NCBI RefSeq assembly: GCF_001955715.1
Contig: NZ_CP019239.1
Coordinates: 186,001 to 250,000 of the forward strand
Reading direction: 5' to 3'
From: Rhodoferax saidenbachensis
GTDB taxonomy: Bacteria; Pseudomonadota; Gammaproteobacteria; Burkholderiales; Burkholderiaceae_C
Length of the DNA: 64,000 nucleotides
Part shown: positions 1 to 64,000 of the stretch, piece after piece
Layout: every line of letters starts with the position of its first letter
Numbering within the stretch: position 1 is the first letter of the stretch
The notes under the pieces: model-generated
Told to the model about the DNA's origin: nothing
The model's input: the letters and a program-made list of their open reading frames with translations, nothing else
Database searches by the model: none
Translations under genes and position numbers: made by a program

Positions 1-123
1 ATGGCATATCACATACGTAAACTGCAATGAATAAACGAGTGAATTCGGCCAATTTTTTGCGCCCTTCAGGAGAGAAGTACAAGGGTTTTCCTGAATCCCG
101 TTTCCCATATCGATGGGCCTGAA

Positions 124-142
124 ATATCTATTGGATAGATAT
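124..142. promoter_or_regulatory. Palindromic operator candidate upstream of ytfQ
   Basis: A perfect 8+3+8 inverted repeat, ATATCTAT-TGG-ATAGATAT, sits about 150 bases before the ytfQ start. It is AT-rich in a GC-rich region and resembles a dimeric repressor site. No regulator gene is visible in the window for this operon, so the binding protein is unknown. The rest of 1-289 shows no convincing gene; the ten codons at 1-30 ending in TGA could be coincidence or the tail of an upstream gene. Confidence 0.4.
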
Positions 143-289
143 ACGTTACCTCCGTATCATCCGCCCAACTTCTCTACGGCAACACCGTGCGACCACGGAC
201 TTGCAGTGCTTAAGTTGGGGGTGCTGGACACGGGCAACATCCCTTCGAAGATTGATCCCGTTTTTAACTACATACACGAGGAGACTTTG

Positions 290-1255
290 ATGACACAGAA
301 ACGACGTACCCTGATTGCCACTATGGTTGCCGCTTCCTTCGCGGTAGCGCTGCCCATGAGTGCCATGGCCCAGAAGAAAATTGTGCTGGGCTTCAGCCAG
401 ATCGGTGCCGAAAGCGAATGGCGCACCGCCAACACCAACTCCATCAAGGAAACCGCTGCCAAGGAAGGCATCGACCTGAAGTTCTCCGATGCGCAGCAAA
501 AGCAGGAAAACCAGATCAAGGCCCTGCGTTCCTTCATCGCGCAAAAGGTGGACGTGATTGCTTTCGCCCCCGTAGTCGAATCCGGTTGGGACACCGTGCT
601 GAAAGAAATCAAGGCTGCCAAGATCCCCGTGATCCTGACCGACCGTTCGGTGGACTCCAAGGACACTTCGTTGTACGTGACCTTCATGGGCTCTGACTTC
701 ACCGAAGAAGGCCGCAAGGCGGGCCGCTGGTTGCTGGAAAAAGTGAAGAACACCAAGGGTGATGTGAACGTGGTGGAACTGCAAGGCACTGTGGGTTCCG
801 GCCCCGCTATCGACCGCAAGAAGGGCTTTGAGGAAATCATCAAGTCCGAGCCCCGCATCAAGATCATTCGCTCGCAAACCGGTGACTTCACCCGTGCCAA
901 GGGCAAGGAAGTCATGGAAGCCTTCCTGAAGGCCGAAGGCAAGAAGATCAATGTGCTCTACGCACACAACGACGACATGGCCATCGGCGCGATCCAGGCC
1001 ATCGAAGAAGCCGGCCTGAAACCCGTCAAGGACATCACCATCATCTCGGTGGATGCCGTGAAGGGTGCGTTTGAAGCCATGATCGCTGGCAAGATGGACG
1101 TGTCCGTCGAGTGCAGCCCACTGCTCGGACCCCAGCTCATGGCTGCCGTCAAGGATCTGGTCGCTGGCAAAACCCTGCCACGCCGCATCGTGACGCAAGA
1201 AGGCATCTTCCCGATGGAAGTGGCCGCCAAGGAGTTCCCGAACCGCAAGTACTGA
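290..1255 (+). CDS. ytfQ: Galactofuranose-type sugar ABC transporter, periplasmic binding protein
   Basis: This is the solute-binding component of an ABC importer, acting in the periplasm. The 321-residue product begins MTQKRRTLIATMVAAS with a clear signal peptide ending near AMAQ (residues 1-26). It then follows E. coli YtfQ closely, with GFSQIGAESEW, DAQQKQENQIKALRSFIAQ, VVELQGTVG, AIDRKKGF, GDFTRAKGKEVM and YAHNDDM. The reading frame stays open back to 113, but the start at 290 is chosen because a GAGGAG motif lies about 7 bases upstream and because it gives a normal signal peptide. It heads the cluster ytfQ-ytfR-ytfT-yjfF. In E. coli the homologue binds galactofuranose and galactopyranose; the substrate here is inferred from homology only. 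Confidence 0.93.
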   Translation: MTQKRRTLIATMVAASFAVALPMSAMAQKKIVLGFSQIGAESEWRTANTNSIKETAAKEGIDLKFSDAQQKQENQIKALRSFIAQKVDVIAFAPVVESGWDTVLKEIKAAKIPVILTDRSVDSKDTSLYVTFMGSDFTEEGRKAGRWLLEKVKNTKGDVNVVELQGTVGSGPAIDRKKGFEEIIKSEPRIKIIRSQTGDFTRAKGKEVMEAFLKAEGKKINVLYAHNDDMAIGAIQAIEEAGLKPVKDITIISVDAVKGAFEAMIAGKMDVSVECSPLLGPQLMAAVKDLVAGKTLPRRIVTQEGIFPMEVAAKEFPNRKY

Positions 1256-1279
1256 TATCGTGATGTCGGTATAGCGTGG

Positions 1280-1335
1280 GTCCGCAGCGCAGGCTGCGGA
1301 CAGATGGAAAGACAAGCCGCTTTGCGGCTTGTCTT
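1280..1335 (+). terminator. Two tandem hairpins between ytfQ and ytfR
   Basis: Two perfect stems lie in the 98-base gap. The first is GTCCGCAGC/GCTGCGGAC (1280-1301, 4-base loop). The second is AAGACAAGCCGC/GCGGCTTGTCTT (1309-1335, 3-base loop, 12 bp). There is no long T run, so they probably act as an attenuator or as 3' protection of the binding-protein mRNA, giving more YtfQ than membrane components. That role is inferred from the pattern common in binding-protein operons. Confidence 0.6.
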
Positions 1336-1353
1336 GTATGAGGCACAAGAACA

Positions 1354-2883
1354 ATGACCCAACAACCACAGGCCCAACCGGTGCTGGAGCTCTCCGGTGT
1401 GGCCAAGCACTTTGGCAGTGTCCAGGCCCTGCGCGGCGTGGACCTGCGCCTGTTTGCCGGCGAAGTGCATGCCCTGATGGGCCAAAACGGCGCGGGCAAA
1501 TCCACGCTGATCAAGGTGCTGACTGGCGTGTACCAGGCCGACCAGGGCGAGATGCGCCTGTTGGGTCGCAGCATCCGCGCAGCCTCGCCCGTGGATGCGC
1601 AGCACCTGGGTATCAGCACCGTGTACCAGGAGGTCAACCTCTGCGCCAACTTGTCGGTGGCGGAGAATATTTTCGCCGGCCGTTACCCGCGCAAAGGCGC
1701 GCGCGGCGCCTGGGCCATCGACTGGGCCCGCATGCATGCCGAGGCCGCTGCACTGCTGGCACGCCTCAATCTGGATATCGATGTCACGCAGACACTCTCC
1801 AGCTACTCGGTGGCGGTGCAACAGATGGTGGCGATTGCCCGGGGCCTGAGTATTTCGGCCAAAGTATTGATCCTGGATGAGCCTACTTCGAGCCTAGACG
1901 ATGAAGAGGTGGAGCGCCTGTTTGGTGTGTTGCGCCAGTTGCGTGACCAGGGGCTGGCGATTCTGTTTGTCACCCACTTTCTGGACCAGGTCTACGCGCT
2001 GTGTGACCGCATCACCGTGCTGCGCAATGGTGAGCTGGTGGGCGAATACCCCGCAGCCGAGCTGGGTCACAGTGCGCTGATTGCGGCCATGGTCGGGCGC
2101 GACATGGTGGCAGGGCTGGCACCCGTTTCCAGTGCGCAAGCCGACGCGACGGCGCAAGCCCCTGCGGTGCTTACCGTGACCGGTTTGGCACGGCGCGGGC
2201 AGGTGAAGCCGATGGACTTGACGCTGCACCGCGGTGAAGTGGTGGGCTTGGGCGGCCTGCTGGGCTCGGGGCGTACCGAGCTGGCGCGTTTGTTATTTGG
2301 CCTGGACCGCAGCGATGCGGGCGCCATGACGCTACAGGGCGATACCGTGCGCATGGATTCCCCCGCCACGGCCATCAAGCTGGGCCTAGGCCTGTGCCCC
2401 GAGGACCGCAAGGCAGAGGGCATCATTGCCGAGCTTTCGGTGCGTGAAAACATTGCACTGGCGCTGCAGGCGCGCCAAGGCCTGTGGCCTTTCATTTCCA
2501 TGGCCCAACAAGTCGCCATGGCCGAGCACTATGTGAAGGCGCTGGGCATCAAGACCGCCAGCATCGACACCCCCATGGGCCAACTCTCGGGCGGCAACCA
2601 GCAGAAGGCAGTGCTGGCGCGCTGGTTGGCCACCAAGCCCTGCCTGCTGATACTGGACGAACCGACCCGCGGCATCGACATCGCGGCGAAACAGGAAATC
2701 ATGAACGAAATTTTGACGCTGGCCCGCGATGGCATGGCTGTGCTGTTCATCTCGTCCGAGATGGAAGAGGTGGTGCGTGTCTCCGACCGCATCGTGGTGA
2801 TGCGCGACCGCGCCAAGGTCGGTGAGCTGCCCGGCGGCAGTGCCGACCATGCGGTCTACGCCATGATTGCGGGGCAAGCATGA
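1354..2883 (+). CDS. ytfR: Sugar ABC transporter ATP-binding protein, tandem NBDs
   Basis: This 509-residue cytoplasmic ATPase powers the YtfQRT-YjfF importer. It has two ABC domains, as in E. coli YtfR (about 500 residues). Domain 1 has a Walker A GQNGAGKST (about residues 44-52), a degenerate signature around SSYSVAVQQM and a Walker B LILDEPTSSLD. Domain 2 has a degenerate P-loop GLLGSGRTE, an intact signature LSGGNQQK and LLILDEPTRGID. One intact and one degenerate ATP site is typical of the CUT2 family of monosaccharide importers. The stop overlaps the start of ytfT by 4 bases (ATGA), which suggests translational coupling. Confidence 0.93.
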   Translation: MTQQPQAQPVLELSGVAKHFGSVQALRGVDLRLFAGEVHALMGQNGAGKSTLIKVLTGVYQADQGEMRLLGRSIRAASPVDAQHLGISTVYQEVNLCANLSVAENIFAGRYPRKGARGAWAIDWARMHAEAAALLARLNLDIDVTQTLSSYSVAVQQMVAIARGLSISAKVLILDEPTSSLDDEEVERLFGVLRQLRDQGLAILFVTHFLDQVYALCDRITVLRNGELVGEYPAAELGHSALIAAMVGRDMVAGLAPVSSAQADATAQAPAVLTVTGLARRGQVKPMDLTLHRGEVVGLGGLLGSGRTELARLLFGLDRSDAGAMTLQGDTVRMDSPATAIKLGLGLCPEDRKAEGIIAELSVRENIALALQARQGLWPFISMAQQVAMAEHYVKALGIKTASIDTPMGQLSGGNQQKAVLARWLATKPCLLILDEPTRGIDIAAKQEIMNEILTLARDGMAVLFISSEMEEVVRVSDRIVVMRDRAKVGELPGGSADHAVYAMIAGQA

Positions 2884-3956
2884 GCAGCACCAAAAAACTT
2901 CCGCTGTGGAAGCGCGCACAGGCGCACTCCCTGTTCTGGCCGTTGGCCACACTCGCGCTGATCCTGGCCGTCAATGCCAGCCTGAACCCCGGCTTCTGGG
3001 TGCTGCAATGGCGTGACGGCCACCTATATGGCAGCCTGATCGACATCCTGAACCGTGCCGCGCCGCTGATGCTGGTGTCGCTGGGCATGACGCTGGTGAT
3101 TGCCACGCGCGGTATCGACATTTCGGTGGGTGCGGTAGTGGCCATCAGTGCCTCAGTGGCCGCACTCATGATTGGCGGCACACTGGTCATCAACAACGGT
3201 GTGCCCACGCATGTGAGCCGCTTTCCCATGCCGCTGGCGATTGGCTGCGCGCTGCTGGCCGCGCTGGCCTGCGGGCTGTGGAACGGTCTGCTGGTCGCCA
3301 AGATCGGCCTGCAGCCCATCATCGCCACGCTGATCCTCATGGTGGCCGGGCGCGGCATTGCGCAGCTGGTCACGGGCGGGCAAATCGTCACCGTGTATTA
3401 CGCGCCGTATTTCTTCATTGGCAACGGCTTTTTGTGGGGCCTACCGTTTGCGCTGTTTATTGCGGCGGCGGTGTATGTGCTGGTGCACCTGGCGGTCACG
3501 CGCACGGCGCTGGGCCTGTTTATCCAGGCCATCGGTATCAACCCCGCTGCGGCGCGCCTGGCCGGTGTGCGGGAGCGGCTGATCAGCGTGTGTGTGTATG
3601 CGTTCTGCGGTCTGACCGCAGGCATTGCGGGACTGATCATCAGCTCCAACGTGAAGAGCGCCGATGGCAACAACGCCGGCAACCTGATGGAGCTGGACGC
3701 GATTCTGGCGGTCACGCTGGGCGGCACGCTGCTCACCGGCGGTCGCTTCAGCCTGGCTGGCAGCCTGATCGGCGCGCTGATCATCCAGACGCTTACCTCC
3801 ACCATCTATTCGATCGGCGTGCCGCCCGAGATCAACCTGGTGGTGAAAGCCGCCGTGGTGTTTGTGGTCATGCTGCTGCAGTCGGCCGACTTCCGCCAGG
3901 CCGTGCGCGGTTGGGTGGTTCGCCCCCAAGCGGCCAATAAGGGAGGCCAGGCATGA
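2880..3956 (+). CDS. ytfT: Sugar ABC transporter permease YtfT
   Basis: Integral membrane permease of the CUT2/BPD_transp_2 family, 358 residues, with many hydrophobic helices. Family motifs are visible: LGMTLVIATRGIDISVGAV near residues 62-80, and a C-terminal DAILAVTLGGTLLTGGRFSLAGS. It overlaps ytfR and yjfF by ATGA junctions at both ends, so three components are translated as a block. YtfT and YjfF are expected to form a heterodimeric channel driven by YtfR. The assignment rests on strong family similarity and a gene order identical to E. coli. Confidence 0.92.
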   Translation: MSSTKKLPLWKRAQAHSLFWPLATLALILAVNASLNPGFWVLQWRDGHLYGSLIDILNRAAPLMLVSLGMTLVIATRGIDISVGAVVAISASVAALMIGGTLVINNGVPTHVSRFPMPLAIGCALLAALACGLWNGLLVAKIGLQPIIATLILMVAGRGIAQLVTGGQIVTVYYAPYFFIGNGFLWGLPFALFIAAAVYVLVHLAVTRTALGLFIQAIGINPAAARLAGVRERLISVCVYAFCGLTAGIAGLIISSNVKSADGNNAGNLMELDAILAVTLGGTLLTGGRFSLAGSLIGALIIQTLTSTIYSIGVPPEINLVVKAAVVFVVMLLQSADFRQAVRGWVVRPQAANKGGQA

Positions 3957-4915
3957 AGCTGGAACCCAAATACATGCCACTGGCCGCCACGGTGTCGCTG
4001 TTTGCGGCGATGGTGGTGTTCGGCTCGGTGTCGTACACCGGCTTCTTCTCGGCCCAGGCCTTTTTGAACCTGCTGATCGACAACGCCTTCCTGGTCATCG
4101 TGGCGGTGGGCATGACCTTTGTCATCCTGACCGGAGGTATTGACCTGTCGGTGGGCTCGGTGGTGGCGCTCTCCACCATGGTGCTGGCCGCGTTGGTGGA
4201 AAAGCAGCACTGGAGCTTGTGGGTCGCGATTCCGCTGGTGCTGCTCATGGGCACACTATTTGGCGGCTTCATGGGCTGGCTGATCCAGCGCTTTCGGCTG
4301 CAGCCCTTTATCGTCACGCTGGCAGGTATGTTTCTGGCGCGCGGGCTGTGTTACCTGATCAGCATCGACTCCATCAGCATCACCGACGAGACTTACACCG
4401 GCATGGCCCAAATGCGCATACCCGTGTGGGGCGATGCCTTCCTGTCGCTCAGCGCTGTGCTGGCCTTGTTGGTGCTGGTGGCCGCGATCTTCATTGCCCG
4501 TTCCACCGAGTTCGGCCGCACGGTGTATGCGATTGGTGGCAGTGAACATTCGGCCACACTGATGGGCCTGCCGGTGGCGCGCACCACGGTGCTGGTTTAC
4601 ACGCTGAGCGGCTTTTGCTCGGCGCTGGGCGGCGTGGTGTTCACCTTCTACATGCTGTCGGGTTACGGCCTGCACGCCGTGGGGCTGGAGCTGGACGCGA
4701 TTGCCGCCGTGGTGATCGGCGGTACGCTGCTCAGCGGCGGTGTGGGGTATGTGGCGGGTACGCTGTTTGGCGTGCTGACGCTGGGCATCATCCAGTCGCT
4801 GATCATGTTCGACGGGTCCTTGAGCTCCTGGTGGACACGTATCGTTATTGGCGCGCTGCTGTTTGTATTCTGCGTGCTGCAACGGGTCTTTGAAACCCGG
4901 CGCAAGCAAGGCTGA
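3953..4915 (+). CDS. yjfF: Sugar ABC transporter permease YjfF
   Basis: Second permease of the galactofuranose-type importer, 320 residues (E. coli YjfF is about 331). It shows the CUT2 permease motifs [20 protein letters not shown] near residues 44-63 and ELDAIAAVVIGGTLLSGGVGY near the C-terminus. It starts inside the ytfT stop codon. No operon gene follows it; the next 70 bases are a copy of a dispersed repeat. No sugar-catabolic enzyme lies directly in the operon. Confidence 0.92.
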   Translation: MKLEPKYMPLAATVSLFAAMVVFGSVSYTGFFSAQAFLNLLIDNAFLVIVAVGMTFVILTGGIDLSVGSVVALSTMVLAALVEKQHWSLWVAIPLVLLMGTLFGGFMGWLIQRFRLQPFIVTLAGMFLARGLCYLISIDSISITDETYTGMAQMRIPVWGDAFLSLSAVLALLVLVAAIFIARSTEFGRTVYAIGGSEHSATLMGLPVARTTVLVYTLSGFCSALGGVVFTFYMLSGYGLHAVGLELDAIAAVVIGGTLLSGGVGYVAGTLFGVLTLGIIQSLIMFDGSLSSWWTRIVIGALLFVFCVLQRVFETRRKQG

Positions 4916-4985
4916 TTTTCAAGAGAAATCGGGCTATAGCCCCGATGGATATTGCGCAAGCAGCTACTAAAAACATAGCGTTTTA
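4914..4985 (-). repeat. Dispersed repeat family A, copy 1
   Basis: Read on the minus strand, this copy contains GCTATGTTTTTAGTAGC, then TGCTTGCGCA, then a GGGGCTATAGCCC palindrome and a T-rich tail. The same succession occurs at 6977, 8501, 19500, 35419, 46074, 52788 and 59893. It starts at the yjfF stop codon. The three consecutive small palindromes would let the RNA fold, so it may act as a 3'-end structure. Confidence 0.75.
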
Positions 4986-5363
4986 GTTGAGGTGGCGGCA
5001 TCTTGCATGCCCGCTGCCCCAAGGCCCGGACCAGGCGTACCCGAGCGCTCTTCCGCCCGTGGCGAGGCCGCGCCAAATAAAGTCCCCCAACCCGGCAGTT
5101 GTTGGGTACCATTTTGCTGTGTTCAAAAAATGACACGCGACCACCTCCCGCGGCAACGAAGCCAGCGGGACGACAAAGAGGGTTGTGTGGACAACAACAG
5201 CGATCACGTCGCTTGGATGCCAAAGGATTGGCAGGTAGTGGGCATACATAGAAAGCCGCAGGGCCGGGACTCTCCTGGAAGCACTGTGGATCCGTCGTTG
5301 GGGGGGGGCTTGGGCCCAGCCAGTGGGATACAGAAAGCCGTACCAACCAAGGGAGTCGATACC
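4986..5363. other. Non-coding leader region with a G9 tract before the chemotaxis receptor
   Basis: No convincing gene was found here. The receptor reading frame happens to stay open through this stretch, but its translation is rich in Pro, Arg and Ser, lacks domain character and has no good ribosome-binding site. A run of nine G residues lies at 5300-5308, 55 bases before the receptor start. A small hairpin, GTTGT-GTGG-ACAAC, lies near 5184-5197. A sigma-28 flagellar promoter was looked for and none was convincing. Confidence 0.5.
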
Positions 5364-6947
5364 ATGGACAACCACGCCACATCCGGTTTCAGTCTTGGGA
5401 CCATCAAGGCCCGTCTCATCTTCAGTTACCTGATCCTGGCCCTGGCCGTGGTGCTGGTTTCAATGATGGCGATTCGCAACCTCAGCACCGCGCAGGCGAA
5501 CTTCGAGCACCAGGTCACCGTGGTGGAGAAGGAGACAGCGCTGCTGGTCACCCTGTTCGATGCGGTGAACGCCCGCGCCGTGGCGGCCCGCAACATCGTG
5601 CTGCTGGACGATGCCGCGCAAATTGCGATCGAGACGAAAAGCATTGAAGTCTCGTTTGAGCGTATCAATACCTCGATGAAATCCCTGAAAACGGCATTGG
5701 CTGCGGAGGGGGCGGGTGCGGCGGATTTGCTGCGCAAGGTAGAAGCGATTGAGGCCATCGAAACCCGATACGCCGTGGTGGCCACCGAGATCGTGAAAAC
5801 GGCGTTGGCGGGCAACCGGGAGCTGGCGTCCAAAAAGATTGCTACCGAATGTCGCCCGCTGCTGATGTCCCTGGTCGCTGCGGTGGAGTCTGCCAAAAAG
5901 GAAATTCGCGATATCGGTGAGCGTGATGTGGCGACTTCGCTGGCCCAGAACCAGAGTCTGCGCATGCAGATGTTCCTGGCCATCGCCGTGGCCCTGGTGG
6001 TGGCGGGCGTGCTGGCCGCCGTGATGACCCGCAAAATCACACGCCCGATTTCGCAGGCTGTGGCGATTGCACAAACCGTGGCTGCGGGAAACCTGACTTC
6101 GCATATCGATGTGAGCGCCAGCGATGAGACCGGCCAACTCTTGCGCGCGCTGCGCACCATGCAAGAGGGCCTGGTGACCGTGGTGTCCAGCGTACGCAAC
6201 GGCTCTGAATCGGTGTCCACCGCCAGCAGCGAAATTGCCCAGGGCAACCATGACCTGAGCGCCCGTACCGAACAACAGGCCAGTGCCCTGGAAGAAACGG
6301 CGGCCAGCATGGAAGAGCTCAATTCTGCAGTCCAGCAAAACGCCGACAGCGCACGCCAAGCCAACCAGCTGGCCCAAAGCGCCAGTGCGGTGGCGGTCCA
6401 AGGGGGAGAAGTGGTTGGCCAGGTAGTGACGACCATGAAAGGCATCAACGACGCGAGCCACAAGATCAGCGACATCATCAGTGTGATTGATGGCATCGCT
6501 TTTCAGACCAACATCCTGGCCCTGAACGCTGCCGTCGAAGCCGCCCGCGCGGGTGAGCAAGGCCGGGGTTTTGCCGTCGTGGCTAGCGAAGTCCGCAGCC
6601 TGGCCGGACGTTCTGCCGAGGCAGCCAAGGAAATCAAGCAACTCATCAGCACCAGCGTAGAGCGCGTGGAACAGGGCACGACCTTGGTGGACAAGGCAGG
6701 TGAAACCATGACGGAAGTGGTGGCCTCTATCCGCCGGGTGACTGACATCATGGGGGAGATCAGCGCCGCCAGCACTGAGCAGAGCGCGGGCGTGTCGCAG
6801 GTAGGAGAAGCCATCACGCAAATGGACCACACCACCCAGCAAAACGCGGCACTGGTGGAGCAGATGGCCGCCGCCGCCAGCAGCCTCAAGGGTCAGGCCA
6901 GTGAGCTGGTGCAGACCGTGGCGGTGTTCAAACTAGCGATGGCTTAG
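5364..6947 (+). CDS. Methyl-accepting chemotaxis protein, Tar/Tsr-type topology
   Basis: Transmembrane chemoreceptor of 527 residues that signals through CheW/CheA to the flagellar motor. TM1 spans about residues 17-37, followed by a periplasmic four-helix-bundle-type sensor to about 200. TM2 (about 202-223) is followed by a HAMP segment beginning [13 protein letters not shown]. The cytoplasmic signalling hairpin is canonical: [19 protein letters not shown] and [18 protein letters not shown]. The start at 5364 has GGGAG 8 bases upstream and places TM1 properly. There is no C-terminal NWETF-type pentapeptide for CheR/CheB docking, since the protein ends VFKLAMA. No che genes are adjacent, so this is an orphan receptor with an unknown ligand. 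Confidence 0.93.
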
Positions 6948-6976
6948 AGGGGTCGCTCGTGCTGGCGAAGAGCGAA

Positions 6977-7040
6977 ATTTTGATCAAAAAGGCCTCTAGC
7001 CCTTATGGGGTGTACGCAAGCGGCTATCAAAAAGAGAGCT
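6977..7040 (-). repeat. Dispersed repeat family A, copy 2
   Basis: On the minus strand this reads CTTTTTGATAGCCGCTTGCG, then an ACCCCATAAGGGCTAGAGGCC-like half, then a T-rich end. It fills the space between the converging chemoreceptor and universal stress protein genes. It matches copies 1 and 3 in order and spacing of the sub-motifs but is clearly diverged. Confidence 0.65.
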
Positions 7041-7071
7041 GCTTGCGCGCCTGGAAATGCGTTTGATGCGT

Positions 7072-7494
7072 TCAGCGTACCAGCAGCACCGGTACGCCGC
7101 TGTGCGCCAGCACCTGGGTGGCCACCGAGCCCATCACCAGGTTGCCCAGCGCGCTGTGGCCGTGGGAGCCCATCACCAGCAAATCAAACTTGCCGGCATC
7201 GGCCAGCTTGGCAATGGTAGTGCCAGCGGGGCCGACTTTCCAGTCGGTCTTGGCGTTGATGCCGTGGCGCAGCAGGAACTTGGACACCGGGGCCAGCACC
7301 TTTTCGCTTTCTTCGGCGTGGTAACGCTCCACCACTTCCTTGCCCAGCGCCGTGCGCGCCCGCGGCGGCAGGGTGGGCTGGATGGTCAGCACGGTGTACT
7401 GGTGCACGGGGGAGAGCAGGGCCTCGTGGGTGCTCAGGTAGGCGAGCATTTTCTTGCTGTAGGCACTGCCGTCAACGGCCAACAAAATCTTCAT
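7072..7494 (-). CDS. Universal stress protein, UspA family
   Basis: A 140-residue cytoplasmic UspA-fold protein. It starts MKILLAVDGSAYSKKML and ends with the ATP-binding signature G-2X-G-9X-G-S, seen as GSHGHSALGNLVMGS, followed by VPVLLVR. The ATP-binding subclass usually dimerises and is induced under stress. An earlier in-frame start exists, but position 7494 is preferred: it begins at the conserved first beta-strand and has GGGAG about 8 bases upstream. It is a single gene, convergent with the receptor and divergent from the ligase gene. Confidence 0.9.
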   Translation of the reverse strand: MKILLAVDGSAYSKKMLAYLSTHEALLSPVHQYTVLTIQPTLPPRARTALGKEVVERYHAEESEKVLAPVSKFLLRHGINAKTDWKVGPAGTTIAKLADAGKFDLLVMGSHGHSALGNLVMGSVATQVLAHSGVPVLLVR

Positions 7495-7588
7495 GGAGGA
7501 CTCCCGGGCAAAAAGGCCAGTGTAGTGGTGCGCCCCGTACACTGGAATTGCGCCATATCAAGAAGCCTTCATTTTTCAAGGAGTCACG

Positions 7589-8500
7589 ATGCCTGTCACC
7601 ATCGCCCCCGCTGATCTTCCGGCCCCCCATTTACAACGCCGCCAACTGGTGTTCGGTTTGGCCGCATTACTTCCCGCCACATTTGCTTGGGGTGCAGCCG
7701 CCAGCACACCACCGGCACTGATGCTGGCCAAGAACTTCGAGGCTGGCACGCCATTGGCCGGCTTTTGGGTCAGTGAGAAATACGATGGTGTGCGCGGTTA
7801 CTGGGACGGCCGGCAGTTGTTGACCCGTGGCGGCAACCCAATTGCGGCTCCGGCCTGGTTCACCGCGGGCTGGCCCGCCACGCCACTGGACGGCGAGTTG
7901 TGGGCCGGGCGCGGCCAGTTCAGCCAGGCCGTGTCCACGGTGCGCCAGCAAACGCCGGATGATGCCGCGTGGCGCGCCATCCGTTTCATGGTGTTTGACC
8001 TGCCCGTGCACAGCGGCACGTTTGCCGAGCGCCTGCCGGCCTTGCAGGAGACCGTGGCTCGCATCGGCCAGACCTGGGTGCAAGCCGTGGCGCAGTCAAC
8101 GGCCACCACCGCGCAGGCGTTGCAAACCCGGCTCACCGAGACAGTACGTGCCGGGGGCGAAGGGCTCATGCTGCACCGCGGAGCCGCCCACTACCGCGCG
8201 CAGCGCAGTGATGACCTGCGCAAACTCAAACCCTTTGTCGATGCCGAAGCCCGTGTGGTCGGCCACGTCGCGGGGCAGGGCAAACATGCGGGCCGGCTCG
8301 GCGCGTTGTGGCTGGAGTTGCCGCAGCCGGATGGGCGCGCGCCACTGCGCTTCAAGTTGGGTACGGGATTCAGCGACCCGCAACGCACAGATCCGCCAGC
8401 GGTAGGCCAATGGGTGACGTTTCGTTACCGTGGCGAGACGGCGGCGGGCGTGCCGCGGTTTGCCAGTTTCCTGCGGGTGGCGCCTGATCCGGCTATGTAA
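7589..8500 (+). CDS. ligE: ATP-dependent DNA ligase of the exported Lig E type
   Basis: A 303-residue minimal ATP-dependent DNA ligase that seals nicks through a lysine-AMP intermediate. Nucleotidyltransferase motif I is EKYDGVRG with catalytic Lys64. Motif III-like FMVFDLP, GEGLMLH and DLRKLKPF follow, and a C-terminal OB-fold ends with GTGFSDPQR and VTFRYRG. Residues 18-38 form a hydrophobic leader after QRR, so export is likely, as known for Lig E proteins. No DNA-binding or polymerase domain is present. The start has AAGGAG 7 bases upstream. Lig E enzymes have been proposed to act on extracellular or incoming DNA; the role here is inferred. Confidence 0.88.
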   Translation: MPVTIAPADLPAPHLQRRQLVFGLAALLPATFAWGAAASTPPALMLAKNFEAGTPLAGFWVSEKYDGVRGYWDGRQLLTRGGNPIAAPAWFTAGWPATPLDGELWAGRGQFSQAVSTVRQQTPDDAAWRAIRFMVFDLPVHSGTFAERLPALQETVARIGQTWVQAVAQSTATTAQALQTRLTETVRAGGEGLMLHRGAAHYRAQRSDDLRKLKPFVDAEARVVGHVAGQGKHAGRLGALWLELPQPDGRAPLRFKLGTGFSDPQRTDPPAVGQWVTFRYRGETAAGVPRFASFLRVAPDPAM

Positions 8501-8566
8501 TTTGCTACTAATTCAGTAGCGGCTCGCGCATATCCCATGAGGGCTAGGGGCTGATTTCTATCAGAA
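8501..8566 (+). repeat. Dispersed repeat family A, copy 3
   Basis: This is one of the best-formed copies: GCTACT-AATTC-AGTAGC stem, GGCTCGCGCATATCCCATGA centre and GGGCTAGGGGCTGATTT end. It begins immediately after the ligase stop codon. It supplies the stop codon and last few codons (EISP) of the converging phosphoesterase gene. Confidence 0.75.
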
Positions 8567-9374
8567 TATCAGGCACAAACGCGGCCTGCTCGTTCTTGCG
8601 CGCATACCCCAGCGGATTGGCCACCACGCGGCAGCCGCCCGCCGTGTAGTCGCTGGGCGCGTGCAGGTGGCCGTGCAGCCAGAGCTGCGCGTGCGGCAGC
8701 AAATCGTCCAGCGCGTTGCAGAAACCCGCCGTGCCCGGTGTCAGGCCGTAACGCGGGTCGGCACTGCGCAGGCTGGGCGCGAAATGGGTGATGGCCACGG
8801 TGGGGCCGTCAAACGATGTGGCCAGTGCGCCGCGCAGCCACTCCTGGCATAACAGGCCCTGCGCGCGCACGCCCTCGGCCAGCCAGGGCACGCCGTCGCG
8901 GGTGGTGCCGGTTTTTTTGAGGTAGTAGTTGGCCGCGCGGCTGGCCTTGTCGCGTGCCTTGAGCTGTTGCGCCAGGGCATGGTCGGCACGTGGGCCACGC
9001 ACCGCCTCGGCCGCCAGCGCGTCAAAGTCGGTCCACAGCGTTGTGCCCAGCAGGCGCACGCCCATGAACTCCAGGCTTTCGCGCTCCAGCCACAGCAGCC
9101 CCAGGCGCGCGCAGGTGGCCTGCAGGCGCGCGTGGGCCACGTCAAAGTCCATGCCGTCGTATTCGTGGTTGCCCGGCACAAACACCACCGGTGTGGGCCA
9201 GCCGTGCAGCGGCGAGAACTGGCCCAGGCCAAAGTCGTCGTCCAGCAGTTGCGAACCCGGCTGGTACGAGCCCACGTCACCCGCCAGCACCAGCAGGTCG
9301 GCGCCAGGCGCGGGATGGGCCTTCCAGTGCGGGTGGGCTTCAAGGTGAAGGTCGGACAGAAGCTGGATTTTCAT
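8544..9374 (-). CDS. Metallophosphoesterase
   Basis: A calcineurin-like phosphoesterase of 276 residues. The metal-binding motifs appear in order: D-x-H as SDLHLE (residues 6-11), GD as LVLAGDVGS, GNHE as VPGNHEYDG, then ITHFAPS and LHGHLHAPSD near the C-terminus. These bind two metals that hydrolyse a phosphoester; the substrate cannot be read from the sequence. The start at 9374 overlaps the stop of the upstream LysR gene (ATGA), so the two genes are translationally coupled. The last residues are encoded by dispersed repeat copy 3, which hints that the original C-terminus was altered. Confidence 0.88.
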   Translation of the reverse strand: MKIQLLSDLHLEAHPHWKAHPAPGADLLVLAGDVGSYQPGSQLLDDDFGLGQFSPLHGWPTPVVFVPGNHEYDGMDFDVAHARLQATCARLGLLWLERESLEFMGVRLLGTTLWTDFDALAAEAVRGPRADHALAQQLKARDKASRAANYYLKKTGTTRDGVPWLAEGVRAQGLLCQEWLRGALATSFDGPTVAITHFAPSLRSADPRYGLTPGTAGFCNALDDLLPHAQLWLHGHLHAPSDYTAGGCRVVANPLGYARKNEQAAFVPDILIEISP

Positions 9375-10327
9375 GGGGGAAAGGCTTGGGCCGCGAGTGT
9401 GGCGATTTGCGTGCGCAGCCAAGCGTGTGCATTGTCGGCGTCCTTGCGCTGGTGCCACAACGCATCCACCTGGATGGGAGATACGTTCAGCGGCAACTCG
9501 CGTTGCACCAGCTGGTCGGCAAAGCCGGTGACTTTGACAAAGTGACGCGGCAGTACGGTCAGCAGGTCCGAGTGGGTGACCACCTTACCCGCGGTGAAAA
9601 ACTGGTTGACCGTGAGCACCACGTGGCGGCTGCGGCCTACGGCGGCCAGGGCTTCGTCGATGAAACCAAAAGCCCGCCCGGAAAAACTCACCAGCAGATG
9701 GCGTGCGGCACAGAAGTGGTCCAGCGTGAGCGGGCCTCCGGCCAGCGGATGGTCCTGGCGCATCACACAGACGTAGTCGCCCACGAACAGGCGGTGGTGG
9801 AGGTAGGACGGTGTTTCGCCTGCCTGCACCCGTGCGGTCAGGTCGGTCATCACGGCGGGGAAGTGGCCTATGGCCAGATCGGCCTGTCCTTCGTCCAGCA
9901 GGCGGCGCGGGTCGCGGGTGGTCAGCGGCACCACGCGCAGCGAAACGCCGGGGGCCTGTGTGGCGATGGCTTCCACCAGGCCGGGCAGGAGTTCTGCTGC
10001 GGTAGCGTCGGCCATGGTCAGTTCAAAGCTGGTGGTGGCCGTGGCCGGCTCGAACACGCTGGGCAGCAGCGCACCCTGCAGCCTTTGCAAGGTGTCACGT
10101 ACGGCGGGCCACAGCTCCAGCCCGCGCGGTGTGGGTTCCAGTCCGCGGCCCTTGCGCACCAGCAAATCATCACCCAGTGCCTCGCGCAGGCGGCGCAAGG
10201 CGTTGCTTACGGCCGGCTGGGTTAGCGCCAGGTGGTGCGCCGCACGCGTGAGGTTGCGCTCGGACATGACCACGTCAAACACCTTGAGCAGGTTCAGGTC
10301 GAAAGTGCGGAGATTGAGCGGTGTCAT
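9371..10327 (-). CDS. LysR-family transcriptional regulator
   Basis: A DNA-binding regulator of 318 residues. The winged helix-turn-helix is in residues 1-65: LNLRTFDLNLLKVFDVVMSE, then LALTQPAVSNALRRLREALG. The C-terminal periplasmic-binding-like effector domain follows. The sequence resembles the NodD/LeuO-like branch with the FDLNLL start, but the effector is unknown. ATG at 10327 is chosen; a TTG two codons earlier is possible, and neither has a strong ribosome-binding site. It is divergent from the small membrane protein gene at 10456 and cotranscribed with the phosphoesterase, so either neighbour could be a target. Confidence 0.88.
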   Translation of the reverse strand: MTPLNLRTFDLNLLKVFDVVMSERNLTRAAHHLALTQPAVSNALRRLREALGDDLLVRKGRGLEPTPRGLELWPAVRDTLQRLQGALLPSVFEPATATTSFELTMADATAAELLPGLVEAIATQAPGVSLRVVPLTTRDPRRLLDEGQADLAIGHFPAVMTDLTARVQAGETPSYLHHRLFVGDYVCVMRQDHPLAGGPLTLDHFCAARHLLVSFSGRAFGFIDEALAAVGRSRHVVLTVNQFFTAGKVVTHSDLLTVLPRHFVKVTGFADQLVQRELPLNVSPIQVDALWHQRKDADNAHAWLRTQIATLAAQAFPP

Positions 10328-10455
10328 GGTCAATCATTAGTTTAATGAATAGTTGGCATCACTAACATAAAGTTGAACAATACTAGTAAAAACCCTAGTA
10401 TCACGCCATCTTCACGTCGAACCCGCATTCCGCTTCCCCGTCCAAGGAGTTCACC
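10328..10455. promoter_or_regulatory. Divergent promoter region, LysR gene / small membrane protein
   Basis: This 128-base AT-richer gap separates divergent starts and must hold both promoters. Several T-N11-A type LysR half-site patterns can be drawn around 10338-10385, but none stands out. A good ribosome-binding site, AAGGAG, lies just before 10456. Confidence 0.4.
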
Positions 10456-10860
10456 ATGGCACGTTTCATCTCTTCCCCGCTGGTCGCTTCGGCTTCTGCT
10501 GGCTCGTCTACGGGCGCGCGCACTGCGCGCCGTGACCTCGATGGTTCCCGTACGCTAGCCGGCATGTTGCTGGCAGCTGTGTTGGCGGCCTTGCTGGTGG
10601 TGGCTGATCAGGTGATCGATACGTGGGCCGACGGCCACTTGCTGGTGGGCTGGGTTGCCTTGTGGACCGTGGCGTTTGCCGCGCTGGCCATTCTGGCACC
10701 TCCGCTGCGCCAACTGGCCAGCAGTATGGCCGCTGTGGTGGCCCGCTGGAGCCACGCGGCCCGCCAGCGCCGCATGGAAGAAACCATGTGGGAACATGCC
10801 AAGCAAGACCCACGCATCATGGCTGAGTTGCAAGCCGCCATGACACGCGAGCGCAGCTAA
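10456..10860 (+). CDS. Small membrane protein of unknown function
   Basis: A 134-residue protein with two predicted transmembrane helices, about residues 36-51 (GMLLAAVLAALLVVAD) and 60-82 (LLVGWVALWTVAFAALAILAP). A basic, amphipathic C-terminal tail ends MAELQAAMTRERS. The start has AAGGAG at good spacing. I do not recognise the family. It lies alone between a divergent LysR regulator and a strong bidirectional terminator, so it is a monocistronic gene possibly controlled by that regulator. Confidence 0.75.
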   Translation: MARFISSPLVASASAGSSTGARTARRDLDGSRTLAGMLLAAVLAALLVVADQVIDTWADGHLLVGWVALWTVAFAALAILAPPLRQLASSMAAVVARWSHAARQRRMEETMWEHAKQDPRIMAELQAAMTRERS

Positions 10861-10883
10861 GCGCTTAGGCGATTCTTCGCTCC

Positions 10884-10920
10884 CAACAAAAAAGCCACCG
10901 GATCGGTGGCTTTTTTGTTG
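10884..10920. terminator. Bidirectional Rho-independent terminator
   Basis: A 17-bp perfect stem runs from CAACAAAAAAGCCACCG to its complement with a 3-base loop. A-run and T-run flanks give terminators in both directions. It separates the small membrane protein gene from the converging pckG gene, whose stop is 100 bases away. The interval 10921-11019 shows nothing else. Confidence 0.92.
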
Positions 10921-11019
10921 TCAGGTGCACCGGGTATTGTCCGATTCACCTTTCAGACTGTCTGCAGCGCAGGGTGTGTGCCGCAGAAGCAATGGCGGAA
11001 GTCTTGTTATTCCCGTGGA

Positions 11020-12897
11020 TCAGGCTGCCAGGCGCTGTTCCAGCTGGGTTTTGGTCTCTTCGAGTTCCTTCGGCAAATGGTAGGCAAGCTGGGTGAACAG
11101 CTCGGTGTGGAGTGCGATTTCCGCTTTCCAGTCGGCCTTGTTCAGGCTGGTGACAGAGTCAAACTGGGCTTGCGTGAAGTCCAGCCCGGTCCAGATGATT
11201 TCGGAATACTGGGGCGCGACGCCAAAGCCGGTTTCAGTTCCGGTGGCCTTGCCTTCAATGCGGTCGATCATCCACTTCAGCACGCGCATGTTCTCGCCGT
11301 AACCGGGCCAGACGAACTTGCCATCTTCACCCTTGCGAAACCAGTTGGTCGTGAAGATCTTGGGCTGTTTGGCGCCGGACGTGGCCAGTTTGTTGCCGAT
11401 GTTGAGCCAGTGCTGGAAGTAGTCGCTCATGTTGTAGCCCATGAAGGGCAGCATGGCGAACGGGTCACGGCGCACCACGCCGGCCTGGCCGGTGGCGGCG
11501 GCTGTGGTTTCGGAGCCCATGGTCGCGGCCATGTAGACGCCTTCGGTCCAATTGCGCGCTTCGGTCACCAGCGGCACGGTGGTCGAGCGGCGGCCGCCGA
11601 AGATGAAGGCGTCGATGGGCACGCCATTGGCGTCGTCCCACTGGCTGTCCAGCGCGGGGTTGTTGCCGGCGGCCACGGTGAAGCGGGCGTTGGGGTGGGC
11701 GGCTGGTTTGAGTTTGCCGTCCACGCCGGTTTCCTTGGCAATCGCGGGGGTCCAGTCCTTGCCTTGCCAGTCGATCAGGTGCGCAGGCAGGCCGCCGGTG
11801 TCTTTTTCCATGCCTTCCCACCAGACGTCGCCGTCATCGGTCAGTGCGACGTTCGTGAAGATCACGTTTTTGTCCAGGCTGGCCATGCAGTTGGGGTTGG
11901 TGTGGAAGTTGGTGCCTGGTGCCACGCCAAAGTAACCCGCTTCGGGGTTGATCGCGTAGAGCTTGCCGTCGGCGTTGGGTTTGATCCAGGCGATGTCGTC
12001 GCCGATGGTGGTGACCTTCCAGCCTTCGAAACCTTCCGGTGGTACCAGCATCGAGAAGTTGGTTTTGCCGCAGGCGCTGGGGAAAGCGGCTGCCACGTGG
12101 TATTTCTTGCCTTCGGGATTCGTCACGCCGAGGATCAGCATGTGTTCGGCCAGCCAGCCCTGGTCACGGCCCATATTGGACGCGATGCGCAGCGCAAAAC
12201 ACTTCTTGCCGAGTAGCGCGTTGCCGCCGTAGCCGGAGCCATACGACCAGATTTCGCGTGTCTCGGGGTAATGCACGATGTATTTGGTCTTGTTGCAAGG
12301 CCACTTCACGTCAGCCTGGCCAGCTTCTAGTGGCGCGCCCACGGTGTGCACGCAGGGCACAAACGCACCGTCCACGCCCAGCACGTCATACACCGCGCGG
12401 CCCATGCGCGTCATGATGCGCTGGTTCACCGCCACATAGGCGCTGTCGGAGAGCTCAATACCAATGTGGGCGATGTGCGAACCCAGTGGGCCCATCGAGA
12501 ACGGCACGACATACATGGTGCGTCCGCGCATGCAGCCGTCGAACAGCGGTTGCAAGGTCGCGCGCATCTCGGCCGGGGCCATCCAGTTGTTGGTCGGGCC
12601 CGCGTTTTCTTTTTTCTCGGAGCAGATGTAGGTGCGGTCTTCCACGCGGGCCACGTCGGTCGGGTCGGAGCAGGCCAGGAAAGAGTTGGGGCGCTTGACA
12701 GGGTTGAGCTTTTTGAAGGTGCCGGCATCGACCAGTTGCTGGCACAGGCGCTGGTATTCCTCGTCGGAGCCGTCGCACCAGTAAATGGCGTCGGGCTTGC
12801 ACAGGGCCGCCATATCGGCGACCCAGGCGATCAGGTGTGCGTTTTTGACGTAGCTTGGCGTGTTCAGCTTCAGGCCTTGCATTGCGGGTGAGTTCAT
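11020..12897 (-). CDS. pckG: Phosphoenolpyruvate carboxykinase (GTP)
   Basis: Cytoplasmic gluconeogenic enzyme of 625 residues catalysing oxaloacetate + GTP to phosphoenolpyruvate + GDP + CO2. The length fits the GTP-dependent family (about 600-625). Diagnostic motifs are [14 protein letters not shown] (P-loop with the reactive cysteine), [11 protein letters not shown] (kinase 2), [12 protein letters not shown] and [12 protein letters not shown]. The start at 12897 has AGGAG 8 bases upstream; frame extensions beyond it lack a site. It is monocistronic, with a 400-base regulatory region upstream. It would supply PEP for growth on organic acids or glycolate-derived carbon. Confidence 0.96.
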
Positions 12898-13045
12898 GAA
12901 AAAGCTCCTAAGTTTGAAAATCGTCTTTTCAAAACGGGCTAGGCAGCAGAGCAAGCCCCGGACTTTGAGAAAACGGCTTCCAACGAACCGCCAGATAGGC
13001 CCAAGCCGTACTGGTCAGTTTGAATTTTAAGAACTGGTACCGGAG

Positions 13046-13086
13046 TTACATGGCGATTACATGTAAAAGATATGCAAAACTTGCAT
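13046..13086. promoter_or_regulatory. Direct and inverted repeats in the pckG upstream region
   Basis: Two direct copies of TTACATG stand 11 bp apart at 13046 and 13057, one helical turn. Ten bases further is a perfect inverted repeat ATGCAA-AAC-TTGCAT at 13072-13086. Both lie about 150-190 bases upstream of the pckG start. They look like regulator binding sites, possibly for carbon-source control, but the protein is not known. Confidence 0.4.
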
Positions 13087-13160
13087 GACTTTATGTTTGT
13101 GATTTGACGCGCCAGAGACGGGCGGTGGTCCGGCGACCAAGAGAAGTGCGGGGGGATGTG

Positions 13161-13199
13161 TGCGGTCGCTGACCGCAGGGTATCTGGCGGTACGCCAGA
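13161..13199. other. Twin perfect hairpins downstream of the 44-residue gene
   Basis: Two adjacent stems are present: TGCGGTC-GCT-GACCGCA (13161-13177) and TCTGGCG-GTA-CGCCAGA (13183-13199). They lie between the small membrane protein gene (13307-13441, minus) and the pckG promoter. Neither has a T run, so they may be an inefficient terminator or an RNA processing structure. The rest of 12898-13306 shows no gene. Confidence 0.45.
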
Positions 13200-13306
13200 A
13201 CGGGCCTATTGCAGGACCGGTATACCTATAAGAACAAAAGAGAAATTACTGGTGCAACCGCAGCGTGCGCTACACCAGCCAGGACGGCGCGGAGCGCCCG
13301 TCCCGT

Positions 13307-13441
13307 TCAGGCCATGAAGACGGCGATAAAGGCCAACAGGAAAATCAGCACAGCGCCAGCGATGGGCAAGACGATGGGCATCAACGGCACGACGGCCTCA
13401 ACGGCGTCGACTTCGTGGGCTTCGTTGTGGGGTGCAGACAT
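13307..13441 (-). CDS. 44-residue single-helix membrane protein
   Basis: A short frame encodes MSAPHNEAHEVDAVEAVVPL followed by one hydrophobic helix (about residues 21-44) that ends in FMA and a stop. The acidic, histidine-containing N-terminus followed by a clean transmembrane segment is protein-like, and only a spurious frame covers it on the other strand. A weak ribosome-binding site (GAAAGAAG) precedes the ATG. I do not recognise the family. It lies upstream of pckG in the same direction and divergent from the AAA+ gene. Confidence 0.6.
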   Translation of the reverse strand: MSAPHNEAHEVDAVEAVVPLMPIVLPIAGAVLIFLLAFIAVFMA

Positions 13442-13621
13442 GGCGCTTCTTTCAGAATTTCAAAGGGATTGGCGTGGATTTTAACTACAAGCCATCGAAG
13501 CGGTGTCGGGGAGTGGTGCGCAAGGCGCGGCACCATGGGACAAATTTTTGCCGCGGCACTTCCATCTTGGTGCAGTCTGCGTTATCGTAAAACCGGCACG
13601 ACACCGTGCTGGAGGCGTTTG

Positions 13622-15949
13622 ATGGCCAAGCGTTCGCTGTTCCAGCCCCTCAATGGGCACCTGATCCCCTCTCCGGGCCTGCTCGAAGCCCCGGTGCTGG
13701 ATCTGATGTGCTCCCATTTTGTGCTGACCCTGGCCGCCCGCCAGGGGGCGAGCTTCAACGTGCGCCGCGATTTCAATGGCGTGGTGGGGCTGGCCGGGCG
13801 GCATTTGTTGTGGCCGGTCTCGGTTTTGGGGCGACTGCGGGAGTTTTTGGGGCGGCGCTGTGTGGGCAATGAACTCTGGCGCGGCCATGAGGCTTTGCCC
13901 GCCAACGAATTCCTGGCCCGCCACGGCGTCTGGCGCGGCCCTTACGACGAAGCTACGCTGTTCTTCTTTCTGGACGAATACGCCAAAGACCAGGCCAAGG
14001 ATTTGGTGTCGGTGTTGTCCAGCACCGGTGAATGGCTGGGCCATGCCCTCAAAAAACAGTCCACGCTGGTTGAAAAAAATATCAATGCACTGGCCGGTTT
14101 GCTGCAGCTCAACAAGGCCGAACGCGCGCTGCTGCTGTACGGCACGCTGGCACGCTACCAGCGCGACATGCGCAGCATTCTGGTGGAGTTCAAGGTCAAC
14201 AACGCGCCCGAGGCCTATGGTGCGCTGGCCGAGGTAGCGGGCGTGAGCCCGCAGGAGCTGGGCGAAGCCTTGCGCGCGGGCTCGCGGCTGGAGCGCATTG
14301 GGCTGGTGGAAAACCTGATCTCCGAGCACAACATCACCGACCTGGCCGACCTCATGAAGGTCAGCGAAAAACTGCCACCGGTGCTGATGCGCCACTACCG
14401 CGATCAGGCCGAGCTGATGGCGGTGTTCACCCGCCTGTCGACCAAAAGCAGCCTGGTGATCGACGATTTCGCCTTTGTCGCCGAGGACGCGCAGGTGTTG
14501 TGCAAGTTGTTGGCCAACGCGGTGGCGCGCAAGGAGGCGGGCGTCAACGTGCTGCTGTACGGCCCGCCCGGCACAGGCAAGACGGAGCTGGCCAAAGTGG
14601 TGGCGCAAACCGCAGGGCTGGAGTTGTTTGAAGTGGAGTACGCGGACCGTGATGGCAATTCCCTGAGCGGGCGCGACCGCTACCGTTCGCTGCAAATCGC
14701 ACAGGTGTTCCTCAAGGGCAGTGCCCAGGCAGCTCTGCTATTCGACGAGGTGGAAGATGTATTTCCACCGCTGTCCAGTGAAGCTGCGCATTTGATTGCC
14801 CGGGCCGATGCGTCGGCCACGCCGCCCAACAGCAGCGTGAGCGGCAAGGCCTGGGTCAACCAGATTCTGGAAACCAACACCGTGCCCACTATCTGGGTCA
14901 CCAACCGGATCGAGCAGATCGACCCGGCGTTCCGGCGTCGCTTTGCCTACCACCTGGAACTGAAATCACCACCACCCGGTGCACGCGAAGGCGTAGTGCG
15001 CAAGACACTGGAAGGCGTGCAGGTGTCCGATGCCTTTGTCGCGCGCCTGACCAGCCGCAAAGGCCTCACGCCTGCGCAAATCCGTACGGCAGTGCGCTTT
15101 GCCGAACTGGCCTGTGCCAGCCCGGCGCAAGAGCCCCGTGAAAGTCTGGAGGGCTTGATTGAGCGTCAGCTCAAGAATGCCGATCTGGCGCTGGGCAACC
15201 GCACGGCGGCTCCGACCAATACCCACGCGTCCACCCAATACGACCTGGCGCACCTGAATGTACAGACCCGTTATGAAATCCCGCGCATGGTGCAAGCGCT
15301 GCAGGCGCGGGGCCACGGCACGCTGTGTTTCTATGGCCCGCCGGGCACGGGCAAGACAGCATTGGCCGAGCATATTGCCAGCACGCTGAACAAGCCGCTG
15401 ATCGTGCGCCAGGCCAGTGACCTGATGAGCAAATACATTGGTGAGACCGAGCAGAACATGGCCGCGATGTTCCGCGAGGCGGAGTCCGAAGGTGCCATCC
15501 TGTTGCTGGACGAGGCCGACAGCTTCTTGCTGGACCGCCGGGGTGCCCAGCGCACCTACGAGGTGAGCGAAGTGAATGAAATGCTGCAGGGCATGGAGCG
15601 TTTCCACGGCATCTTCATATGCACCACCAATTTGATGGACCGCATCGACCAGGCGGCACTGCGCCGGTTCACTTTCAAGATCCAGTTCAAGCCGCTGACG
15701 GCGCCGCAGCGTCAGGCGTTCTTTGTGGCGGAGGCGTGTGGAGGGGACGCGCAGCAGTGCACGCCGGAGCTGGCCGCGCAGCTGGCTTTGCTCGACCAGT
15801 TATGCCCCGGTGACTTTGCTGCAGTGAAACGCCAGGCGCTGATTCTGGATACGTTGCTGTCGCCGCAGGAATTCATGGAGCAGCTGCAGGCCGAGCACCG
15901 CATCAAGCCCGAAGTGCGCGAGGCGCGCAATATGGGTTTCCTGCAATAA
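13622..15949 (+). CDS. Tandem AAA+ ATPase of unknown role
   Basis: A 775-residue cytoplasmic protein. It has an N-terminal region of about 290 residues without recognised motifs and two AAA+ modules. D1 has Walker A GPPGTGKT at 314-321 and Walker B ALLFDEVEDVF near 370. D2 has Walker A GPPGTGKT at about 571-578, Walker B ILLLDEADSFLLDRRG near 625 and CTTNLMDRID. Arginine-rich R-finger regions follow each (DPAFRRRFAYHLEL and QAALRRFTFKIQF). The start at 13622 has GGAGG upstream; the open frame further upstream is not protein-like. D2 resembles the 26S/FtsH-type fold, but no protease or zinc domain is present. A remodelling role is inferred; the substrate is unknown. Confidence 0.88.
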   Translation: MAKRSLFQPLNGHLIPSPGLLEAPVLDLMCSHFVLTLAARQGASFNVRRDFNGVVGLAGRHLLWPVSVLGRLREFLGRRCVGNELWRGHEALPANEFLARHGVWRGPYDEATLFFFLDEYAKDQAKDLVSVLSSTGEWLGHALKKQSTLVEKNINALAGLLQLNKAERALLLYGTLARYQRDMRSILVEFKVNNAPEAYGALAEVAGVSPQELGEALRAGSRLERIGLVENLISEHNITDLADLMKVSEKLPPVLMRHYRDQAELMAVFTRLSTKSSLVIDDFAFVAEDAQVLCKLLANAVARKEAGVNVLLYGPPGTGKTELAKVVAQTAGLELFEVEYADRDGNSLSGRDRYRSLQIAQVFLKGSAQAALLFDEVEDVFPPLSSEAAHLIARADASATPPNSSVSGKAWVNQILETNTVPTIWVTNRIEQIDPAFRRRFAYHLELKSPPPGAREGVVRKTLEGVQVSDAFVARLTSRKGLTPAQIRTAVRFAELACASPAQEPRESLEGLIERQLKNADLALGNRTAAPTNTHASTQYDLAHLNVQTRYEIPRMVQALQARGHGTLCFYGPPGTGKTALAEHIASTLNKPLIVRQASDLMSKYIGETEQNMAAMFREAESEGAILLLDEADSFLLDRRGAQRTYEVSEVNEMLQGMERFHGIFICTTNLMDRIDQAALRRFTFKIQFKPLTAPQRQAFFVAEACGGDAQQCTPELAAQLALLDQLCPGDFAAVKRQALILDTLLSPQEFMEQLQAEHRIKPEVREARNMGFLQ

Positions 15950-15970
15950 CGTGCGCGCAACGCCGCTGGT

Positions 15971-17008
15971 TCACCACCAGTTCAATACGTCTTCGGCAAA
16001 CCCGAGGAACCGGTCCACCGTAATGCAGCGTCCGTCGTCCAGCACCACCGTGCCGCTGTAGTACCCAAACACCTGGTGTTGTGTCGAGCGGATCAGGCCC
16101 AAATGGATGCTGGAGTTGCGGTCCACGATGGGCGTAAACGCCATTTCAAACCGTTGGTCAGAGCTGGTAAAGCGCCAAGGCTGCGTGTAGTCCTTGGTGT
16201 CCATGTGGAAAGTTACGTCCGCCAGCTTGTGCGCCACGCCATCCACAAACAGCATGTTTTCGCTGGCAGGGCTGCGGTCGGTGAAGCCATAACCAATGTT
16301 CCAGCCCAGCGCATGGCCTTGGGCGTGGCCAGAGGCAGAGCCCCAGTACCAGCGGTTTTTGTAGGTCCAGTGGCCACGGCCCCAGTCCAGCGCGCCCATG
16401 TCGCGTTCCGGCGCAAAGGTGTATTGCTGCTGGCCGATGGTGAAGCCGCCCTGTGCGGGCATACAGTTGACTTTGCGGTTGTAGTAAAAAGCGCGCCGGT
16501 TTTCGGCCCAGGAGGTGGCGATGTTCATGCTCTCCATGGCCGCGGGCTGCTCCAGCGTGATGCTGCCGGTGATGCCCTTGTCGCCCTGCGCGTTCACCAG
16601 ACCGGGTGCCGAAAAATTCAGCACCCGCTGCCCGCCGTTGTAACTAAATTCCACCTGCAGTTTCTTGTCGCCAAAACGGACAGTGCCTTCGTCGCTGCCC
16701 GCCGGGAAGCCGGTTTGGCCCATGGGGAAGAGGCTCAGCGTGTCGACCTGGTGGAACGTGCCGCGCCCCAAGTCCAGAAAACAGATGGCCGCCATGCCGA
16801 TGTAGCCCAGATCGGCCACGGTCAGTGCGATGCCAAATTGCTGGTCGGGCGACAACACGCTGAAGTAATCCCATTCCTTGATGCGCCATTTCGGTGCGCG
16901 CACGGCCTGGCGGTCGTATTGCCACAAGGGGTGGCGGGCCCAACCTTCCCGGGTGATATGGCCCTCAGCGTTCAGCAGGGGGAGGGGGGTGGTGATCTCG
17001 GTTTGCAT
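15971..17008 (-). CDS. DUF2804 family protein
   Basis: A 345-residue protein beginning MQTEITTPLPLLNAEGHITR, with motifs typical of the DUF2804 family: RIKEWDYFSVLSPD, GALDWGRGHWTYKNRWYWGS and GWNIGYGFTDRSPASENM. The family is abundant in Gram-negative bacteria; its fold suggests a lipocalin-like or hydroxysteroid-associated beta-barrel, but its activity is not established. It converges with the AAA+ gene, only 22 bases separating the stops, so the two are probably unrelated in function. The start is chosen at the first conserved residues; the ribosome-binding site is weak. Confidence 0.82.
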   Translation of the reverse strand: MQTEITTPLPLLNAEGHITREGWARHPLWQYDRQAVRAPKWRIKEWDYFSVLSPDQQFGIALTVADLGYIGMAAICFLDLGRGTFHQVDTLSLFPMGQTGFPAGSDEGTVRFGDKKLQVEFSYNGGQRVLNFSAPGLVNAQGDKGITGSITLEQPAAMESMNIATSWAENRRAFYYNRKVNCMPAQGGFTIGQQQYTFAPERDMGALDWGRGHWTYKNRWYWGSASGHAQGHALGWNIGYGFTDRSPASENMLFVDGVAHKLADVTFHMDTKDYTQPWRFTSSDQRFEMAFTPIVDRNSSIHLGLIRSTQHQVFGYYSGTVVLDDGRCITVDRFLGFAEDVLNWW

Positions 17009-17213
17009 GGCGAATAGCTTAGCGGCAGAAGACACAAACCTACCTTGGGGAAGCACCCGATTGGGGAAATTTTAAAAAGACTGTCAACCGTTTTGGGGCG
17101 TGGGGCGTGATAGGTGCAGGCAGATGCCATAAAGAAACAGCGCGTTGGATACCGAGCTGAACGTCTTTGAAAGCATTCTTTCTTTCATATTTCATTCATT
17201 TTGTACGGCTGAT

Positions 17214-17504
17214 ATGCACCAAGACACCATCAAGGTTCCCGAAAAAGGCACTTACAAGTGGCAATTGTTCAACTACTGGTCTGACGAGTTTCGCCAAACC
17301 CATGCCGACCATTCGGCCTACATTGCGCTGAACTTTGCCGGTGCACTGGACGCCTGCCGTACCAAGCTGCAGACCCTGGTGCAACGCCACAGCCAATTGG
17401 CAGCCGACGCCAGTTGCGGCGCCCGCCACCAGCGCGCCATTGCCCGCCTGCAAAACACCATGTCTGGCGCGGCCATGTCGTACGAAAGCTGCTACCGGAA
17501 ATAA
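17214..17504 (+). CDS. Small hypothetical protein, 96 residues
   Basis: A soluble, helical-looking protein beginning MHQDTIKVPEKGTYKWQLFN, with four cysteines and the C-terminus SYESCYRK. No family is recognised. An upstream TTG at 17145 would add 23 unlikely residues, so ATG 17214 is preferred although its ribosome-binding site is poor. A strong terminator follows within 40 bases, which supports it being a real transcription unit. Confidence 0.6.
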   Translation: MHQDTIKVPEKGTYKWQLFNYWSDEFRQTHADHSAYIALNFAGALDACRTKLQTLVQRHSQLAADASCGARHQRAIARLQNTMSGAAMSYESCYRK

Positions 17505-17538
17505 TGGCCCCCGACGCTCCGCCGCTGAGCGTGGTCAC

Positions 17539-17566
17539 TGCCCCCTTCTCAAGGGGGCATTTTTTT
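17539..17566 (+). terminator. Rho-independent terminator
   Basis: Stem TGCCCCCTT/AAGGGGGCA with a 3-base loop is followed by seven T residues. It ends the small gene at 17214-17504 and lies just before the recQ stop on the other strand. Confidence 0.9.
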
Positions 17567-17611
17567 GGCAACCCGGTGGAAAATTGCACCGAGCTATCGC
17601 CCTAGTCGCTG

Positions 17612-19513
17612 CTACTGCAGTGACACCACGCGCAACACCTCGTGCGCGTAGGCTTCCAGTTTCTTCGCCCCAATCCCGCTGATCCCCTGCAGGTCGTCCA
17701 GGGACTGCGGCGCCCGCTGGGCAATTGCGGCCAGCGTGGCGTCGTGAAAAATTACATAGGCAGGCAGGTTGTGCTCCTTCGCCACTTCGGCGCGCCAGGC
17801 TTTGAGCGCGGAGTAGCGCAGCAGGGCCTCGCTGTCCAGCGCGATCGGCGCCTTGACCACCGCACCCAGGCGTGCGCTGCGTTTGCTCTTGCGCTCCGCC
17901 GGGCCCGAGGCGGATTCGCGCAAGCCCACCTGCACTTCGCCTTTGAGCACGGCGCGTGAGCCTTCCGTCAACTCCAGCGTGTCGAAACTGTGGCCGTTGT
18001 CCATCGCCACCTTGTGCAGGCCCACGGCCCCGGTGGCGATCAGCTGGCGCAGCACGCCGCGCAATTGCGTCTCGCTGAACGAGGCGCCCAGGCCAAAGGT
18101 GCTCAAGGTGTCGTGGCCGAACTGTGCGACCTTGTCGGTTTTCTTGCCGCGCACGATGTCCATCAAATGCCCGGCACCAAAGCTGATGCCGCTCATCTGC
18201 TGGATGCGGTAAATCGTGGACAGCAGCTTGCGTGCTGCGTCGGTGCCATCCCAAATTTCGGGCGGGTTGATGCAGTTGTCACAGTTGCCGCAAGGCTGGC
18301 TTGGCTCGCCAAAGTAGCTGAGCAGGCGCACGCGGCGGCAGTCGGTGGCTTCGGCCAAGCCCAGCAGGGCGTCGAGCTTGCCGCGCATCACCTGTTTGAA
18401 TTCCTCGCCGGCCGGGCTCTCGTCGATCATGCGGCGCTGGTTCACCACGTCCTGCAGGCCATAGCCCATCCAGGCCTGGGCTGGCAGGCCGTCGCGCCCC
18501 GCGCGGCCGGTTTCCTGGTAGTAACCTTCGATGTTTTTGGGCATGTCCAGGTGGGCGACAAAACGCACATCGGGCTTGTCGATGCCCATGCCAAAAGCGA
18601 TGGTGGCCACCATGACGATGCCGTCTTCGCGTAGAAAGCGATCCTGGTTGGTCTGGCGTACCTTCTGGTCCAGGCCTGCGTGGTAGGGCAGGGCCTTGAT
18701 GCCGGCGTCCACCAGCGTTTGCGCCATGTCTTCCACCTTTTTGCGGCTCTGGCAGTAGACGATGCCGGCCTCGCCTTCGTGCTCGCGTTCGATAAAACGC
18801 AACAGTTGCAGCGTGGCGTCTTTCTTCTCGACGATGGTGTAACGGATGTTGGGGCGGTCAAAGCTGCTGACAAAGGCGCGTGCGTCTTCGAGCTGCAGGC
18901 GCTCCAGGATGTCGGCCCGGGTCAGGTCGTCGGCCGTGGCCGTGAGGGCGATGCGGGGAATGCCGGGGTAACGCTCGTGCAGCACCGTGAGGTTGCGGTA
19001 GTCGGGCCGGAAGTCGTGGCCCCACTGGCTGACGCAATGCGCTTCGTCAATGGCGAACAAGCCGAGCTTGCCGCGCTCAAACAGGGAATCCAGCAGCGCC
19101 AGAAAACGGGCATTGCTCACCCGCTCCGGTGCGGCGTAGAGCAGGGTGATCTCGCCGCGCAGCAATTGCTGTTCGATCTGGTAGGCCTCGTCGCCAGTGA
19201 GCGTGGAGTTCAGAAAGGCGGCGCTGACACCGGCCTCGTGCAGTGCGCCCACCTGGTCGTGCATCAGCGCAATCAGCGGCGAGATGACCAGGGTGATGCC
19301 GTGCCCGGCCTGCTGGCGCGCGATGGCGGGGATCTGGTAACAGAGCGATTTGCCGCCACCCGTGGGCATGAGCACCAGCGCATCGCCACCTTCGGCCACG
19401 TGTTCCACGATGGCCTGCTGCGGGCCGCGAAATGCGGGGTAGCCAAACACCGTGCGCAGAATGTCGTGGCAGGCGTCCAGCGTAGCGGTGGAAGAATCAG
19501 AATTTGCTATCAA
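17612..19513 (-). CDS. recQ: ATP-dependent DNA helicase RecQ
   Basis: A 3'-5' DNA helicase of 633 residues for recombination and fork repair. It carries Walker [18 protein letters not shown] box [19 protein letters not shown], motif [16 protein letters not shown], the RecQ-Ct zinc site [13 protein letters not shown]...CGNCDNC, and a C-terminal HRDC domain ending [11 protein letters not shown]. The only start that keeps the conserved N-terminus is a TTG at 19513. That codon lies inside copy 4 of dispersed repeat A and has no Shine-Dalgarno match, so the true start is uncertain; a GTG about 20 codons downstream would cut into the domain. Confidence 0.94.
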
Positions 19514-19560
19514 AACAGGAGCTGGTTGCGCAATATGGACGAGGGCTGGAGGCCTAAAAG
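19500..19560 (+). repeat. Dispersed repeat family A, copy 4
   Basis: AATTTGCTATCAAAACAGGA is followed by GCTGGTTGCGCAATATGGAC and GAGGGCTGGAGGCCT. It overlaps the first codons of recQ on the opposite strand and supplies its TTG start. Between it and the SAH riboswitch (19561-19701) I see only a promoter-like TAAAAT at 19687. Confidence 0.65.
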
Positions 19561-19701
19561 ACCATTAATTCGGGATGGTGGGCCGCTTGGCCCTGTTGTT
19601 CCACCGGGGTCTATTGTCGGGCATGGCCGCGTCCAGCCCTGCGGCCAGCGTGGTCAGGCGGGCCACTGCCAACGGCGGTTGTGAACTAAAATCGATGCTT
19701 A

Positions 19702-19788
19702 CCAAGGGGCGCTGCAGCTGGCGCCTGTCCAGACCCCGGTCCGGCAGGTTGTTCGGTCAGGCTTGGGGACTCCAACTGCGCTCACTTG
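19702..19788 (+). ncRNA. SAH riboswitch upstream of metH1
   Basis: The conserved SAH aptamer blocks are present in order: CCAAGGGGCGCTGCA (19702-19716), CAGGCTTGG (19758-19766) and GCGCTCACTTG (19778-19788). CCAAG pairs with CTTGG. GGGCGC pairs with GCGCTC through one G-U wobble, where the usual aptamer has GAGCG. A TAAAAT -10-like box stands 9 bases upstream, as in the metH2 copy. The aptamer senses S-adenosylhomocysteine and turns on SAM-cycle genes. Its anti-Shine-Dalgarno strand CTCACT (19781-19786) can pair with AGTGAG (20068-20073), but a 268-bp element now lies between them. Confidence 0.8.
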
Positions 19789-19798
19789 TTTAAAACCA

Positions 19799-20066
19799 AG
19801 AGCCTGTTCAAAGCCTTTATAGGGTCACGTTGGGGCGCAATCGGGATGCGTTGACTGCCAACATTTCGCCGTGTGGGCTCATGCCCACACAAGGAATTTG
19901 GTGGGCAAATCGCCCGATTTCGTCCCAACCCGAAGGGCAAGTGCCTTTTCGGGCGATCTGCGGCGTTGCAAAGCCTTGCCGGGCATCAGCCCGGCTGCGT
20001 TTTGCGCCTAGCAGCCCATCCCGAAAAGGTACTTGCGTGACCCTATAAAGGTTTTGAACAGGCTCT
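19799..20066. mobile_element. MITE-like palindromic element family B, copy 1
   Basis: A 268-bp element with 31-bp terminal inverted repeats (19799-19829 and 20036-20066, one mismatch), starting AGAGCCTGTTCAAA. Inside are a GTGTGGGC/GCCCACAC hairpin near 19870, a middle inverted pair (GCAAGTGCCTTTTCGGG against CCCGAAAAGGTACTTGC, 16 of 17) and a core hairpin at 19962-20008. The core is shared with the copy at 58493. It has no open frame and no clear target duplication. It sits between the SAH riboswitch and the metH1 ribosome-binding site. Confidence 0.85.
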
Positions 20067-20081
20067 CAGTGAGCCGCACCC

Positions 20082-21158
20082 ATGAAGCCCATCACCTACA
20101 CCCGCGCACAAGCCCTGCCAGGCATTCTGGAAAGCCGCATCGCCATCCTTGATGGCGCGATGGGCACCATGATCCAGCGCTTCAAGCTCGGTGAGGCGCA
20201 ATACCGCGGTGAAGGTTATACCGGCCCCGGCAGCCAGGGCGACCGCTTCAAAGATTTCCATAAGGACGTCAAAGGCAACAACGAGTTGCTGAGCCTGACG
20301 CGCCCCGACGTGATCAGCGACATCCATGAGCGCTACCTCGCCGCAGGCGCCGACCTGATCGAAACCAACACCTTTGGCGCCACCACTGTGGCCCAGGCCG
20401 ACTACGACATGGCCGAGCTGGCTATGGAGATGAATCGGGTGTCCGCCCAACTGGCGCGTGCCGCCTGCGACAAATACAGCACCCCCGACAGGCCGCGTTT
20501 TGTCTGCGGTGCCCTGGGCCCTACGCCCAAGACGGCCAGCATCAGCCCTGATGTGAACGACCCGGGCGCGCGCAATGTGACCTTTGAAGAACTGCGCGCC
20601 GCCTACTATGAACAGACCAAGGCGCTGGTCGAGGGCGGCAGCGATGTGATCCTGGTCGAAACCATTTTTGACACGCTGAACGCCAAGGCCGCGCTGTTTG
20701 CGGTGGATGAGTACTTTGAGGACAGCGGCCACCGCCTGCCCATCATCATCAGCGGCACGGTGACCGATGCGTCCGGCCGCATCCTGAGTGGCCAGACCGT
20801 CACCGCCTTCTGGCACAGCGTGCGCCACGCACAGCCGCTGGCCATCGGCCTGAACTGCGCGCTGGGTGCGGCGCTGATGCGCCCCTACATCCAGGAGCTC
20901 AACAAGGTGGCGCCTGACACCTTCATCAGCTGTTACCCCAACGCCGGTCTGCCCAACCCCATGAGCGACACCGGTTTTGACGAAACCCCGGACGTGACCG
21001 CACGCCTGGTGCGTGAGTTCGCGGCCGAGGGGCTGGTCAATATCGTGGGCGGCTGCTGCGGTACCACGCCCGACCACATTGGTGCGATCGGCGAGGCCGT
21101 GTCGCCGCTGGCGGCGCGTTCACGGCAGCGCAGTTTCTTCTACAAGGAAGCAGCCTAG
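20082..21158 (+). CDS. metH: Methionine synthase, homocysteine-binding module (split MetH, part 1)
   Basis: A 358-residue stand-alone homocysteine S-methyltransferase domain, equal to residues 1-353 of E. coli MetH. It begins with the family block [12 protein letters not shown] and contains [12 protein letters not shown]. The zinc ligands are seen as GLNCA and [11 protein letters not shown]. It cannot use methylcobalamin alone; the folate, B12 and reactivation domains are encoded separately at 32298-35057. The gene starts 16 bases after a MITE-like element, with AGTGAG as ribosome-binding site 8 bases before ATG. Expression is expected to be controlled by the SAH riboswitch at 19702. Cobalamin-dependent methionine formation is inferred from the two halves together. 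Confidence 0.93.
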
Positions 21159-21188
21159 GGCTGAAAGCTGCGTCGCGGCGCCTGGCCG

Positions 21189-22547
21189 TCAGTGCGCCAG
21201 CTTGAGCCCCAACACCTGTTGGGCCACGCAGCGCCCCTGCACCTTGCCGCTCTCGATCGCACTGCGGAAGTGGATGCCCGCGTACATGCGCGAGATCGCG
21301 GCCTCATCCGCCGCCGCGCGGAAGCTGGCGAAGGTGCGTGGGCCCCAACCGCGGTCGTTGTGGGTGTTGTCGGTGAAGGGCTTGTTGGCCCCGAACACCG
21401 CATCCAGCACATCTGCCGCCGCACCCGACTGCACCGAGTGCCCCGAGGGAAATTCAGGGAAGGCTGGCGTGTGCATCAGCGTGGGTACCCAGTTGCTGTC
21501 AATCACCAGTTGCACATAGGTCACCGGGCGGAGCAAATTCACGACGTACTTGGTTTTCCAGCCCGCAATGAAGGCGTCGCCCATGGCCATGTTCAGGCGC
21601 ACCAGGGTCTGGGCAGCCTGGGCCAGGTTGGCTTTTTGCTGCTTGAGCAGGTCGTTGGCGATGTAGAGCCAGTGGCCCGCGGGCGTGGGGGTCTTGAGGG
21701 GGTCATCCGCCCAGTACAAGGCTACCTGGCGCTGCTCCTGGGTCGCCTTGTTGCTCACCTGGTAGACCTCGTTGGCTTCCTTGTAGAAGGCGGAGCCTGG
21801 GCTCTCGGAGTAGGGCGGAGGCAGCGGTGCGGCGCAGGTTGTGCTGGCTTTCAGCACAAAGGGGCGCACATCGCCCCACCAGGGCAACAGCGCCGGCGCA
21901 AATGCCGGGGGCGTGGCGGACCACTGGCCCTCGCCACTCGGGGGCACATAGTTTTGCTGGTTGCGACGCAGCGGGCCCCAGGCCTCGTGGCCGCCATCGG
22001 TGCGGGCCCAGGTCATGATGGCCATGGCCATGAGCTTGCCAAAGGTTTCGGACCGGTTGGTGATCTCGGGCGTGACGGTGTTGGGGTCAAAGTCCTGGCT
22101 GTACTTGAGCGGCAGGCTGCGCTCCAGCAGGTCAATGCGGGCCTTGTTCTCGGCACTGGCCGTGGGAAACATCATGCGCGTCATGGTGGCCATGGAGGCA
22201 TTGGCCACGGTGGGCCAGTGCAGCACTTCATCGGGCTGGGCCCAAGGCAGCGACTGCAACTCGTTGAGCTGGCCGGCCAGGCTCTGGTTCTGCGGCATGC
22301 CGGGCACCACCGACTCGTACAGCGTGAGCCCCAGGTAAGCAAAGGCGCGCGACGCCACGGGCGGGCTGAAACCCGGCGTCTGCTGGGTCAGCAGCAGTGC
22401 CAGGCTGAACCACTCGGTGGCCACGCTGGCGCTGAAGGCGCTGGCTGGGGCCGCCACGGGCGGGGCCTGCTGAGCGTGCACCGGCAAGAAGGCGCTGGTC
22501 CAGGCGCAAGCCCATGCCAGACACAGAGAGAGCAATCGGTGTTTCAT
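21189..22547 (-). CDS. Exported vanadium-dependent haloperoxidase/PAP2-like protein
   Basis: A 452-residue protein with a signal peptide (MKHRLLSLCLAWACAWTSAF, cleavage near HAQQ). The C-terminal half has the vanadate/phosphate-binding motifs of the acid phosphatase-haloperoxidase superfamily: an N-terminal K-x6-RP-type element in KTKYVVNLLRPV, PSGHSVQSG, and SRMYAGIHFRSA. The protein is predicted to be periplasmic or secreted; oxidation of halide by peroxide, or phosphatase activity, would need testing. Its start overlaps the stop of the FG-GAP gene by 4 bases, so the pair is one operon transcribed away from the xylose genes. Confidence 0.85.
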   Translation of the reverse strand: MKHRLLSLCLAWACAWTSAFLPVHAQQAPPVAAPASAFSASVATEWFSLALLLTQQTPGFSPPVASRAFAYLGLTLYESVVPGMPQNQSLAGQLNELQSLPWAQPDEVLHWPTVANASMATMTRMMFPTASAENKARIDLLERSLPLKYSQDFDPNTVTPEITNRSETFGKLMAMAIMTWARTDGGHEAWGPLRRNQQNYVPPSGEGQWSATPPAFAPALLPWWGDVRPFVLKASTTCAAPLPPPYSESPGSAFYKEANEVYQVSNKATQEQRQVALYWADDPLKTPTPAGHWLYIANDLLKQQKANLAQAAQTLVRLNMAMGDAFIAGWKTKYVVNLLRPVTYVQLVIDSNWVPTLMHTPAFPEFPSGHSVQSGAAADVLDAVFGANKPFTDNTHNDRGWGPRTFASFRAAADEAAISRMYAGIHFRSAIESGKVQGRCVAQQVLGLKLAH

Positions 22548-24172
22548 GGGGCTTTCCAGTTCACAAGGCCTTGGGGGCTGAGGGTGTAGAAGGCGTCGGC
22601 CTTGGCGGGCATCCAGTCGCTCCAGCCGCCATGGGGCCACTGCACGCGCAACTGGGCTGTGGCAGCGGTACCCAGGCCAAAGTGCATCCAGCCCAGGTGG
22701 CCGCTGGCGTGGCCACCACCCACCGTGAGTTCCTGGCGGATGACGGGGGCAGCATCACCCTCGCCGAGCTTCACTTCCACCCACGCGCCCACCGCGTCAC
22801 GGTTGCCGGCAGGCTGCTGCAGGCGCAGCTGCAACCAGTGGCCCGCACCCGCCGTCGCACCGCTGCTGGTCTGGCGCCAGAGCTGGGCCTTGTCCCAGCG
22901 GTTCACCACCAGCACGTCCAGCAGGCCATCGCCATTCAGGTCCACCACCATGCCACCGCGCCCGCGCTTGAAGCTGGCCAAGCCGGCCTGGCTGCCCACT
23001 TCCACAAAATGGCCATCGGCCTTTTGCAGCAGCAGGTTGTTGGGGTCCAGCGTCGCAAAGTCGGGCATGGTGGAGACATTGCCCTTGACCACAAACAGGT
23101 CCGTCAAGCCGTCGTTGTTCATGTCGGCAAACTGCGCGTGCCAGGCGGTGCTGGGGTGCACATCGCCGCCCACATAGGGCCGGTGCGCGGTGACGCCGCG
23201 TTTGAACGCCATATCGGTGAAGCGCGGCTGACCAGCACCCGCCTCCAGCGTCTGCAGCTTGTTGTCCGACATGCTGGTCAAAAATACATCGGGGTAACCG
23301 TCGCCATTGAGGTCGTGGCTGGCAATGCCCATGCCCCAGATCTGCAGCGGCTTCCAGCCCTGGGCCGCGGTGTAGAGCGTGGGCGTAGCACCTGCGGGCA
23401 CTTGCCAGAGTTGCTCTTCACCGCCCTTGTAGTACTCGCGGTCATTGCTTACGCGCAGCGCGGCCGTGCCCGAGCGGTTCCAGTCGGAGAACAGCATGGA
23501 CAGCGCACAGTGGCCGGGCACCAAAGGCGTGGCCGGCTGGTAGCCGCCCCCCTCTTTGGGGCGCAGCAGCAGGCCGGGCGTGCAACTGCCCCAGGGGAAC
23601 TCGGGCTTGCTGCGGTCGGTATAAGTGCCGATGGCCAGTGTGGGCCAGCTTTGGCCCTGCTCCCAGGTGGCAGATAACGCGGTGTGCCAGCCGTTGCCGG
23701 TGTGAATGTTCCAGGCATCGTTGGCGCGCTCGAACTTGCACTGGCCCAGGCCTTTGAAGACCTGCACCTCGCCCACGCGCAGCACCGCCAGGTCGGTCTG
23801 GCCATCGCCGTCGATGTCCAGCGGGTAGGCACCAATGGCGTTGGTCAGCTCCAGGCCCGAGCGCTCTTCCTGTAGTTTGAGCGCACCGCCGCGGGTACTG
23901 CGATTGCGGTAGAACTTGGCCTTGTTGACGCCGGCGGTGGCATAGACCTCGGGCAGGCCGTCACCGTCGCAATCGAAGGTGGCCACACCGCCGCCCACCA
24001 TGTATTCGCCCTCACCTTCAAAGCGGCTTTGCAGGCCGGCGGTGTCGGTCTCTTCGGCAAAACGGGGGACGGCCGGCGGTGGTACATCGGCCGCCAGCGC
24101 CATCTGGGTCAGGAACAGACCCGCCACAGCGGCGCGCACGGCGGACCGCGAAATCCAATCCAGAGGGGCCAC
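22544..24172 (-). CDS. Exported FG-GAP/VCBS repeat protein with ASPIC/UnbV domain (CRTAC1-like)
   Basis: A 542-residue protein with a signal peptide ending near ALAAD. Five or more calcium-binding FG-GAP repeats are visible: FDCDGDGLPEV, LDIDGDGQTDL, HDLNGDGYPDV, ADMNNDGLTDL and VDLNGDGLLDV. They form a beta-propeller, followed by an ASPIC/UnbV C-terminal domain (AVGAWVEVKLGEGD, GGGHASGHLGWMHFGLG). The start is GTG at 24172 with AAAGGA 7 bases upstream; no ATG fits. It is coupled to the haloperoxidase-like gene. A role in binding or presenting the partner outside the cell is inferred. Confidence 0.85.
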   Translation of the reverse strand: MAPLDWISRSAVRAAVAGLFLTQMALAADVPPPAVPRFAEETDTAGLQSRFEGEGEYMVGGGVATFDCDGDGLPEVYATAGVNKAKFYRNRSTRGGALKLQEERSGLELTNAIGAYPLDIDGDGQTDLAVLRVGEVQVFKGLGQCKFERANDAWNIHTGNGWHTALSATWEQGQSWPTLAIGTYTDRSKPEFPWGSCTPGLLLRPKEGGGYQPATPLVPGHCALSMLFSDWNRSGTAALRVSNDREYYKGGEEQLWQVPAGATPTLYTAAQGWKPLQIWGMGIASHDLNGDGYPDVFLTSMSDNKLQTLEAGAGQPRFTDMAFKRGVTAHRPYVGGDVHPSTAWHAQFADMNNDGLTDLFVVKGNVSTMPDFATLDPNNLLLQKADGHFVEVGSQAGLASFKRGRGGMVVDLNGDGLLDVLVVNRWDKAQLWRQTSSGATAGAGHWLQLRLQQPAGNRDAVGAWVEVKLGEGDAAPVIRQELTVGGGHASGHLGWMHFGLGTAATAQLRVQWPHGGWSDWMPAKADAFYTLSPQGLVNWKAP

Positions 24173-24273
24173 GCTGGAATCCTTTGTGAAAAATGAAAGA
24201 ACTTTCCAATCTTATTAAGTTCGATCAATAAACTATGTCGGGTTTATCCCTATACGCTTCCATTTCAAGTCTC

Positions 24274-24301
24274 TTGATAATTAGTTTGTCGTTCTTACTA
24301 A
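24274..24301 (+). promoter_or_regulatory. xylF promoter with overlapping XylR operator-like site
   Basis: A -35-like TTGATA (24274-24279) and -10-like TACTAA (24296-24301) are spaced by 16 bases. Over them lies TTAGTTTG...ACTAA, an inverted repeat at 24281-24301 whose left half equals the half-site of Firmicute XylR operators (TTAGTTTGTTT). Since this cluster encodes a ROK-type XylR, the site is a good candidate for repression relieved by xylose. The rest of 24173-24392 serves both divergent operons. Confidence 0.6.
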
Positions 24302-24392
24302 ATGCACCGTGTTGCATTTACGGCAGCACGATGACTCAGAAGAGTCCGTCCAAAACCATAGGCCTCTCACAGGCCAATTACCGGAGACAACG

Positions 24393-25412
24393 ATGAAACT
24401 GAAGACAACATTGACCGCCTTTGCCCTGAGCATGGCTGCGGCTGGCGCATTTGCCCAAGTGGTGGGCGTGAGCTGGTCCAACTTCCAGGAAGAGCGCTGG
24501 AAGACCGACGAAGCCGCCATCAAGGCCCAGTTGACCAAAGACGGCGCCACCTACATCAGCGCAGACGCAGGCGGTTCTCCCGAGAAGCAGTTGGCCGACA
24601 TCGACAGCCTGATCTCCAAAGGCGCCAAAGCCCTGATCATTCTGGCCATGGACAAGGACGCGATCCTGCCCGCCGTGAACAAGGCCAATCAGCAAAAAAT
24701 CCCCGTGGTCGCCTATGACCGTTTGATCGAAGCGCCCGGCGTGTTCTACATCACCTTTGACAACGTGGAAGTGGGCCGCATGCAGGCACGCGCCATTTTT
24801 GCCGCCAAGCCCAAGGGCAACTACGTGATGATCAAGGGCTCGCCGACCGATCCCAACGCCAATTTCCTGCGCGGTGGCCAACAAGAAATCATTGACGCTG
24901 CTGTGAAAAAGGGCGACATCAAGATCGTCGGCGAGGAATACACCGACGGCTGGAAGCCCGAAGTGGCCCAGAAGAACATGGAACAAATCATCACCAAGAC
25001 CGGCGGCAAGATTGACGCCGTGGTCGCGTCCAACGACGGCACTGCCGGCGGTGTGGTGGCAGCCTTGACTGCCAAGGGCATCAAGGGCATTCCCGTGTCG
25101 GGCCAGGATGGTGACCACGCTGCGCTGAACCGCGTGGCGCTGGGCAGCCAGACTGTGTCGGTATGGAAAGACGCACGCGACCTGGGCCGCGACGCTGCGG
25201 CTGCTGCCGTGGTACTGGCCAAGGGCCAGAAGGTTGCCGGAGCCCAGACCTGGAGCGGTGGCGAGAAAAAGGTGCCGTTGCAGGCCCAGTTCCTCAAACC
25301 CATTCCTGTAACCGCTGCCAACCTGGACCTGGTGGTCAAGGCCGGCTGGATCAAGAAGGATGAGTTGTGCAAGGGTGTGGACGCTGCCAAGGGGCCTGCT
25401 GCTTGCAAATAA
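24393..25412 (+). CDS. xylF: D-xylose ABC transporter, periplasmic binding protein
   Basis: A 339-residue xylose-binding protein with signal peptide [20 protein letters not shown] cleaved near AFAQ. It matches E. coli XylF in [41 protein letters not shown] and [11 protein letters not shown]. The start at 24393 has CGGAG 8 bases upstream; earlier frame is not protein-like. A strong terminator-like hairpin after it suggests that XylF is made in excess over the membrane components. Confidence 0.94.
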
Positions 25413-25442
25413 TGTGCGTGTCTCTCTGAGTTAGCCACCTCC

Positions 25443-25475
25443 AACCGCGGGCTGGGGTCAGCCCGCGGTTTTTTT
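25443..25475 (+). terminator. Terminator/attenuator between xylF and xylH
   Basis: An 11-bp stem AACCGCGGGCT/AGCCCGCGGTT with a GGGGTC loop is followed by seven T residues. It is a fully formed intrinsic terminator inside the operon, so downstream xyl genes depend on readthrough. No second promoter is evident in the 20 bases before xylH. Confidence 0.88.
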
Positions 25476-25495
25476 ATGTCCTGCGGAGAACGCAT

Positions 25496-26686
25496 GTGAA
25501 TCCCGTTTTGAATTCGCTCAAGCACGCGGCCATCGATTGGCGCCTGGTGATGATGGGTACGGTGCTGGCAGCCATTGCCATCGTCTTCAACATCCTGTCT
25601 GGCGGACTGTTTTTGTCCCCCGAGAATTTGTACAACATCGCCCAGCAGACGGCGGTGGTGGGTGTGGTCGCTACCGTGGTGGTGCTGATCATCGTGGCCC
25701 GCCACATCGACCTGTCGGTGGGCTCGGTCATGGGCTTTGTTGGCGTGCTGATTGCCACGCTGATGTACACCGCCAACTGGCACTGGGTGCCGGCCTCGTT
25801 GGCCGGGCTGGCCGTGGCGATTGTCGTATCCGTGTACCAGGGCGCACTGACGGCCAAACTGGGCGTGCCTTCGTTTGTCGTCACGTTGGGCGGCCTGATG
25901 TCGTTTCGTGGCGCCGCCTTTTTGGTGGCTGACGGCAAGACCCAGCCAGTCAATGACCAGTTTTTCCAGCGTCTGGGAGGTGGCTTTGACGGCGCCATTG
26001 GCGTGGGCCCGAGCTGGGTACTGGCCGCCGTGATTGTGCTGGCCCTGGTGGTCCAAATGTGGGCCAAGCGCCGTGCCAAAGCCTCGTATGGCGTGCCCAA
26101 CAACCCGCTGTGGCTGGACGCCGCCATTGTGTTGGTGCCCGTGGCCATCGTGCTGGCGTTTGTGGCCTCCATGAACAGCTACCAGATCATGAACAAGGAC
26201 GCCCCCCAGGGCATCCCGATTCCGGTGCTGATCTGGGCCGCCGTGGCCCTGGTGTTGTCCTTTATCGTGCACCGCACCCGTTTTGGCCGTTATGTGTTTG
26301 CCATGGGAGGCAACCCCGAAGCGGCCGCGCTGGTGGGCATTCCCGTGCGCAAGGTCACTCTGATGTTATTCGCGCTGATGGGTGTGCTCATCACCATCGC
26401 CGCCATGGTGTCGATTGCGCGCCTGAACGCGGGTACCAATTCGCTGGGCACCAGCATGGAGTTGTATGTGATTGCCGCAGCCGTGATCGGCGGCACTGCG
26501 CTGGCCGGGGGCAGCGGCTCCATCCTCGGTTCGGTACTGGGTGCCCTCATCATGCAAAGCATAGACAGCGGCATGTTGCTGCTGGACGTATCCATTGGCG
26601 TGCGCTACGTGATCATCGGCCAGGTGCTGATTGCTGCGGTGGTGTTTGACGTGATTTACCGCCGGCTGACAGGAGATACGGTATGA
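25496..26686 (+). CDS. xylH: D-xylose ABC transporter permease
   Basis: Membrane permease of 396 residues, close in length to E. coli XylH (393). It has CUT2 motifs [15 protein letters not shown] and [21 protein letters not shown]. Between the halves is the extended loop with two additional helices typical of XylH (about residues 150-235). GTG at 25496 is the start, with GGAG 8 bases before it; the ATG two bases upstream is followed directly by a stop. It overlaps xylG by ATGA. Confidence 0.93.
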
Positions 26687-27471
26687 GCAGCATCGAACAA
26701 CAGGCGTCGCAAGAGGTGCTGGTGGAGATGCGCCATGCTGGCAAGTCCTTTGGCGGCGTGCATGCGGTGGACGACGTGAGCATCAAACTCTACCCCGGCG
26801 AAGTGGTGGCCCTGCTGGGGCACAACGGCGCGGGCAAGTCCACACTGATGAAAATGCTGGCCGGTGCCTACCCGATCGACAGCGGCGACGTCTTCATCAG
26901 CGGCGAGAAGGCCAACATCCGCACCCCTGTGGATGCGCAGCGCTGCGGCATCGAATCCATTTACCAGACCCTGGCGCTGGCCGACAACCTCGACGCTGTG
27001 GCCAATCTGTTCCTGGGCCGCGAACTGTTGACGCGCTGGAACACGCTGGACGACCACCGCATGGATGCCGAGGCACGCAAGGTGTTCCACCGCCTGAACA
27101 AGAACTTCAAGAACGTGCGCACGCCGGTGCGCCGTCTCTCGGGCGGGCAACGCCAGGTGGTGGCCATTTCGCGTGCGATTTACTTCAACGCCAAGATACT
27201 GATCATGGACGAGCCCACGGCCGCGCTGGGCCCCGAGGAAACCGCGATGGTGGGCAATCTGGTGCGCCAGCTCAAGGCCGAAGGCGTGGGCATTTTTCTC
27301 ATCACCCACGACATGCCCGATGTGTTTGGCCTGAGCGACCGTCTGGCCGTGATGAAAAACGGCAAGTTGGTAGGCACCTACCGCACTGGCGATGTGACCG
27401 AGGACGAAGTTCTTGGCATGATCATCGCAGGCAAACAACCCGAGGGCAAAGCGCAAACCCACAGCCTGTGA
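26683..27471 (+). CDS. xylG: Sugar ABC transporter ATP-binding protein, single-NBD XylG
   Basis: A 262-residue ATPase with one complete ABC cassette: Walker [10 protein letters not shown] (about residues 46-54), Q-loop YQTLAL, signature RLSGGQRQ, Walker [13 protein letters not shown] and switch H in LITHDMPD. E. coli XylG is about 513 residues with two cassettes; here only one is present, so a homodimer must drive transport. It resembles the FrcA/short CUT2 ATPases. Coupled to xylH and followed after 24 bases by xylR. Confidence 0.9.
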
Positions 27472-27495
27472 GGCTGCGCGACTTCCCGCACCACC

Positions 27496-28671
27496 ATGAA
27501 AACCATTGGCGACCAACAACTTGTCAAACGCATCAACCGCAGCGTGTTGCTGCGGCTGCTGCGCAACCAGAGTGGCCTGTCGCGCGCCCAACTCGCGCAG
27601 GAAAGTGGGTTGACCAAATCTACCGTCAGCCTGCTGGTGCGCGAACTGATCGACGAAGGCTGGCTCAGCGAAACCGATGTGCCCGCAGCCCAGGGGCTGG
27701 GGCGCCCCTCCACCCCCCTGCAGATTGACAGCCGCAGCCGCGGCATGATCGGTGTGGAAGTGGCCGTCGAGGCCCTGCGTGTGGTGGGCGTGTCGCTCAC
27801 TGGCCAGGTGTTGTGCGCACTGGAAGAGGCGCTGGGTGGCACCAAACCCGAAGACGTCTGCAAACAAGCCGCCCGTCTGGTGGCCCGCACCCATGCCCAG
27901 CTCACGCAGCGCGGCGTGCAGCTTGCCGGTGTGGGCGTAGGCTTGCCCGGCGCGTTTGACGAGGCCACCGGCATGTTGCGCTTTGCCCCCAACCTGGGCT
28001 GGCGCAATGTGGACTTTGTGCCGCTGATCACCCAGGCGCTGGCCCAGGCCGGCTTACCCCCGGTGGCCGTGCATGTGCAAAACGAAGCCGATACGGCCGC
28101 TCTCAGCGAATACGAATTCTCCGAGGGTGATGCCAAGGACTCGCTGATTTTTGTGACCTGCGGCGCCGGTGTGGGCGCGGGCATTGTGCTCAACGACCGC
28201 CTGTTTACCGGCATGCAAGGCATGGCTGGCGAAATTGGCCACAGCATTTTGCAGATCGACGGGCCCTTGTGTTCGTGCGGACGCAAGGGCTGTGCAGAAA
28301 CCTTTTTTGGTGCCCGCACCCTGGCCAAGCTGCCCGAACCGGCCCAGGGCGGCCACTACCTGGGCGTGGTATTGCAAAACCTGTGGACCACCTTCAACCC
28401 CAGCATGCTGGTGGTGGGCGGCCCCTCGTGCGACACCTACCCCGGCATTGTCCAGGTCGCCCAAGACACCTTGCAAGCGTACGCGACCAGCGCTGGCATG
28501 ACTGCCCCTACTGTGCGCGCTGCGCGTTATGGCTTGCTGGCTTCTGCCGTAGGTGCTGCCGCGCTGGTACTGCACCACGACCTGCGTCCTATGCATGCCC
28601 GCATGTCTGCGTTGGCGGCACGCCCGGCAGACGCAATAGAGATTTCTTCCACATCCACCATCGCGGCATAA
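27496..28671 (+). CDS. xylR: ROK-family transcriptional repressor XylR
   Basis: A 391-residue regulator with an N-terminal winged helix (about residues 10-70: LVKRINRSVLLRLLRNQSGL, LAQESGLTKSTVS) and a ROK sugar-kinase-like domain. The ROK zinc site is present as GEIGH and CSCGRKGCAE. E. coli XylR is an AraC-type activator, so this is the Firmicute-style arrangement. It probably binds the site at 24281-24301 and releases it with xylose. It lies inside the operon between transporter and catabolic genes, which gives autoregulation. Confidence 0.87.
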   Translation: MKTIGDQQLVKRINRSVLLRLLRNQSGLSRAQLAQESGLTKSTVSLLVRELIDEGWLSETDVPAAQGLGRPSTPLQIDSRSRGMIGVEVAVEALRVVGVSLTGQVLCALEEALGGTKPEDVCKQAARLVARTHAQLTQRGVQLAGVGVGLPGAFDEATGMLRFAPNLGWRNVDFVPLITQALAQAGLPPVAVHVQNEADTAALSEYEFSEGDAKDSLIFVTCGAGVGAGIVLNDRLFTGMQGMAGEIGHSILQIDGPLCSCGRKGCAETFFGARTLAKLPEPAQGGHYLGVVLQNLWTTFNPSMLVVGGPSCDTYPGIVQVAQDTLQAYATSAGMTAPTVRAARYGLLASAVGAAALVLHHDLRPMHARMSALAARPADAIEISSTSTIAA

Positions 28672-28689
28672 ATCGCCGCACACGTACGC

Positions 28690-30138
28690 ATGTTTATTGG
28701 CATTGACATTGGCACCTCCGAAGTAAAGGTGCTGCTTTTGACCTCCGACCACACCGTGCTCGGCTCGGCGGGCACCGCACTCACCGTGCAGCGCCCGCAC
28801 CCTGGTCATAGCGAACAGAATCCGCACGACTGGTGGGCCGCCACGCAGTCTGCACTGGCACAGCTGCGTGCTGCCCACCCGCAAGAATTTGCCGCGGTGC
28901 AAGCCATTGGCCTGTCGGGCCAGATGCATGGTGCTGTGCTGCTGGACGCGCAAGACCAGGTGTTGCGCCCCGCCATTTTGTGGAACGACACACGCTGCGC
29001 GGCTGAATGCGCAGAGATGATGGCCGAACTGCCCACGCTCACTGATCTGGCCGGCACGCTGGCCATGCCAGGCTTCACCGCGCCCAAGCTGCGCTGGGTG
29101 GCCAAGCATGAGCCCGCCGTCTTCCAACAAGTTGCCAAGGTGCTGCTGCCCAAAGACTATGTGCGCCTGAAGCTCACCGGCGAGTACGTGAGCGACATGT
29201 CCGACGCCAGCGGCACGCTGTGGCTGGACGTACAACAGCGTACCTGGTCAGACGCCCTGCTGGCGTTGACCGGCCTGACGCAGGCCCACATGCCGCGCCT
29301 GGTGGAGGGCAGCGCGCCCGGCGGCTACCTGAAGGCCGATGTGGCCCAGGCCCTGGGCCTGAATGCAGGCATCGTGGTGGCCGGTGGCGCTGGCGACAAC
29401 GCAGCCAGTGCCGTGGGCATGGGTGCGGTGGACGCGGGCCAGGGCTTTTTGTCGCTGGGCACCAGCGGCGTGCTGTTCGTCGTCACCCCCAGCTACCAGC
29501 CCAATGCGGCCAGCGCCACGCATGCGTTTTGCCACGCCGTGCCCGGCCGCTGGCACCAGATGAGCGTGATGCTGTCTGCCGCCAGCAGCCTTCAGTGGGT
29601 CACCGACCTTCTGGGCGCACCGAACGCCGGTGTGGTGGCAAGCAAGGCCGCCGAGCTGTCGCTGGCGGACCGCGCAGCGTCACCCTTGTTTTTGCCCTAT
29701 CTCGGTGGTGAGCGCACGCCGCACAACGATGCGAATGTGCGCGGCAGCTTTCACCAACTGAGCTTTGACACCGACGCGGCTCGCCTGGGCTACGCGGTGA
29801 TCGAAGGCGTGACCTTTGGCCTCAAAGACGGCCTGGCCGCGCTGAATGCCGCAGGCAGCAGCGTGAGCCGCCTGTCTCTGGTAGGTGGCGGCGCGCGCAG
29901 TGCCTTTTGGGCGCAACAGTTGGCCTCCGCCCTAAATGCCGAAGTGGTCACCCATGGAAGCTCCGCTGTCGGTGGTGCCCTGGGTGCCGCCCGCCTGGGC
30001 TGGCTGGCCACCGGCGCTACCCAAAGCGCCGTGTGCTTGAGCCCCGAGGTAGAAGCCAGCTACCACCCCAACCCCGCCGAACAAGACCTGCTGGCTGTGC
30101 GCTACGCGCAGTTCCGCAGCCTGTACCGCCCAGCCTAA
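28690..30138 (+). CDS. xylB: Xylulokinase
   Basis: A 482-residue FGGY-family kinase that phosphorylates D-xylulose to xylulose 5-phosphate for the pentose phosphate pathway. The N-terminal [11 protein letters not shown] phosphate loop, [20 protein letters not shown] and the catalytic region [14 protein letters not shown] are all visible; E. coli XylB has 484 residues. It begins 18 bases after xylR and is followed 43 bases later by xylA. The order xylB before xylA is reversed compared with E. coli. Confidence 0.95.
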
Positions 30139-30181
30139 TCCGACCCCACCCCTCAACACTTTTTTTTATTCCGAGAACACC

Positions 30182-31495
30182 ATGAGTACCTACTTCTCCA
30201 ACGTCTCCCCCATTGCCTATGAAGGCCCCACCTCCAGCAACCCGCTGTCGTTCAAGTGGTACGACAAAGACCGCATCGTGCTGGGCAAGCGTATGGAAGA
30301 GCAGCTGCGCTTCGCCGTCTGCTACTGGCACAGCTTCTGCTGGAATGGCCTGGACCCGTTTGGTGGCGACACCTTCCAGCGCCCTTGGCAACACATGGCC
30401 GACCCCATGACCGCGGCCAAGGCCAAGGCGGATGTGGCGTTTGAGTTCTTCAGCAAGCTGGGCGCGCCCTACTACTGCTTCCACGACCGCGACGTGGCCC
30501 CCGAAGGCGCCACTCCGCGTGACAGCGTGAATAACCTGCGCGAGATGGTGGACGTGCTGGGCGCCAAGCAGGCCGAGACCGGCATGAAGCTGCTGTGGGG
30601 CACGGCAAACTTGTTCAGCCACCGCCGCTTCATGTCGGGTGCGGCCACCAACCCCAACCCCGAAATCTTTGCCCTGGGCGCGCTGCAGGTGAAAGAAGCC
30701 ATGGATGCCACGCTGAAACTTGGCGGCGCCAACTACGTGCTGTGGGGCGGCCGCGAAGGCTATGAGACCCTGCTGAACACGCGCATAGGCCATGAACTGG
30801 ACCAGATGGGCCGTTTCCTCAACATGGTGGTGGAGTACAAGCACAAGATCGGCTTCAAGGGCACCATCCTGCTCGAACCCAAGCCGCGCGAACCGTCCAA
30901 GCACCAGTACGACTTTGACAGTGCCACGGTGTACGGCTTCCTGTGCCGGTACGGTTTGGAGAAGGAAATCAAGGTCAACATCGAAGCCAACCACGCCACG
31001 CTGGCTGGCCACAGCTTCGAGCACGAAATCGCCACCGCAGTCGACCTGGGCATCTTCGGTTCCATCGACATGAACCGCGGTGACATGCAGTGCGCATGGG
31101 ACACCGATCAGTTCCCCAACAGCATTCCCGAAACCGCGCTGGCCATGTACACCATCCTGCAAGGCGGCGGTTTCGTCAACGGCGGAGTGAATTTTGACGC
31201 CAAGGTGCGCCGCCAGTCCATCGACCCCGAAGACATGTTCCACGGTCACATTGGCGGCATGGATGTGACCGCGCGCGCGCTGCTGATTGCGGAAAAAATG
31301 ATCAACGACGGCAAGCTGGCCAAGCTGGTGGAAGACCGTTATGCGGGCTGGAAAGCCCCGTTCGGCCAAAACGTACTGGACGGCAAGATGACCCTGGAGG
31401 CAGTCGCCGCCCATGTGGTGGATCGCAATACCGACACCCAGCCCGTGTCCGGCCGCCAAGAGTTGCTGGAGAACCTGCTGAATACCTACATTTGA
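30182..31495 (+). CDS. xylA: Xylose isomerase, class II
   Basis: A 437-residue cytoplasmic enzyme that converts D-xylose to D-xylulose with two divalent metals. Length matches the long class II enzymes. Active-site segments include [12 protein letters not shown] (catalytic His), [31 protein letters not shown] and [10 protein letters not shown]. With XylFHG and XylB it completes the isomerase route; no xylose dehydrogenase (oxidative route) gene is seen here. It converges with the cyclic-nucleotide-binding gene; a CCCCGC/GCGGGG hairpin (31508-31528) lies between the stops. Confidence 0.96.
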
Positions 31496-31514
31496 GGGGG
31501 TGGAAGTCCCCGCT

Positions 31515-32099
31515 CTAGTGGGCGGGGCCTATGGCCGAAGGGTGGGTGATGTGGGCCAGCTCTTCGCGCATGGTGGTGGCCAGACGGGCATAGAGCTTGA
31601 GCTGGCGGTTGGTGTCGCGCAGGCGTTCGGCGATATGGGCTGAAACGCCCAGCAGCAGCCGGGCTGCCACGGCCGGGTCTTTGACAATCATGGCGTCCAC
31701 GGCCTCCCGTGTCAGGATGGCACACCACACATCGGTGCTGGCGGTGCACGAGGCGGAGCGCGGTTCGTTGTCGATCAGCGCCATCTCGCCGACCAGACTG
31801 CCCGGGCCCAGCACCCGCACGGTGACGGGTTCGGTGCGGCTCACGGTAATGCGCTCAATCACCACCTCGCCTTCGACCAGCAAGGCCATGAAACGGTTGT
31901 CGCCAACGTCCCCCTCGCGGATGAAGGTGGTGTTGGCGGGGAAAAACCGGGGCGTCATGTAGGCCACAACCGCGCGGGCCTCTTCGAGAGACAGGTGGGT
32001 CAGGGCGTCCGGGGCGGCCAGGAGCTCTGCCGCACGTTCTGCCCCCGGTGAGGGATTGCTCACGGGTTCCTGCGTGGCCGGGGACGCGTTTTCGGTCAT
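31515..32099 (-). CDS. Cyclic nucleotide-binding domain protein without DNA-binding domain
   Basis: A 194-residue protein with one cNMP-binding fold: FIREGDVGDNRFMALLVEGEV, VRVLGPGSLVGEMALIDNEPRSAS and ARLLLGVSAHIAERLRDTNR. The phosphate-binding cassette is GEMALIDNEPRSA, where Arg-Ser is the canonical cAMP contact. No helix-turn-helix follows, unlike Crp/Fnr; the C-terminus is a short helix. It could be a cAMP sensor or regulatory subunit of an unknown partner. The start has AGGAG 7 bases upstream. It is divergent from metH2. Confidence 0.82.
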   Translation of the reverse strand: MTENASPATQEPVSNPSPGAERAAELLAAPDALTHLSLEEARAVVAYMTPRFFPANTTFIREGDVGDNRFMALLVEGEVVIERITVSRTEPVTVRVLGPGSLVGEMALIDNEPRSASCTASTDVWCAILTREAVDAMIVKDPAVAARLLLGVSAHIAERLRDTNRQLKLYARLATTMREELAHITHPSAIGPAH

Positions 32100-32194
32100 G
32101 GTCCGCTCCTGCAGGAGCCCTCCTGTTGTGGTTTTGCGCCATCCTAGCCCAGACGGTCGCCCCGTGCACGCGGTTCGCCGTTAAAATGACAGCT

Positions 32195-32293
32195 TCCAAG
32201 GAGCGTTGCAGCGGGCCACACAGTGTCCGTCAGGCTTGGATGGCGTTTAACCGACCGCAACGACGCTCACCTGAATGCTGTTTTACAGGTGAG
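32195..32293 (+). ncRNA. SAH riboswitch upstream of metH2
   Basis: The aptamer has TCCAAGGAGCGTTGCA (32195-32210), CAGGCTTGGA (32231-32240) and ACGCTCACC (32263-32271), matching the SAH riboswitch consensus GAGGAGCGCUGCA / CAGGCUCG / GCGCUCA. TCCAAG pairs with CTTGGA and GAGCGT with ACGCTC. The expression platform is explicit: CTCACCTG (32266-32273) can instead pair with CAGGTGAG (32286-32293), which is the ribosome-binding site. Ligand binding locks CTC into the aptamer and frees the site, so this is an ON switch. TAAAAT 8 bases upstream is the likely -10 box. Confidence 0.9.
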
Positions 32294-32297
32294 ATGC

Positions 32298-35057
32298 ATG
32301 CCCTCCAATTCCCCTAGCCCTGCGGCTGTCGCTTCCGTTGCCCCCATGATGCTGTCCGGCCTGGAGCCGGTCACGCTTGATTCTTCGTCGCTGTTTGTCA
32401 ACATCGGTGAACGCACCAATGTCACGGGCTCCAAGGCCTTTGCCCGCATGATTCTCAACGGCGAGTTTGAGCAGGCCCTGGCTGTGGCGCGCCAGCAGGT
32501 GGAAAACGGCGCCCAGATCATCGATATCAACATGGATGAGGCCATGCTGGACAGCCAAGCCGCCATGGTGCGCTTCCTGAACCTGATTGCCAGCGAACCC
32601 GATATTTCCCGCGTGCCCATCATGATCGACAGCTCCAAATGGAGCGTCATCGAAGCCGGCCTGCGCTGCGTGCAGGGCAAAGGCATCGTCAACTCCATCA
32701 GCATGAAGGAAGGCGTGGAGCAGTTCAAGCAACAGGCCAAGCTGCTGCGCCGTTATGGTGCCGCCGCCGTGGTGATGGCGTTTGACGAGCTGGGCCAGGC
32801 AGATACCTACCAGCGCAAGATTGAAATCTGCGAGCGGGCCTACCGCATCCTGGTGGACGAGATCGGTTTTCCAGCAGAAGACATCATCTTCGACCCCAAC
32901 ATCTTCGCCATTGCCACCGGCATTGAAGAACACAACAACTACGCGGTGGACTTCATTGAAGCCACGCGCTGGATCAAACAAAACCTGCCGGGCGCCAAGG
33001 TGTCGGGTGGTGTGAGCAACGTGTCCTTTTCGTTCCGTGGCAATGACCCGGTGCGCGAAGCCATCCACACCGTGTTCCTGTACCACGCGATCCAGGCTGG
33101 CATGGACATGGGCATCGTCAACGCCGGCATGGTCGGCGTGTACGACGACCTGGAGCCCGAGCTGCGCACCCGCGTGGAAGACGTGGTGCTCAACCGCCGC
33201 CCCGACGCGGGTGAACGTCTGGTGGAGATCGCCGAAACCGCGAAAAGTGGCGCCAAGGACGATAGCAAACGGCTGGAGTGGCGTGGGACCGCCGAAGCGC
33301 CAGCGTCGGTTGGCCAGCGCCTGAGCCACGCGCTGGTGCATGGCATCACTGACTTCATCACCGAAGACACCGAAGAGGCTTACCGTGGCATTCTTGCCAA
33401 GGGCGGCCGCCCGTTGCACGTCATTGAAGGCCCTTTGATGGACGGCATGAACATCGTCGGCGACCTGTTTGGCCAGGGCAAGATGTTTTTGCCCCAGGTG
33501 GTGAAAAGTGCCCGGGTCATGAAGTCCGCGGTAGCGCATTTGATTCCCTACATCGAAGAAGAAAAGCGCCAGGACGAAGCCGCCGGGCGCGATGTGCGTA
33601 CCAAGGGCAAGATCGTGATTGCCACCGTCAAGGGCGATGTGCACGATATCGGCAAGAACATTGTCACCGTGGTCTTGCAGTGCAATAACTTCGACGTGGT
33701 CAACATGGGTGTGATGGTGCCCTGCCACGAAATTCTGGCCCGTGCCAAGCTCGAAGGCGCCGACATCGTGGGCCTCTCGGGCCTGATCACGCCGAGTCTG
33801 GAAGAGATGCAGTACGTGGCCGGTGAGATGCAGAAGGACGATTACTTCCGCATCAAGAAAATTCCGCTGCTGATCGGTGGCGCGACCACCAGCCGCGTGC
33901 ACACGGCGGTGAAGATTTCGCCCCATTACGAAGGCCCTGTGGTGTATGTGCCCGACGCCTCCCGCAGTGTCAGCGTGGCGCAAAGCCTGCTCTCGGACCA
34001 GGCGGCCAAATACGTGGACGAGCTGAATGCCGACTACGACAAGGTCCGCCACCAGCACGCGAATAAGAAGCAGACGCCGATGTGGTCGCTGGACAAGGCA
34101 CGCGCGAATAAGACACCGGTGGACTGGAGCCACTACCAGCCGACACGTCCCAAATTCATTGGCCGCCGTGTTTTCAAGAACTTTGACCTGGGCGAGCTGG
34201 CCAAGTACATCGACTGGGGCCCGTTCTTCCAGACCTGGGACCTGGCCGGCCCGTTCCCCGCCATCCTGAAAGACGAAATCGTCGGCACTGAGGCTGTGCG
34301 TGTGTACGCCGACGGCCAGCGCATGCTCAAGCGCCTGATCGAAGGCCGCTGGCTTACAGCCAACGCCGTGGTCGCGCTGTACCCGGCCAACACGGTGAAC
34401 GACGATGACATCGCGTTCTACACCGACGAGAGCCGCACGGACGTCGCCATGACCTGGTACGGCCTGCGTCAGCAGACCGAAAAGCAGGTGATTGACGGCG
34501 TGATGCGCCCCAGCCGCTGCCTGGCTGACTTTGTTGCGCCCAAGGGTGTGGCCAACGACTACGCGGGCCTGTTTGCGGTGACCGCAGGCATTGGTGTAGA
34601 CAAGAAGGAAAAGTATTTCCTGGACGACCTGGACGACTATTCCGCCATCATGCTCAAGGCGATCGCCGACCGCCTGGCCGAGGCCTTTGCCGAAGCCCTG
34701 CACCACCGCGTGCGCACTGACCTGTGGGGTTATGCCAGCAACGAGGCGTTGAGCAATGAAGACATGATTGCCGAGAAATACAAGGGGATTCGCCCCGCGC
34801 CCGGTTACCCGGCTTGCCCGGACCATAGCGTCAAGAAGGACATGTTCGACCTGCTGCAATGCGAAGAAATTGGCATGGCGGTGACCGAAAGCCTGGCCAT
34901 GACGCCCGCCGCCAGCGTGAGCGGCTTCTACATCGGCCATCCCGATGCCACCTACTTCAACGTGGGCAAGATTGGCGATGACCAGGTGCAAGACCTGGCG
35001 CGCCGGCGCGGCTTGCAGGCTGCAGCACTGCAGCGCCTGCTGGCGCCCAACCTCTAG
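32298..35057 (+). CDS. metH: Methionine synthase, folate/cobalamin/AdoMet modules (split MetH, part 2)
   Basis: A 919-residue protein equal to E. coli MetH from residue 354 on. The pterin-binding domain starts with [18 protein letters not shown]. The B12 domain has DVHDIGKN (Asp-x-His-x-x-Gly) supplying the lower-axial histidine. The C-terminal AdoMet-dependent reactivation domain includes [12 protein letters not shown]. It transfers methyl from 5-methyl-THF to cobalamin; the homocysteine domain is the separate gene at 20082. The ATG at 32298 follows AGGTGAG by 4 bases, and that site is sequestered by the SAH riboswitch. The intact MetH would be about 1280 residues. Confidence 0.95.
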
Positions 35058-35191
35058 GGTTCCACGGCGAGTGGGGCGCTGCGCTTTACGCTGTGTTACA
35101 CAACAGACACGCAGCAGCCGACTGCGCTGTGTACCTTTGCAGGGCGACATCCGTTGAATACCAGCGGATACCGCCATTCAAGGAGAACAGT

Positions 35192-35938
35192 ATGTTGATC
35201 ACAAGCCCCTCACCTGGCCAGACCCTGGCCCCCTCCCCACGCGTTTTGTGGGCCGTGGTGGGCGCACTGGGCATCACCACCCTGGCTCTGGGTGCCACCG
35301 TGTTGCACCTGCGTGCGCCCAGCGCCGATCTGGCCGTGGCCCAGGCCGTCCCAGTAAGCACCGAGCCTGCTGCTGTGTTGGAGACCCCAGCGACGCCAAA
35401 GCAAGCCCCTGTTTCAGTGTCAAAAGTGCCTGTAGCCCCCGCCAAACATGCGCAAGCAGCTACTAAATCAGTAGCAAATAAGCGGCCTGTATCCAGCACG
35501 TCTACGGCTACCCAACCCAGGAATGAGGCCGTGTTGGCTTCGGATACGCGCCCTGCTGCGCCGGTGTGCGCGGTCTGTGGCACGGTGGAGGGGGTTACCC
35601 CGGTGCAGCGCGAGCAATCCCAAGTGGGGCTCGGTGCCGTGGCCGGGGCGGCGTTGGGCGGTCTGCTGGGCAACCAGGTGGGCAGTGGCACCGGCAAGGC
35701 CGCAGCCACCGTTCTGGGCGTGCTGGGCGGCGGCTGGGCCGGCCACACCGTGGAAAAACGCATGAAGCAGGAAACCCGCTACCAGGTTGACGTGCGCATG
35801 GAAGACGGCAGCCTGCGCAGCATTGAACAAGCCACACCTGCGACCGTGGGTGCGCGCGTCACGGTGGATGGCGATACCCTGAGCCCGGCTTCCAGGCCCC
35901 CAGTGCAGCAGACTGCCGTAGTCCAAACCACGTACTAA
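35192..35938 (+). CDS. Membrane-anchored glycine-zipper protein (17 kDa antigen-like)
   Basis: A 248-residue protein with one N-terminal membrane helix (about residues 18-40, VLWAVVGALGITTLALGATV), a Pro/Ala-rich linker and a glycine zipper 2TM-type segment GAALGGLLGNQVGSGTGKAA at about 150-185. The zipper may insert into the outer membrane or associate with peptidoglycan-linked proteins. The linker carries about 20 residues (SKVPVAPAKHAQAATKSVAN) translated from dispersed repeat A copy 5. The start has AAGGAG 7 bases upstream. It precedes the pilus cluster but its link to it is unclear. Confidence 0.83.
   Translation: MLITSPSPGQTLAPSPRVLWAVVGALGITTLALGATVLHLRAPSADLAVAQAVPVSTEPAAVLETPATPKQAPVSVSKVPVAPAKHAQAATKSVANKRPVSSTSTATQPRNEAVLASDTRPAAPVCAVCGTVEGVTPVQREQSQVGLGAVAGAALGGLLGNQVGSGTGKAAATVLGVLGGGWAGHTVEKRMKQETRYQVDVRMEDGSLRSIEQATPATVGARVTVDGDTLSPASRPPVQQTAVVQTTY
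35419..35480 (-). repeat. Dispersed repeat family A, copy 5 (inside a gene)
   Basis: On the minus strand it reads TTTGCTACTGATTTAGTAGC, then TGCTTGCGCATG, then GGGGGCTACAGGC. It is a complete copy lying in frame in the glycine-zipper gene, where it encodes part of the linker. The host frame is kept because the copy has no in-frame stop in this orientation. Confidence 0.8.
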
Positions 35939-35958
35939 AGGGCCTCACGTGCTATCAT

Positions 35959-35975
35959 TTTTGCAAACTGCAAAA
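35959..35975. promoter_or_regulatory. Palindrome overlapping the mshE leader
   Basis: TTTTGCA-AAC-TGCAAAA is a perfect 7+3+7 inverted repeat just downstream of a -10-like TATCAT and running into the AAGGA ribosome-binding site of mshE. It may be an operator or an RNA hairpin limiting translation of the pilus operon. It is similar in sequence to the palindrome at 13072-13086 upstream of pckG. Confidence 0.4.
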
Positions 35976-35985
35976 GGATTAGCGC

Positions 35986-37749
35986 ATGAACATGGCCGCT
36001 GCGGCGCCTAACGCGCCACTGGGAGCACGCCCCCCTTCGGGTCGACCCGAGAAACTGCGTCTGGGGGATGTGCTGGTCCAGCAGAAGCTCATTTCGCAGG
36101 AGCAACTGCAGCAAACGCTGGAGTTGCAGCGTACCACCGGCAAAAAAGTCGGTCGTCTGCTCATAGAGACCGGCGTCATCACTGAAGAGCTGCTGGCCAA
36201 TGGTTTGGCGCGCCAGCTGCGCATCCCTTTTGTCAACCTCAAGACGTTTCCCTTCCGTGCGGACGTCGTGCGCCTGTTGCCCGAGTCCAGCGCGCGGCGC
36301 TTCAAGGCGCTGGTGCTGGAAGACAAAGGCGATGTTCTGCTGGTCGCCCTGTCCGACCCGTTGGACTTGTTTGCCTACGACGAACTCACCCGTATCCTCA
36401 AGCGCAACATCGGCATTGCGGCCGTGCCAGAGAGCCAGCTGGCCGCGGCGTTTGACCGCCTATACCGACGCTCGGAAGAGATCAGTGGCCTGGCCCGTGC
36501 GCTGGAAAAAGATCTGGGTGACACGGTCGACTTTGGTGAACTCACCGCAACGGTAGGCATTGAAGGTGCACCGGTGGTGCGCCTGCTGCAATCGCTGTTT
36601 GAAGACGCCATTCAAGTGGGCGCGTCCGACGTGCACATCGAGCCGCAAGAGGGTTTCCTGCAAATCCGGGTGCGCGTGGACGGTGTATTGCAAACCCAGA
36701 CCCAGGCCGACAAACGCATCGGCGGCGCGTTGGCCCAGCGCCTGAAGCTCATGGCCGGGCTGGATATTTCCGAGAAGCGATTGCCGCAAGACGGCCGCTT
36801 CAGTGTGCGTATCAAGGACAACACGATTGACGTGCGGCTTTCTACACTGCCCACCACCTATGGTGAAGCGGCCGTCATGCGCCTGCTGAATCAGGGCGCT
36901 GGCATGCGCCGCCTGGACAGCATTGGCATGCCGCCTGCCATGCTCCGGCGCTTCCGCGAGGTGCTGGCCCGTACGTCTGGCATGGTGCTGGTCACCGGCC
37001 CCACAGGGTCCGGCAAAACCACCACGCTGTATGCAGCGCTGGCCGAAATCAACGCGGCCGAGCTCAAAGTCATCACCGTGGAAGACCCGGTGGAGTACCG
37101 ATTGCCTGGCATCACGCAGGTGCAGGTCAATGACAAGATTGAACTGACCTTTGCCAAGGTGCTGCGTTCCTGCCTGCGCCAGGACCCGGATGTCATTCTG
37201 GTCGGTGAAATGCGCGATGCCGAGACAGCCGAGATCGGTCTGCGCGCCGCCATCACAGGTCACTTGGTGCTCTCTACCCTGCACACACGCGATGCCATGA
37301 GCACGCCGTTCCGTCTGCTGGACATGGGGGTGCCGTCATTCATGGTATCCACGTCTCTTCAGGCCGTTATTGCGCAGCGTCTGGTGCGACTGAACTGTGT
37401 GGAGTGCGCCGCACCCCATACCCCTTCGCCCCAGGAACAAAGCTGGTTGACTGCCATGATCGCTACAGGCGAGTCGGTGACTGCCAAGCGTGGGTTGGGA
37501 TGCTCAACCTGCAACGGCACCGGTTATGCCGGTCGCCAGGGGGTGTATGAACTGCTGGAGATGGACGCCACACTGACCCAAGCCGCGTCCCAATCCAATC
37601 CGGCCGCCTTCATGCGCGCGGCGCGCGAACGCATGAAAGGCCACACCATGCCTTTCCACGCGCTGGAGCTGGTGCGCCAGGGCAAAACCTCGCTGGCAGA
37701 AGCCATGCGTATTGGTTTTGAAGTCGATCCTGGCGACGAGCAGGATTAA
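35986..37749 (+). CDS. mshE: MSHA pilus extension ATPase MshE with c-di-GMP-binding N-domain
   Basis: A 587-residue GspE/PilB-type hexameric ATPase that drives pilus extension at the inner membrane. The N-terminal MshEN repeats RLGDVLVQQKLISQEQLQQT and GRLLIETGVI match the known c-di-GMP-binding motif. The motor has Walker A GPTGSGKTTTLYAAL (about 338), Asp box VEDPVEYR, Walker B LRQDPDVILVGEMRD and His box TLHTRDA. A tetracysteine zinc motif (CVEC...CSTCNGTG) is near the C-terminus. It heads the block mshE-G-F-A-C-D-O-P-Q. Confidence 0.93.
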   Translation: MNMAAAAPNAPLGARPPSGRPEKLRLGDVLVQQKLISQEQLQQTLELQRTTGKKVGRLLIETGVITEELLANGLARQLRIPFVNLKTFPFRADVVRLLPESSARRFKALVLEDKGDVLLVALSDPLDLFAYDELTRILKRNIGIAAVPESQLAAAFDRLYRRSEEISGLARALEKDLGDTVDFGELTATVGIEGAPVVRLLQSLFEDAIQVGASDVHIEPQEGFLQIRVRVDGVLQTQTQADKRIGGALAQRLKLMAGLDISEKRLPQDGRFSVRIKDNTIDVRLSTLPTTYGEAAVMRLLNQGAGMRRLDSIGMPPAMLRRFREVLARTSGMVLVTGPTGSGKTTTLYAALAEINAAELKVITVEDPVEYRLPGITQVQVNDKIELTFAKVLRSCLRQDPDVILVGEMRDAETAEIGLRAAITGHLVLSTLHTRDAMSTPFRLLDMGVPSFMVSTSLQAVIAQRLVRLNCVECAAPHTPSPQEQSWLTAMIATGESVTAKRGLGCSTCNGTGYAGRQGVYELLEMDATLTQAASQSNPAAFMRAARERMKGHTMPFHALELVRQGKTSLAEAMRIGFEVDPGDEQD

Positions 37750-37755
37750 GCGTCC

Positions 37756-38994
37756 ATGGCTGTTTATTCATGGCGGGGGCGCAACAACCGGGGTGAAGCT
37801 GTTGACGGTCAACTGGAGGCCTTGTCTGAGGGCGGGGTCGCGGACCAGCTGTTGTCCATTGGGGTGTCACCCGTGCACATCGCTCTGGCACAAGTCAAAG
37901 ACGACCAACCCACGGGCTCTGTGCTGGAGTGGCTCAACCGCAAGCCGGTGGTGGTGGAAGACCTGCTGATTTTTTCTCGGCAGATGTACACGTTGAACAA
38001 AGCCGGCGTGCCCATCTTGCGTGCGTTTGCCGGCTTGGAAGCGTCGGCCACCAAGCCGGCGATGGTGGACATGCTCAAAGACATCCGCGCCAGCTTGGAC
38101 CAGGGGCGCGAGTTGTCGGCGGCCATCGCGCGCCATATAGATTTGTTTGGCGGCTTCTACGTCTCCATGATTCGCGTGGGGGAGATGACGGGGCGGCTGA
38201 CCGAAGTGTTTCTGCGACTGACCGAACACATGGAGTTTGAGCGCGATGTGCGTGAGCGCATCAAGCAGGCCATGCGTTACCCCATGTTTGTCATGATCGC
38301 CATGGCTATTGCCATCGTGATTCTGAACACTCTTGTGATTCCGGAGTTTGCCAAGGTGTTTGCCGGCTTCAACGCCGAGTTGCCTCTGATCACCCGTGGT
38401 TTGTTGGCATTCTCCAGTTGGATGATCAACTGGTGGCCGCTGTTGATTGCACTGGGAGTCGGTACAGCGGTGGGAGTAAGCGCCTACCTGCGCACGCCAG
38501 AAGGGCGTTACCGCTGGGACGCGCGCAAACTCAAACTGCCTATCGTGGGTGACATTATTTTGAAGGCCACGTTGGCACGTTTCGCTCGCAGCTTTGCGCT
38601 GTCCAGCCAGAGCGGCGTGCCGCTGGTGCAGGCACTCACCGTGGTGGCGCAGACGGTGGACAACGCTTTCATTGGCAGCCGCATTGAGCAGATGCGCGAT
38701 GGCATTGAGCGCGGCGAAAGTATCTCGCGCTGCGCTGCGGCCACAGGCGTATTCACTCCGGTGGTGCTGCAGATGATCAATGTGGGCGAGGAAACCGGCG
38801 AGCTGGACAACCTGCTCTTCGAGATTGCCGCCATGTACGAGCGCGACACGGACTACAGCATCAAGGGCTTGTCTGCCTCTATTGAGCCCATATTGCTCGC
38901 TGTGATTGGCGTATTGGTGCTCCTGTTGGCGCTGGGTGTGTTCCTTCCGCTGTGGAACATGGGCCAGGCGGCCATGGGCCGGGGCGGCGGCTAA
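37756..38994 (+). CDS. mshG: MSHA biogenesis inner-membrane platform protein MshG
   Basis: A 412-residue GspF/PilC-family polytopic protein on which the pilin subunits are assembled. Both T2SSF domains are visible: FSRQMYTLNKAGVPILRAF near residue 75 with MIRVGEMTGRL, and FARSFALSSQSGVPLVQAL near 277 with MINVGEETGELD. Three transmembrane segments are expected, at about 172-195, 216-236 and 376-398. It starts 7 bases after mshE. Confidence 0.93.
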   Translation: MAVYSWRGRNNRGEAVDGQLEALSEGGVADQLLSIGVSPVHIALAQVKDDQPTGSVLEWLNRKPVVVEDLLIFSRQMYTLNKAGVPILRAFAGLEASATKPAMVDMLKDIRASLDQGRELSAAIARHIDLFGGFYVSMIRVGEMTGRLTEVFLRLTEHMEFERDVRERIKQAMRYPMFVMIAMAIAIVILNTLVIPEFAKVFAGFNAELPLITRGLLAFSSWMINWWPLLIALGVGTAVGVSAYLRTPEGRYRWDARKLKLPIVGDIILKATLARFARSFALSSQSGVPLVQALTVVAQTVDNAFIGSRIEQMRDGIERGESISRCAAATGVFTPVVLQMINVGEETGELDNLLFEIAAMYERDTDYSIKGLSASIEPILLAVIGVLVLLLALGVFLPLWNMGQAAMGRGGG

Positions 38995-38997
38995 GCC

Positions 38998-39516
38998 GTG
39001 GCCGCGCTGCGACCGATTGCACAGCCTTCACCTGTCTGGGGTGGGCGTTTGGCGGAATGGGGCGTGTTGTTGCTGTTGGTCCTAGTCTTGGCGACAGTGT
39101 TTGTGCGGCAGGTGCGTCAAGTGCAGGGGCAGGCCGAGCTGGCGCAGATCAAAAGTACGTTGGGGGCCCTGCGCACAGCTTTGGTCGTCGCCCATCTGGA
39201 GGCAACCGTGGCGACTGGCCGGGGTAATGCGCAACACGCGGGAATGCCTGCGCAACGCAATCCGTTTCTTGCTCTGGCCTCTTTACCTGCCAATTACGCA
39301 GGTGTGGCGACCCCCGAGGAGATGGTTGCCTTACCCGGCGGAAGTTGGGTGTTTGACCCTGTTTGCGCCTGTGTGGGCTACCACCCCATGGAGTCGGACC
39401 GGCTGGAATTGCCTCAAGGTGAGCAGTCTCTCTGGTTCCAGATCAGCCCGCCGCCCGGGCCTTTGCAGCTTCGCGCCCAGATGCCCTACGTATGGATGGG
39501 CCAGGTTGTGGACTAG
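38998..39516 (+). CDS. MshF-like membrane-anchored pilus protein
   Basis: A 172-residue protein with one N-terminal hydrophobic helix (about residues 21-36, WGVLLLLVLVLATVF) and a soluble periplasmic region. It has the shape of a pseudopilin but lacks a GFTLIE-type prepilin cleavage site. Its place between mshG and the pilin gene is that of mshF in Vibrio, and this is the main reason for the call. The GTG start lies 1 base after the mshG stop, so translation is coupled. Confidence 0.6.
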   Translation: MAALRPIAQPSPVWGGRLAEWGVLLLLVLVLATVFVRQVRQVQGQAELAQIKSTLGALRTALVVAHLEATVATGRGNAQHAGMPAQRNPFLALASLPANYAGVATPEEMVALPGGSWVFDPVCACVGYHPMESDRLELPQGEQSLWFQISPPPGPLQLRAQMPYVWMGQVVD

Positions 39517-39706
39517 GTAAAGATGGCAAAAAACACGATATAAGGGTAAATGTTGATGCAAATCAGGCACTTGGACGCCAAACTTGATGCACAAAAATAG
39601 CCCATTGCAATAGAATTAATCTGCAATGCGTCTATCTTTATCTATAAAGACGTTGGGGCCCGTTGCAAGACGGAGCTAAAAGATTTTTAAACGAAAGGCA
39701 GACAAT

Positions 39707-40105
39707 ATGAAACAAGCACAACGCGGCTTTACGCTAATTGAGTTGGTGATGGTGATCGTGATCCTCGGCGTGTTGGCTGCCGTGGCGATTCCGAAATTTG
39801 TCGATTTGAAGAGCGATGCCCAAGCGGCATCCCTGAAGGGTGTTGCTGGTGCTGCAGCGTCTGCCTCGGCTATCAACTACGGCGGTTGCGCCATTTCCAC
39901 AGCAGCAAGTGATGCGAATAAATGCAAAGTGGTCAACAGCTGTGACTCTATCAAGCAAGCATTGAGTGGTGGTGTTTGGCCTACCGGTTATTCCGTGACT
40001 GGAGCGGGTTCTGTGACCAATGGAACCTCCTCAACCTGCACCCTATCGCTTTCTGGTTATACGCCTACGACCACCTTTGAAATTATTTCTGCGGGCAACC
40101 CGTAA
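39707..40105 (+). CDS. mshA: MSHA-type major pilin
   Basis: A 132-residue type IVa prepilin: a short basic leader MKQAQRG, cleavage before FTLIELVMVIVILGVLAAVA with Glu5, then a small globular domain. Cysteines in NYGGCAIS, NKCKV, NSCDS and STCTLS may form disulphides that staple the C-terminal loop. It is preceded by a 190-base leader and followed by a terminator-like hairpin, which fits an abundantly made subunit. It could be mshB instead of mshA; only one such gene is present here. Confidence 0.85.
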   Translation: MKQAQRGFTLIELVMVIVILGVLAAVAIPKFVDLKSDAQAASLKGVAGAAASASAINYGGCAISTAASDANKCKVVNSCDSIKQALSGGVWPTGYSVTGAGSVTNGTSSTCTLSLSGYTPTTTFEIISAGNP

Positions 40106-40168
40106 ACTGGGCGACGAAATAATCTTTGCGGGACAAGATTCCGCGAGCATCTTCTAGCTTGACAAAAT

Positions 40169-40208
40169 CAGCGAGCATCTCATTGGGGTACTCGCTGTTT
40201 TCTTTTTT
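40169..40208 (+). terminator. Terminator-like hairpin after the major pilin gene
   Basis: CAGCGAG (40169-40175) and CTCGCTG (40191-40197) form a stem with a 15-base loop, followed by TTTTCTTTTTT. It would reduce transcription into the minor pilin genes and keep the major subunit in excess. Confidence 0.7.
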
Positions 40209-40243
40209 ACGTTCCGTTCATTGGATATGTCCACAAGGTAAAC

Positions 40244-40777
40244 ATGGCGCCCGGACAAAAGTATCGACAGCTAGGCCAATCGGCACGGCGCTGCCGCATG
40301 GGCGGATTCACCCTGATTGAACTGATCATGGTTCTGGTCTTGCTTGGCGTGCTGGCGGTGGTTGCTGCGCCGCGTATGTTCAATGGCAACGACTTCGAGG
40401 CGCGGGGGTTCCACGACCAAACCCTGTCCTACTTGCGTTATGCCCAAAAAACGGCCATTGCCCAACGCCGCACGGTCTGTGTGACTTTCACCAATAACTC
40501 GCTCACGTTAAGCATTGCGTCCGCAGAGGCTACGCTGGATTGCACTGCATCGGCAACACCGTTTTTTGGCCCCGGACGCGACGGTTCAGCAACGCTGAAT
40601 GTCAAACCGGGTTCGGGTGTCATCTATAGCTCCACGCCTGCCGCCCTCAATTACAACGGCCTGGGCCAGCCAACAACCAGCGCTGGCGTGGCCCTGACCA
40701 CAGCCAGGAACCTGCAAGTGGTGGGCGTGGCAAACGCCATCACGGTCGAAGCGGGAACGGGTTATGTCCATGAGTAA
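40244..40777 (+). CDS. mshC: MSHA minor pilin MshC
   Basis: A 177-residue prepilin-like protein with a leader ending MGG before FTLIELIMVLVLLGVLAVVA and Glu5. The region FHDQTLSYLRYAQKTAIAQR and following matches the GspH/FimT type of minor pilins. ATG 40244 has AAGG upstream; the ATG at 40298 would give a 3-residue leader and has no ribosome-binding site. The end overlaps mshD. Confidence 0.8.
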   Translation: MAPGQKYRQLGQSARRCRMGGFTLIELIMVLVLLGVLAVVAAPRMFNGNDFEARGFHDQTLSYLRYAQKTAIAQRRTVCVTFTNNSLTLSIASAEATLDCTASATPFFGPGRDGSATLNVKPGSGVIYSSTPAALNYNGLGQPTTSAGVALTTARNLQVVGVANAITVEAGTGYVHE

Positions 40778-41276
40778 CAGACGCCAACATTGCGGCTTCA
40801 CACTGATTGAAGTCATTATCTTCATCGTGGTGGTGGGCGTCGGCTTGGCGGGCATTCTTTCGGTGATGAACACAGTAGTCAAGTCCAGCGCCGACCCCCT
40901 GATCGCCAAGCAGACAGTGGCCATTGCGGAGTCGATGCTGGAGGAAATCTTGCTGAAGGAGTACTGTGACCCTGACACACGTTCTACGGCAGCCCCTCCC
41001 GTCTGCCCTGCGCGCATACCTGCAGACCAGGAAGCAGCGCGGGCCAACTTTGACGACGTGGACGACTACAACGGCTATACCCACAACGGCATCGTCGATT
41101 TGACCGGTGCCGCCGTTGCCGGGCTGGCCAACTACAACATTACCAATGTCTCGGTTGCCGTCACGACTGCAGCGCAGAACACTGCATTGAATGCGGTGGG
41201 GGCAAAACGTGTGACGGTGACCGTCACCGGTCCGCAAGGTCCCGTCACCCTGACCGGCTACCGGTCAAACTACTAA
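40770..41276 (+). CDS. mshD: MSHA minor pilin MshD
   Basis: A 168-residue minor pilin beginning MSNRRQHCG with cleavage before FTLIEVIIFIVVVGVGLAGI. The GspI-like continuation SVMNTVVKSSADPLIAKQTV is typical of MshD. The start overlaps the end of mshC by 8 bases; an ATG 6 bases earlier is also possible. Followed after 2 bases by mshO. Confidence 0.8.
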   Translation: MSNRRQHCGFTLIEVIIFIVVVGVGLAGILSVMNTVVKSSADPLIAKQTVAIAESMLEEILLKEYCDPDTRSTAAPPVCPARIPADQEAARANFDDVDDYNGYTHNGIVDLTGAAVAGLANYNITNVSVAVTTAAQNTALNAVGAKRVTVTVTGPQGPVTLTGYRSNY

Positions 41277-41278
41277 CC

Positions 41279-42139
41279 ATGTCCTCCAGCACAACCCGTC
41301 AACATGGATTCACCCTGATCGAACTGATCATGGTGATCGTCATCATTGGCGCAATTGGCGGCATGGTGGCGGTGTTCATGAAGGGGCCGATAGATGCTTA
41401 TCTCGTCAGCGGCCGCCGTGCCGCACTAACCGACGTGGCCGACACGGTGGTGCGACGCATGGCGCGCGACCTTCACAGGGCGTTGCCTAACAGCATTCGC
41501 ACCAGCACCAGTGCCACCCCCACCAATTGCCTGCAATTCATTCCCACCAAAACGGGCGGACGCTACCGCGCAACAGGCGCGGGGAGCCTTGATTTCGCCG
41601 CAGGCTCTGCCACCTTCAACATGCTGGGTAGCAATGCGGCGCTTCCGTCAGACCAAAGCATCGTGCCTGGCGATGTCATCGTGGTTTACAACCTGGGCTT
41701 TGCTCCGGCTGATGCCTATACCGGAGGCAACATTGGAACCGTTGGTGGCGCGGCCCCATTGGCCGAGTCGGCGGCGCCCATTGAAACCACGATTCCCCTG
41801 ACTGCCACTGTGACTTTCCCGCTAGAGTCGGGCGGCAGGCGTTTTCATGTCGTACCTGGTGCTGAGCGCATCGTGTCTTACGAATGCATCGGCACCAATT
41901 TGCAGCGTGCCACCAGCAACGCTTTTGTTGCTGCCGCCAGTTGCCCGCTCGACGCTCCGACCACGGTCAGCGTTATCGCCAGTAATGTGAACTGCGCTGC
42001 GGCCAGCACATGGTTTAACTACGCGGGAAGTGACCTGCAACGCAATGCGCTGGTCAGCATGGGGCTGACGATCCGCGACAGCTCGGGCACCGAGTCGATT
42101 ACCCTGCAGCACGAAGTGCATGTGAGCAACACGCCATGA
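41279..42139 (+). CDS. mshO: MSHA minor pilin MshO
   Basis: A 286-residue minor pilin of GspJ type. The leader MSSSTTRQHG is followed by FTLIELIMVIVIIGAIGGMV. The mature part contains RRMARDLHRALPNSIRTS, a typical segment after the N-terminal helix of MshO, and four cysteines. The stop overlaps the mshP start (ATGA). Confidence 0.83.
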   Translation: MSSSTTRQHGFTLIELIMVIVIIGAIGGMVAVFMKGPIDAYLVSGRRAALTDVADTVVRRMARDLHRALPNSIRTSTSATPTNCLQFIPTKTGGRYRATGAGSLDFAAGSATFNMLGSNAALPSDQSIVPGDVIVVYNLGFAPADAYTGGNIGTVGGAAPLAESAAPIETTIPLTATVTFPLESGGRRFHVVPGAERIVSYECIGTNLQRATSNAFVAAASCPLDAPTTVSVIASNVNCAAASTWFNYAGSDLQRNALVSMGLTIRDSSGTESITLQHEVHVSNTP

Positions 42140-42561
42140 GCCATCGCCAAAGTGCCCAAGGCGGTTTTGCCGCCATCGCTGCCATCTTTCTGGTGGTGGT
42201 GCTGGCCGCGCTGGGCGGTTTCATGCTGTCGTTTTCCAACACGCAGCAGATCTCGTCGGCCCAGGATGTGCGGGGTTCCAGGGCCTATTGGGCCGCTCGC
42301 GCCGGGCTGGAGTGGGCGGTGGTGGCGATTCCGCCCGCATCGACGGCATCACCCGACGCATGCACGGTCACAAATCCGCCAGGGACGATTGACGGTTTTA
42401 CGATCACTGTTGCCTGTACCAAGGTCACCTATGCCGAGACTGGAGTCACTTCCGGCGTATCGCCCACCGCCATTGTCCGGATAACGGTCACAGCGTCGAC
42501 AGGCACTGTCGGCTCCATAGCCTATATCGACCGTAGCGTCACAGCCTCGGTTGAGCAGTGA
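42136..42561 (+). CDS. mshP: MSHA biogenesis protein MshP
   Basis: A 141-residue PilX-like protein. The N-terminus MSHRQSAQGG is followed by FAAIAAIFLVVVLAALGGFM, a prepilin-like helix without Glu5, as is usual in MshP/PilX. SRAYWAARAGLEWAV follows, the typical continuation. It starts inside the mshO stop. Confidence 0.8.
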   Translation: MSHRQSAQGGFAAIAAIFLVVVLAALGGFMLSFSNTQQISSAQDVRGSRAYWAARAGLEWAVVAIPPASTASPDACTVTNPPGTIDGFTITVACTKVTYAETGVTSGVSPTAIVRITVTASTGTVGSIAYIDRSVTASVEQ

Positions 42562-42632
42562 TGAGAGCCCCCATTGATGCAGAAGATTACAGCCAGAGTT
42601 GGCGGTCTCGTTGTTGACGTAGGATGTGCTGA

Positions 42633-45600
42633 ATGCAATATGTCGGCTGTATTGGAGATAAGACCGTGCAACAAAAATCTCTCTATTCCAAGCACCTCAT
42701 GGGCGAAATCATGGAGTTGAATTTCCGATCTGCAGGTGCTGTGCGCACGTTGGTCGCTTGGCTGTTGGGGTTGTCGCTCGCTCTGGGCAGCGTCACCACG
42801 GTTTATGCCATCGGCTACACGCCCTCTATCACCACGGCCTATCCACAGTTGACCGTCAACCCCAGCGCCACCCAGGTGAACTGGACAGTCAGTACCGCCA
42901 CCTGCAATGTTCCTTCGCGCTATAACGTGTGCGACGATGGAAAGTCAGACATCATGTCCATCGGTTTCAACTTCACTTTTGCGGGTGTCGTTTATAACAA
43001 GTGGAGCATGTCCACCAATGGCGTAATTTTCTTCGAGACTGCCGCCGCGGGTGGCAACAGTACGGGCGACACCGACTACACGACGACCGCGCTGCCGACC
43101 ACCGCGTTTGGCGGAGTGATTGGGCCTCCCAGCACCGTCAAGGCGGCGCTCATGCCCTTCTGGGCCGATTTGCAGAAGAATGCCAGCGTGGCCGGCGCCA
43201 ACAATTCCGCAGGCCAGCCTGCCAACGCCAGCTTCTACCAATACGAGATGCAGACCGTGTCGGGCAAGCAGGTGCTCGTGGTGCAACTAAAGAACGCGGT
43301 GTACTGGAACACCTCGCCACAGTTGTATGTGAATCTGCAGGTGCAGCTATGGTCAACCGGTGAGATCGTTTACTCTTACGGCGCCATGCAGGTGATGACG
43401 ACCAATCCGGCGTTGCGCATTGGCCTGCAGTATCCGGGTGCTGTGGGGGGGTGCAATACCCTGGCCAACAACCAAAGCACATCCCTGAGCAACCAATCGT
43501 ATTTATACACGTGGGACGCCGCGGCCGCCGCTTGCCCGCCATTGCCCACGGTCAACCACTACGAGATTCGCCACGACGGTGCCTCCACGCTCTGCGCGGA
43601 GCCTGTGACGGTGCTGGCCTGCTCGTCTGGCACTACACCGTGTCCGTCGGCGAGCATCATCAACACACAAATCATCAACGTTTCGGTGGCGGTAACCGGG
43701 GCTGGTAGTCTGGCCACGCCCAATATCAATCCAGCCAGTTCCAATATCGAGCCAGCGGCACCTTCGCAGGCGATCAATATTACGTGGGCCTCGGGCAGTT
43801 CGGGCGCAGCGACATTCGTACTCAACACGACTCTGTCGGCCACCAATGCCCTGCAGTGCACCAATGTTGCGGGGACTGCCGCCTATGCCAATTGCAGGAT
43901 GACGGTTGCCAACACCGCCTGCATTGCGCCACCACACCACTACGAAATCCAGGGGCCTGCCAGTGGCACCACTTGCGCCAACCACACGTTTACCATCAAG
44001 GCTTGGGCAAATGCTGCGCAGACGACCGCCTACACCGCAGGTGTGACTACCGGCACGCTCACAGCTTCCGGCAACCCGGCCTCCATGCCCAGCCTAGGCG
44101 CATTCACGATTGCGTCGGGCAGCAGCACGGTCGACATCACACCCATCACGTTTCCCTCCATAGGAACGACGACGTTCTCCACCACCGCCACACCGGCATT
44201 GGCGGGGGCCACGACCTGCAACTTTGGTGGCTCCACCTCATCCTGTGCGTTTACCGTCGCGGTCGGTTGCGTGGCAGACTTCAACTGCGTGGAAACTTCT
44301 GCCAACGCTGCCAACACAGCTGATTCCAACGCCTCTACAGGAAAACTCTATACCAAGCTGGCGGGTACAGCCTTTACATTTGACGTGGTGGCCCGCAAGG
44401 CCGATGGCTCAGTGCTTACCACGTATGCTTCTGAGGCCGACAAATCCGTCACCGTGGAATTGGTGGATGGCGCGGGCGCGACGGTGTGTGCTTCCCGTGT
44501 TGCGCTAGTTCCGGCGGTCAACAGCCAAACGCTGACATTCGCCAAAACCGGCCAATCCTCCGACCTCGGACGCAAGAGCATCAGCTTCACGGCAGCCAAC
44601 GCCTACCAGAACGTACGCTGCCGCGCGACAGACGCCACGAGTACCAGCACAAAAAGCTGTTCAAGTGATAACTTTGCCATTCGCCCTTCCGCCGTGACTC
44701 TGGTCACGACCGCGAATGCCCCTGTTCCGTCTGTCAGCAATCCGACTGGCACGGCCACAACCATCTTCAAGGCCGGTGGCAATTTCACGCTGCGCGCCAC
44801 CACCAGCGCAGGTACCAACTATGCGGGTACTCTGGACCAAGACACCGATCAATTCACCTCTCAAGATCCGACCCAAACGACAAAAGCAAATGGTGGAACC
44901 ACCGGGACACTCACGCCTGCCAGCCTGACGGGTAACGCAACTGCGGCAGCAACTGCGGCAAATGCAACCTACACCGAAGTGGGCTACCTGTACCTGGGTA
45001 CTGGTGCCTTTGCCGATACCAGCTACACCGCCGTGGACAACAATGCCAACCACGACTGCATTCAAAACAGCTTCTCCGACGCGTTGCCAGCGCTCCCTGC
45101 GGCACAAAAATATGGCTGCAACATCGGTAACACCACCGAGGTTTCACTGGGGCGCTTTATTCCCGACCGCTTTGAAACCGCTGTTTCGGCAGCCCCCATA
45201 GGCTGCCCAGGGGGGTTAACCTGCCCTGCCAACCCAGCACCCAGTGTCAACGGGTTTGTGTACGCCAACCAGCCGCTTACCGTGCAGGTCATCGCCAAAA
45301 ATACTACCGTAACTAACGCTACCACCCCTACCACTAATACCACCCAAAACTACCGCAGCAATTTCGCCAAAGCCACCACACTGAGTGCCTGGAGCGCCAA
45401 GGGGGGCGCAACTGCCAATCCCGGTGGAGGAACACTGGCCAACACCGCCGTTGCCAGCGAGGCATTTATCAAGGGCGTGGCGAGCGTAACCCCAAGTTAT
45501 GGCACTACATTGCCAACCTTGCTGGCACCAACCGATGTGTATTTCCGCGCCGCCGAAAATGCTGCGGGTGGAGATGGCGTCACCTCCTTGCAGACCACAG

Positions 45601-46037
45601 CCGCCAACTCGGTAGAGGCGGGGCTCAAATTAGCCAGTGGACGCTTCAAGATTGACAATGCCTATGGCTCCGAGCGGCTGGCCCTGCCCATCGTCACAAC
45701 GGTGCAGTACTACACCGGCGCCACATGGGTGACCAGCCTGACGGATAACGCAACCACCTATAACAGTGCGCTGACAACGGCCACGCCTACGCCGGGCAAT
45801 GTACTGCTGGCTTCTGCCGTCGGGCTGGGTGCGCCAGCTGGTAGCGCCGTTGCAGTGGTCGGTCCCGCCAGCGCGGCGGTGGTGAGCGGAGTACGGACCT
45901 TCCGCCTTGCCGCGCCCATGTCCTCGGGAAAGGTCAACATTTCCGTCAACACACCTATTTACCTGCCCAGCGTTTCGGGTTTGGCTACTTTTGGCGTGTT
46001 CAGAAGCCCCCTGATCTACCGCAGAGAAAACTATTGA
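42633..46037 (+). CDS. mshQ: Large exported MshQ-like protein with DUF6701-type C-terminus
   Basis: A 1134-residue Thr/Ala/Asn-rich protein expected outside the cell, possibly at the pilus tip. From 42711 it has a clean signal peptide (LVAWLLGLSLALGSVTTVYA); the 42633 ATG has AGGA 8 bases upstream but gives an overlong n-region, so the start is uncertain. Residues about 100-300 form a beta-rich domain. Two repeats beginning HYEIRHDGASTLCAE and HYEIQGPASGTTCANH follow. The C-terminal half carries VSLGRFIPDRFET, typical of DUF6701 proteins in mshQ position. Many low-complexity stretches suggest fast evolution. Confidence 0.8.
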   Translation: MQYVGCIGDKTVQQKSLYSKHLMGEIMELNFRSAGAVRTLVAWLLGLSLALGSVTTVYAIGYTPSITTAYPQLTVNPSATQVNWTVSTATCNVPSRYNVCDDGKSDIMSIGFNFTFAGVVYNKWSMSTNGVIFFETAAAGGNSTGDTDYTTTALPTTAFGGVIGPPSTVKAALMPFWADLQKNASVAGANNSAGQPANASFYQYEMQTVSGKQVLVVQLKNAVYWNTSPQLYVNLQVQLWSTGEIVYSYGAMQVMTTNPALRIGLQYPGAVGGCNTLANNQSTSLSNQSYLYTWDAAAAACPPLPTVNHYEIRHDGASTLCAEPVTVLACSSGTTPCPSASIINTQIINVSVAVTGAGSLATPNINPASSNIEPAAPSQAINITWASGSSGAATFVLNTTLSATNALQCTNVAGTAAYANCRMTVANTACIAPPHHYEIQGPASGTTCANHTFTIKAWANAAQTTAYTAGVTTGTLTASGNPASMPSLGAFTIASGSSTVDITPITFPSIGTTTFSTTATPALAGATTCNFGGSTSSCAFTVAVGCVADFNCVETSANAANTADSNASTGKLYTKLAGTAFTFDVVARKADGSVLTTYASEADKSVTVELVDGAGATVCASRVALVPAVNSQTLTFAKTGQSSDLGRKSISFTAANAYQNVRCRATDATSTSTKSCSSDNFAIRPSAVTLVTTANAPVPSVSNPTGTATTIFKAGGNFTLRATTSAGTNYAGTLDQDTDQFTSQDPTQTTKANGGTTGTLTPASLTGNATAAATAANATYTEVGYLYLGTGAFADTSYTAVDNNANHDCIQNSFSDALPALPAAQKYGCNIGNTTEVSLGRFIPDRFETAVSAAPIGCPGGLTCPANPAPSVNGFVYANQPLTVQVIAKNTTVTNATTPTTNTTQNYRSNFAKATTLSAWSAKGGATANPGGGTLANTAVASEAFIKGVASVTPSYGTTLPTLLAPTDVYFRAAENAAGGDGVTSLQTTAANSVEAGLKLASGRFKIDNAYGSERLALPIVTTVQYYTGATWVTSLTDNATTYNSALTTATPTPGNVLLASAVGLGAPAGSAVAVVGPASAAVVSGVRTFRLAAPMSSGKVNISVNTPIYLPSVSGLATFGVFRSPLIYRRENY

Positions 46038-46073
46038 AACGACCTATGTATATTCGTTCATGTGAAATACTGC

Positions 46074-46125
46074 CTCCAAAGGCTGTCATGATTGCGCAAT
46101 CAGCTATTAAAATGAGAGCAAGCCG
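46074..46125 (-). repeat. Dispersed repeat family A, copy 6 (diverged)
   Basis: Minus strand reads TTGCTCTCATTTTAATAGCT, then GATTGCGCAATCATGACAGC. The centre TTGCGCAA is kept, but the right half is degraded. It lies in the gap between mshQ and mshI, which also separates the two halves of the pilus locus. Confidence 0.5.
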
Positions 46126-46202
46126 CTCTGCGCGTCACCCAACATGATCGAAGCAACGCTCCATCGCTATCTGTTCTCTCCCATCCGGAAGGCCCGCTAA
46201 CC

Positions 46203-47294
46203 ATGCGCTGGCCCTGGCAACGCAAGTCTTCTGCCGACCTGCTGGTCATTTCCTGGTCTGACCAGACGCTGGCCTATGTGCTGGCACGCCCCGTGGGCAA
46301 GGGGTATGAGATCAAGCGCACGGGTGTGGAACGCCAAGGCAGTGACAACCGTGACGAGCTGGTGCGCCGCTTGCAGGCGCTGGGTCTCAAGGGCTTGCGC
46401 ACCCACATCATGCTGCGCCCAGAGCAGTACCAGTTTTTGCAGATTGATGCGCCCGCCGTGCCGCCTGAAGAGTTGCGTTCGGCGGCCCGCTACCAAATCC
46501 GAGAGCTGGTGGATGTGCACCTGGATGACATCACGCTCGATGTGATGCGTCTGGGCGATGGCCAGGAAAAAGGCCAGGCCCATCTGTTTGTGGTGGCCGC
46601 CAAAAGTGCCGTGGTGCGCGATGCCATGGAATTGGCAAACGCCATGCAATGGGACGTGAGTGTGATTGATGTGCAAGAAACTGCGCAGCGCAATCTGCAA
46701 AGTCTGGTGGCCCAAAGCGAAGCGCGCCTGGACCGGGCTACGGCGGCGCTGGTGCTGACCGACAACAAACAAGCCATGCTGACGATCAGCGCCAACGAAG
46801 AACTGTTCTACACCCGCCGCCTCGAGTTGCCCGAGGGGTTCATGGCTATGACCTGGGGTCAGAGCGAGATGGCGGAATCGTCGGACAGCTACACACCGGT
46901 GAATGAGTATGTGCCTGACTACAGCGTGGGTGGCGTGGCGTATGGCAACGACTATTCCGATGCACGTGGTCCTGCGGCCAGTGCGGGCGGTGCTGGCAGC
47001 AGCAGTGCCCAGGCGGATTACGAACGCGCCCAGCGGTTGGTCGTCGAAGTGCAGCGCTCGCTGGACCTGTGGGACCGTTCCTGGACCCAACTGCCCCTGG
47101 CCGGGGTGCGTGTGTTTGCCGGTGCCCGTTCGCAGGAGTTGGCCGACTGGCTGGGCCGTGAAATAGGCCAAACCGTAGGCGTGTTGAACGCAGCACCGCT
47201 GCTCAAGGGCTTGCCAGCGGCTGAAACGGCGGATGCCATGTACTGTCTGCCTCTGGCGGGTGTGCTGCTGCGCACCGACGGCCGCAAACTGTAG
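46203..47294 (+). CDS. mshI: MSHA biogenesis protein MshI, PilM-like
   Basis: A 363-residue cytoplasmic actin-fold protein of the PilM/GspL type that links the assembly ATPase to the periplasmic alignment complex. The opening MRWPWQRKSS with VISWSDQTLAYVLAR and the segment PPEELRSAARYQIRELVDV are typical. It heads the block mshI to mshN. Residues 260-290 are a Gly/Ala/Ser-rich insert. Confidence 0.85.
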   Translation: MRWPWQRKSSADLLVISWSDQTLAYVLARPVGKGYEIKRTGVERQGSDNRDELVRRLQALGLKGLRTHIMLRPEQYQFLQIDAPAVPPEELRSAARYQIRELVDVHLDDITLDVMRLGDGQEKGQAHLFVVAAKSAVVRDAMELANAMQWDVSVIDVQETAQRNLQSLVAQSEARLDRATAALVLTDNKQAMLTISANEELFYTRRLELPEGFMAMTWGQSEMAESSDSYTPVNEYVPDYSVGGVAYGNDYSDARGPAASAGGAGSSSAQADYERAQRLVVEVQRSLDLWDRSWTQLPLAGVRVFAGARSQELADWLGREIGQTVGVLNAAPLLKGLPAAETADAMYCLPLAGVLLRTDGRKL

Positions 47295-47302
47295 AGCCCG
47301 CC

Positions 47303-47971
47303 ATGCCGCAGCAAATCAATCTTTGTACTCCCCTTCTGCTGGCGCCCAAGCGCTATTTCTCTGCGCAAACCATGGCGCTGGCCTTGGCTGTGTTTCTTGT
47401 GCTGGGCGGTGCCCTGTGTGGCGCCTGGATCTGGAACCTGAACCGCACGACGGCTAAATTGCAACAACTCAAATCCAGTCAGGCAACAGAGTTGGCGAGC
47501 CTGAAGGCGGCCTTGCTGGCCAATGCGGCGGGTGCGGCGCCCCTCAGCCCCGAACTGCAAACCCAGGTGCAAGATCTGAGGACGCAAGTACAGGTGCAGG
47601 AGAAGGTGCTGCTTGCCTTGCAGCAAGGTCGCATGGTGCCGGGTTCTGCACACTCCGATCGCCTGGCCCTGGTGTCGCGCAGCATTCCCTCCACGGTTTG
47701 GGTGACGGCGGTGAATGCAGACGCCACGCGTTTTGAAGTGGCGGGCTACACCCTGGAACCCTCTGCCCTCAACGAATGGGTCAAGCGCCTTGCGCTAAGC
47801 CCCCTGATGCAGGGCCTGCGCCTCTCCACCGTCAAAGTGCAAAGCGCCCGGTTGGTCCAAGCCACGGCCGCTGCAACCGCTACACCGACTGGGCGTGAGG
47901 CCTGGTCCTTCACGCTGGTCAGCGCGCAGCCACCAGCCCCTGTGGCCCCGCCCAAAGGGAGCACACCATGA
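47303..47971 (+). CDS. PilN-like alignment-complex protein (second MshI component)
   Basis: A 222-residue bitopic protein: short cytoplasmic N-terminus, one transmembrane helix at about 24-44 (MALALAVFLVLGGALCG), a coiled coil, then a periplasmic ferredoxin-like fold with VSRSIPSTVWVTAVNADA. The short N-terminal stretch LCTPLLLAPKRYFSA is a PilN-type hallmark for contacting PilM/MshI. In Shewanella-type loci this component is called MshI2. It overlaps mshJ by ATGA. Confidence 0.78.
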   Translation: MPQQINLCTPLLLAPKRYFSAQTMALALAVFLVLGGALCGAWIWNLNRTTAKLQQLKSSQATELASLKAALLANAAGAAPLSPELQTQVQDLRTQVQVQEKVLLALQQGRMVPGSAHSDRLALVSRSIPSTVWVTAVNADATRFEVAGYTLEPSALNEWVKRLALSPLMQGLRLSTVKVQSARLVQATAAATATPTGREAWSFTLVSAQPPAPVAPPKGSTP

Positions 47972-48582
47972 AGCAGTGGTGGTTAAAGCAAAGCGCGCGC
48001 ATTGATGCGTTGAGCCTGCGTGAGCGGTTGTTCCTCTTCCTGTCTGTCATTGCCTGCTGTCTGGCGCTCGCCGATGTGCTGTGGCTCTCTCCGGCCATGG
48101 GCGAACATACTTTGCAAACCCAGCAATCAGCGGCCCAGAATACCGAACTGCAGCGTCTGCGCACCGAGTTGCAAAGTACACCCAAACCGGTCGATGTCAA
48201 TCTGCCCCTGCGCAGCGAGCAGGCTGCACTGCAGCAGCAACTGGTTGAATTGAAAAGCAACATAGCCGCCGCTGCGGGTGGTGGCAGCCTGGCCTTGGAG
48301 CCCGTGCTGGCAGAATTCTTGCGTCGCCGCGCCGGGTTGACACTGTTGTCCACGGCTACCCTGGCGGACGATGCCAGCGCCGGCAAAGATGCTGCAGTGA
48401 CCGGTATTACCCGCAGGGGCGTGGAGCTTAAAGTGTCTGGCCCCTATGGCGAGTTGCAAAGTTACGTGAAAAGCCTGGAGCAGGCCCTGCCCAATTTGCG
48501 CTGGGGCCCCATGCAGTTGCTCAGTGACAAGCAGCCCCCTGTGCTGCAATTGCAGGTGTTTGTGCTGGAGGTGCAGCCGTGA
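47968..48582 (+). CDS. mshJ: MSHA biogenesis protein MshJ, PilO-like
   Basis: A 204-residue inner-membrane protein. The N-terminal cytoplasmic segment LSLRERLFLFLSVIACCLAL leads into one transmembrane helix, then a coiled coil and the periplasmic fold ending LQLQVFVLEVQP. Together with the PilM- and PilN-like proteins it forms the alignment complex. It overlaps both neighbours by 4 bases. Confidence 0.83.
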   Translation: MKQWWLKQSARIDALSLRERLFLFLSVIACCLALADVLWLSPAMGEHTLQTQQSAAQNTELQRLRTELQSTPKPVDVNLPLRSEQAALQQQLVELKSNIAAAAGGGSLALEPVLAEFLRRRAGLTLLSTATLADDASAGKDAAVTGITRRGVELKVSGPYGELQSYVKSLEQALPNLRWGPMQLLSDKQPPVLQLQVFVLEVQP

Positions 48583-49037
48583 GCTACTTGGGCCACACTG
48601 TCCGGACTCTCATGGGCGTCGTCCTGACATGGCACGCGTGTATGGGTGTTGCGCAGGAGATGCGTGACCCTACGGTAGCCCCGGCAGAAGCGAGCACCGC
48701 GCCGGGCGTGCCTGGCAGCGCTGCTCCGGCACCGGGCATGGCGGTGGTCGTGCAGGATGGAAAGCCGCATCTGGTGGTGGGAACGCGCCTGGTGGCCGTG
48801 GGCCAGAAGGTGGGCAACGCCCAACTGGAGCGTATTACCGAAACCGAGATCTGGCTGCGCGAAGGCAAGCAGTTGCGCAAGCTGCCGCGTTTTAATGGTA
48901 TTCAGCGCAGCGTGGCAAAGCCTCCCGCCCCGTGCAAAGCGCCTGTTGCCAACACTAAACCCCGATCCAAGTCCGCCGCTGTGCCGGCCCCGCAAGCCGT
49001 ATCCCCCGCAGTACCCTGCGAAGGAGTGCAACCGTGA
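48579..49037 (+). CDS. mshK: MSHA biogenesis protein MshK, PilP/GspC-like
   Basis: A 152-residue exported protein with signal sequence RTLMGVVLTWHACMGVAQ and a small beta-domain: MRDPTVAP, LVVGTRLVAVGQKVGNAQLE, REGKQLRKLP. This resembles the homology region of GspC/PilP that contacts the secretin. The C-terminus is Pro/Ala-rich. It uses a GTG start overlapping the mshJ stop (GTGA). Confidence 0.8.
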   Translation: MSYLGHTVRTLMGVVLTWHACMGVAQEMRDPTVAPAEASTAPGVPGSAAPAPGMAVVVQDGKPHLVVGTRLVAVGQKVGNAQLERITETEIWLREGKQLRKLPRFNGIQRSVAKPPAPCKAPVANTKPRSKSAAVPAPQAVSPAVPCEGVQP

Positions 49038-50782
49038 AGTCCTGCCCCATGAATGATTTTTCTCCCATCGCGCTACCCTCTGCCCGGCGGCCCTCACTCG
49101 CACTGTGGACCCTGCTGGGTGCGAGCCTGCTGAGTGGTTGTGCTGCGTTGAACCGCCCGCTGCGCACCCCGGATGTGAGTGCCACCGTGCAGGCCGAACT
49201 GGCAGCTCCCGCACCCACGAAGGCAGTGCCCGCCAAGGTGTCCGACGCGTTGGCAGAGCCTGCCACCCCGGCGGTGGTTTTGCCCCCCGAACCCCGGCTG
49301 GACCTGCTGGTGAGCAACGCCCAGGCGCGCGAGGTATTCCTTGCCATCGTGGCCGACACCCGCTACAGCATGCTCATGCATCCCGACGTGTCGGGCACCC
49401 TGTCAGTCACTTTGCGGGGGGTCACGGTGACGGAAGCGCTGGAAGCGATTCGCGATGTCTATGGCTACGACTTCAAGATCGAGGGCCGTCGTATCACCGT
49501 CTACGCCCCCACGTTGCAGACGCGTGTGTTCACCATCAACTACCCGACATCTTTGCGTACCGGAAGCAGCGAGTTGCGCGTGTCTTCCGGGGCGGGCCTG
49601 CAGAGCACCACGACGGGTACGGGTACCTCTGCGACCACAGGCGGGACCACAACCAGCCAGCAGCCTGAAAACAGCCGCGTGTCGACCACGTCCCGTTCCG
49701 ACTTCTGGGGTGAGCTGGCGGCTTCGGTGCGCAGCCTGGTGGGAACCGGCGAAGGGCGCAACGTGGTGTCCAGCCCGCAGGCGGGCATTCTGGCCGTACG
49801 TGCCATGCCTGAAGAACTGCGCCAGGTGGACAAGTTCCTCAAGGCCACCCAGGCTTCGGTGGAGCGCCAGGTCATGCTGGAAGCCAAAGTGGTTGAAGTG
49901 GAACTGCGCGATGGTTATCAAAGCGGCGTGAACTGGGGTGCTTTGGGAAGTGATGTGAATGGGCAGGTGGCGCTCGGCGTGATGGGTAGCGGGGTCAGTG
50001 GCACGAACCCCTTTGCACAAGGCACTACCACCATCAATGGCGCGGTAGCTTTCCCGGCAGGTGGTGGGGGATTGTTTGGTCTCGCCCTGGCCACCAGCCA
50101 GTTTGCGGCGGTGCTGGGTTTTCTGGAGACACAGGGCGATGTACAAACGCTCTCCAGCCCCCGCCTGGCCACGTTGAACAACCAGAAGGCGGTGCTCAAG
50201 GTCGGTTCAGACGAGTTTTATGTGACCGGTGTGACGGGCGGTACGTCTACCAGCAGCAGCTCCAACACAAGCAGCAGCAATACCACCATGCCGACGGTGA
50301 CACTGACACCGTTTTTCTCTGGTATTTCGCTGGATGTGACGCCGCAGATTGACGATGGCGTGAACGTCACGTTGCATGTGCACCCATCACTCACCACGGT
50401 GACCGAAAAGACCAAGCAGGTCGATCTGGGGAGTGTGGGCAATTACCGCTTGCCGCTGGCCTCTAGCAGCGTGAATGAGACCGACACGCTGGTGCGGATT
50501 CAGGACGGCAACATCGTTGCCATTGGCGGCCTGATGCAGTTGGAATCCAGCCGCAATGCGTCGGGCCTTCCCGGTACCACGGGTATGCCGGGGCTGGGTG
50601 CTCTGTTTGGCAACCGGTCCACACAAGGCCGCAAGAAAGAAGTGATTGTGTTGATCAAACCCACCATCATCCGTACCGCTGCCGACTGGGAAGCCCAGTC
50701 GCGTCGCGCCCGCGCTGCGCTGGAAGACATGGACGCAAGCCGGGCCCGTGTGATCCAGATTGACGGTAACCTGGCCAAGTAA
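49034..50782 (+). CDS. mshL: MSHA outer-membrane secretin MshL
   Basis: A 582-residue secretin that forms the pilus exit pore. The N-terminus is a lipoprotein-type signal ending LLSGC. N0/STN and N1-like domains follow (LVSNAQAREVFLAIVADTRY, VTEALEAIRDVYGYDFKIEG), then the beta-barrel domain with VERQVMLEAKVVEVELRDGY, LSSPRLATLNNQKAVLKVG and the C-terminal KKEVIVLIKPTII. Ser/Thr/Gly-rich loops occur near 190-215 and 405-420. GTG at 49034 has AAGGAG 7 bases upstream and is preferred to ATG 49049. Confidence 0.92.
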   Translation: MKSCPMNDFSPIALPSARRPSLALWTLLGASLLSGCAALNRPLRTPDVSATVQAELAAPAPTKAVPAKVSDALAEPATPAVVLPPEPRLDLLVSNAQAREVFLAIVADTRYSMLMHPDVSGTLSVTLRGVTVTEALEAIRDVYGYDFKIEGRRITVYAPTLQTRVFTINYPTSLRTGSSELRVSSGAGLQSTTTGTGTSATTGGTTTSQQPENSRVSTTSRSDFWGELAASVRSLVGTGEGRNVVSSPQAGILAVRAMPEELRQVDKFLKATQASVERQVMLEAKVVEVELRDGYQSGVNWGALGSDVNGQVALGVMGSGVSGTNPFAQGTTTINGAVAFPAGGGGLFGLALATSQFAAVLGFLETQGDVQTLSSPRLATLNNQKAVLKVGSDEFYVTGVTGGTSTSSSSNTSSSNTTMPTVTLTPFFSGISLDVTPQIDDGVNVTLHVHPSLTTVTEKTKQVDLGSVGNYRLPLASSSVNETDTLVRIQDGNIVAIGGLMQLESSRNASGLPGTTGMPGLGALFGNRSTQGRKKEVIVLIKPTIIRTAADWEAQSRRARAALEDMDASRARVIQIDGNLAK

Positions 50783-51717
50783 TGTATCTGGGGCATTTTT
50801 CACTCAGGGAAGCCCCTTTTTCCATCACGCCGGATACGGACTTTTATTATCCGCACGAAGGCGCGCAGGCCTCTCTGAACATGCTGCTGGTGGCATTGCG
50901 CAGTGGGGAGGGCTTTGTCAAGGTGGTGGGCGAATTGGGCTGCGGCAAGACCGTTTTGTGCCGCCAGCTGCTCAAGGTCTTGCAGGGTGAGTTTGTCACC
51001 GCCTACATCCCCAACCCCGACATGGGGCCCGATGATTTGCTGATGGCGCTGTGTGCAGAGCTGAACTTCGAGGTCGTGCAACCGCCGCAGCGTCACCAGA
51101 TGCTGGGGGCCCTGCGCGATGGTTTGCTGGCCCATGCCGAACAGGGGCGCAAGGTGTTGGTTTGTATTGACGAAGCGCAGGCCATCCCCGTGCGCACCGT
51201 GGAGAGCCTGCGGCTGCTTTCCAACCTTGAAACAGAAAAGCGAAAGCTGTTGCAGCTGGTGTTGTTAGGCCAGCCGGATCTGGACGACAAGCTGGCGCGC
51301 CCCGAGATTCGCCAACTGCTGCAGCGCATTACCTTCAGCGAATACCTGGGGCCCATGCACGCCAAACGGGTTGCGACCTACCTAGAACATCGCCTCGCCA
51401 CGGCCGCATTGAATGGCAACACAGACATTCAGCTCTTCACACCCCGGGCTGCCATGGCGATTGCCCACTACAGTGCGGGCGTGCCACGGCTGATCAACAT
51501 CCTGGCGCACAAATGCCTGATGTTGGCCTATGGCGAAGACCGGCAGCGTGTGTCGGTGGCGCATGTGCACCTGGCCGCGCGGGATACACCGGGCATCAAA
51601 GCGCGCAGGCCCTGGTGGCTGTGGCTGCGCCCGCTTCGGCGCAGTCCGGTGCATGGCGCATGGCGTGAAACGGATGCATTCCAGCCTCTGGGCGGTGCAC
51701 GGGAGGATCCTCCATGA
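50782..51717 (+). CDS. mshM: MSHA biogenesis AAA ATPase MshM (ExeA/GspA-like)
   Basis: A 311-residue ExeA-type ATPase. The opening MYLGHFSLREAPFSITPDTD is the ExeA signature; Walker A is GELGCGKT (residues 50-57) and Walker B KVLVCIDEAQAI. The fold helps the secretin pass or attach to peptidoglycan in ExeA systems. No peptidoglycan-binding domain is present here. Its ATG overlaps the mshL stop (TAATG). Confidence 0.88.
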   Translation: MYLGHFSLREAPFSITPDTDFYYPHEGAQASLNMLLVALRSGEGFVKVVGELGCGKTVLCRQLLKVLQGEFVTAYIPNPDMGPDDLLMALCAELNFEVVQPPQRHQMLGALRDGLLAHAEQGRKVLVCIDEAQAIPVRTVESLRLLSNLETEKRKLLQLVLLGQPDLDDKLARPEIRQLLQRITFSEYLGPMHAKRVATYLEHRLATAALNGNTDIQLFTPRAAMAIAHYSAGVPRLINILAHKCLMLAYGEDRQRVSVAHVHLAARDTPGIKARRPWWLWLRPLRRSPVHGAWRETDAFQPLGGAREDPP

Positions 51718-52784
51718 GTGTGATCAACAAGATGTTGCGGGACCTGGACCAACGCCAATCGGCAGAGCCGGGCTTGCGTCAGGGCGTCACCAGCGTTTCA
51801 GGGGCCGCCATCCGTCCGCCGGCAAGGCGCAAGGCGCGTGGATCACGGGCATTCCTTATCGGCGGGGTGCTGGTGTTGGTGCTGGGAATCGGTCTGGGGT
51901 ACGTGTGGACGTTCGGATTGCCGGAAAGTCTGAGGACGCTGATGGAGTCTTCTGTGCAGGTGCCAGCCATGGCATCCACGCCTGCCGCTGTTCCAGCGCC
52001 GCCCCCTGAGCCAGCGGCGGCGCCCCAGGTCGTGATAGCGCCGCCTCTGCCAGTGGCCTCTGCGCCCGAGGTGCTAGCGCCGGTCACGCCACCACCCGTG
52101 GTTGAAAGTCGCCCCGCTACGCCTCCCCCTGCCCAACCCACACCGGTGCTGCGGGCGGAGCCAGCATTGCGCAGCGCCAGGAATGTCCCTGCTACGACCC
52201 CTGCAGTCGCGCCGGCCGCCGTGCCTGCCAGCGCTCCCGTGGTGTCGCCAGCGCATGTCCCAGTGCCGCGCGAGACCCCTGCACAGCGCCAGCAACTGGC
52301 CGCCAAGGAAACCCTGGCCAACGCACAAGCCCTGTGGAATAGCGGCTCGCGGGATGCGGCGATAGACCTTTTGCAGGAAGCCGTGTCCAGCGCTGAGCGC
52401 GGTGCTGCCCCGGCCCAGGTCCTGCCGCCTTTGGTGCGCGAACTGGCGCGGATGCAACTGGCCGAGTCACGCCCGGGCGCGGTGTGGGCGCTGCTCACCC
52501 GGCTGGAGCCGCAATTGCGCAACGAGGCGGACCTGTGGGCCGTGCGCGCCAATGCGGCGCAGCGCCTGGGGCACCACCAGGACAGCGTGCAGTCGTATAC
52601 GACTGCGCTGCAGTCACGCCCCACCGAGCAGCGCTGGTTATTGGGCGCCGCGGTGTCTCTGGCCGCGCTGGGTCAGATTGCCAACGCCGCCGAGATGGCG
52701 GACAAGGCGCGTGCCAGTGGTCCCATCAGCCGGGATGTGTTGCAGTACCTGCGCCAGATGGGTGTGCCGGTTAAGGATCAATAA
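51714..52784 (+). CDS. mshN: MSHA biogenesis protein MshN with TPR domain
   Basis: A 356-residue bitopic protein. MSVINKMLRDLDQRQ is the MshN signature at the N-terminus. One transmembrane helix (about 46-64) is followed by a long Pro/Ala linker (80-185) and TPR-like helices to the end (LANAQALWNSGSRDAAIDLL...). It may bridge the inner membrane and the secretin, similar to GspB. Last gene of the locus; a copy of repeat A follows. Confidence 0.86.
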   Translation: MSVINKMLRDLDQRQSAEPGLRQGVTSVSGAAIRPPARRKARGSRAFLIGGVLVLVLGIGLGYVWTFGLPESLRTLMESSVQVPAMASTPAAVPAPPPEPAAAPQVVIAPPLPVASAPEVLAPVTPPPVVESRPATPPPAQPTPVLRAEPALRSARNVPATTPAVAPAAVPASAPVVSPAHVPVPRETPAQRQQLAAKETLANAQALWNSGSRDAAIDLLQEAVSSAERGAAPAQVLPPLVRELARMQLAESRPGAVWALLTRLEPQLRNEADLWAVRANAAQRLGHHQDSVQSYTTALQSRPTEQRWLLGAAVSLAALGQIANAAEMADKARASGPISRDVLQYLRQMGVPVKDQ

Positions 52785-52787
52785 GCA

Positions 52788-52840
52788 CTCCAGCCCGCAT
52801 TCAGCTTGCGCAAGCAGCTACTAAATCAATAGCATTTCAG
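52788..52840 (-). repeat. Dispersed repeat family A, copy 7
   Basis: Minus strand reads GCTATTGATTTAGTAGC, TGCTTGCGCAAGC, then GCGGGCTGGAG. It fills the space between the mshN and comM stops, touching the comM stop codon. Confidence 0.7.
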
Positions 52841-54387
52841 ATGCTTTGGCGCAAAACGCGGCGGTACTGCATGGCTTCCGCCACATGCACCAGTTCGGTG
52901 GTGTCCGAACCTGCGAGGTCCGCAATGGTGCGGGCAATCTTCAGTGCGCGGTGTGTTCCGCGCGCCGACCAGCCTAATTGCGCTGATGCGGATTGCAGAA
53001 ACTTGAGAGCGGCAGGGTCGAGCTGTGCGTGGGTGTCAATTTCCTGCCCGGCCAGCGCTTGGTTGGTTTTGCCCTGCCGCAGTTGCGCCCGCGCGCGCGC
53101 GGCGGTGCTGCGCTGGCGGATGTCGGCGGTGCTTTCGCCCGGCGGGGTGTTCAGCAGCTCGGTGGACGGCAGGGAAGGTACTTCCACATGCAGGTCGATG
53201 CGGTCCATCAAAGGGCCGCTGAGCTTGGACTGGTAGCGGTGAATCTGGTCCGGCGTGCAGCGGCAACTGCGCAGGGAGGAGCCCTGAAATCCGCACGGAC
53301 AGGGATTCATGGCGCCTATCAACTGGAACCGGGCGGGAAACTCTGATCGGTGTGCGGCTCTGGCAATCGTGATGGTGCCGGTCTCCAGGGGTTCACGCAA
53401 AGCCTCTAAAGCGGCGCGGGAGAACTCTGCAATTTCGTCGAGGAACAAAATTCCATGGTGCGCCATGGAGATTTCTCCGGGGCGCGGAGGCGATCCGCCA
53501 CCGACCAATGCCACCGCGCTGGCCGTATGGTGCGGGCTGGATGTGGGCCTTTGCCCGTAGCGCTCCATGGAGAACCGTCCGGTCAGGCTGCCGATGGCGG
53601 CGCTTTGCAGTGCCTCCTCACTCGACATTTCTGGCAACAGTCCGGCAAACCGCTGGGCCAGCATGGACTTGCCGGAGCCTGGAGCGCCCACCAGCAGCAG
53701 ACTGTGCCCACCTGCGGCGGCAATCTCCAGCGCCCGTTTGGCTGCGGCCTGGCCTTTCACGTCGGCCATGTCTGCACTGGCCGCACGCAGGACCGGTGCC
53801 AGGGCTGACATCTGGGCCCAGCCGTCATCGGCTTCTTCGGCGTCGGGTGGCAACACATTCGCTCCGCCTTCCGGCGCAAAGTGGCGCACAACGTCCAGCA
53901 GATGCCTGGCCCGGTAAACCTGTGCACCCGGCACCAGGGCCGCTTCTTCCGCACTACCAGGCGGCAGTACCAGTTTGGCCCCGACTGTGCCCATATGCAA
54001 GGCCAAAGCCGTCGCCAGTGCACCACGAACGGGCCGCAACTCCCCGGACAGTGACAACTCACCCGCAAACTCATACCCGGCGAGTTTGGCGCCGTCGATC
54101 TGGCCACTGGCCGCCAATATGCCCAGAGCGATGGGTAAATCCAGGCGGCCAGAATCTTTGGGCAAATCGGCCGGCGCCAGATTCACGGTAATACGCTTGG
54201 TTAAAGGGAACTCAAGCTGTGAGTTCTGGATGGCACAGCGCACCCGCTCGCGCGCCTCCTTGACCTCTACATCGGCCAGACCCACCAGCGTGAAGCTGGG
54301 TAACCCGTTCGCGAGATGGACTTCCACGGTGACCTGGGTGGCCTCCAGGCCCAGCAGGGCACGGCTTTGCACCAAAGATAAGCTCAT
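52837..54387 (-). CDS. comM: ComM/YifB family Mg-chelatase-like AAA ATPase
   Basis: A 516-residue hexameric helicase-like ATPase. The N-terminal Lon-type S16 fold (SLSLVQSRALLGLEATQVTV) is followed by the AAA+ core with GAPGSGKSMLAQRFAGLLP, LFLDEIAEF and MNPCPCGF. ComM promotes branch migration during natural transformation in several Gram-negative bacteria; in E. coli the homologue is YifB. Start 54387 has GGAGGA 7 bases upstream. It diverges from glnK. Confidence 0.92.
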   Translation of the reverse strand: MSLSLVQSRALLGLEATQVTVEVHLANGLPSFTLVGLADVEVKEARERVRCAIQNSQLEFPLTKRITVNLAPADLPKDSGRLDLPIALGILAASGQIDGAKLAGYEFAGELSLSGELRPVRGALATALALHMGTVGAKLVLPPGSAEEAALVPGAQVYRARHLLDVVRHFAPEGGANVLPPDAEEADDGWAQMSALAPVLRAASADMADVKGQAAAKRALEIAAAGGHSLLLVGAPGSGKSMLAQRFAGLLPEMSSEEALQSAAIGSLTGRFSMERYGQRPTSSPHHTASAVALVGGGSPPRPGEISMAHHGILFLDEIAEFSRAALEALREPLETGTITIARAAHRSEFPARFQLIGAMNPCPCGFQGSSLRSCRCTPDQIHRYQSKLSGPLMDRIDLHVEVPSLPSTELLNTPPGESTADIRQRSTAARARAQLRQGKTNQALAGQEIDTHAQLDPAALKFLQSASAQLGWSARGTHRALKIARTIADLAGSDTTELVHVAEAMQYRRVLRQSI

Positions 54388-54438
54388 ACACCAATCCTCC
54401 CAAAACAGTGCGCAATATCCCGGTGCATCCGATCTGGC

Positions 54439-54455
54439 CGCACCAATGGCGTGCA
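54439..54455. promoter_or_regulatory. NtrC-binding site candidate
   Basis: CGCACCAATGGCGTGCA agrees with the 7+3+7 NtrC consensus TGCACCA-N3-TGGTGCA at 11 of 14 positions. It lies about 100 bases upstream of the sigma-54 promoter, a normal enhancer distance. A weaker half-match, TGCACACCAACGCA, is near 54513. Confidence 0.5.
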
Positions 54456-54535
54456 TGCTGGTTATTTATACAGTTATCTTAACGCATGTCATCTGAAAAG
54501 GGTGCACACCAACGCAACAGATTTTCAAAGTCTGG

Positions 54536-54553
54536 TTGGCACGCCTCCTGCTT
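54536..54553 (+). promoter_or_regulatory. Sigma-54 promoter of glnK-amtB
   Basis: TTGGCACGCCTCCTGCTT matches the -24/-12 consensus with GG (54538-54539), ten bases, then GC (54550-54551). Transcription should start near 54563, giving a 75-base leader for glnK. This fits nitrogen-limitation control via NtrBC. Confidence 0.88.
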
Positions 54554-54629
54554 AGAACATAGGTCTCCCGATCCCTGGAGCAGCAGACTATCCAGGTCCG
54601 GTGTCTGCAATCAACCGTTTAGAAGCTGA

Positions 54630-54977
<348 letters not shown>

Positions 54978-54996
54978 CCAGAAAGAGAGCAACAAC

Positions 54997-56514
54997 ATGA
55001 AAAAACTGCTTGTATCCCTGGCCTTGGGCCTGAGCCTGATTGGCGCGGGAAGCTTTGCGATGGCGCAAACCGCCGCCGCTCCCGCTGCTGAAGCCCCTGC
55101 TGCTGCAGCGCCCGCCGCTGAAACCAAACCCGCTGACGCGGCTGCCCCTGCTGCCGCTCCCGCTGCTGCAGCGGCCGCTGCGCCAGCCGCCGCTCCCGCA
55201 CCGGTTCCCAACAAGGGCGACACCGCCTGGATGGCAACCGCGACCGCCCTGGTTCTGTTCATGACCATCCCCGGTCTGGCCCTGTTCTACGGTGGCCTGG
55301 TGCGCAGCAAGAATATGCTGTCGGTCCTGATGCAGGTCTTCGTTGTCACGTCGCTGATCTATGTGCTGTGGGCCGTTTACGGTTACACGCTGGCATTTGG
55401 TGGTGACGGCGCCTTCTTCGGCACGCTGGACAAACTCTTCCTCAAAGGTATCACCCCTGACTCCATCGCTGCAACGTTCAGCAAGGGTGTGGTTATCCCC
55501 GAGCTGAGCTTTGTTGCCTTCCAGGCCACGTTTGCTGCTATCACCTGTGCCCTGATCGTGGGTGCATTTGCCGAGCGCATCAAGTTCTCCGCCGTGCTGG
55601 CTTTCAGCGTGTTGTGGTTCACTTTCAGCTACCTGCCCATGGCACACATGGTCTGGTACTGGGCCGGCCCTGACGCGATCACTGACGCAGCTTCTCTGGA
55701 AAAAGTGGTGGGCGCTGCCGGTTACCTGTGGGCCAAGGGCGCACTGGACTTCGCTGGTGGTACCGTCGTGCACATCAACGCCGCTGTGGCCGGTTTGGTC
55801 GGTGCCTACGTGGTTGGCAAGCGCATTGGTTACGGCAAGGAACCCATGGCCCCTCACAGCCTGACACTGACCATGGTCGGTGCTGCCATGCTGTGGTTCG
55901 GCTGGTTCGGTTTCAACGCTGGCTCCAATCTGGAAGCCAATGGCCTGGCTGCCCTGGCTTTCATCAACACCATGCTGGCGACCGCTGCGGCGACCCTGGC
56001 CTGGATCACCGGTGAAGCGCTGACCCGTGGCAAGGCTTCCATGCTCGGCGCAGCGTCTGGTGCTGTGGCCGGTCTGGTTGCCATTACACCTGCTTGCGGT
56101 TTTGTGGGCCCCATGGGCGCCATCATCATCGGCCTGGTTGGCGGTTTCGCCTGCCTGTGGGGTGTCAACGGTCTGAAGAAACTGCTGGGTGCAGACGACT
56201 CTCTGGATGTGTTTGGTGTGCACGGCGTGGGCGGTATCGTCGGCGCCCTGCTGACCGGTGTGTTTGCAGCGCCATCGCTGGGGGGCACTGGCGTGTACGA
56301 CTATGTGGCCAACGCAGTGGGTGCTGAGTACTCCATCGCCAGCCAGGTCTGGATTCAAGCGCAAGGCGTTCTGGTCACCATCGTGCTGTCGGGTGTGGTG
56401 TCGTTCATCGCCTTCAAGCTGGTGGACCTGACCATCGGCCTGCGTGTTAGCGAAGAAGACGAGCGCGAAGGCCTGGACATCACGTCCCACGGCGAAACCG
56501 CTTACAACCGCTAA
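54997..56514 (+). CDS. amtB: Ammonium transporter with extended Ala/Pro N-terminal region
   Basis: A 505-residue Amt-family channel. A signal peptide (MKKLLVSLALGLSLIGAGSF) is followed by about 45 residues of Ala/Pro/Lys/Glu-rich sequence before the first channel helix at WMATATALVLFMTIPGLALF. The pore twin histidines are visible in PMAHMVWYWAGPD and FGVHGVGG. Phe gate residues and the C-terminal cytoplasmic tail for GlnK (GLRVSEEDEREGLDITSHGE) are present. The linker is longer than in E. coli AmtB; such linkers are known in betaproteobacteria but their role is not. Start has AGAGAG upstream. Confidence 0.94.
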   Translation: MKKLLVSLALGLSLIGAGSFAMAQTAAAPAAEAPAAAAPAAETKPADAAAPAAAPAAAAAAAPAAAPAPVPNKGDTAWMATATALVLFMTIPGLALFYGGLVRSKNMLSVLMQVFVVTSLIYVLWAVYGYTLAFGGDGAFFGTLDKLFLKGITPDSIAATFSKGVVIPELSFVAFQATFAAITCALIVGAFAERIKFSAVLAFSVLWFTFSYLPMAHMVWYWAGPDAITDAASLEKVVGAAGYLWAKGALDFAGGTVVHINAAVAGLVGAYVVGKRIGYGKEPMAPHSLTLTMVGAAMLWFGWFGFNAGSNLEANGLAALAFINTMLATAAATLAWITGEALTRGKASMLGAASGAVAGLVAITPACGFVGPMGAIIIGLVGGFACLWGVNGLKKLLGADDSLDVFGVHGVGGIVGALLTGVFAAPSLGGTGVYDYVANAVGAEYSIASQVWIQAQGVLVTIVLSGVVSFIAFKLVDLTIGLRVSEEDEREGLDITSHGETAYNR

Positions 56515-56574
56515 GCGACTGACAGACTTGTATTTAGTGAGATAGCGAGACAGTCTCCTTTCTTCTTGAGACTT

Positions 56575-56613
56575 CGGCCCGGCAGAACTTCGGTTCTCCC
56601 GGGCCGTTTTTTT
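56575..56613 (+). terminator. Rho-independent terminator of glnK-amtB
   Basis: CGGCCCGG and CCGGGCCG enclose an inner AGAAC-TTCG-GTTCT stem, and seven T residues follow. A strong, classic terminator about 60 bases after amtB. Confidence 0.92.
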
Positions 56614-56625
56614 GCCCGAACCGGG

Positions 56626-56711
56626 CGCACCATTTTTCGCCGGACCGTCCCAAGTTCTGAACCGCTTGGCGGTCAGCCCCGCCAGCGAAAAATTAGCCCC
56701 CTTGGGGGTCA
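56626..56711. repeat. Dispersed repeat family C, copy 1
   Basis: ATTTTTCGC (56632-56640) and GCGAAAAAT (56685-56693) form an inverted pair around an ACCG-CTTGG-CGGT hairpin. Immediately after comes AGCCCCCTTGGGGGTC, a CCCCC/GGGGG stem. The sequence AAAATTAGCCCCC is shared with the copy at 63209. It lies in the leader of the epimerase gene. Confidence 0.6.
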
Positions 56712-56722
56712 TAATTTGGCCC

Positions 56723-57589
56723 ATGCAAAACGATCTGACCCTGCGCTCCAATGAACTGTGGTGCGAAATCAAACCTGAACTTGGCGGCTGCATAGCCGGC
56801 CTGTGGCTGGGCGATGTGCCGGTGCTGCGCTCCACCCGCGCACAAGACCTGCACTCGGTGCGCCAGTCGGGCAGCTACCCGCTGGTGCCGTTCTCCAACC
56901 GCATTGGCCACGGCCAGCTGCAATGGGCTGGCACCAGCCATCCGCTGGTAAAAAATTTTGAGCCCGAGGCCCATGCCATCCATGGCATCGGCTGGGAGCG
57001 GCCCTGGGAGGTGCTGGAGTCCAGCGCCCAGTTCGCCATGCTCTCGTTTGAACACAAGGCCGACACGGCTTGGCCGTTTGACTTCGACAGCTCCCAGGTC
57101 TTCAAGATCAGCGACAACGCGCTGGAGATGACTCTCAGCATCACCAACCAGTCCCAGGTCTCCGCGCCCGTGGGGTTGGGGTGGCACCCGTACTTTGCCA
57201 AGCACCCGGGCAGCCGCGTCGCGTTCGCCGCCACCGGCCGCTGGGAGATGGGTACCGACAAGCTGCCCACCCACCACGCCGCCCACACCGGGCTGGACAA
57301 CGACTGCGCTACGCTGACGGTGGACCACTGTTTTGACGGCTGGAACGGCACGCTTCGGCTGGAAGACTCCGTGCTGCGCACGGAGGTCACATCAGCCCTG
57401 AGCCGTATCGTGGTGTTCACCACGCCCGAGCGCGACAACATCGCCATCGAACCGGTCAGCCACATCAACAACGCGCTGAACCTGATGGCCCAGACCAGCG
57501 CCTCTGCCGAGTCCCTGGGTGTGGTCATCCTGCAGCCCGGTGACACCTATTCCTGCGCCATGCGCATCCAGGTGGAGCGCGCGGTATGA
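56723..57589 (+). CDS. Aldose 1-epimerase family protein
   Basis: A 288-residue mutarotase-like protein of the galactose mutarotase fold. Conserved features include PLVPFSNRIGHGQ, HAIHGIGWERPW (catalytic-type histidine), GLGWHPYF and a C-terminal glutamate region TPERDNIAIEPVSHINNALN. It interconverts anomers of an aldose or modified sugar; the substrate is not deducible. ATG 56723 is the first plausible start; no Shine-Dalgarno match is seen. It is coupled by ATGA to the lactonase gene, suggesting the pair works on a free sugar and its lactone. Confidence 0.88.
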   Translation: MQNDLTLRSNELWCEIKPELGGCIAGLWLGDVPVLRSTRAQDLHSVRQSGSYPLVPFSNRIGHGQLQWAGTSHPLVKNFEPEAHAIHGIGWERPWEVLESSAQFAMLSFEHKADTAWPFDFDSSQVFKISDNALEMTLSITNQSQVSAPVGLGWHPYFAKHPGSRVAFAATGRWEMGTDKLPTHHAAHTGLDNDCATLTVDHCFDGWNGTLRLEDSVLRTEVTSALSRIVVFTTPERDNIAIEPVSHINNALNLMAQTSASAESLGVVILQPGDTYSCAMRIQVERAV

Positions 57590-58497
57590 GCTGGCAGCAG
57601 TTGGGTGCGCAAACGTTCGAGCTGGGTGAGTCGCCGTTCTGGCATCCGCACGAGCAAACCCTGTACTGGGTCGATATCCCTGGCAAAAAAATCCTGCGTG
57701 CCAATGTCTATATGGGCACTGTGCAGGCATGGGACATGCCCAGCGAACCCGGCTGCATTGCACCCGCCGCCAGCGGCGGGTTGGTGATTGCGCTGCGCCA
57801 TGGTGTCTTCCGTGCACGCGAGTGGGGCGGGGCGCTGGAGCACGTGGTCACGCTGCCGTATGACACCGCCACCGTGCGTGCCAACGACGGCAAATGCGAC
57901 GCCTTGGGCCGCTTCTGGGTTGGCACAATTGACGAACCCAAGGCCAGCCACGCGGCGGCGCTGTTCTCTATTGACTGCCGCAGCGGCACACCTGTGGTCG
58001 CGCGCCAGGCCGGTGACGCACTCACCGCCAACGGCCTGGCCTGGAGCCCGGACAACCGCACGCTCTACTGGGCCGACACGCCGAATCACGTCGTGCACGC
58101 CTGGGACTACGACCTGGCTGGCAACACCCTGTCTGCACATCGCGCCTTTCAGCAGTGCGCACCCAAACCTGCGGGTTGGAGCTTTGACAACACCGCCTAT
58201 GCCGGTCGCCCCGATGGTGCGGCCGTGGATGTGCAAGGCAACTACTACACCGCCATGTTCGAAGGCCGTCGCCTTTGCAAGTTCGCACCCGATGGCCGCT
58301 TGCTCGCAGAGATCGCCACCCCTGCGCAGTGCCCCACCATGCCTTGCTTGGGCGGCGAAGACTTGAAGACCCTGTACCTCACCACCGCGCGCCATGGCCG
58401 CAGCGCTGAAGAGTTGGACCGTTTCCCCCCATCGGGTGGCGTGTTTTCCATGCGCGTGGACGTGCCCGGCCTGCCGGTGAATTTCTTCGTGGACTAG
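57586..58497 (+). CDS. SMP-30/gluconolactonase family lactonase
   Basis: A 303-residue six-bladed propeller enzyme that hydrolyses sugar lactones with one divalent metal. The metal ligands appear in the usual blocks: Glu in LGESPFWHP, Asn in VRANDGKCDALGRFWVGT, NGLAWSPDNRTLYWADT and Asp in RPDGAAVDVQGNYYTA. With the epimerase it may form an oxidative sugar route, but no dehydrogenase is in the operon. The stop TAG lies inside the left end of palindromic element B copy 2. Confidence 0.9.
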   Translation: MSWQQLGAQTFELGESPFWHPHEQTLYWVDIPGKKILRANVYMGTVQAWDMPSEPGCIAPAASGGLVIALRHGVFRAREWGGALEHVVTLPYDTATVRANDGKCDALGRFWVGTIDEPKASHAAALFSIDCRSGTPVVARQAGDALTANGLAWSPDNRTLYWADTPNHVVHAWDYDLAGNTLSAHRAFQQCAPKPAGWSFDNTAYAGRPDGAAVDVQGNYYTAMFEGRRLCKFAPDGRLLAEIATPAQCPTMPCLGGEDLKTLYLTTARHGRSAEELDRFPPSGGVFSMRVDVPGLPVNFFVD

Positions 58498-58766
58498 GGC
58501 CTGTTCACACTAATTTCCCGAGTGCGAACGGGGTGCAAACAGTGCCAATCTAGGCGCGCGACGACGCCCAGACCGGGTGTCTGGGCTAGGAGTGCAACAA
58601 CGAGTGGCACTGTTTGCACCCCGTTCCCTTCGGGTTGCGGCCAAAACTGCCATGCGCGGCGTTGCGAAGCCTTGCCGGGGGGATACCCCGGCTGCGTTTC
58701 GCGCCTTGCGCATGGCCTTTTTGATCCGCAACGCATCTGGGGAAATTAGTGTGAACAGGCCCTAGT
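58493..58766. mobile_element. MITE-like palindromic element family B, copy 2
   Basis: A 274-bp element with perfect 27-bp terminal inverted repeats (58493-58519 and 58740-58766) beginning ACTAGGGCCTGTTCACAC. Inside it are a perfect 22-bp inverted pair (58526-58547 with 58605-58626), the hairpin GCCCAGAC/GTCTGGGC (58566-58586) and the core hairpin 58658-58705, shared with copy 1. It carries no gene. The ends are CTAG palindromes, which may be a target duplication. It fills most of the lactonase-glcE gap; 58767-58840 shows nothing more. Confidence 0.87.
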
Positions 58767-58840
58767 TTCCAGAATTTTTTGGCGCTTGGCGTTTCAAAAA
58801 ATTCACGCAGCCTGCGTGCACCGACCCTTACCATCGCTGC

Positions 58841-60064
58841 ATGCTGTCCCCACCCGGATTCGATACCGCCTTGCGCCATGCCACCGACCAGGTGCAGGCC
58901 GCAGTCGCGGCGTGCACGCCACTGTGTATTCGCGGGGGCCGCAGCAAAGACTTTTATGTGGGCCAGTCACAGGGCCAGGTGCTGGACACCACGGCCCTGC
59001 GAGGCATCCTGAGCTATGAGCCCAGCGAACTGGTCGTGACCGTGGCAGCTGGCACGCCGCTGGCCGAGCTCGAAGCGGTGTTGGCAGAAAAAGGCCAGTG
59101 CCTGCCTTTTGAGCCACCGCACTTCACGTGGTCGCAGCCGAACAGAGCGACCCCCGCGGAGCCCTTGGGCGAGCGTTTCACAAATAGTGGCATTGCCACC
59201 GGGAGCGCAGCGACGATCGGTGGCATGGTCGCCAGTGGCCTGGCGGGTCCCGCGCGCGCCAGCGTGGGCGGTGTGCGTGACTATGTGTTGGGCCTGAAAT
59301 TGCTCAACGGCCGCGCCGAACACCTGACATTCGGCGGCCAGGTCATGAAGAATGTGGCGGGGTACGACGTCTCGCGCCTGATGGTCGGCGCTTTAGGCAC
59401 GCTGGGGCTGATCACCGAGGTTTCACTGAAAGTGTTGCCGCGTGCGCCGGCCGAGGCCACGCTGGTGTTTGCGCTGGACCAGACCACTGCGCTGGAGCAC
59501 TTGCACCGCTGGGGCGGCCAGCCGCTGCCACTCAATGCCAGCCGCTGGGAACCGGTGGCGCAGGGCGCGGGCCAATTGTGGGTGCGCCTGCGCGGTGCCA
59601 TCGCTGCGGTGGAAGCGGCCTGCCAGACCTTGCTGCGGGATGTGCCGGGTGAACGTGTGGCTCCATCGGATGCGGCATCCGGCTGGGAGCAGTGCCGCAA
59701 CCAGATAGCGCCTTTTTTCCAGCGCCCAACAGATGACAGCCTGGCGCTGTGGCGTCTGAGCGTGGCGCAGACTGCGCCGGTCATGAACTTGCCCTGGGCG
59801 CCGCTGGTCGAGTGGCATGGTGGCCTGCGCTGGTTGTGGGCGCCCGCTGATGCTGCCGTGCAGCTGCAGTCGGCAGCCTTGGCTGCACGCGGAAACGCTA
59901 CTGTTTTTGTAGCTGCTCGCGCACATTCCACAGGGGCTACAGGCCAATTTGGCACTGAAAATCCAGTGCAGGCGGTGATTGCGCAGCGCCTCAAGGCGGC
60001 GTTTGACCCGCACGGCATCTTCAATCCAAGTCTGACTTCTGATGCAAACCACGCTCGCGCCTGA
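58841..60064 (+). CDS. glcE: Glycolate oxidase FAD-binding subunit GlcE
   Basis: A 407-residue subunit of glycolate dehydrogenase, which oxidises glycolate to glyoxylate at the membrane. FAD-binding PCMH motifs are IRGGRSKDFY, GSAATIGGMVASGLAGPARA, GGVRDYVLGLKLLNG and GGQVMKNVAGYDVSRLM. Two regions look added: about residues 96-118 between PFEPPHF and the glycine-rich loop, and residues about 351-374, which are translated from repeat A copy 8. ATG 58841 has no clear Shine-Dalgarno site. glcF overlaps its end by 23 bases. glcD is not in the window. Confidence 0.92.
   Translation: MLSPPGFDTALRHATDQVQAAVAACTPLCIRGGRSKDFYVGQSQGQVLDTTALRGILSYEPSELVVTVAAGTPLAELEAVLAEKGQCLPFEPPHFTWSQPNRATPAEPLGERFTNSGIATGSAATIGGMVASGLAGPARASVGGVRDYVLGLKLLNGRAEHLTFGGQVMKNVAGYDVSRLMVGALGTLGLITEVSLKVLPRAPAEATLVFALDQTTALEHLHRWGGQPLPLNASRWEPVAQGAGQLWVRLRGAIAAVEAACQTLLRDVPGERVAPSDAASGWEQCRNQIAPFFQRPTDDSLALWRLSVAQTAPVMNLPWAPLVEWHGGLRWLWAPADAAVQLQSAALAARGNATVFVAARAHSTGATGQFGTENPVQAVIAQRLKAAFDPHGIFNPSLTSDANHARA
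59893..59963 (+). repeat. Dispersed repeat family A, copy 8 (inside glcE)
   Basis: GCTACTGTTTTTGTAGCTGC is followed by TCGCGCACATTCCACAGGGG and CTACAGGCCAATTT. All sub-motifs of the family are intact, and the frame is kept, encoding NATVFVAARAHSTGATGQFG. It lies near the 3' end of the gene, in a region where GlcE homologues are usually shorter. Confidence 0.8.
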
Positions 60065-61283
60065 GTACCAAGGTACCCCCGATGGCCTCGCCGCCGAGGC
60101 GATCTTGCGCAAGTGTGTGCACTGCGGGTTTTGCACCGCCACCTGCCCCACGTACCAGTTGCTGGGCGACGAACTGGATGGCCCGCGCGGGCGCATCTAC
60201 CTGATGAAGCAGGTGCTCGAAGGCGAGACACCCACGCGCGCCACGCAGATGCACCTGGACCGCTGCCTGACCTGCCGCAACTGCGAAACGACCTGTCCCT
60301 CGGGTGTGGACTACGGCCACCTGGTCGACATCGGCCGCAAGCTGGTGGACGCCAAGGTGCAGCGCCCGGCCAGCGAAAACGTGGTGCGCTGGGCGCTGAA
60401 AGAAGGCCTGACGTCCAAACTCTTTGCGCCTGCCATGCAGTTGGGGCAACTGGTGCGTCCGCTGCTGCCGCAGGCCCTGAAAAACAAGGTGCCAGCGCGC
60501 CAGGACGCGGGCACCTGGCCCACCCGCAGCCACGCGCGCAAGGTGCTGATGTTGGGCGGCTGTGTGCAGCCGTCCATGTCGCCCAATATCAATGCCGCCA
60601 CCGCGCGTGTGCTCGATGCGGCGGGCATCCAGACTGTGCTGGCCGCGCAGGCCGGTTGCTGCGGCGCCGTCAAATTCCACCTCAACGACCAGGAGGGCGG
60701 CCTGGCCCAGATGCGCAACAACATCGATGCATGGTGGCCGCAGGTGGAAGCCGGTGCGGTGGAGTGCATTGTCATGAACGCCTCGGGCTGCGGCGTCACG
60801 GTCAAGGAATACGGACACCTGTTGCAGGGTGACCCGGCCTATGCCGACAAGGCGCAGCGCATCAGCGCGCTGACACGTGATCTGAGCGAGTTGCTGCCCC
60901 TGCTGGTGCCGCTGCTCAAAGACAAGGTGGCGCTCCCCGCAGACGCCCCGCAGGAAACCATCGCCTTCCACCCGCCCTGCACCTTGCAGCACGGACAAAA
61001 AATCAAGGGAGTGGTGGAACTACATCTCGCGGAGCTGGGGTTGAACCTTTGCACCAGCAACAACGAAGCCCATCTGTGCTGCGGCTCAGCCGGTACCTAC
61101 AGCGTGCTGCAACCCGAACTGTCCACCCGTCTGCGCGACCGCAAGCTGGGCCATCTGGAGGCCTTGCAGCCTGCAGTGATCGTGTCGGCCAATATCGGTT
61201 GTATTACCCACCTGCAAAGCGGCACCGATACACCGGTGCGGCATTGGGTGGAGTTGCTGGATGCCGCCCTGACGGGTAGTTGA
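60042..61283 (+). CDS. glcF: Glycolate oxidase iron-sulfur subunit GlcF
   Basis: A 413-residue iron-sulfur protein that passes electrons from GlcD/E to the quinone pool. Two 4Fe-4S motifs are near the N-terminus, CVHCGFCTATCP (residues 25-36) and CLTCRNCETTCP (about 77-88). Two CCG domains follow, ending in GCCGAVKFH and LCCGSAGTYS. Its ATG lies inside glcE, 23 bases before the glcE stop, indicating coupled translation. Confidence 0.94.
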   Translation: MQTTLAPEYQGTPDGLAAEAILRKCVHCGFCTATCPTYQLLGDELDGPRGRIYLMKQVLEGETPTRATQMHLDRCLTCRNCETTCPSGVDYGHLVDIGRKLVDAKVQRPASENVVRWALKEGLTSKLFAPAMQLGQLVRPLLPQALKNKVPARQDAGTWPTRSHARKVLMLGGCVQPSMSPNINAATARVLDAAGIQTVLAAQAGCCGAVKFHLNDQEGGLAQMRNNIDAWWPQVEAGAVECIVMNASGCGVTVKEYGHLLQGDPAYADKAQRISALTRDLSELLPLLVPLLKDKVALPADAPQETIAFHPPCTLQHGQKIKGVVELHLAELGLNLCTSNNEAHLCCGSAGTYSVLQPELSTRLRDRKLGHLEALQPAVIVSANIGCITHLQSGTDTPVRHWVELLDAALTGS

Positions 61284-61293
61284 CCCCGCAGCT

Positions 61294-61779
61294 TCAGGCG
61301 GCCAGCGCTGCCTCAATATCCTTGGACAGACTGGCAGGTGTGTCCGTCGGCGCATAGCGCTTCAATACGCTGCCATCCTTGCCGATCAGGAACTTGGTGA
61401 AGTTCCACTTGATGGCCTTGGTGCCCAGCAGGCCCGGGGCCTCCTTGGTCAGCCACTGGTACAGCGGGTGGGCGCCGCCACCGTTGACATCGATCTTGGC
61501 CATCATGGGAAAACTCACACCGTAGTTGAGTTGGCAGAATTCGGAGATCTCATCGTTGCTGCCCTTGTCCTGTGCGCCAAACTGGTTGCAGGGAAAGCCC
61601 AGCACCACCAAACCCTTCTCGCCATAACTCTTGTGCAGCGCCTCCAGCCCGGCAAACTGCGGCGTGAAGCCGCAGGCGCTGGCGGTGTTGACAATCAGCA
61701 AGGCCTTGCCTTTGAAGTGGCTCAGGGCAACCGATGTGCCATTGATTTGCTGGGCTTCGAAGTCGTAAATGGTGGTCAT
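61294..61779 (-). CDS. Glutathione peroxidase family protein
   Basis: A 161-residue thioredoxin-fold peroxidase. Catalytic Cys36 is in NTASACGFT, the Gln and Trp of the catalytic set are in GFPCNQFG (Gln66) and KWNFTKF (Trp125). A further Cys82 in SEFCQLNYG may serve as resolving cysteine, as in thioredoxin-dependent enzymes. Such proteins reduce hydrogen peroxide and organic hydroperoxides. Start 61779 begins at the conserved TIYDFEA motif. It converges with glcF, with 10 bases between the stops. Confidence 0.92.
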
Positions 61780-61893
61780 GAAAAAGTTTTCCCAAGTTGC
61801 GTTCAGCCGAGAACATAGCACTTCCGAAAAAAACTTGTTTCAAGCGCAGTTTGCTGAGAAGATGATTGCAAACAATAGCGTGAAGGCAGACGT

Positions 61894-63147
61894 ATGGAGA
61901 TGGCGGGGCCCCCTGTGGGCAAGTGGCAGCGCCTGGGGCAGTGGCTTCTCGCGCACATGCGGCAATACGATGTGGTTCAGGGAGAGGCAACGATGGAGTC
62001 CGTGCGCCGGCTCCGCGTCTTCGCGCTGGTGGTCCTGGTGCTCAATGTGGTGTATGTGTGCCTCTTCTGGCTGGGGAGGGACGGATCGGGCGGTGACTTG
62101 CAGGCCCGCTACCGCAACGCCATTGGTTGGGCCCATTTCTACATGGGGCTGGCGATGCTCTTGTTGGGCTTTCTGGCCTGGCGCCTGTTGCGCCAGAGTG
62201 AACGCGGCAGTTACCGCGCCATCGTGTTGCAACTGCTGGCCTGTGCCAGCGGCATGTTGTTCGCGATTGCCGTGTCGGTGATCGATCAGATGGTGACCTC
62301 CGGCATTACCCCGTTTGCGATTGTGTCGCTGCTGATCGCCGTGGTGTCGTTGATGCGCCCGGCCATGGCCATCCCGGTGTTCGGTGTGAACTACCTGGTT
62401 TTTTACCAGGTGGCCGATCTGACCCAGAAAGATCCAGCGTTGCTGGCCCGCATACGCGGAGATGCGCTGGTGGTATCCATTCTGAGTCTCGTGGTCTCGA
62501 CCCTGGTGCTGCGCCAGTACATGGGCTCTGTATTGTTGCGCCGCGAAATTGTGCGGGCGCACCAGGCGCTGGCCGAGAAACAGGCCGAGCTGGCCTTCAC
62601 CGCCACCCACGACGAGTTGACGGGCCTGTACAACCGACGCGAATTCATGCGTCTGGCGGTGATCGAACTGTCGCGCGCCTCGCGCACGCCGGGCCCGACT
62701 TGCCTGTTGATGCTGGACATCGACTTCTTCAAGAAAATCAATGACCAGCACGGCCACCCCGCGGGTGATGAAGTGCTGCAGCAGGTCGCCCAGCTTCTGA
62801 CCAAGGGCGTGCGCGCGATGGATGTGGTGGCGCGGCTCGGTGGCGAAGAGTTCATTGTGTTGCTGCCCAATACCGGGCGCGCCGGCGCCAGTGCCGTGGC
62901 GGAGAAGCTACGCATGACGCTGGCACAGGCGCCGCTGCAGTTGCAATCCCTGGCCTTGCCGGTGACGGCCAGTTTTGGCCTCAGCGAGTTGCCCGCAGGC
63001 ATGGCCGGTACCTTGGAAGATTTGTACAAGGCCGCTGACAAGGCCCTTTATGTGGCCAAGCGGCAAGGCCGCAACCGGGTGGAGTTTGATGTGGCGAAGT
63101 TCGATCCGCCGTCACCGAGTTTCCGCAGTCTCAGCGCTGGCGATTGA
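61894..63147 (+). CDS. Membrane-bound diguanylate cyclase (GGDEF)
   Basis: A 417-residue protein with about six transmembrane helices (residues 40-215), a short coiled linker and a GGDEF domain. The domain contains THDELTGLYNRREFM, LDIDFFKKINDQHGH and the active-site GGEEF. RAMD five residues before it is the RxxD inhibitory site, so product feedback is expected. It makes c-di-GMP, which MshE may sense. ATG 61894 is taken; a start 33 codons later (61993) would still keep the helices. No partner gene is adjacent. Confidence 0.91.
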   Translation: MEMAGPPVGKWQRLGQWLLAHMRQYDVVQGEATMESVRRLRVFALVVLVLNVVYVCLFWLGRDGSGGDLQARYRNAIGWAHFYMGLAMLLLGFLAWRLLRQSERGSYRAIVLQLLACASGMLFAIAVSVIDQMVTSGITPFAIVSLLIAVVSLMRPAMAIPVFGVNYLVFYQVADLTQKDPALLARIRGDALVVSILSLVVSTLVLRQYMGSVLLRREIVRAHQALAEKQAELAFTATHDELTGLYNRREFMRLAVIELSRASRTPGPTCLLMLDIDFFKKINDQHGHPAGDEVLQQVAQLLTKGVRAMDVVARLGGEEFIVLLPNTGRAGASAVAEKLRMTLAQAPLQLQSLALPVTASFGLSELPAGMAGTLEDLYKAADKALYVAKRQGRNRVEFDVAKFDPPSPSFRSLSAGD

Positions 63148-63208
63148 GGTGGTCCGAGGACGGAGGTAGGGGACAAATCCGCGCCAGGCTGCTATGCCCG
63201 CAGTGGTG

Positions 63209-63268
63209 AAACGTGGGGGCCAAATTTTCCGCAGGGCCGCCCCAAGGAAAATTAGCCCCCGAGGGGCT
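63209..63268. repeat. Dispersed repeat family C, copy 2
   Basis: GGGGGCCAAATTTTCC (63215-63230) pairs imperfectly with GGAAAATTAGCCCCC (63246-63260), and AGCCCC-CGA-GGGGCT follows (63254-63268). A half-copy, GTGGGGGCAATATTTTTAG, lies at 63367-63385 next to the lplT stop. The rest of 63148-63381 has no gene. Confidence 0.6.
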
Positions 63269-63381
63269 GAAGGCTGCGGCTCCAGAGCCACCTGCGTGGC
63301 TTCGGACAGCCTGAAGAGCCCTAGCCTCTGGCTGGGCCTGATCAGCGACCCGCGCAGCGGCGGAGCGTGGGGGCAATATTT

Positions 63382-64000
63382 TTAGCCGTGCAGGTTGTCG
63401 CTGCGCGCGATATCCAGCAGGTGTTCCACCTCTTCGGCATGTTCACGGCAGTTGCGTGCATGCCAGCGTTTGATCAGCCACATGAAGCCTGCCACCACCA
63501 CACCAAACACGGTGATGGCGCCAAAGGCGGAAAGCCCCATGCCGGTGGACAGGCTGTAGAACGCGCCCAGTCCCAGAATGCAGGCCTGTTCGTTGAAGTT
63601 CTGCACCGCGATGGAACGCCCTGCGCCCATCAGGTTATGGCCGCGGTGCTGCAGCAGCGCATTCATGGGCACCACCAGAAACCCCCCCAGGCCACCCAGC
63701 AAGATCAGGAACGGCGCTGCCACCCAGACGTTGGTAATGAAATTGAGCAGGATCACCAGCAGGCCCATGGCGATACCCAGCGGCATCACATTGGTCGCCT
63801 GGTCCAACTTCATGCGCATGGAGGCTGCCACGGCACCGACGGCCGTACCGATGGCCACCACGCCCACCAGTGCCGAGGCCTGCGTCACGCTGTAACCCAG
63901 TGCCGCTGCGGCCCAAGCCAGCACGATGTAGCGCAGGTTGCCACTGACCCCCCAGAACAGGGTGGTGGTGGAGAGTGAAATCTGGCCCAGCCGGTCGCGC
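63382..64000 (-). CDS. lplT: Lysophospholipid transporter LplT, 3' part
   Basis: The last 205 residues of a major-facilitator transporter that flips lysophospholipids across the inner membrane for reacylation. The frame is open to the window end, so the 5' half is missing. LplT-like blocks are visible: GGLGGFLVVPMNALLQHRGH and GAGRSIAVQNFNEQA, together with several hydrophobic helices. The C-terminus is longer and more charged than in E. coli (ending EVEHLLDIARSDNLHG). In E. coli the gene is fused in operon with aas; that neighbour would be outside the window. Confidence 0.88.
   Translation of the reverse strand, partial: RDRLGQISLSTTTLFWGVSGNLRYIVLAWAAAALGYSVTQASALVGVVAIGTAVGAVAASMRMKLDQATNVMPLGIAMGLLVILLNFITNVWVAAPFLILLGGLGGFLVVPMNALLQHRGHNLMGAGRSIAVQNFNEQACILGLGAFYSLSTGMGLSAFGAITVFGVVVAGFMWLIKRWHARNCREHAEEVEHLLDIARSDNLHG

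Follow-up and report, generated by a model that had tools for sequence, protein, structure and literature searches.

The stretch of DNA analysed here (the window) comprises 64,000 nt of the Rhodoferax saidenbachensis contig NZ_CP019239.1, from position 186,001 to 250,000, and harbors both halves of a split methionine synthase. The first gene, metH1, scores below the whole-protein cut-off of TIGR02082, only the homocysteine S-methyltransferase part being present; the remainder of MetH is encoded by metH2 (about 32298-35057). The two halves are located about 11 kb apart (20082-35057), and the open reading frames between them include, as judged by eye, genes for a sugar (xylose-type) ABC transporter, a kinase and an isomerase. 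In two other genomes (G210 and G192), two SAH riboswitch matches lie only about 2 kb apart, as if the metH halves adjoin there. In Comamonadaceae, the SAH riboswitch regulon is reported to include MetH as a taxon-specific member (PMC4239095). The features of the metH1 leader and those used for comparison are listed in Table 1.

Table 1. Features of the metH1 leader and comparison features (window positions)
Feature	Position	Strand	Basis
Probable metH1 -10 box (TAAAAT), directly 5' of the aptamer	19687-19692	+	Sequence; kept in relatives
SAH riboswitch aptamer	19698-19790	+	RF01057, 43.3 bits, cut-off 37; 55 of 56 conserved columns kept
Anti-Shine-Dalgarno strand CTCACT	19781-19786	+	Sequence; mean pairing probability 0.944 with 20068-20073, ligand-free model
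Palindromic MITE-like element, subfamily A, between the switch strands	19799-20066	+	268 bp; 31-nt inverted ends; repeated in the genome
Left arm of the element	19799-19829	+	Inverted ends; compensatory changes with the right arm
Inner hairpin core, element positions 162-214	19960-20012	+	Also inside other repeats of this and other genomes
Right arm of the element, holding TATAAA (20044-20049) without a good -35	20036-20066	+	Inverted ends; sequence
AGTGAG, ribosome-binding strand sequestered by the anti-Shine-Dalgarno strand	20068-20073	+	Sequence; unpaired 0.009 in the ligand-free and 0.318 in the bound model
metH1, homocysteine S-methyltransferase part of split methionine synthase	20082-21158	+	TIGR02082 (metH) positions 2-322, E 5.2e-137
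Second SAH aptamer, upstream of metH2, without insertion (comparison)	32192-32275	+	RF01057, 54.7 bits

A scan of the whole window with cmscan and Rfam release 15 revealed two above-cut-off matches, both to RF01057, and one of them is placed before metH1, a gene of the SAM cycle. A preceding sequence-only reading had proposed an aptamer at 19702-19788, and the covariance model recovers it at nearly the same borders. The two complementary strands that this reading had assigned to the switch are also found at their places, and the same design recurs in the metH2 leader (CTCACCTG/CAGGTGAG). CTCACT presumably overlaps with the 3' strand of aptamer helix P4. In all 32 element-free leaders examined, a TAAAAT hexamer precedes the aptamer core by at most 30 nt, and since it is kept here as well, the natural transcript should start at the aptamer and traverse the element.

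The palindromic element of 268 bp with 31-bp inverted ends described in the sequence-only reading was confirmed. Its arms are 97% complementary, the single departure being a G.T that still pairs in RNA, and its ends read AGAGCCTGTT. In size and structure it agrees with miniature inverted-repeat transposable elements (MITEs), as it is shorter than 500 bp, carries terminal inverted repeats and is non-coding; a protein-coding role was considered and rejected, because the frame found open in some copies meets an early stop codon here (by eye) and lengths change elsewhere. Folded alone, the element reaches -176 kcal/mol (z = -16.6; a stability reached by none of 200 shuffles), the predicted structure being closed at its base by an uninterrupted run of 30 pairs, and the leader from 19695 to 20100 has a z of -11.7, with none of 100 shuffles equally stable.

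metH1 leaders of relatives without the element

The genus set comprised 103 genomes including this one, of which 99 have an SAH riboswitch match and 48 a metH1 match at E <= 1e-80. Leaders were fetched for 46 of the 47 other metH1 genes, leaving out G209, where the match begins at a contig end. The aptamer is present in 33 of these 46 leaders, namely 32 with the core motif and one (L184) which is cut by a contig end and shows the 3' part of the aptamer and the platform only. None of the 46 leaders, including the 33 of SAH type, carries the element. The closest SAH-type leaders (L176 and L177, from G163 and G158) read CTCACTTGTTTAAAACCACACAGTGAG, and the insertion site in the window reads CTCACTTGTTTAAAACCA, followed by the element and CAGTGAG, which is 2 nt shorter. 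This comparison places the element in the loop of the sequestering hairpin, as had been claimed from the sequence of the window, and the hairpin is uninterrupted around the insertion point in the relatives. The platforms vary: a pattern search identified CTCACTT combined with AGTGAG or AGGTGAG in 26 of the 32 complete SAH-type leaders. One relative with element copies elsewhere in its genome (G167) has a different platform in its metH1 leader (L206).

In a wider set of 80 named metH1 loci, the element was found upstream of metH1 in none; the aptamer motif occurs in three, and a -10-like hexamer lies within 40 nt of the match start in 73. In many Comamonadaceae lacking the riboswitch, TTTCTACAAT is often located only about 6-15 nt before the metH1 start codon, as in leaderless mRNA, and metH1 thus seems to exist in a riboswitch form and a leaderless form.

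At the 56 aptamer columns that are conserved in at least 90% of the 32 genus leaders, most of these leaders show no departure at all, and the metH1 aptamer of the window differs at one, the outermost P1 base (C to A). Its score of 43.3 bits is lower than in the closest SAH-type relatives (52.8 in G163 and 51 in G158). Both the lower score and the broken outer P1 pair would suit a decaying switch, in which the element attenuates transcription or folding, metH1 is expressed at a lower and unregulated level, and it is enough for the cell to regulate its other SAH-responsive genes. Within the element, a terminator-like hairpin (19978-19995) could contribute to such attenuation, although the two sites of this kind in the region are at chance level (0.9 expected from shuffles, sd 1.0). 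What makes such decay very unlikely in our view is that the aptamer core is otherwise intact, that the metH1 protein shares 94% identity with its closest relatives, and that a search for two protein families revealed no substitute. metH1 is the sole PF02574 match in the genome, and the MetE N-terminal domain PF08267 gave no match in this genome in a search that was positive in 10 of 14 control genomes. With a single match to the one family and none to the other, metH1 presumably must be expressed, and the insertion probably cannot have silenced it without cost unless methionine is supplied. The fourfold degenerate sites of metH1 differ by 0.35-0.44 from those of six genus relatives.

A dispersed family of palindromes and the evolution of its arms

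Dispersed copies and empty sites, both characteristic of MITEs, were found: BLAST detected nine full-length places in this genome, the metH1-leader copy included, with 81-100% identity, and all 33 other SAH-type leaders lack the element. One of the nine places aligned over element positions 24-245 only, and its full length was evident on inspection. Shorter relatives of the family are also present in the genome, for example with 207 bp. The end motif AGRGCCTGTTCA occurs 38 times (reversed control: 0) and also marks a second subfamily, which includes another 268-bp palindrome in the window (58496-58763) with the ends TAGGGCCTG...CAGGCCCTA and TA on both sides, as well as palindromes of 41 bp. 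The 268-bp copy of this sister subfamily begins at the end of an open reading frame (57586-58497) and precedes another (58841-60064). The 41-bp palindromes consist of little more than two adjoining element ends (genome G000, the one analysed here, at 1293847-1293887, 1623411-1623451 and 4011580-4011620; loci L239, L230 and L236) and look like minimal or collapsed copies. At a further locus of the same genome (L242, 1811801-1812746), two family elements of 207 and 268 bp lie about 0.5 kb apart in opposite orientation.

Among 14 loci with a lone end motif, four (L230, L235, L236 and L238) turned out to be elements whose partner end is imperfect. An autonomous insertion sequence with the same ends, which would read GAGCCTGTT, was not found in this genome in an inspection that covered the open reading frames of three of the remaining loci, where no transposase was recognised by eye, and stretches of five loci. 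Outside this genome, part of the element is matched in 61 of 150 genomes of a spread sample of the family, many of them by the inner core only. Within the genus, four of the 103 genomes match it, this one included, and among the other three a near full-length match exists only in G167. One genome of 2.5 Mb (G065) gave 253 candidates at first look, compared with 44 in the genome analysed here, and a large expansion of the element is possible there.

Identical 3-bp flanks were observed in seven of 24 copies, and all of them are of the type TNA (TTA four times, TGA, TAA and TCA); shuffling gave a mean of 2.9, with 16 of 2000 shuffles reaching seven. Such targets would presumably fit IS5-type transposition. 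An intact target-site duplication was rejected for the metH1-leader copy, which is flanked by CAA and TCA at a site that is 2 nt shorter than in the nearest element-free leader. Compared with eight other copies, the window copy shows no private changes in its inner 206 nt. This suggests a young insertion in the metH1 leader, although changes shared with near copies could also explain it, and the copy may be so young that conservation of the aptamer is not necessarily due to selection after the insertion. The absence of a matching target duplication argues somewhat against a very recent event.

For the analysis of the fold, 20 copies were aligned (alignment A1), comprising the nine BLAST-chosen copies of this genome and 11 from other genomes. 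The outside copies were kept after finding anchors and outward pairing, which might bias the selection; of 43 outside loci tried, 17 had no anchors, four more were dropped (L010, L017, L247 and L270) and three with long inserts were omitted (L266, L269 and L271). In the outer stem of 30 pairs, 97.3% of the cells are paired, and 100 cells show double changes, compared with 27.6 +/- 4.6 in shuffles. The corresponding values for the whole fold are 97.0% and 181, against 45.9 +/- 6.2. Slid controls lower the pairing of the outer stem to 25-46%. The nine copies of this genome alone lead to the same result, with 97.4% of the outer stem paired and 32 double-change cells against 9.8. The weakest measure is the number of further pair types, which was reached by 16 of 500 shuffles for A1 and by 74 of 500 for the nine copies.

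In the inner hairpins 90 G.T cells stand against 13 A.C cells, and in the outer stem 14 against 12; moreover, the plus strand folds more stably in 18 of the 20 copies. These numbers are no more than suggestive of strand-specific selection on the fold at the RNA level, since a structure taken from the plus strand of one copy favours G.T and the copies are related.

Among the parts measured, conservation is lowest in the middle of the arms, with a mean pairwise identity of 0.64 compared with 0.91 in the interior (nine copies of this genome). If the changes were slow and compensatory, the paired arms ought to be better conserved than the rest, and concerted rewriting is therefore the bolder reading. 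The family might then represent a self-insulating RNA cassette whose arms stay complementary while their sequence is rewritten, with one arm serving as template for the other (by hairpin copying in the course of movement or repair) instead of mutations accumulating slowly in pairs. Copies would arrive self-closing and could land in regulatory RNAs, in this case in the loop of a riboswitch expression platform, without breaking them. We offer this as a tentative idea.

The hypervariable part of the right arm also contains the TATAAA on which a new promoter for metH1 could be based. Transcription would then start near 20055, and the transcript would lack the aptamer and be constitutive. TATAAA is absent at this place from the other copies compared, some of which have TATAGA, and Correia elements are reported to create promoters at their ends (PMC2649163). 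The hexamer at a spacing of 17 nt is CCGAAA, however, which by eye is a poor -35, and the native TAAAAT is kept. A consensus scan of 19500-20200 found no promoter (0.1 expected), but this negative weighs little, because the same scan missed the probable native TAAAAT promoter. The sequence-only reading had named a new promoter from the element as its alternative, and this is opposed only weakly by the scan; taking all points together, we consider it unlikely.

The filled switch and the control of metH1

The segment 19698-20130 was folded under ligand-free and ligand-bound constraints, the latter holding P1 and keeping the P4 strands single, in a model without pseudoknot, co-transcriptional folding, ribosomes or nucleases. 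In the filled leader, the mean probability of pairing between the two switch strands is 0.944 in the free and 0.002 in the bound model, with the values for the unpaired ribosome-binding strand given in Table 1. Joining the flanks without the element results in 0.941 and 0.064, with 0.003 and 0.246 unpaired. Nine relatives chosen from the 32 cover 0.94-0.99 free and 0.004-0.084 bound, and their ribosome-binding strand is unpaired at 0.003-0.014 and 0.15-0.39. In the bound model, the site in the window is therefore still mostly paired, as in these relatives. The start codon opens no further upon binding in the filled leader (0.651 to 0.625) and hardly with joined flanks (0.651 to 0.666); it opens in the bound model in eight of the nine relatives.

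The helix between the two strands contributes a predicted stabilisation of 7.75 kcal/mol in the filled leader, compared with 10.80 kcal/mol when the flanks are joined and 8.37 +/- 1.84 kcal/mol (3.95-11.53) in 26 element-free relatives. According to the model, the element costs the helix about 3 kcal/mol relative to the joined flanks, yet the filled switch stays within the range of the relatives. When the insert was replaced by 60 dinucleotide-shuffled versions, the pairing dropped to a mean of 0.438 (median 0.332) and was below 0.5 in 33 of them. Tolerance is not unique to this element, since 27 of the 60 shuffles keep a pairing of at least 0.5 and 11 of at least 0.94. With the eight other natural copies or the reversed element as insert, the pairing is 0.944-0.949. 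In the model, it is self-closure rather than the exact sequence that leaves the switch standing.

SAH riboswitches are ON switches that act upon binding of their ligand. The modelling favours structural tolerance of the insertion, and our main reading is that a translational, SAH-activated metH1 riboswitch took a mobile palindrome into the loop of its platform hairpin and still works, to which we assign a probability of about one in two. The palindrome would have entered the loop of the expression-platform hairpin CTCACT...AGTGAG and, once transcribed, would fold on itself into a closed arm, so that the switch strands remain close. Their effective separator would be an internal loop of 12 + 1 nt, replacing a hairpin loop of 15 nt. 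In the ligand-free RNA the ribosome site would be hidden by the anti-Shine-Dalgarno strand, and binding of SAH would draw CGCTC into the aptamer and free the site. The single transcript from the TAAAAT promoter, the ON polarity and the working regulation in the cell are what we infer for this leader. The interpretation put forward in the sequence-only reading is partly supported, namely in its anatomy and in the structural tolerance seen in the modelled pairing, and a working switch is a prediction of the model.

The strongest and most serious rival is cleavage by RNase III, for which the 30 continuous pairs at the base of the fold are a likely substrate. Cutting of the element stem in the nascent mRNA would part the aptamer and the anti-Shine-Dalgarno strand from metH1, which would then be translated, free of SAH control, from a processed mRNA whose ribosome site is accessible. 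Its seriousness stems from a similarly placed Correia element of N. meningitidis, located between mtrCDE and its native promoter, which is reported to be present in the mRNA, to be cut by RNase III and to remove the genes from their regulators (PMC2649163). RNAs of neisserial MITEs have also been proposed as RNase III substrates, and ERIC insertions are described as altering mRNA stability (PMC2229807). A cut high in the stem, on the other hand, would leave paired bases that could hold the pieces together temporarily. We regard a loss of control through cleavage as a possibility to be reckoned with, albeit not the expected outcome.

The filled switch shares with the SAH riboswitches (RF01057) before metH of Comamonadaceae an above-cut-off aptamer upstream of a methionine-synthase gene, and differs from the 33 other SAH-type metH1 leaders in the 268-bp mobile element between the anti-Shine-Dalgarno and Shine-Dalgarno strands. 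The element resembles the Correia elements (CREE/NEMIS) of Neisseria, short palindromes between promoter and gene which occur in mRNA and can alter control; by description, the latter reach only about 157 bp and have promoter and IHF features, whereas the element here has 268 bp and branched hairpins (PMC2649163). ERIC/IRU and other bacterial MITEs are likewise described as palindromic and mostly intergenic, with 5' and 3' ends forming a stem (PMC2229807; PMC10969869), and differ, again by description, in size, in the terminal motif and in the identical 3-bp TNA flanks of some copies. The BRE repeat of Bordetella and Comamonadaceae including Rhodoferax and Polaromonas has roughly 90 bp, with partial copies of 40-60 bp (PMC3110155). 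Its described size and host range resemble those of the inner core of the element (162-214), which is found across the family, and BRE may be this core, likened here by description only; the account of BRE in that source does not present it as a 268-bp palindrome (PMC3110155).

Both MetH as part of the SAH regulon in Comamonadaceae (PMC4239095) and palindromic mobile repeats in bacterial leaders are already published, and MITEs have been suggested as possible formers of riboswitches (PMC10969869). In the open-licence literature, judged from titles and the beginnings of abstracts, we found no report of a mobile element in the expression platform or leader of a riboswitch. The metH1 leader offers a natural experiment on the stretching of an expression platform, with 268 nt added to a loop of 15 nt at a predicted cost within the spread of element-free relatives. 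The rewritten and nevertheless complementary arms pose a separate question on the evolution of palindromes. If the switch fails, the locus would be a clear case of a MITE freeing a seemingly substitute-less gene from metabolite control. If it works, regulatory RNAs can carry self-folding mobile elements as neutral passengers, and searches that demand a short distance between aptamer and gene would miss such switches.
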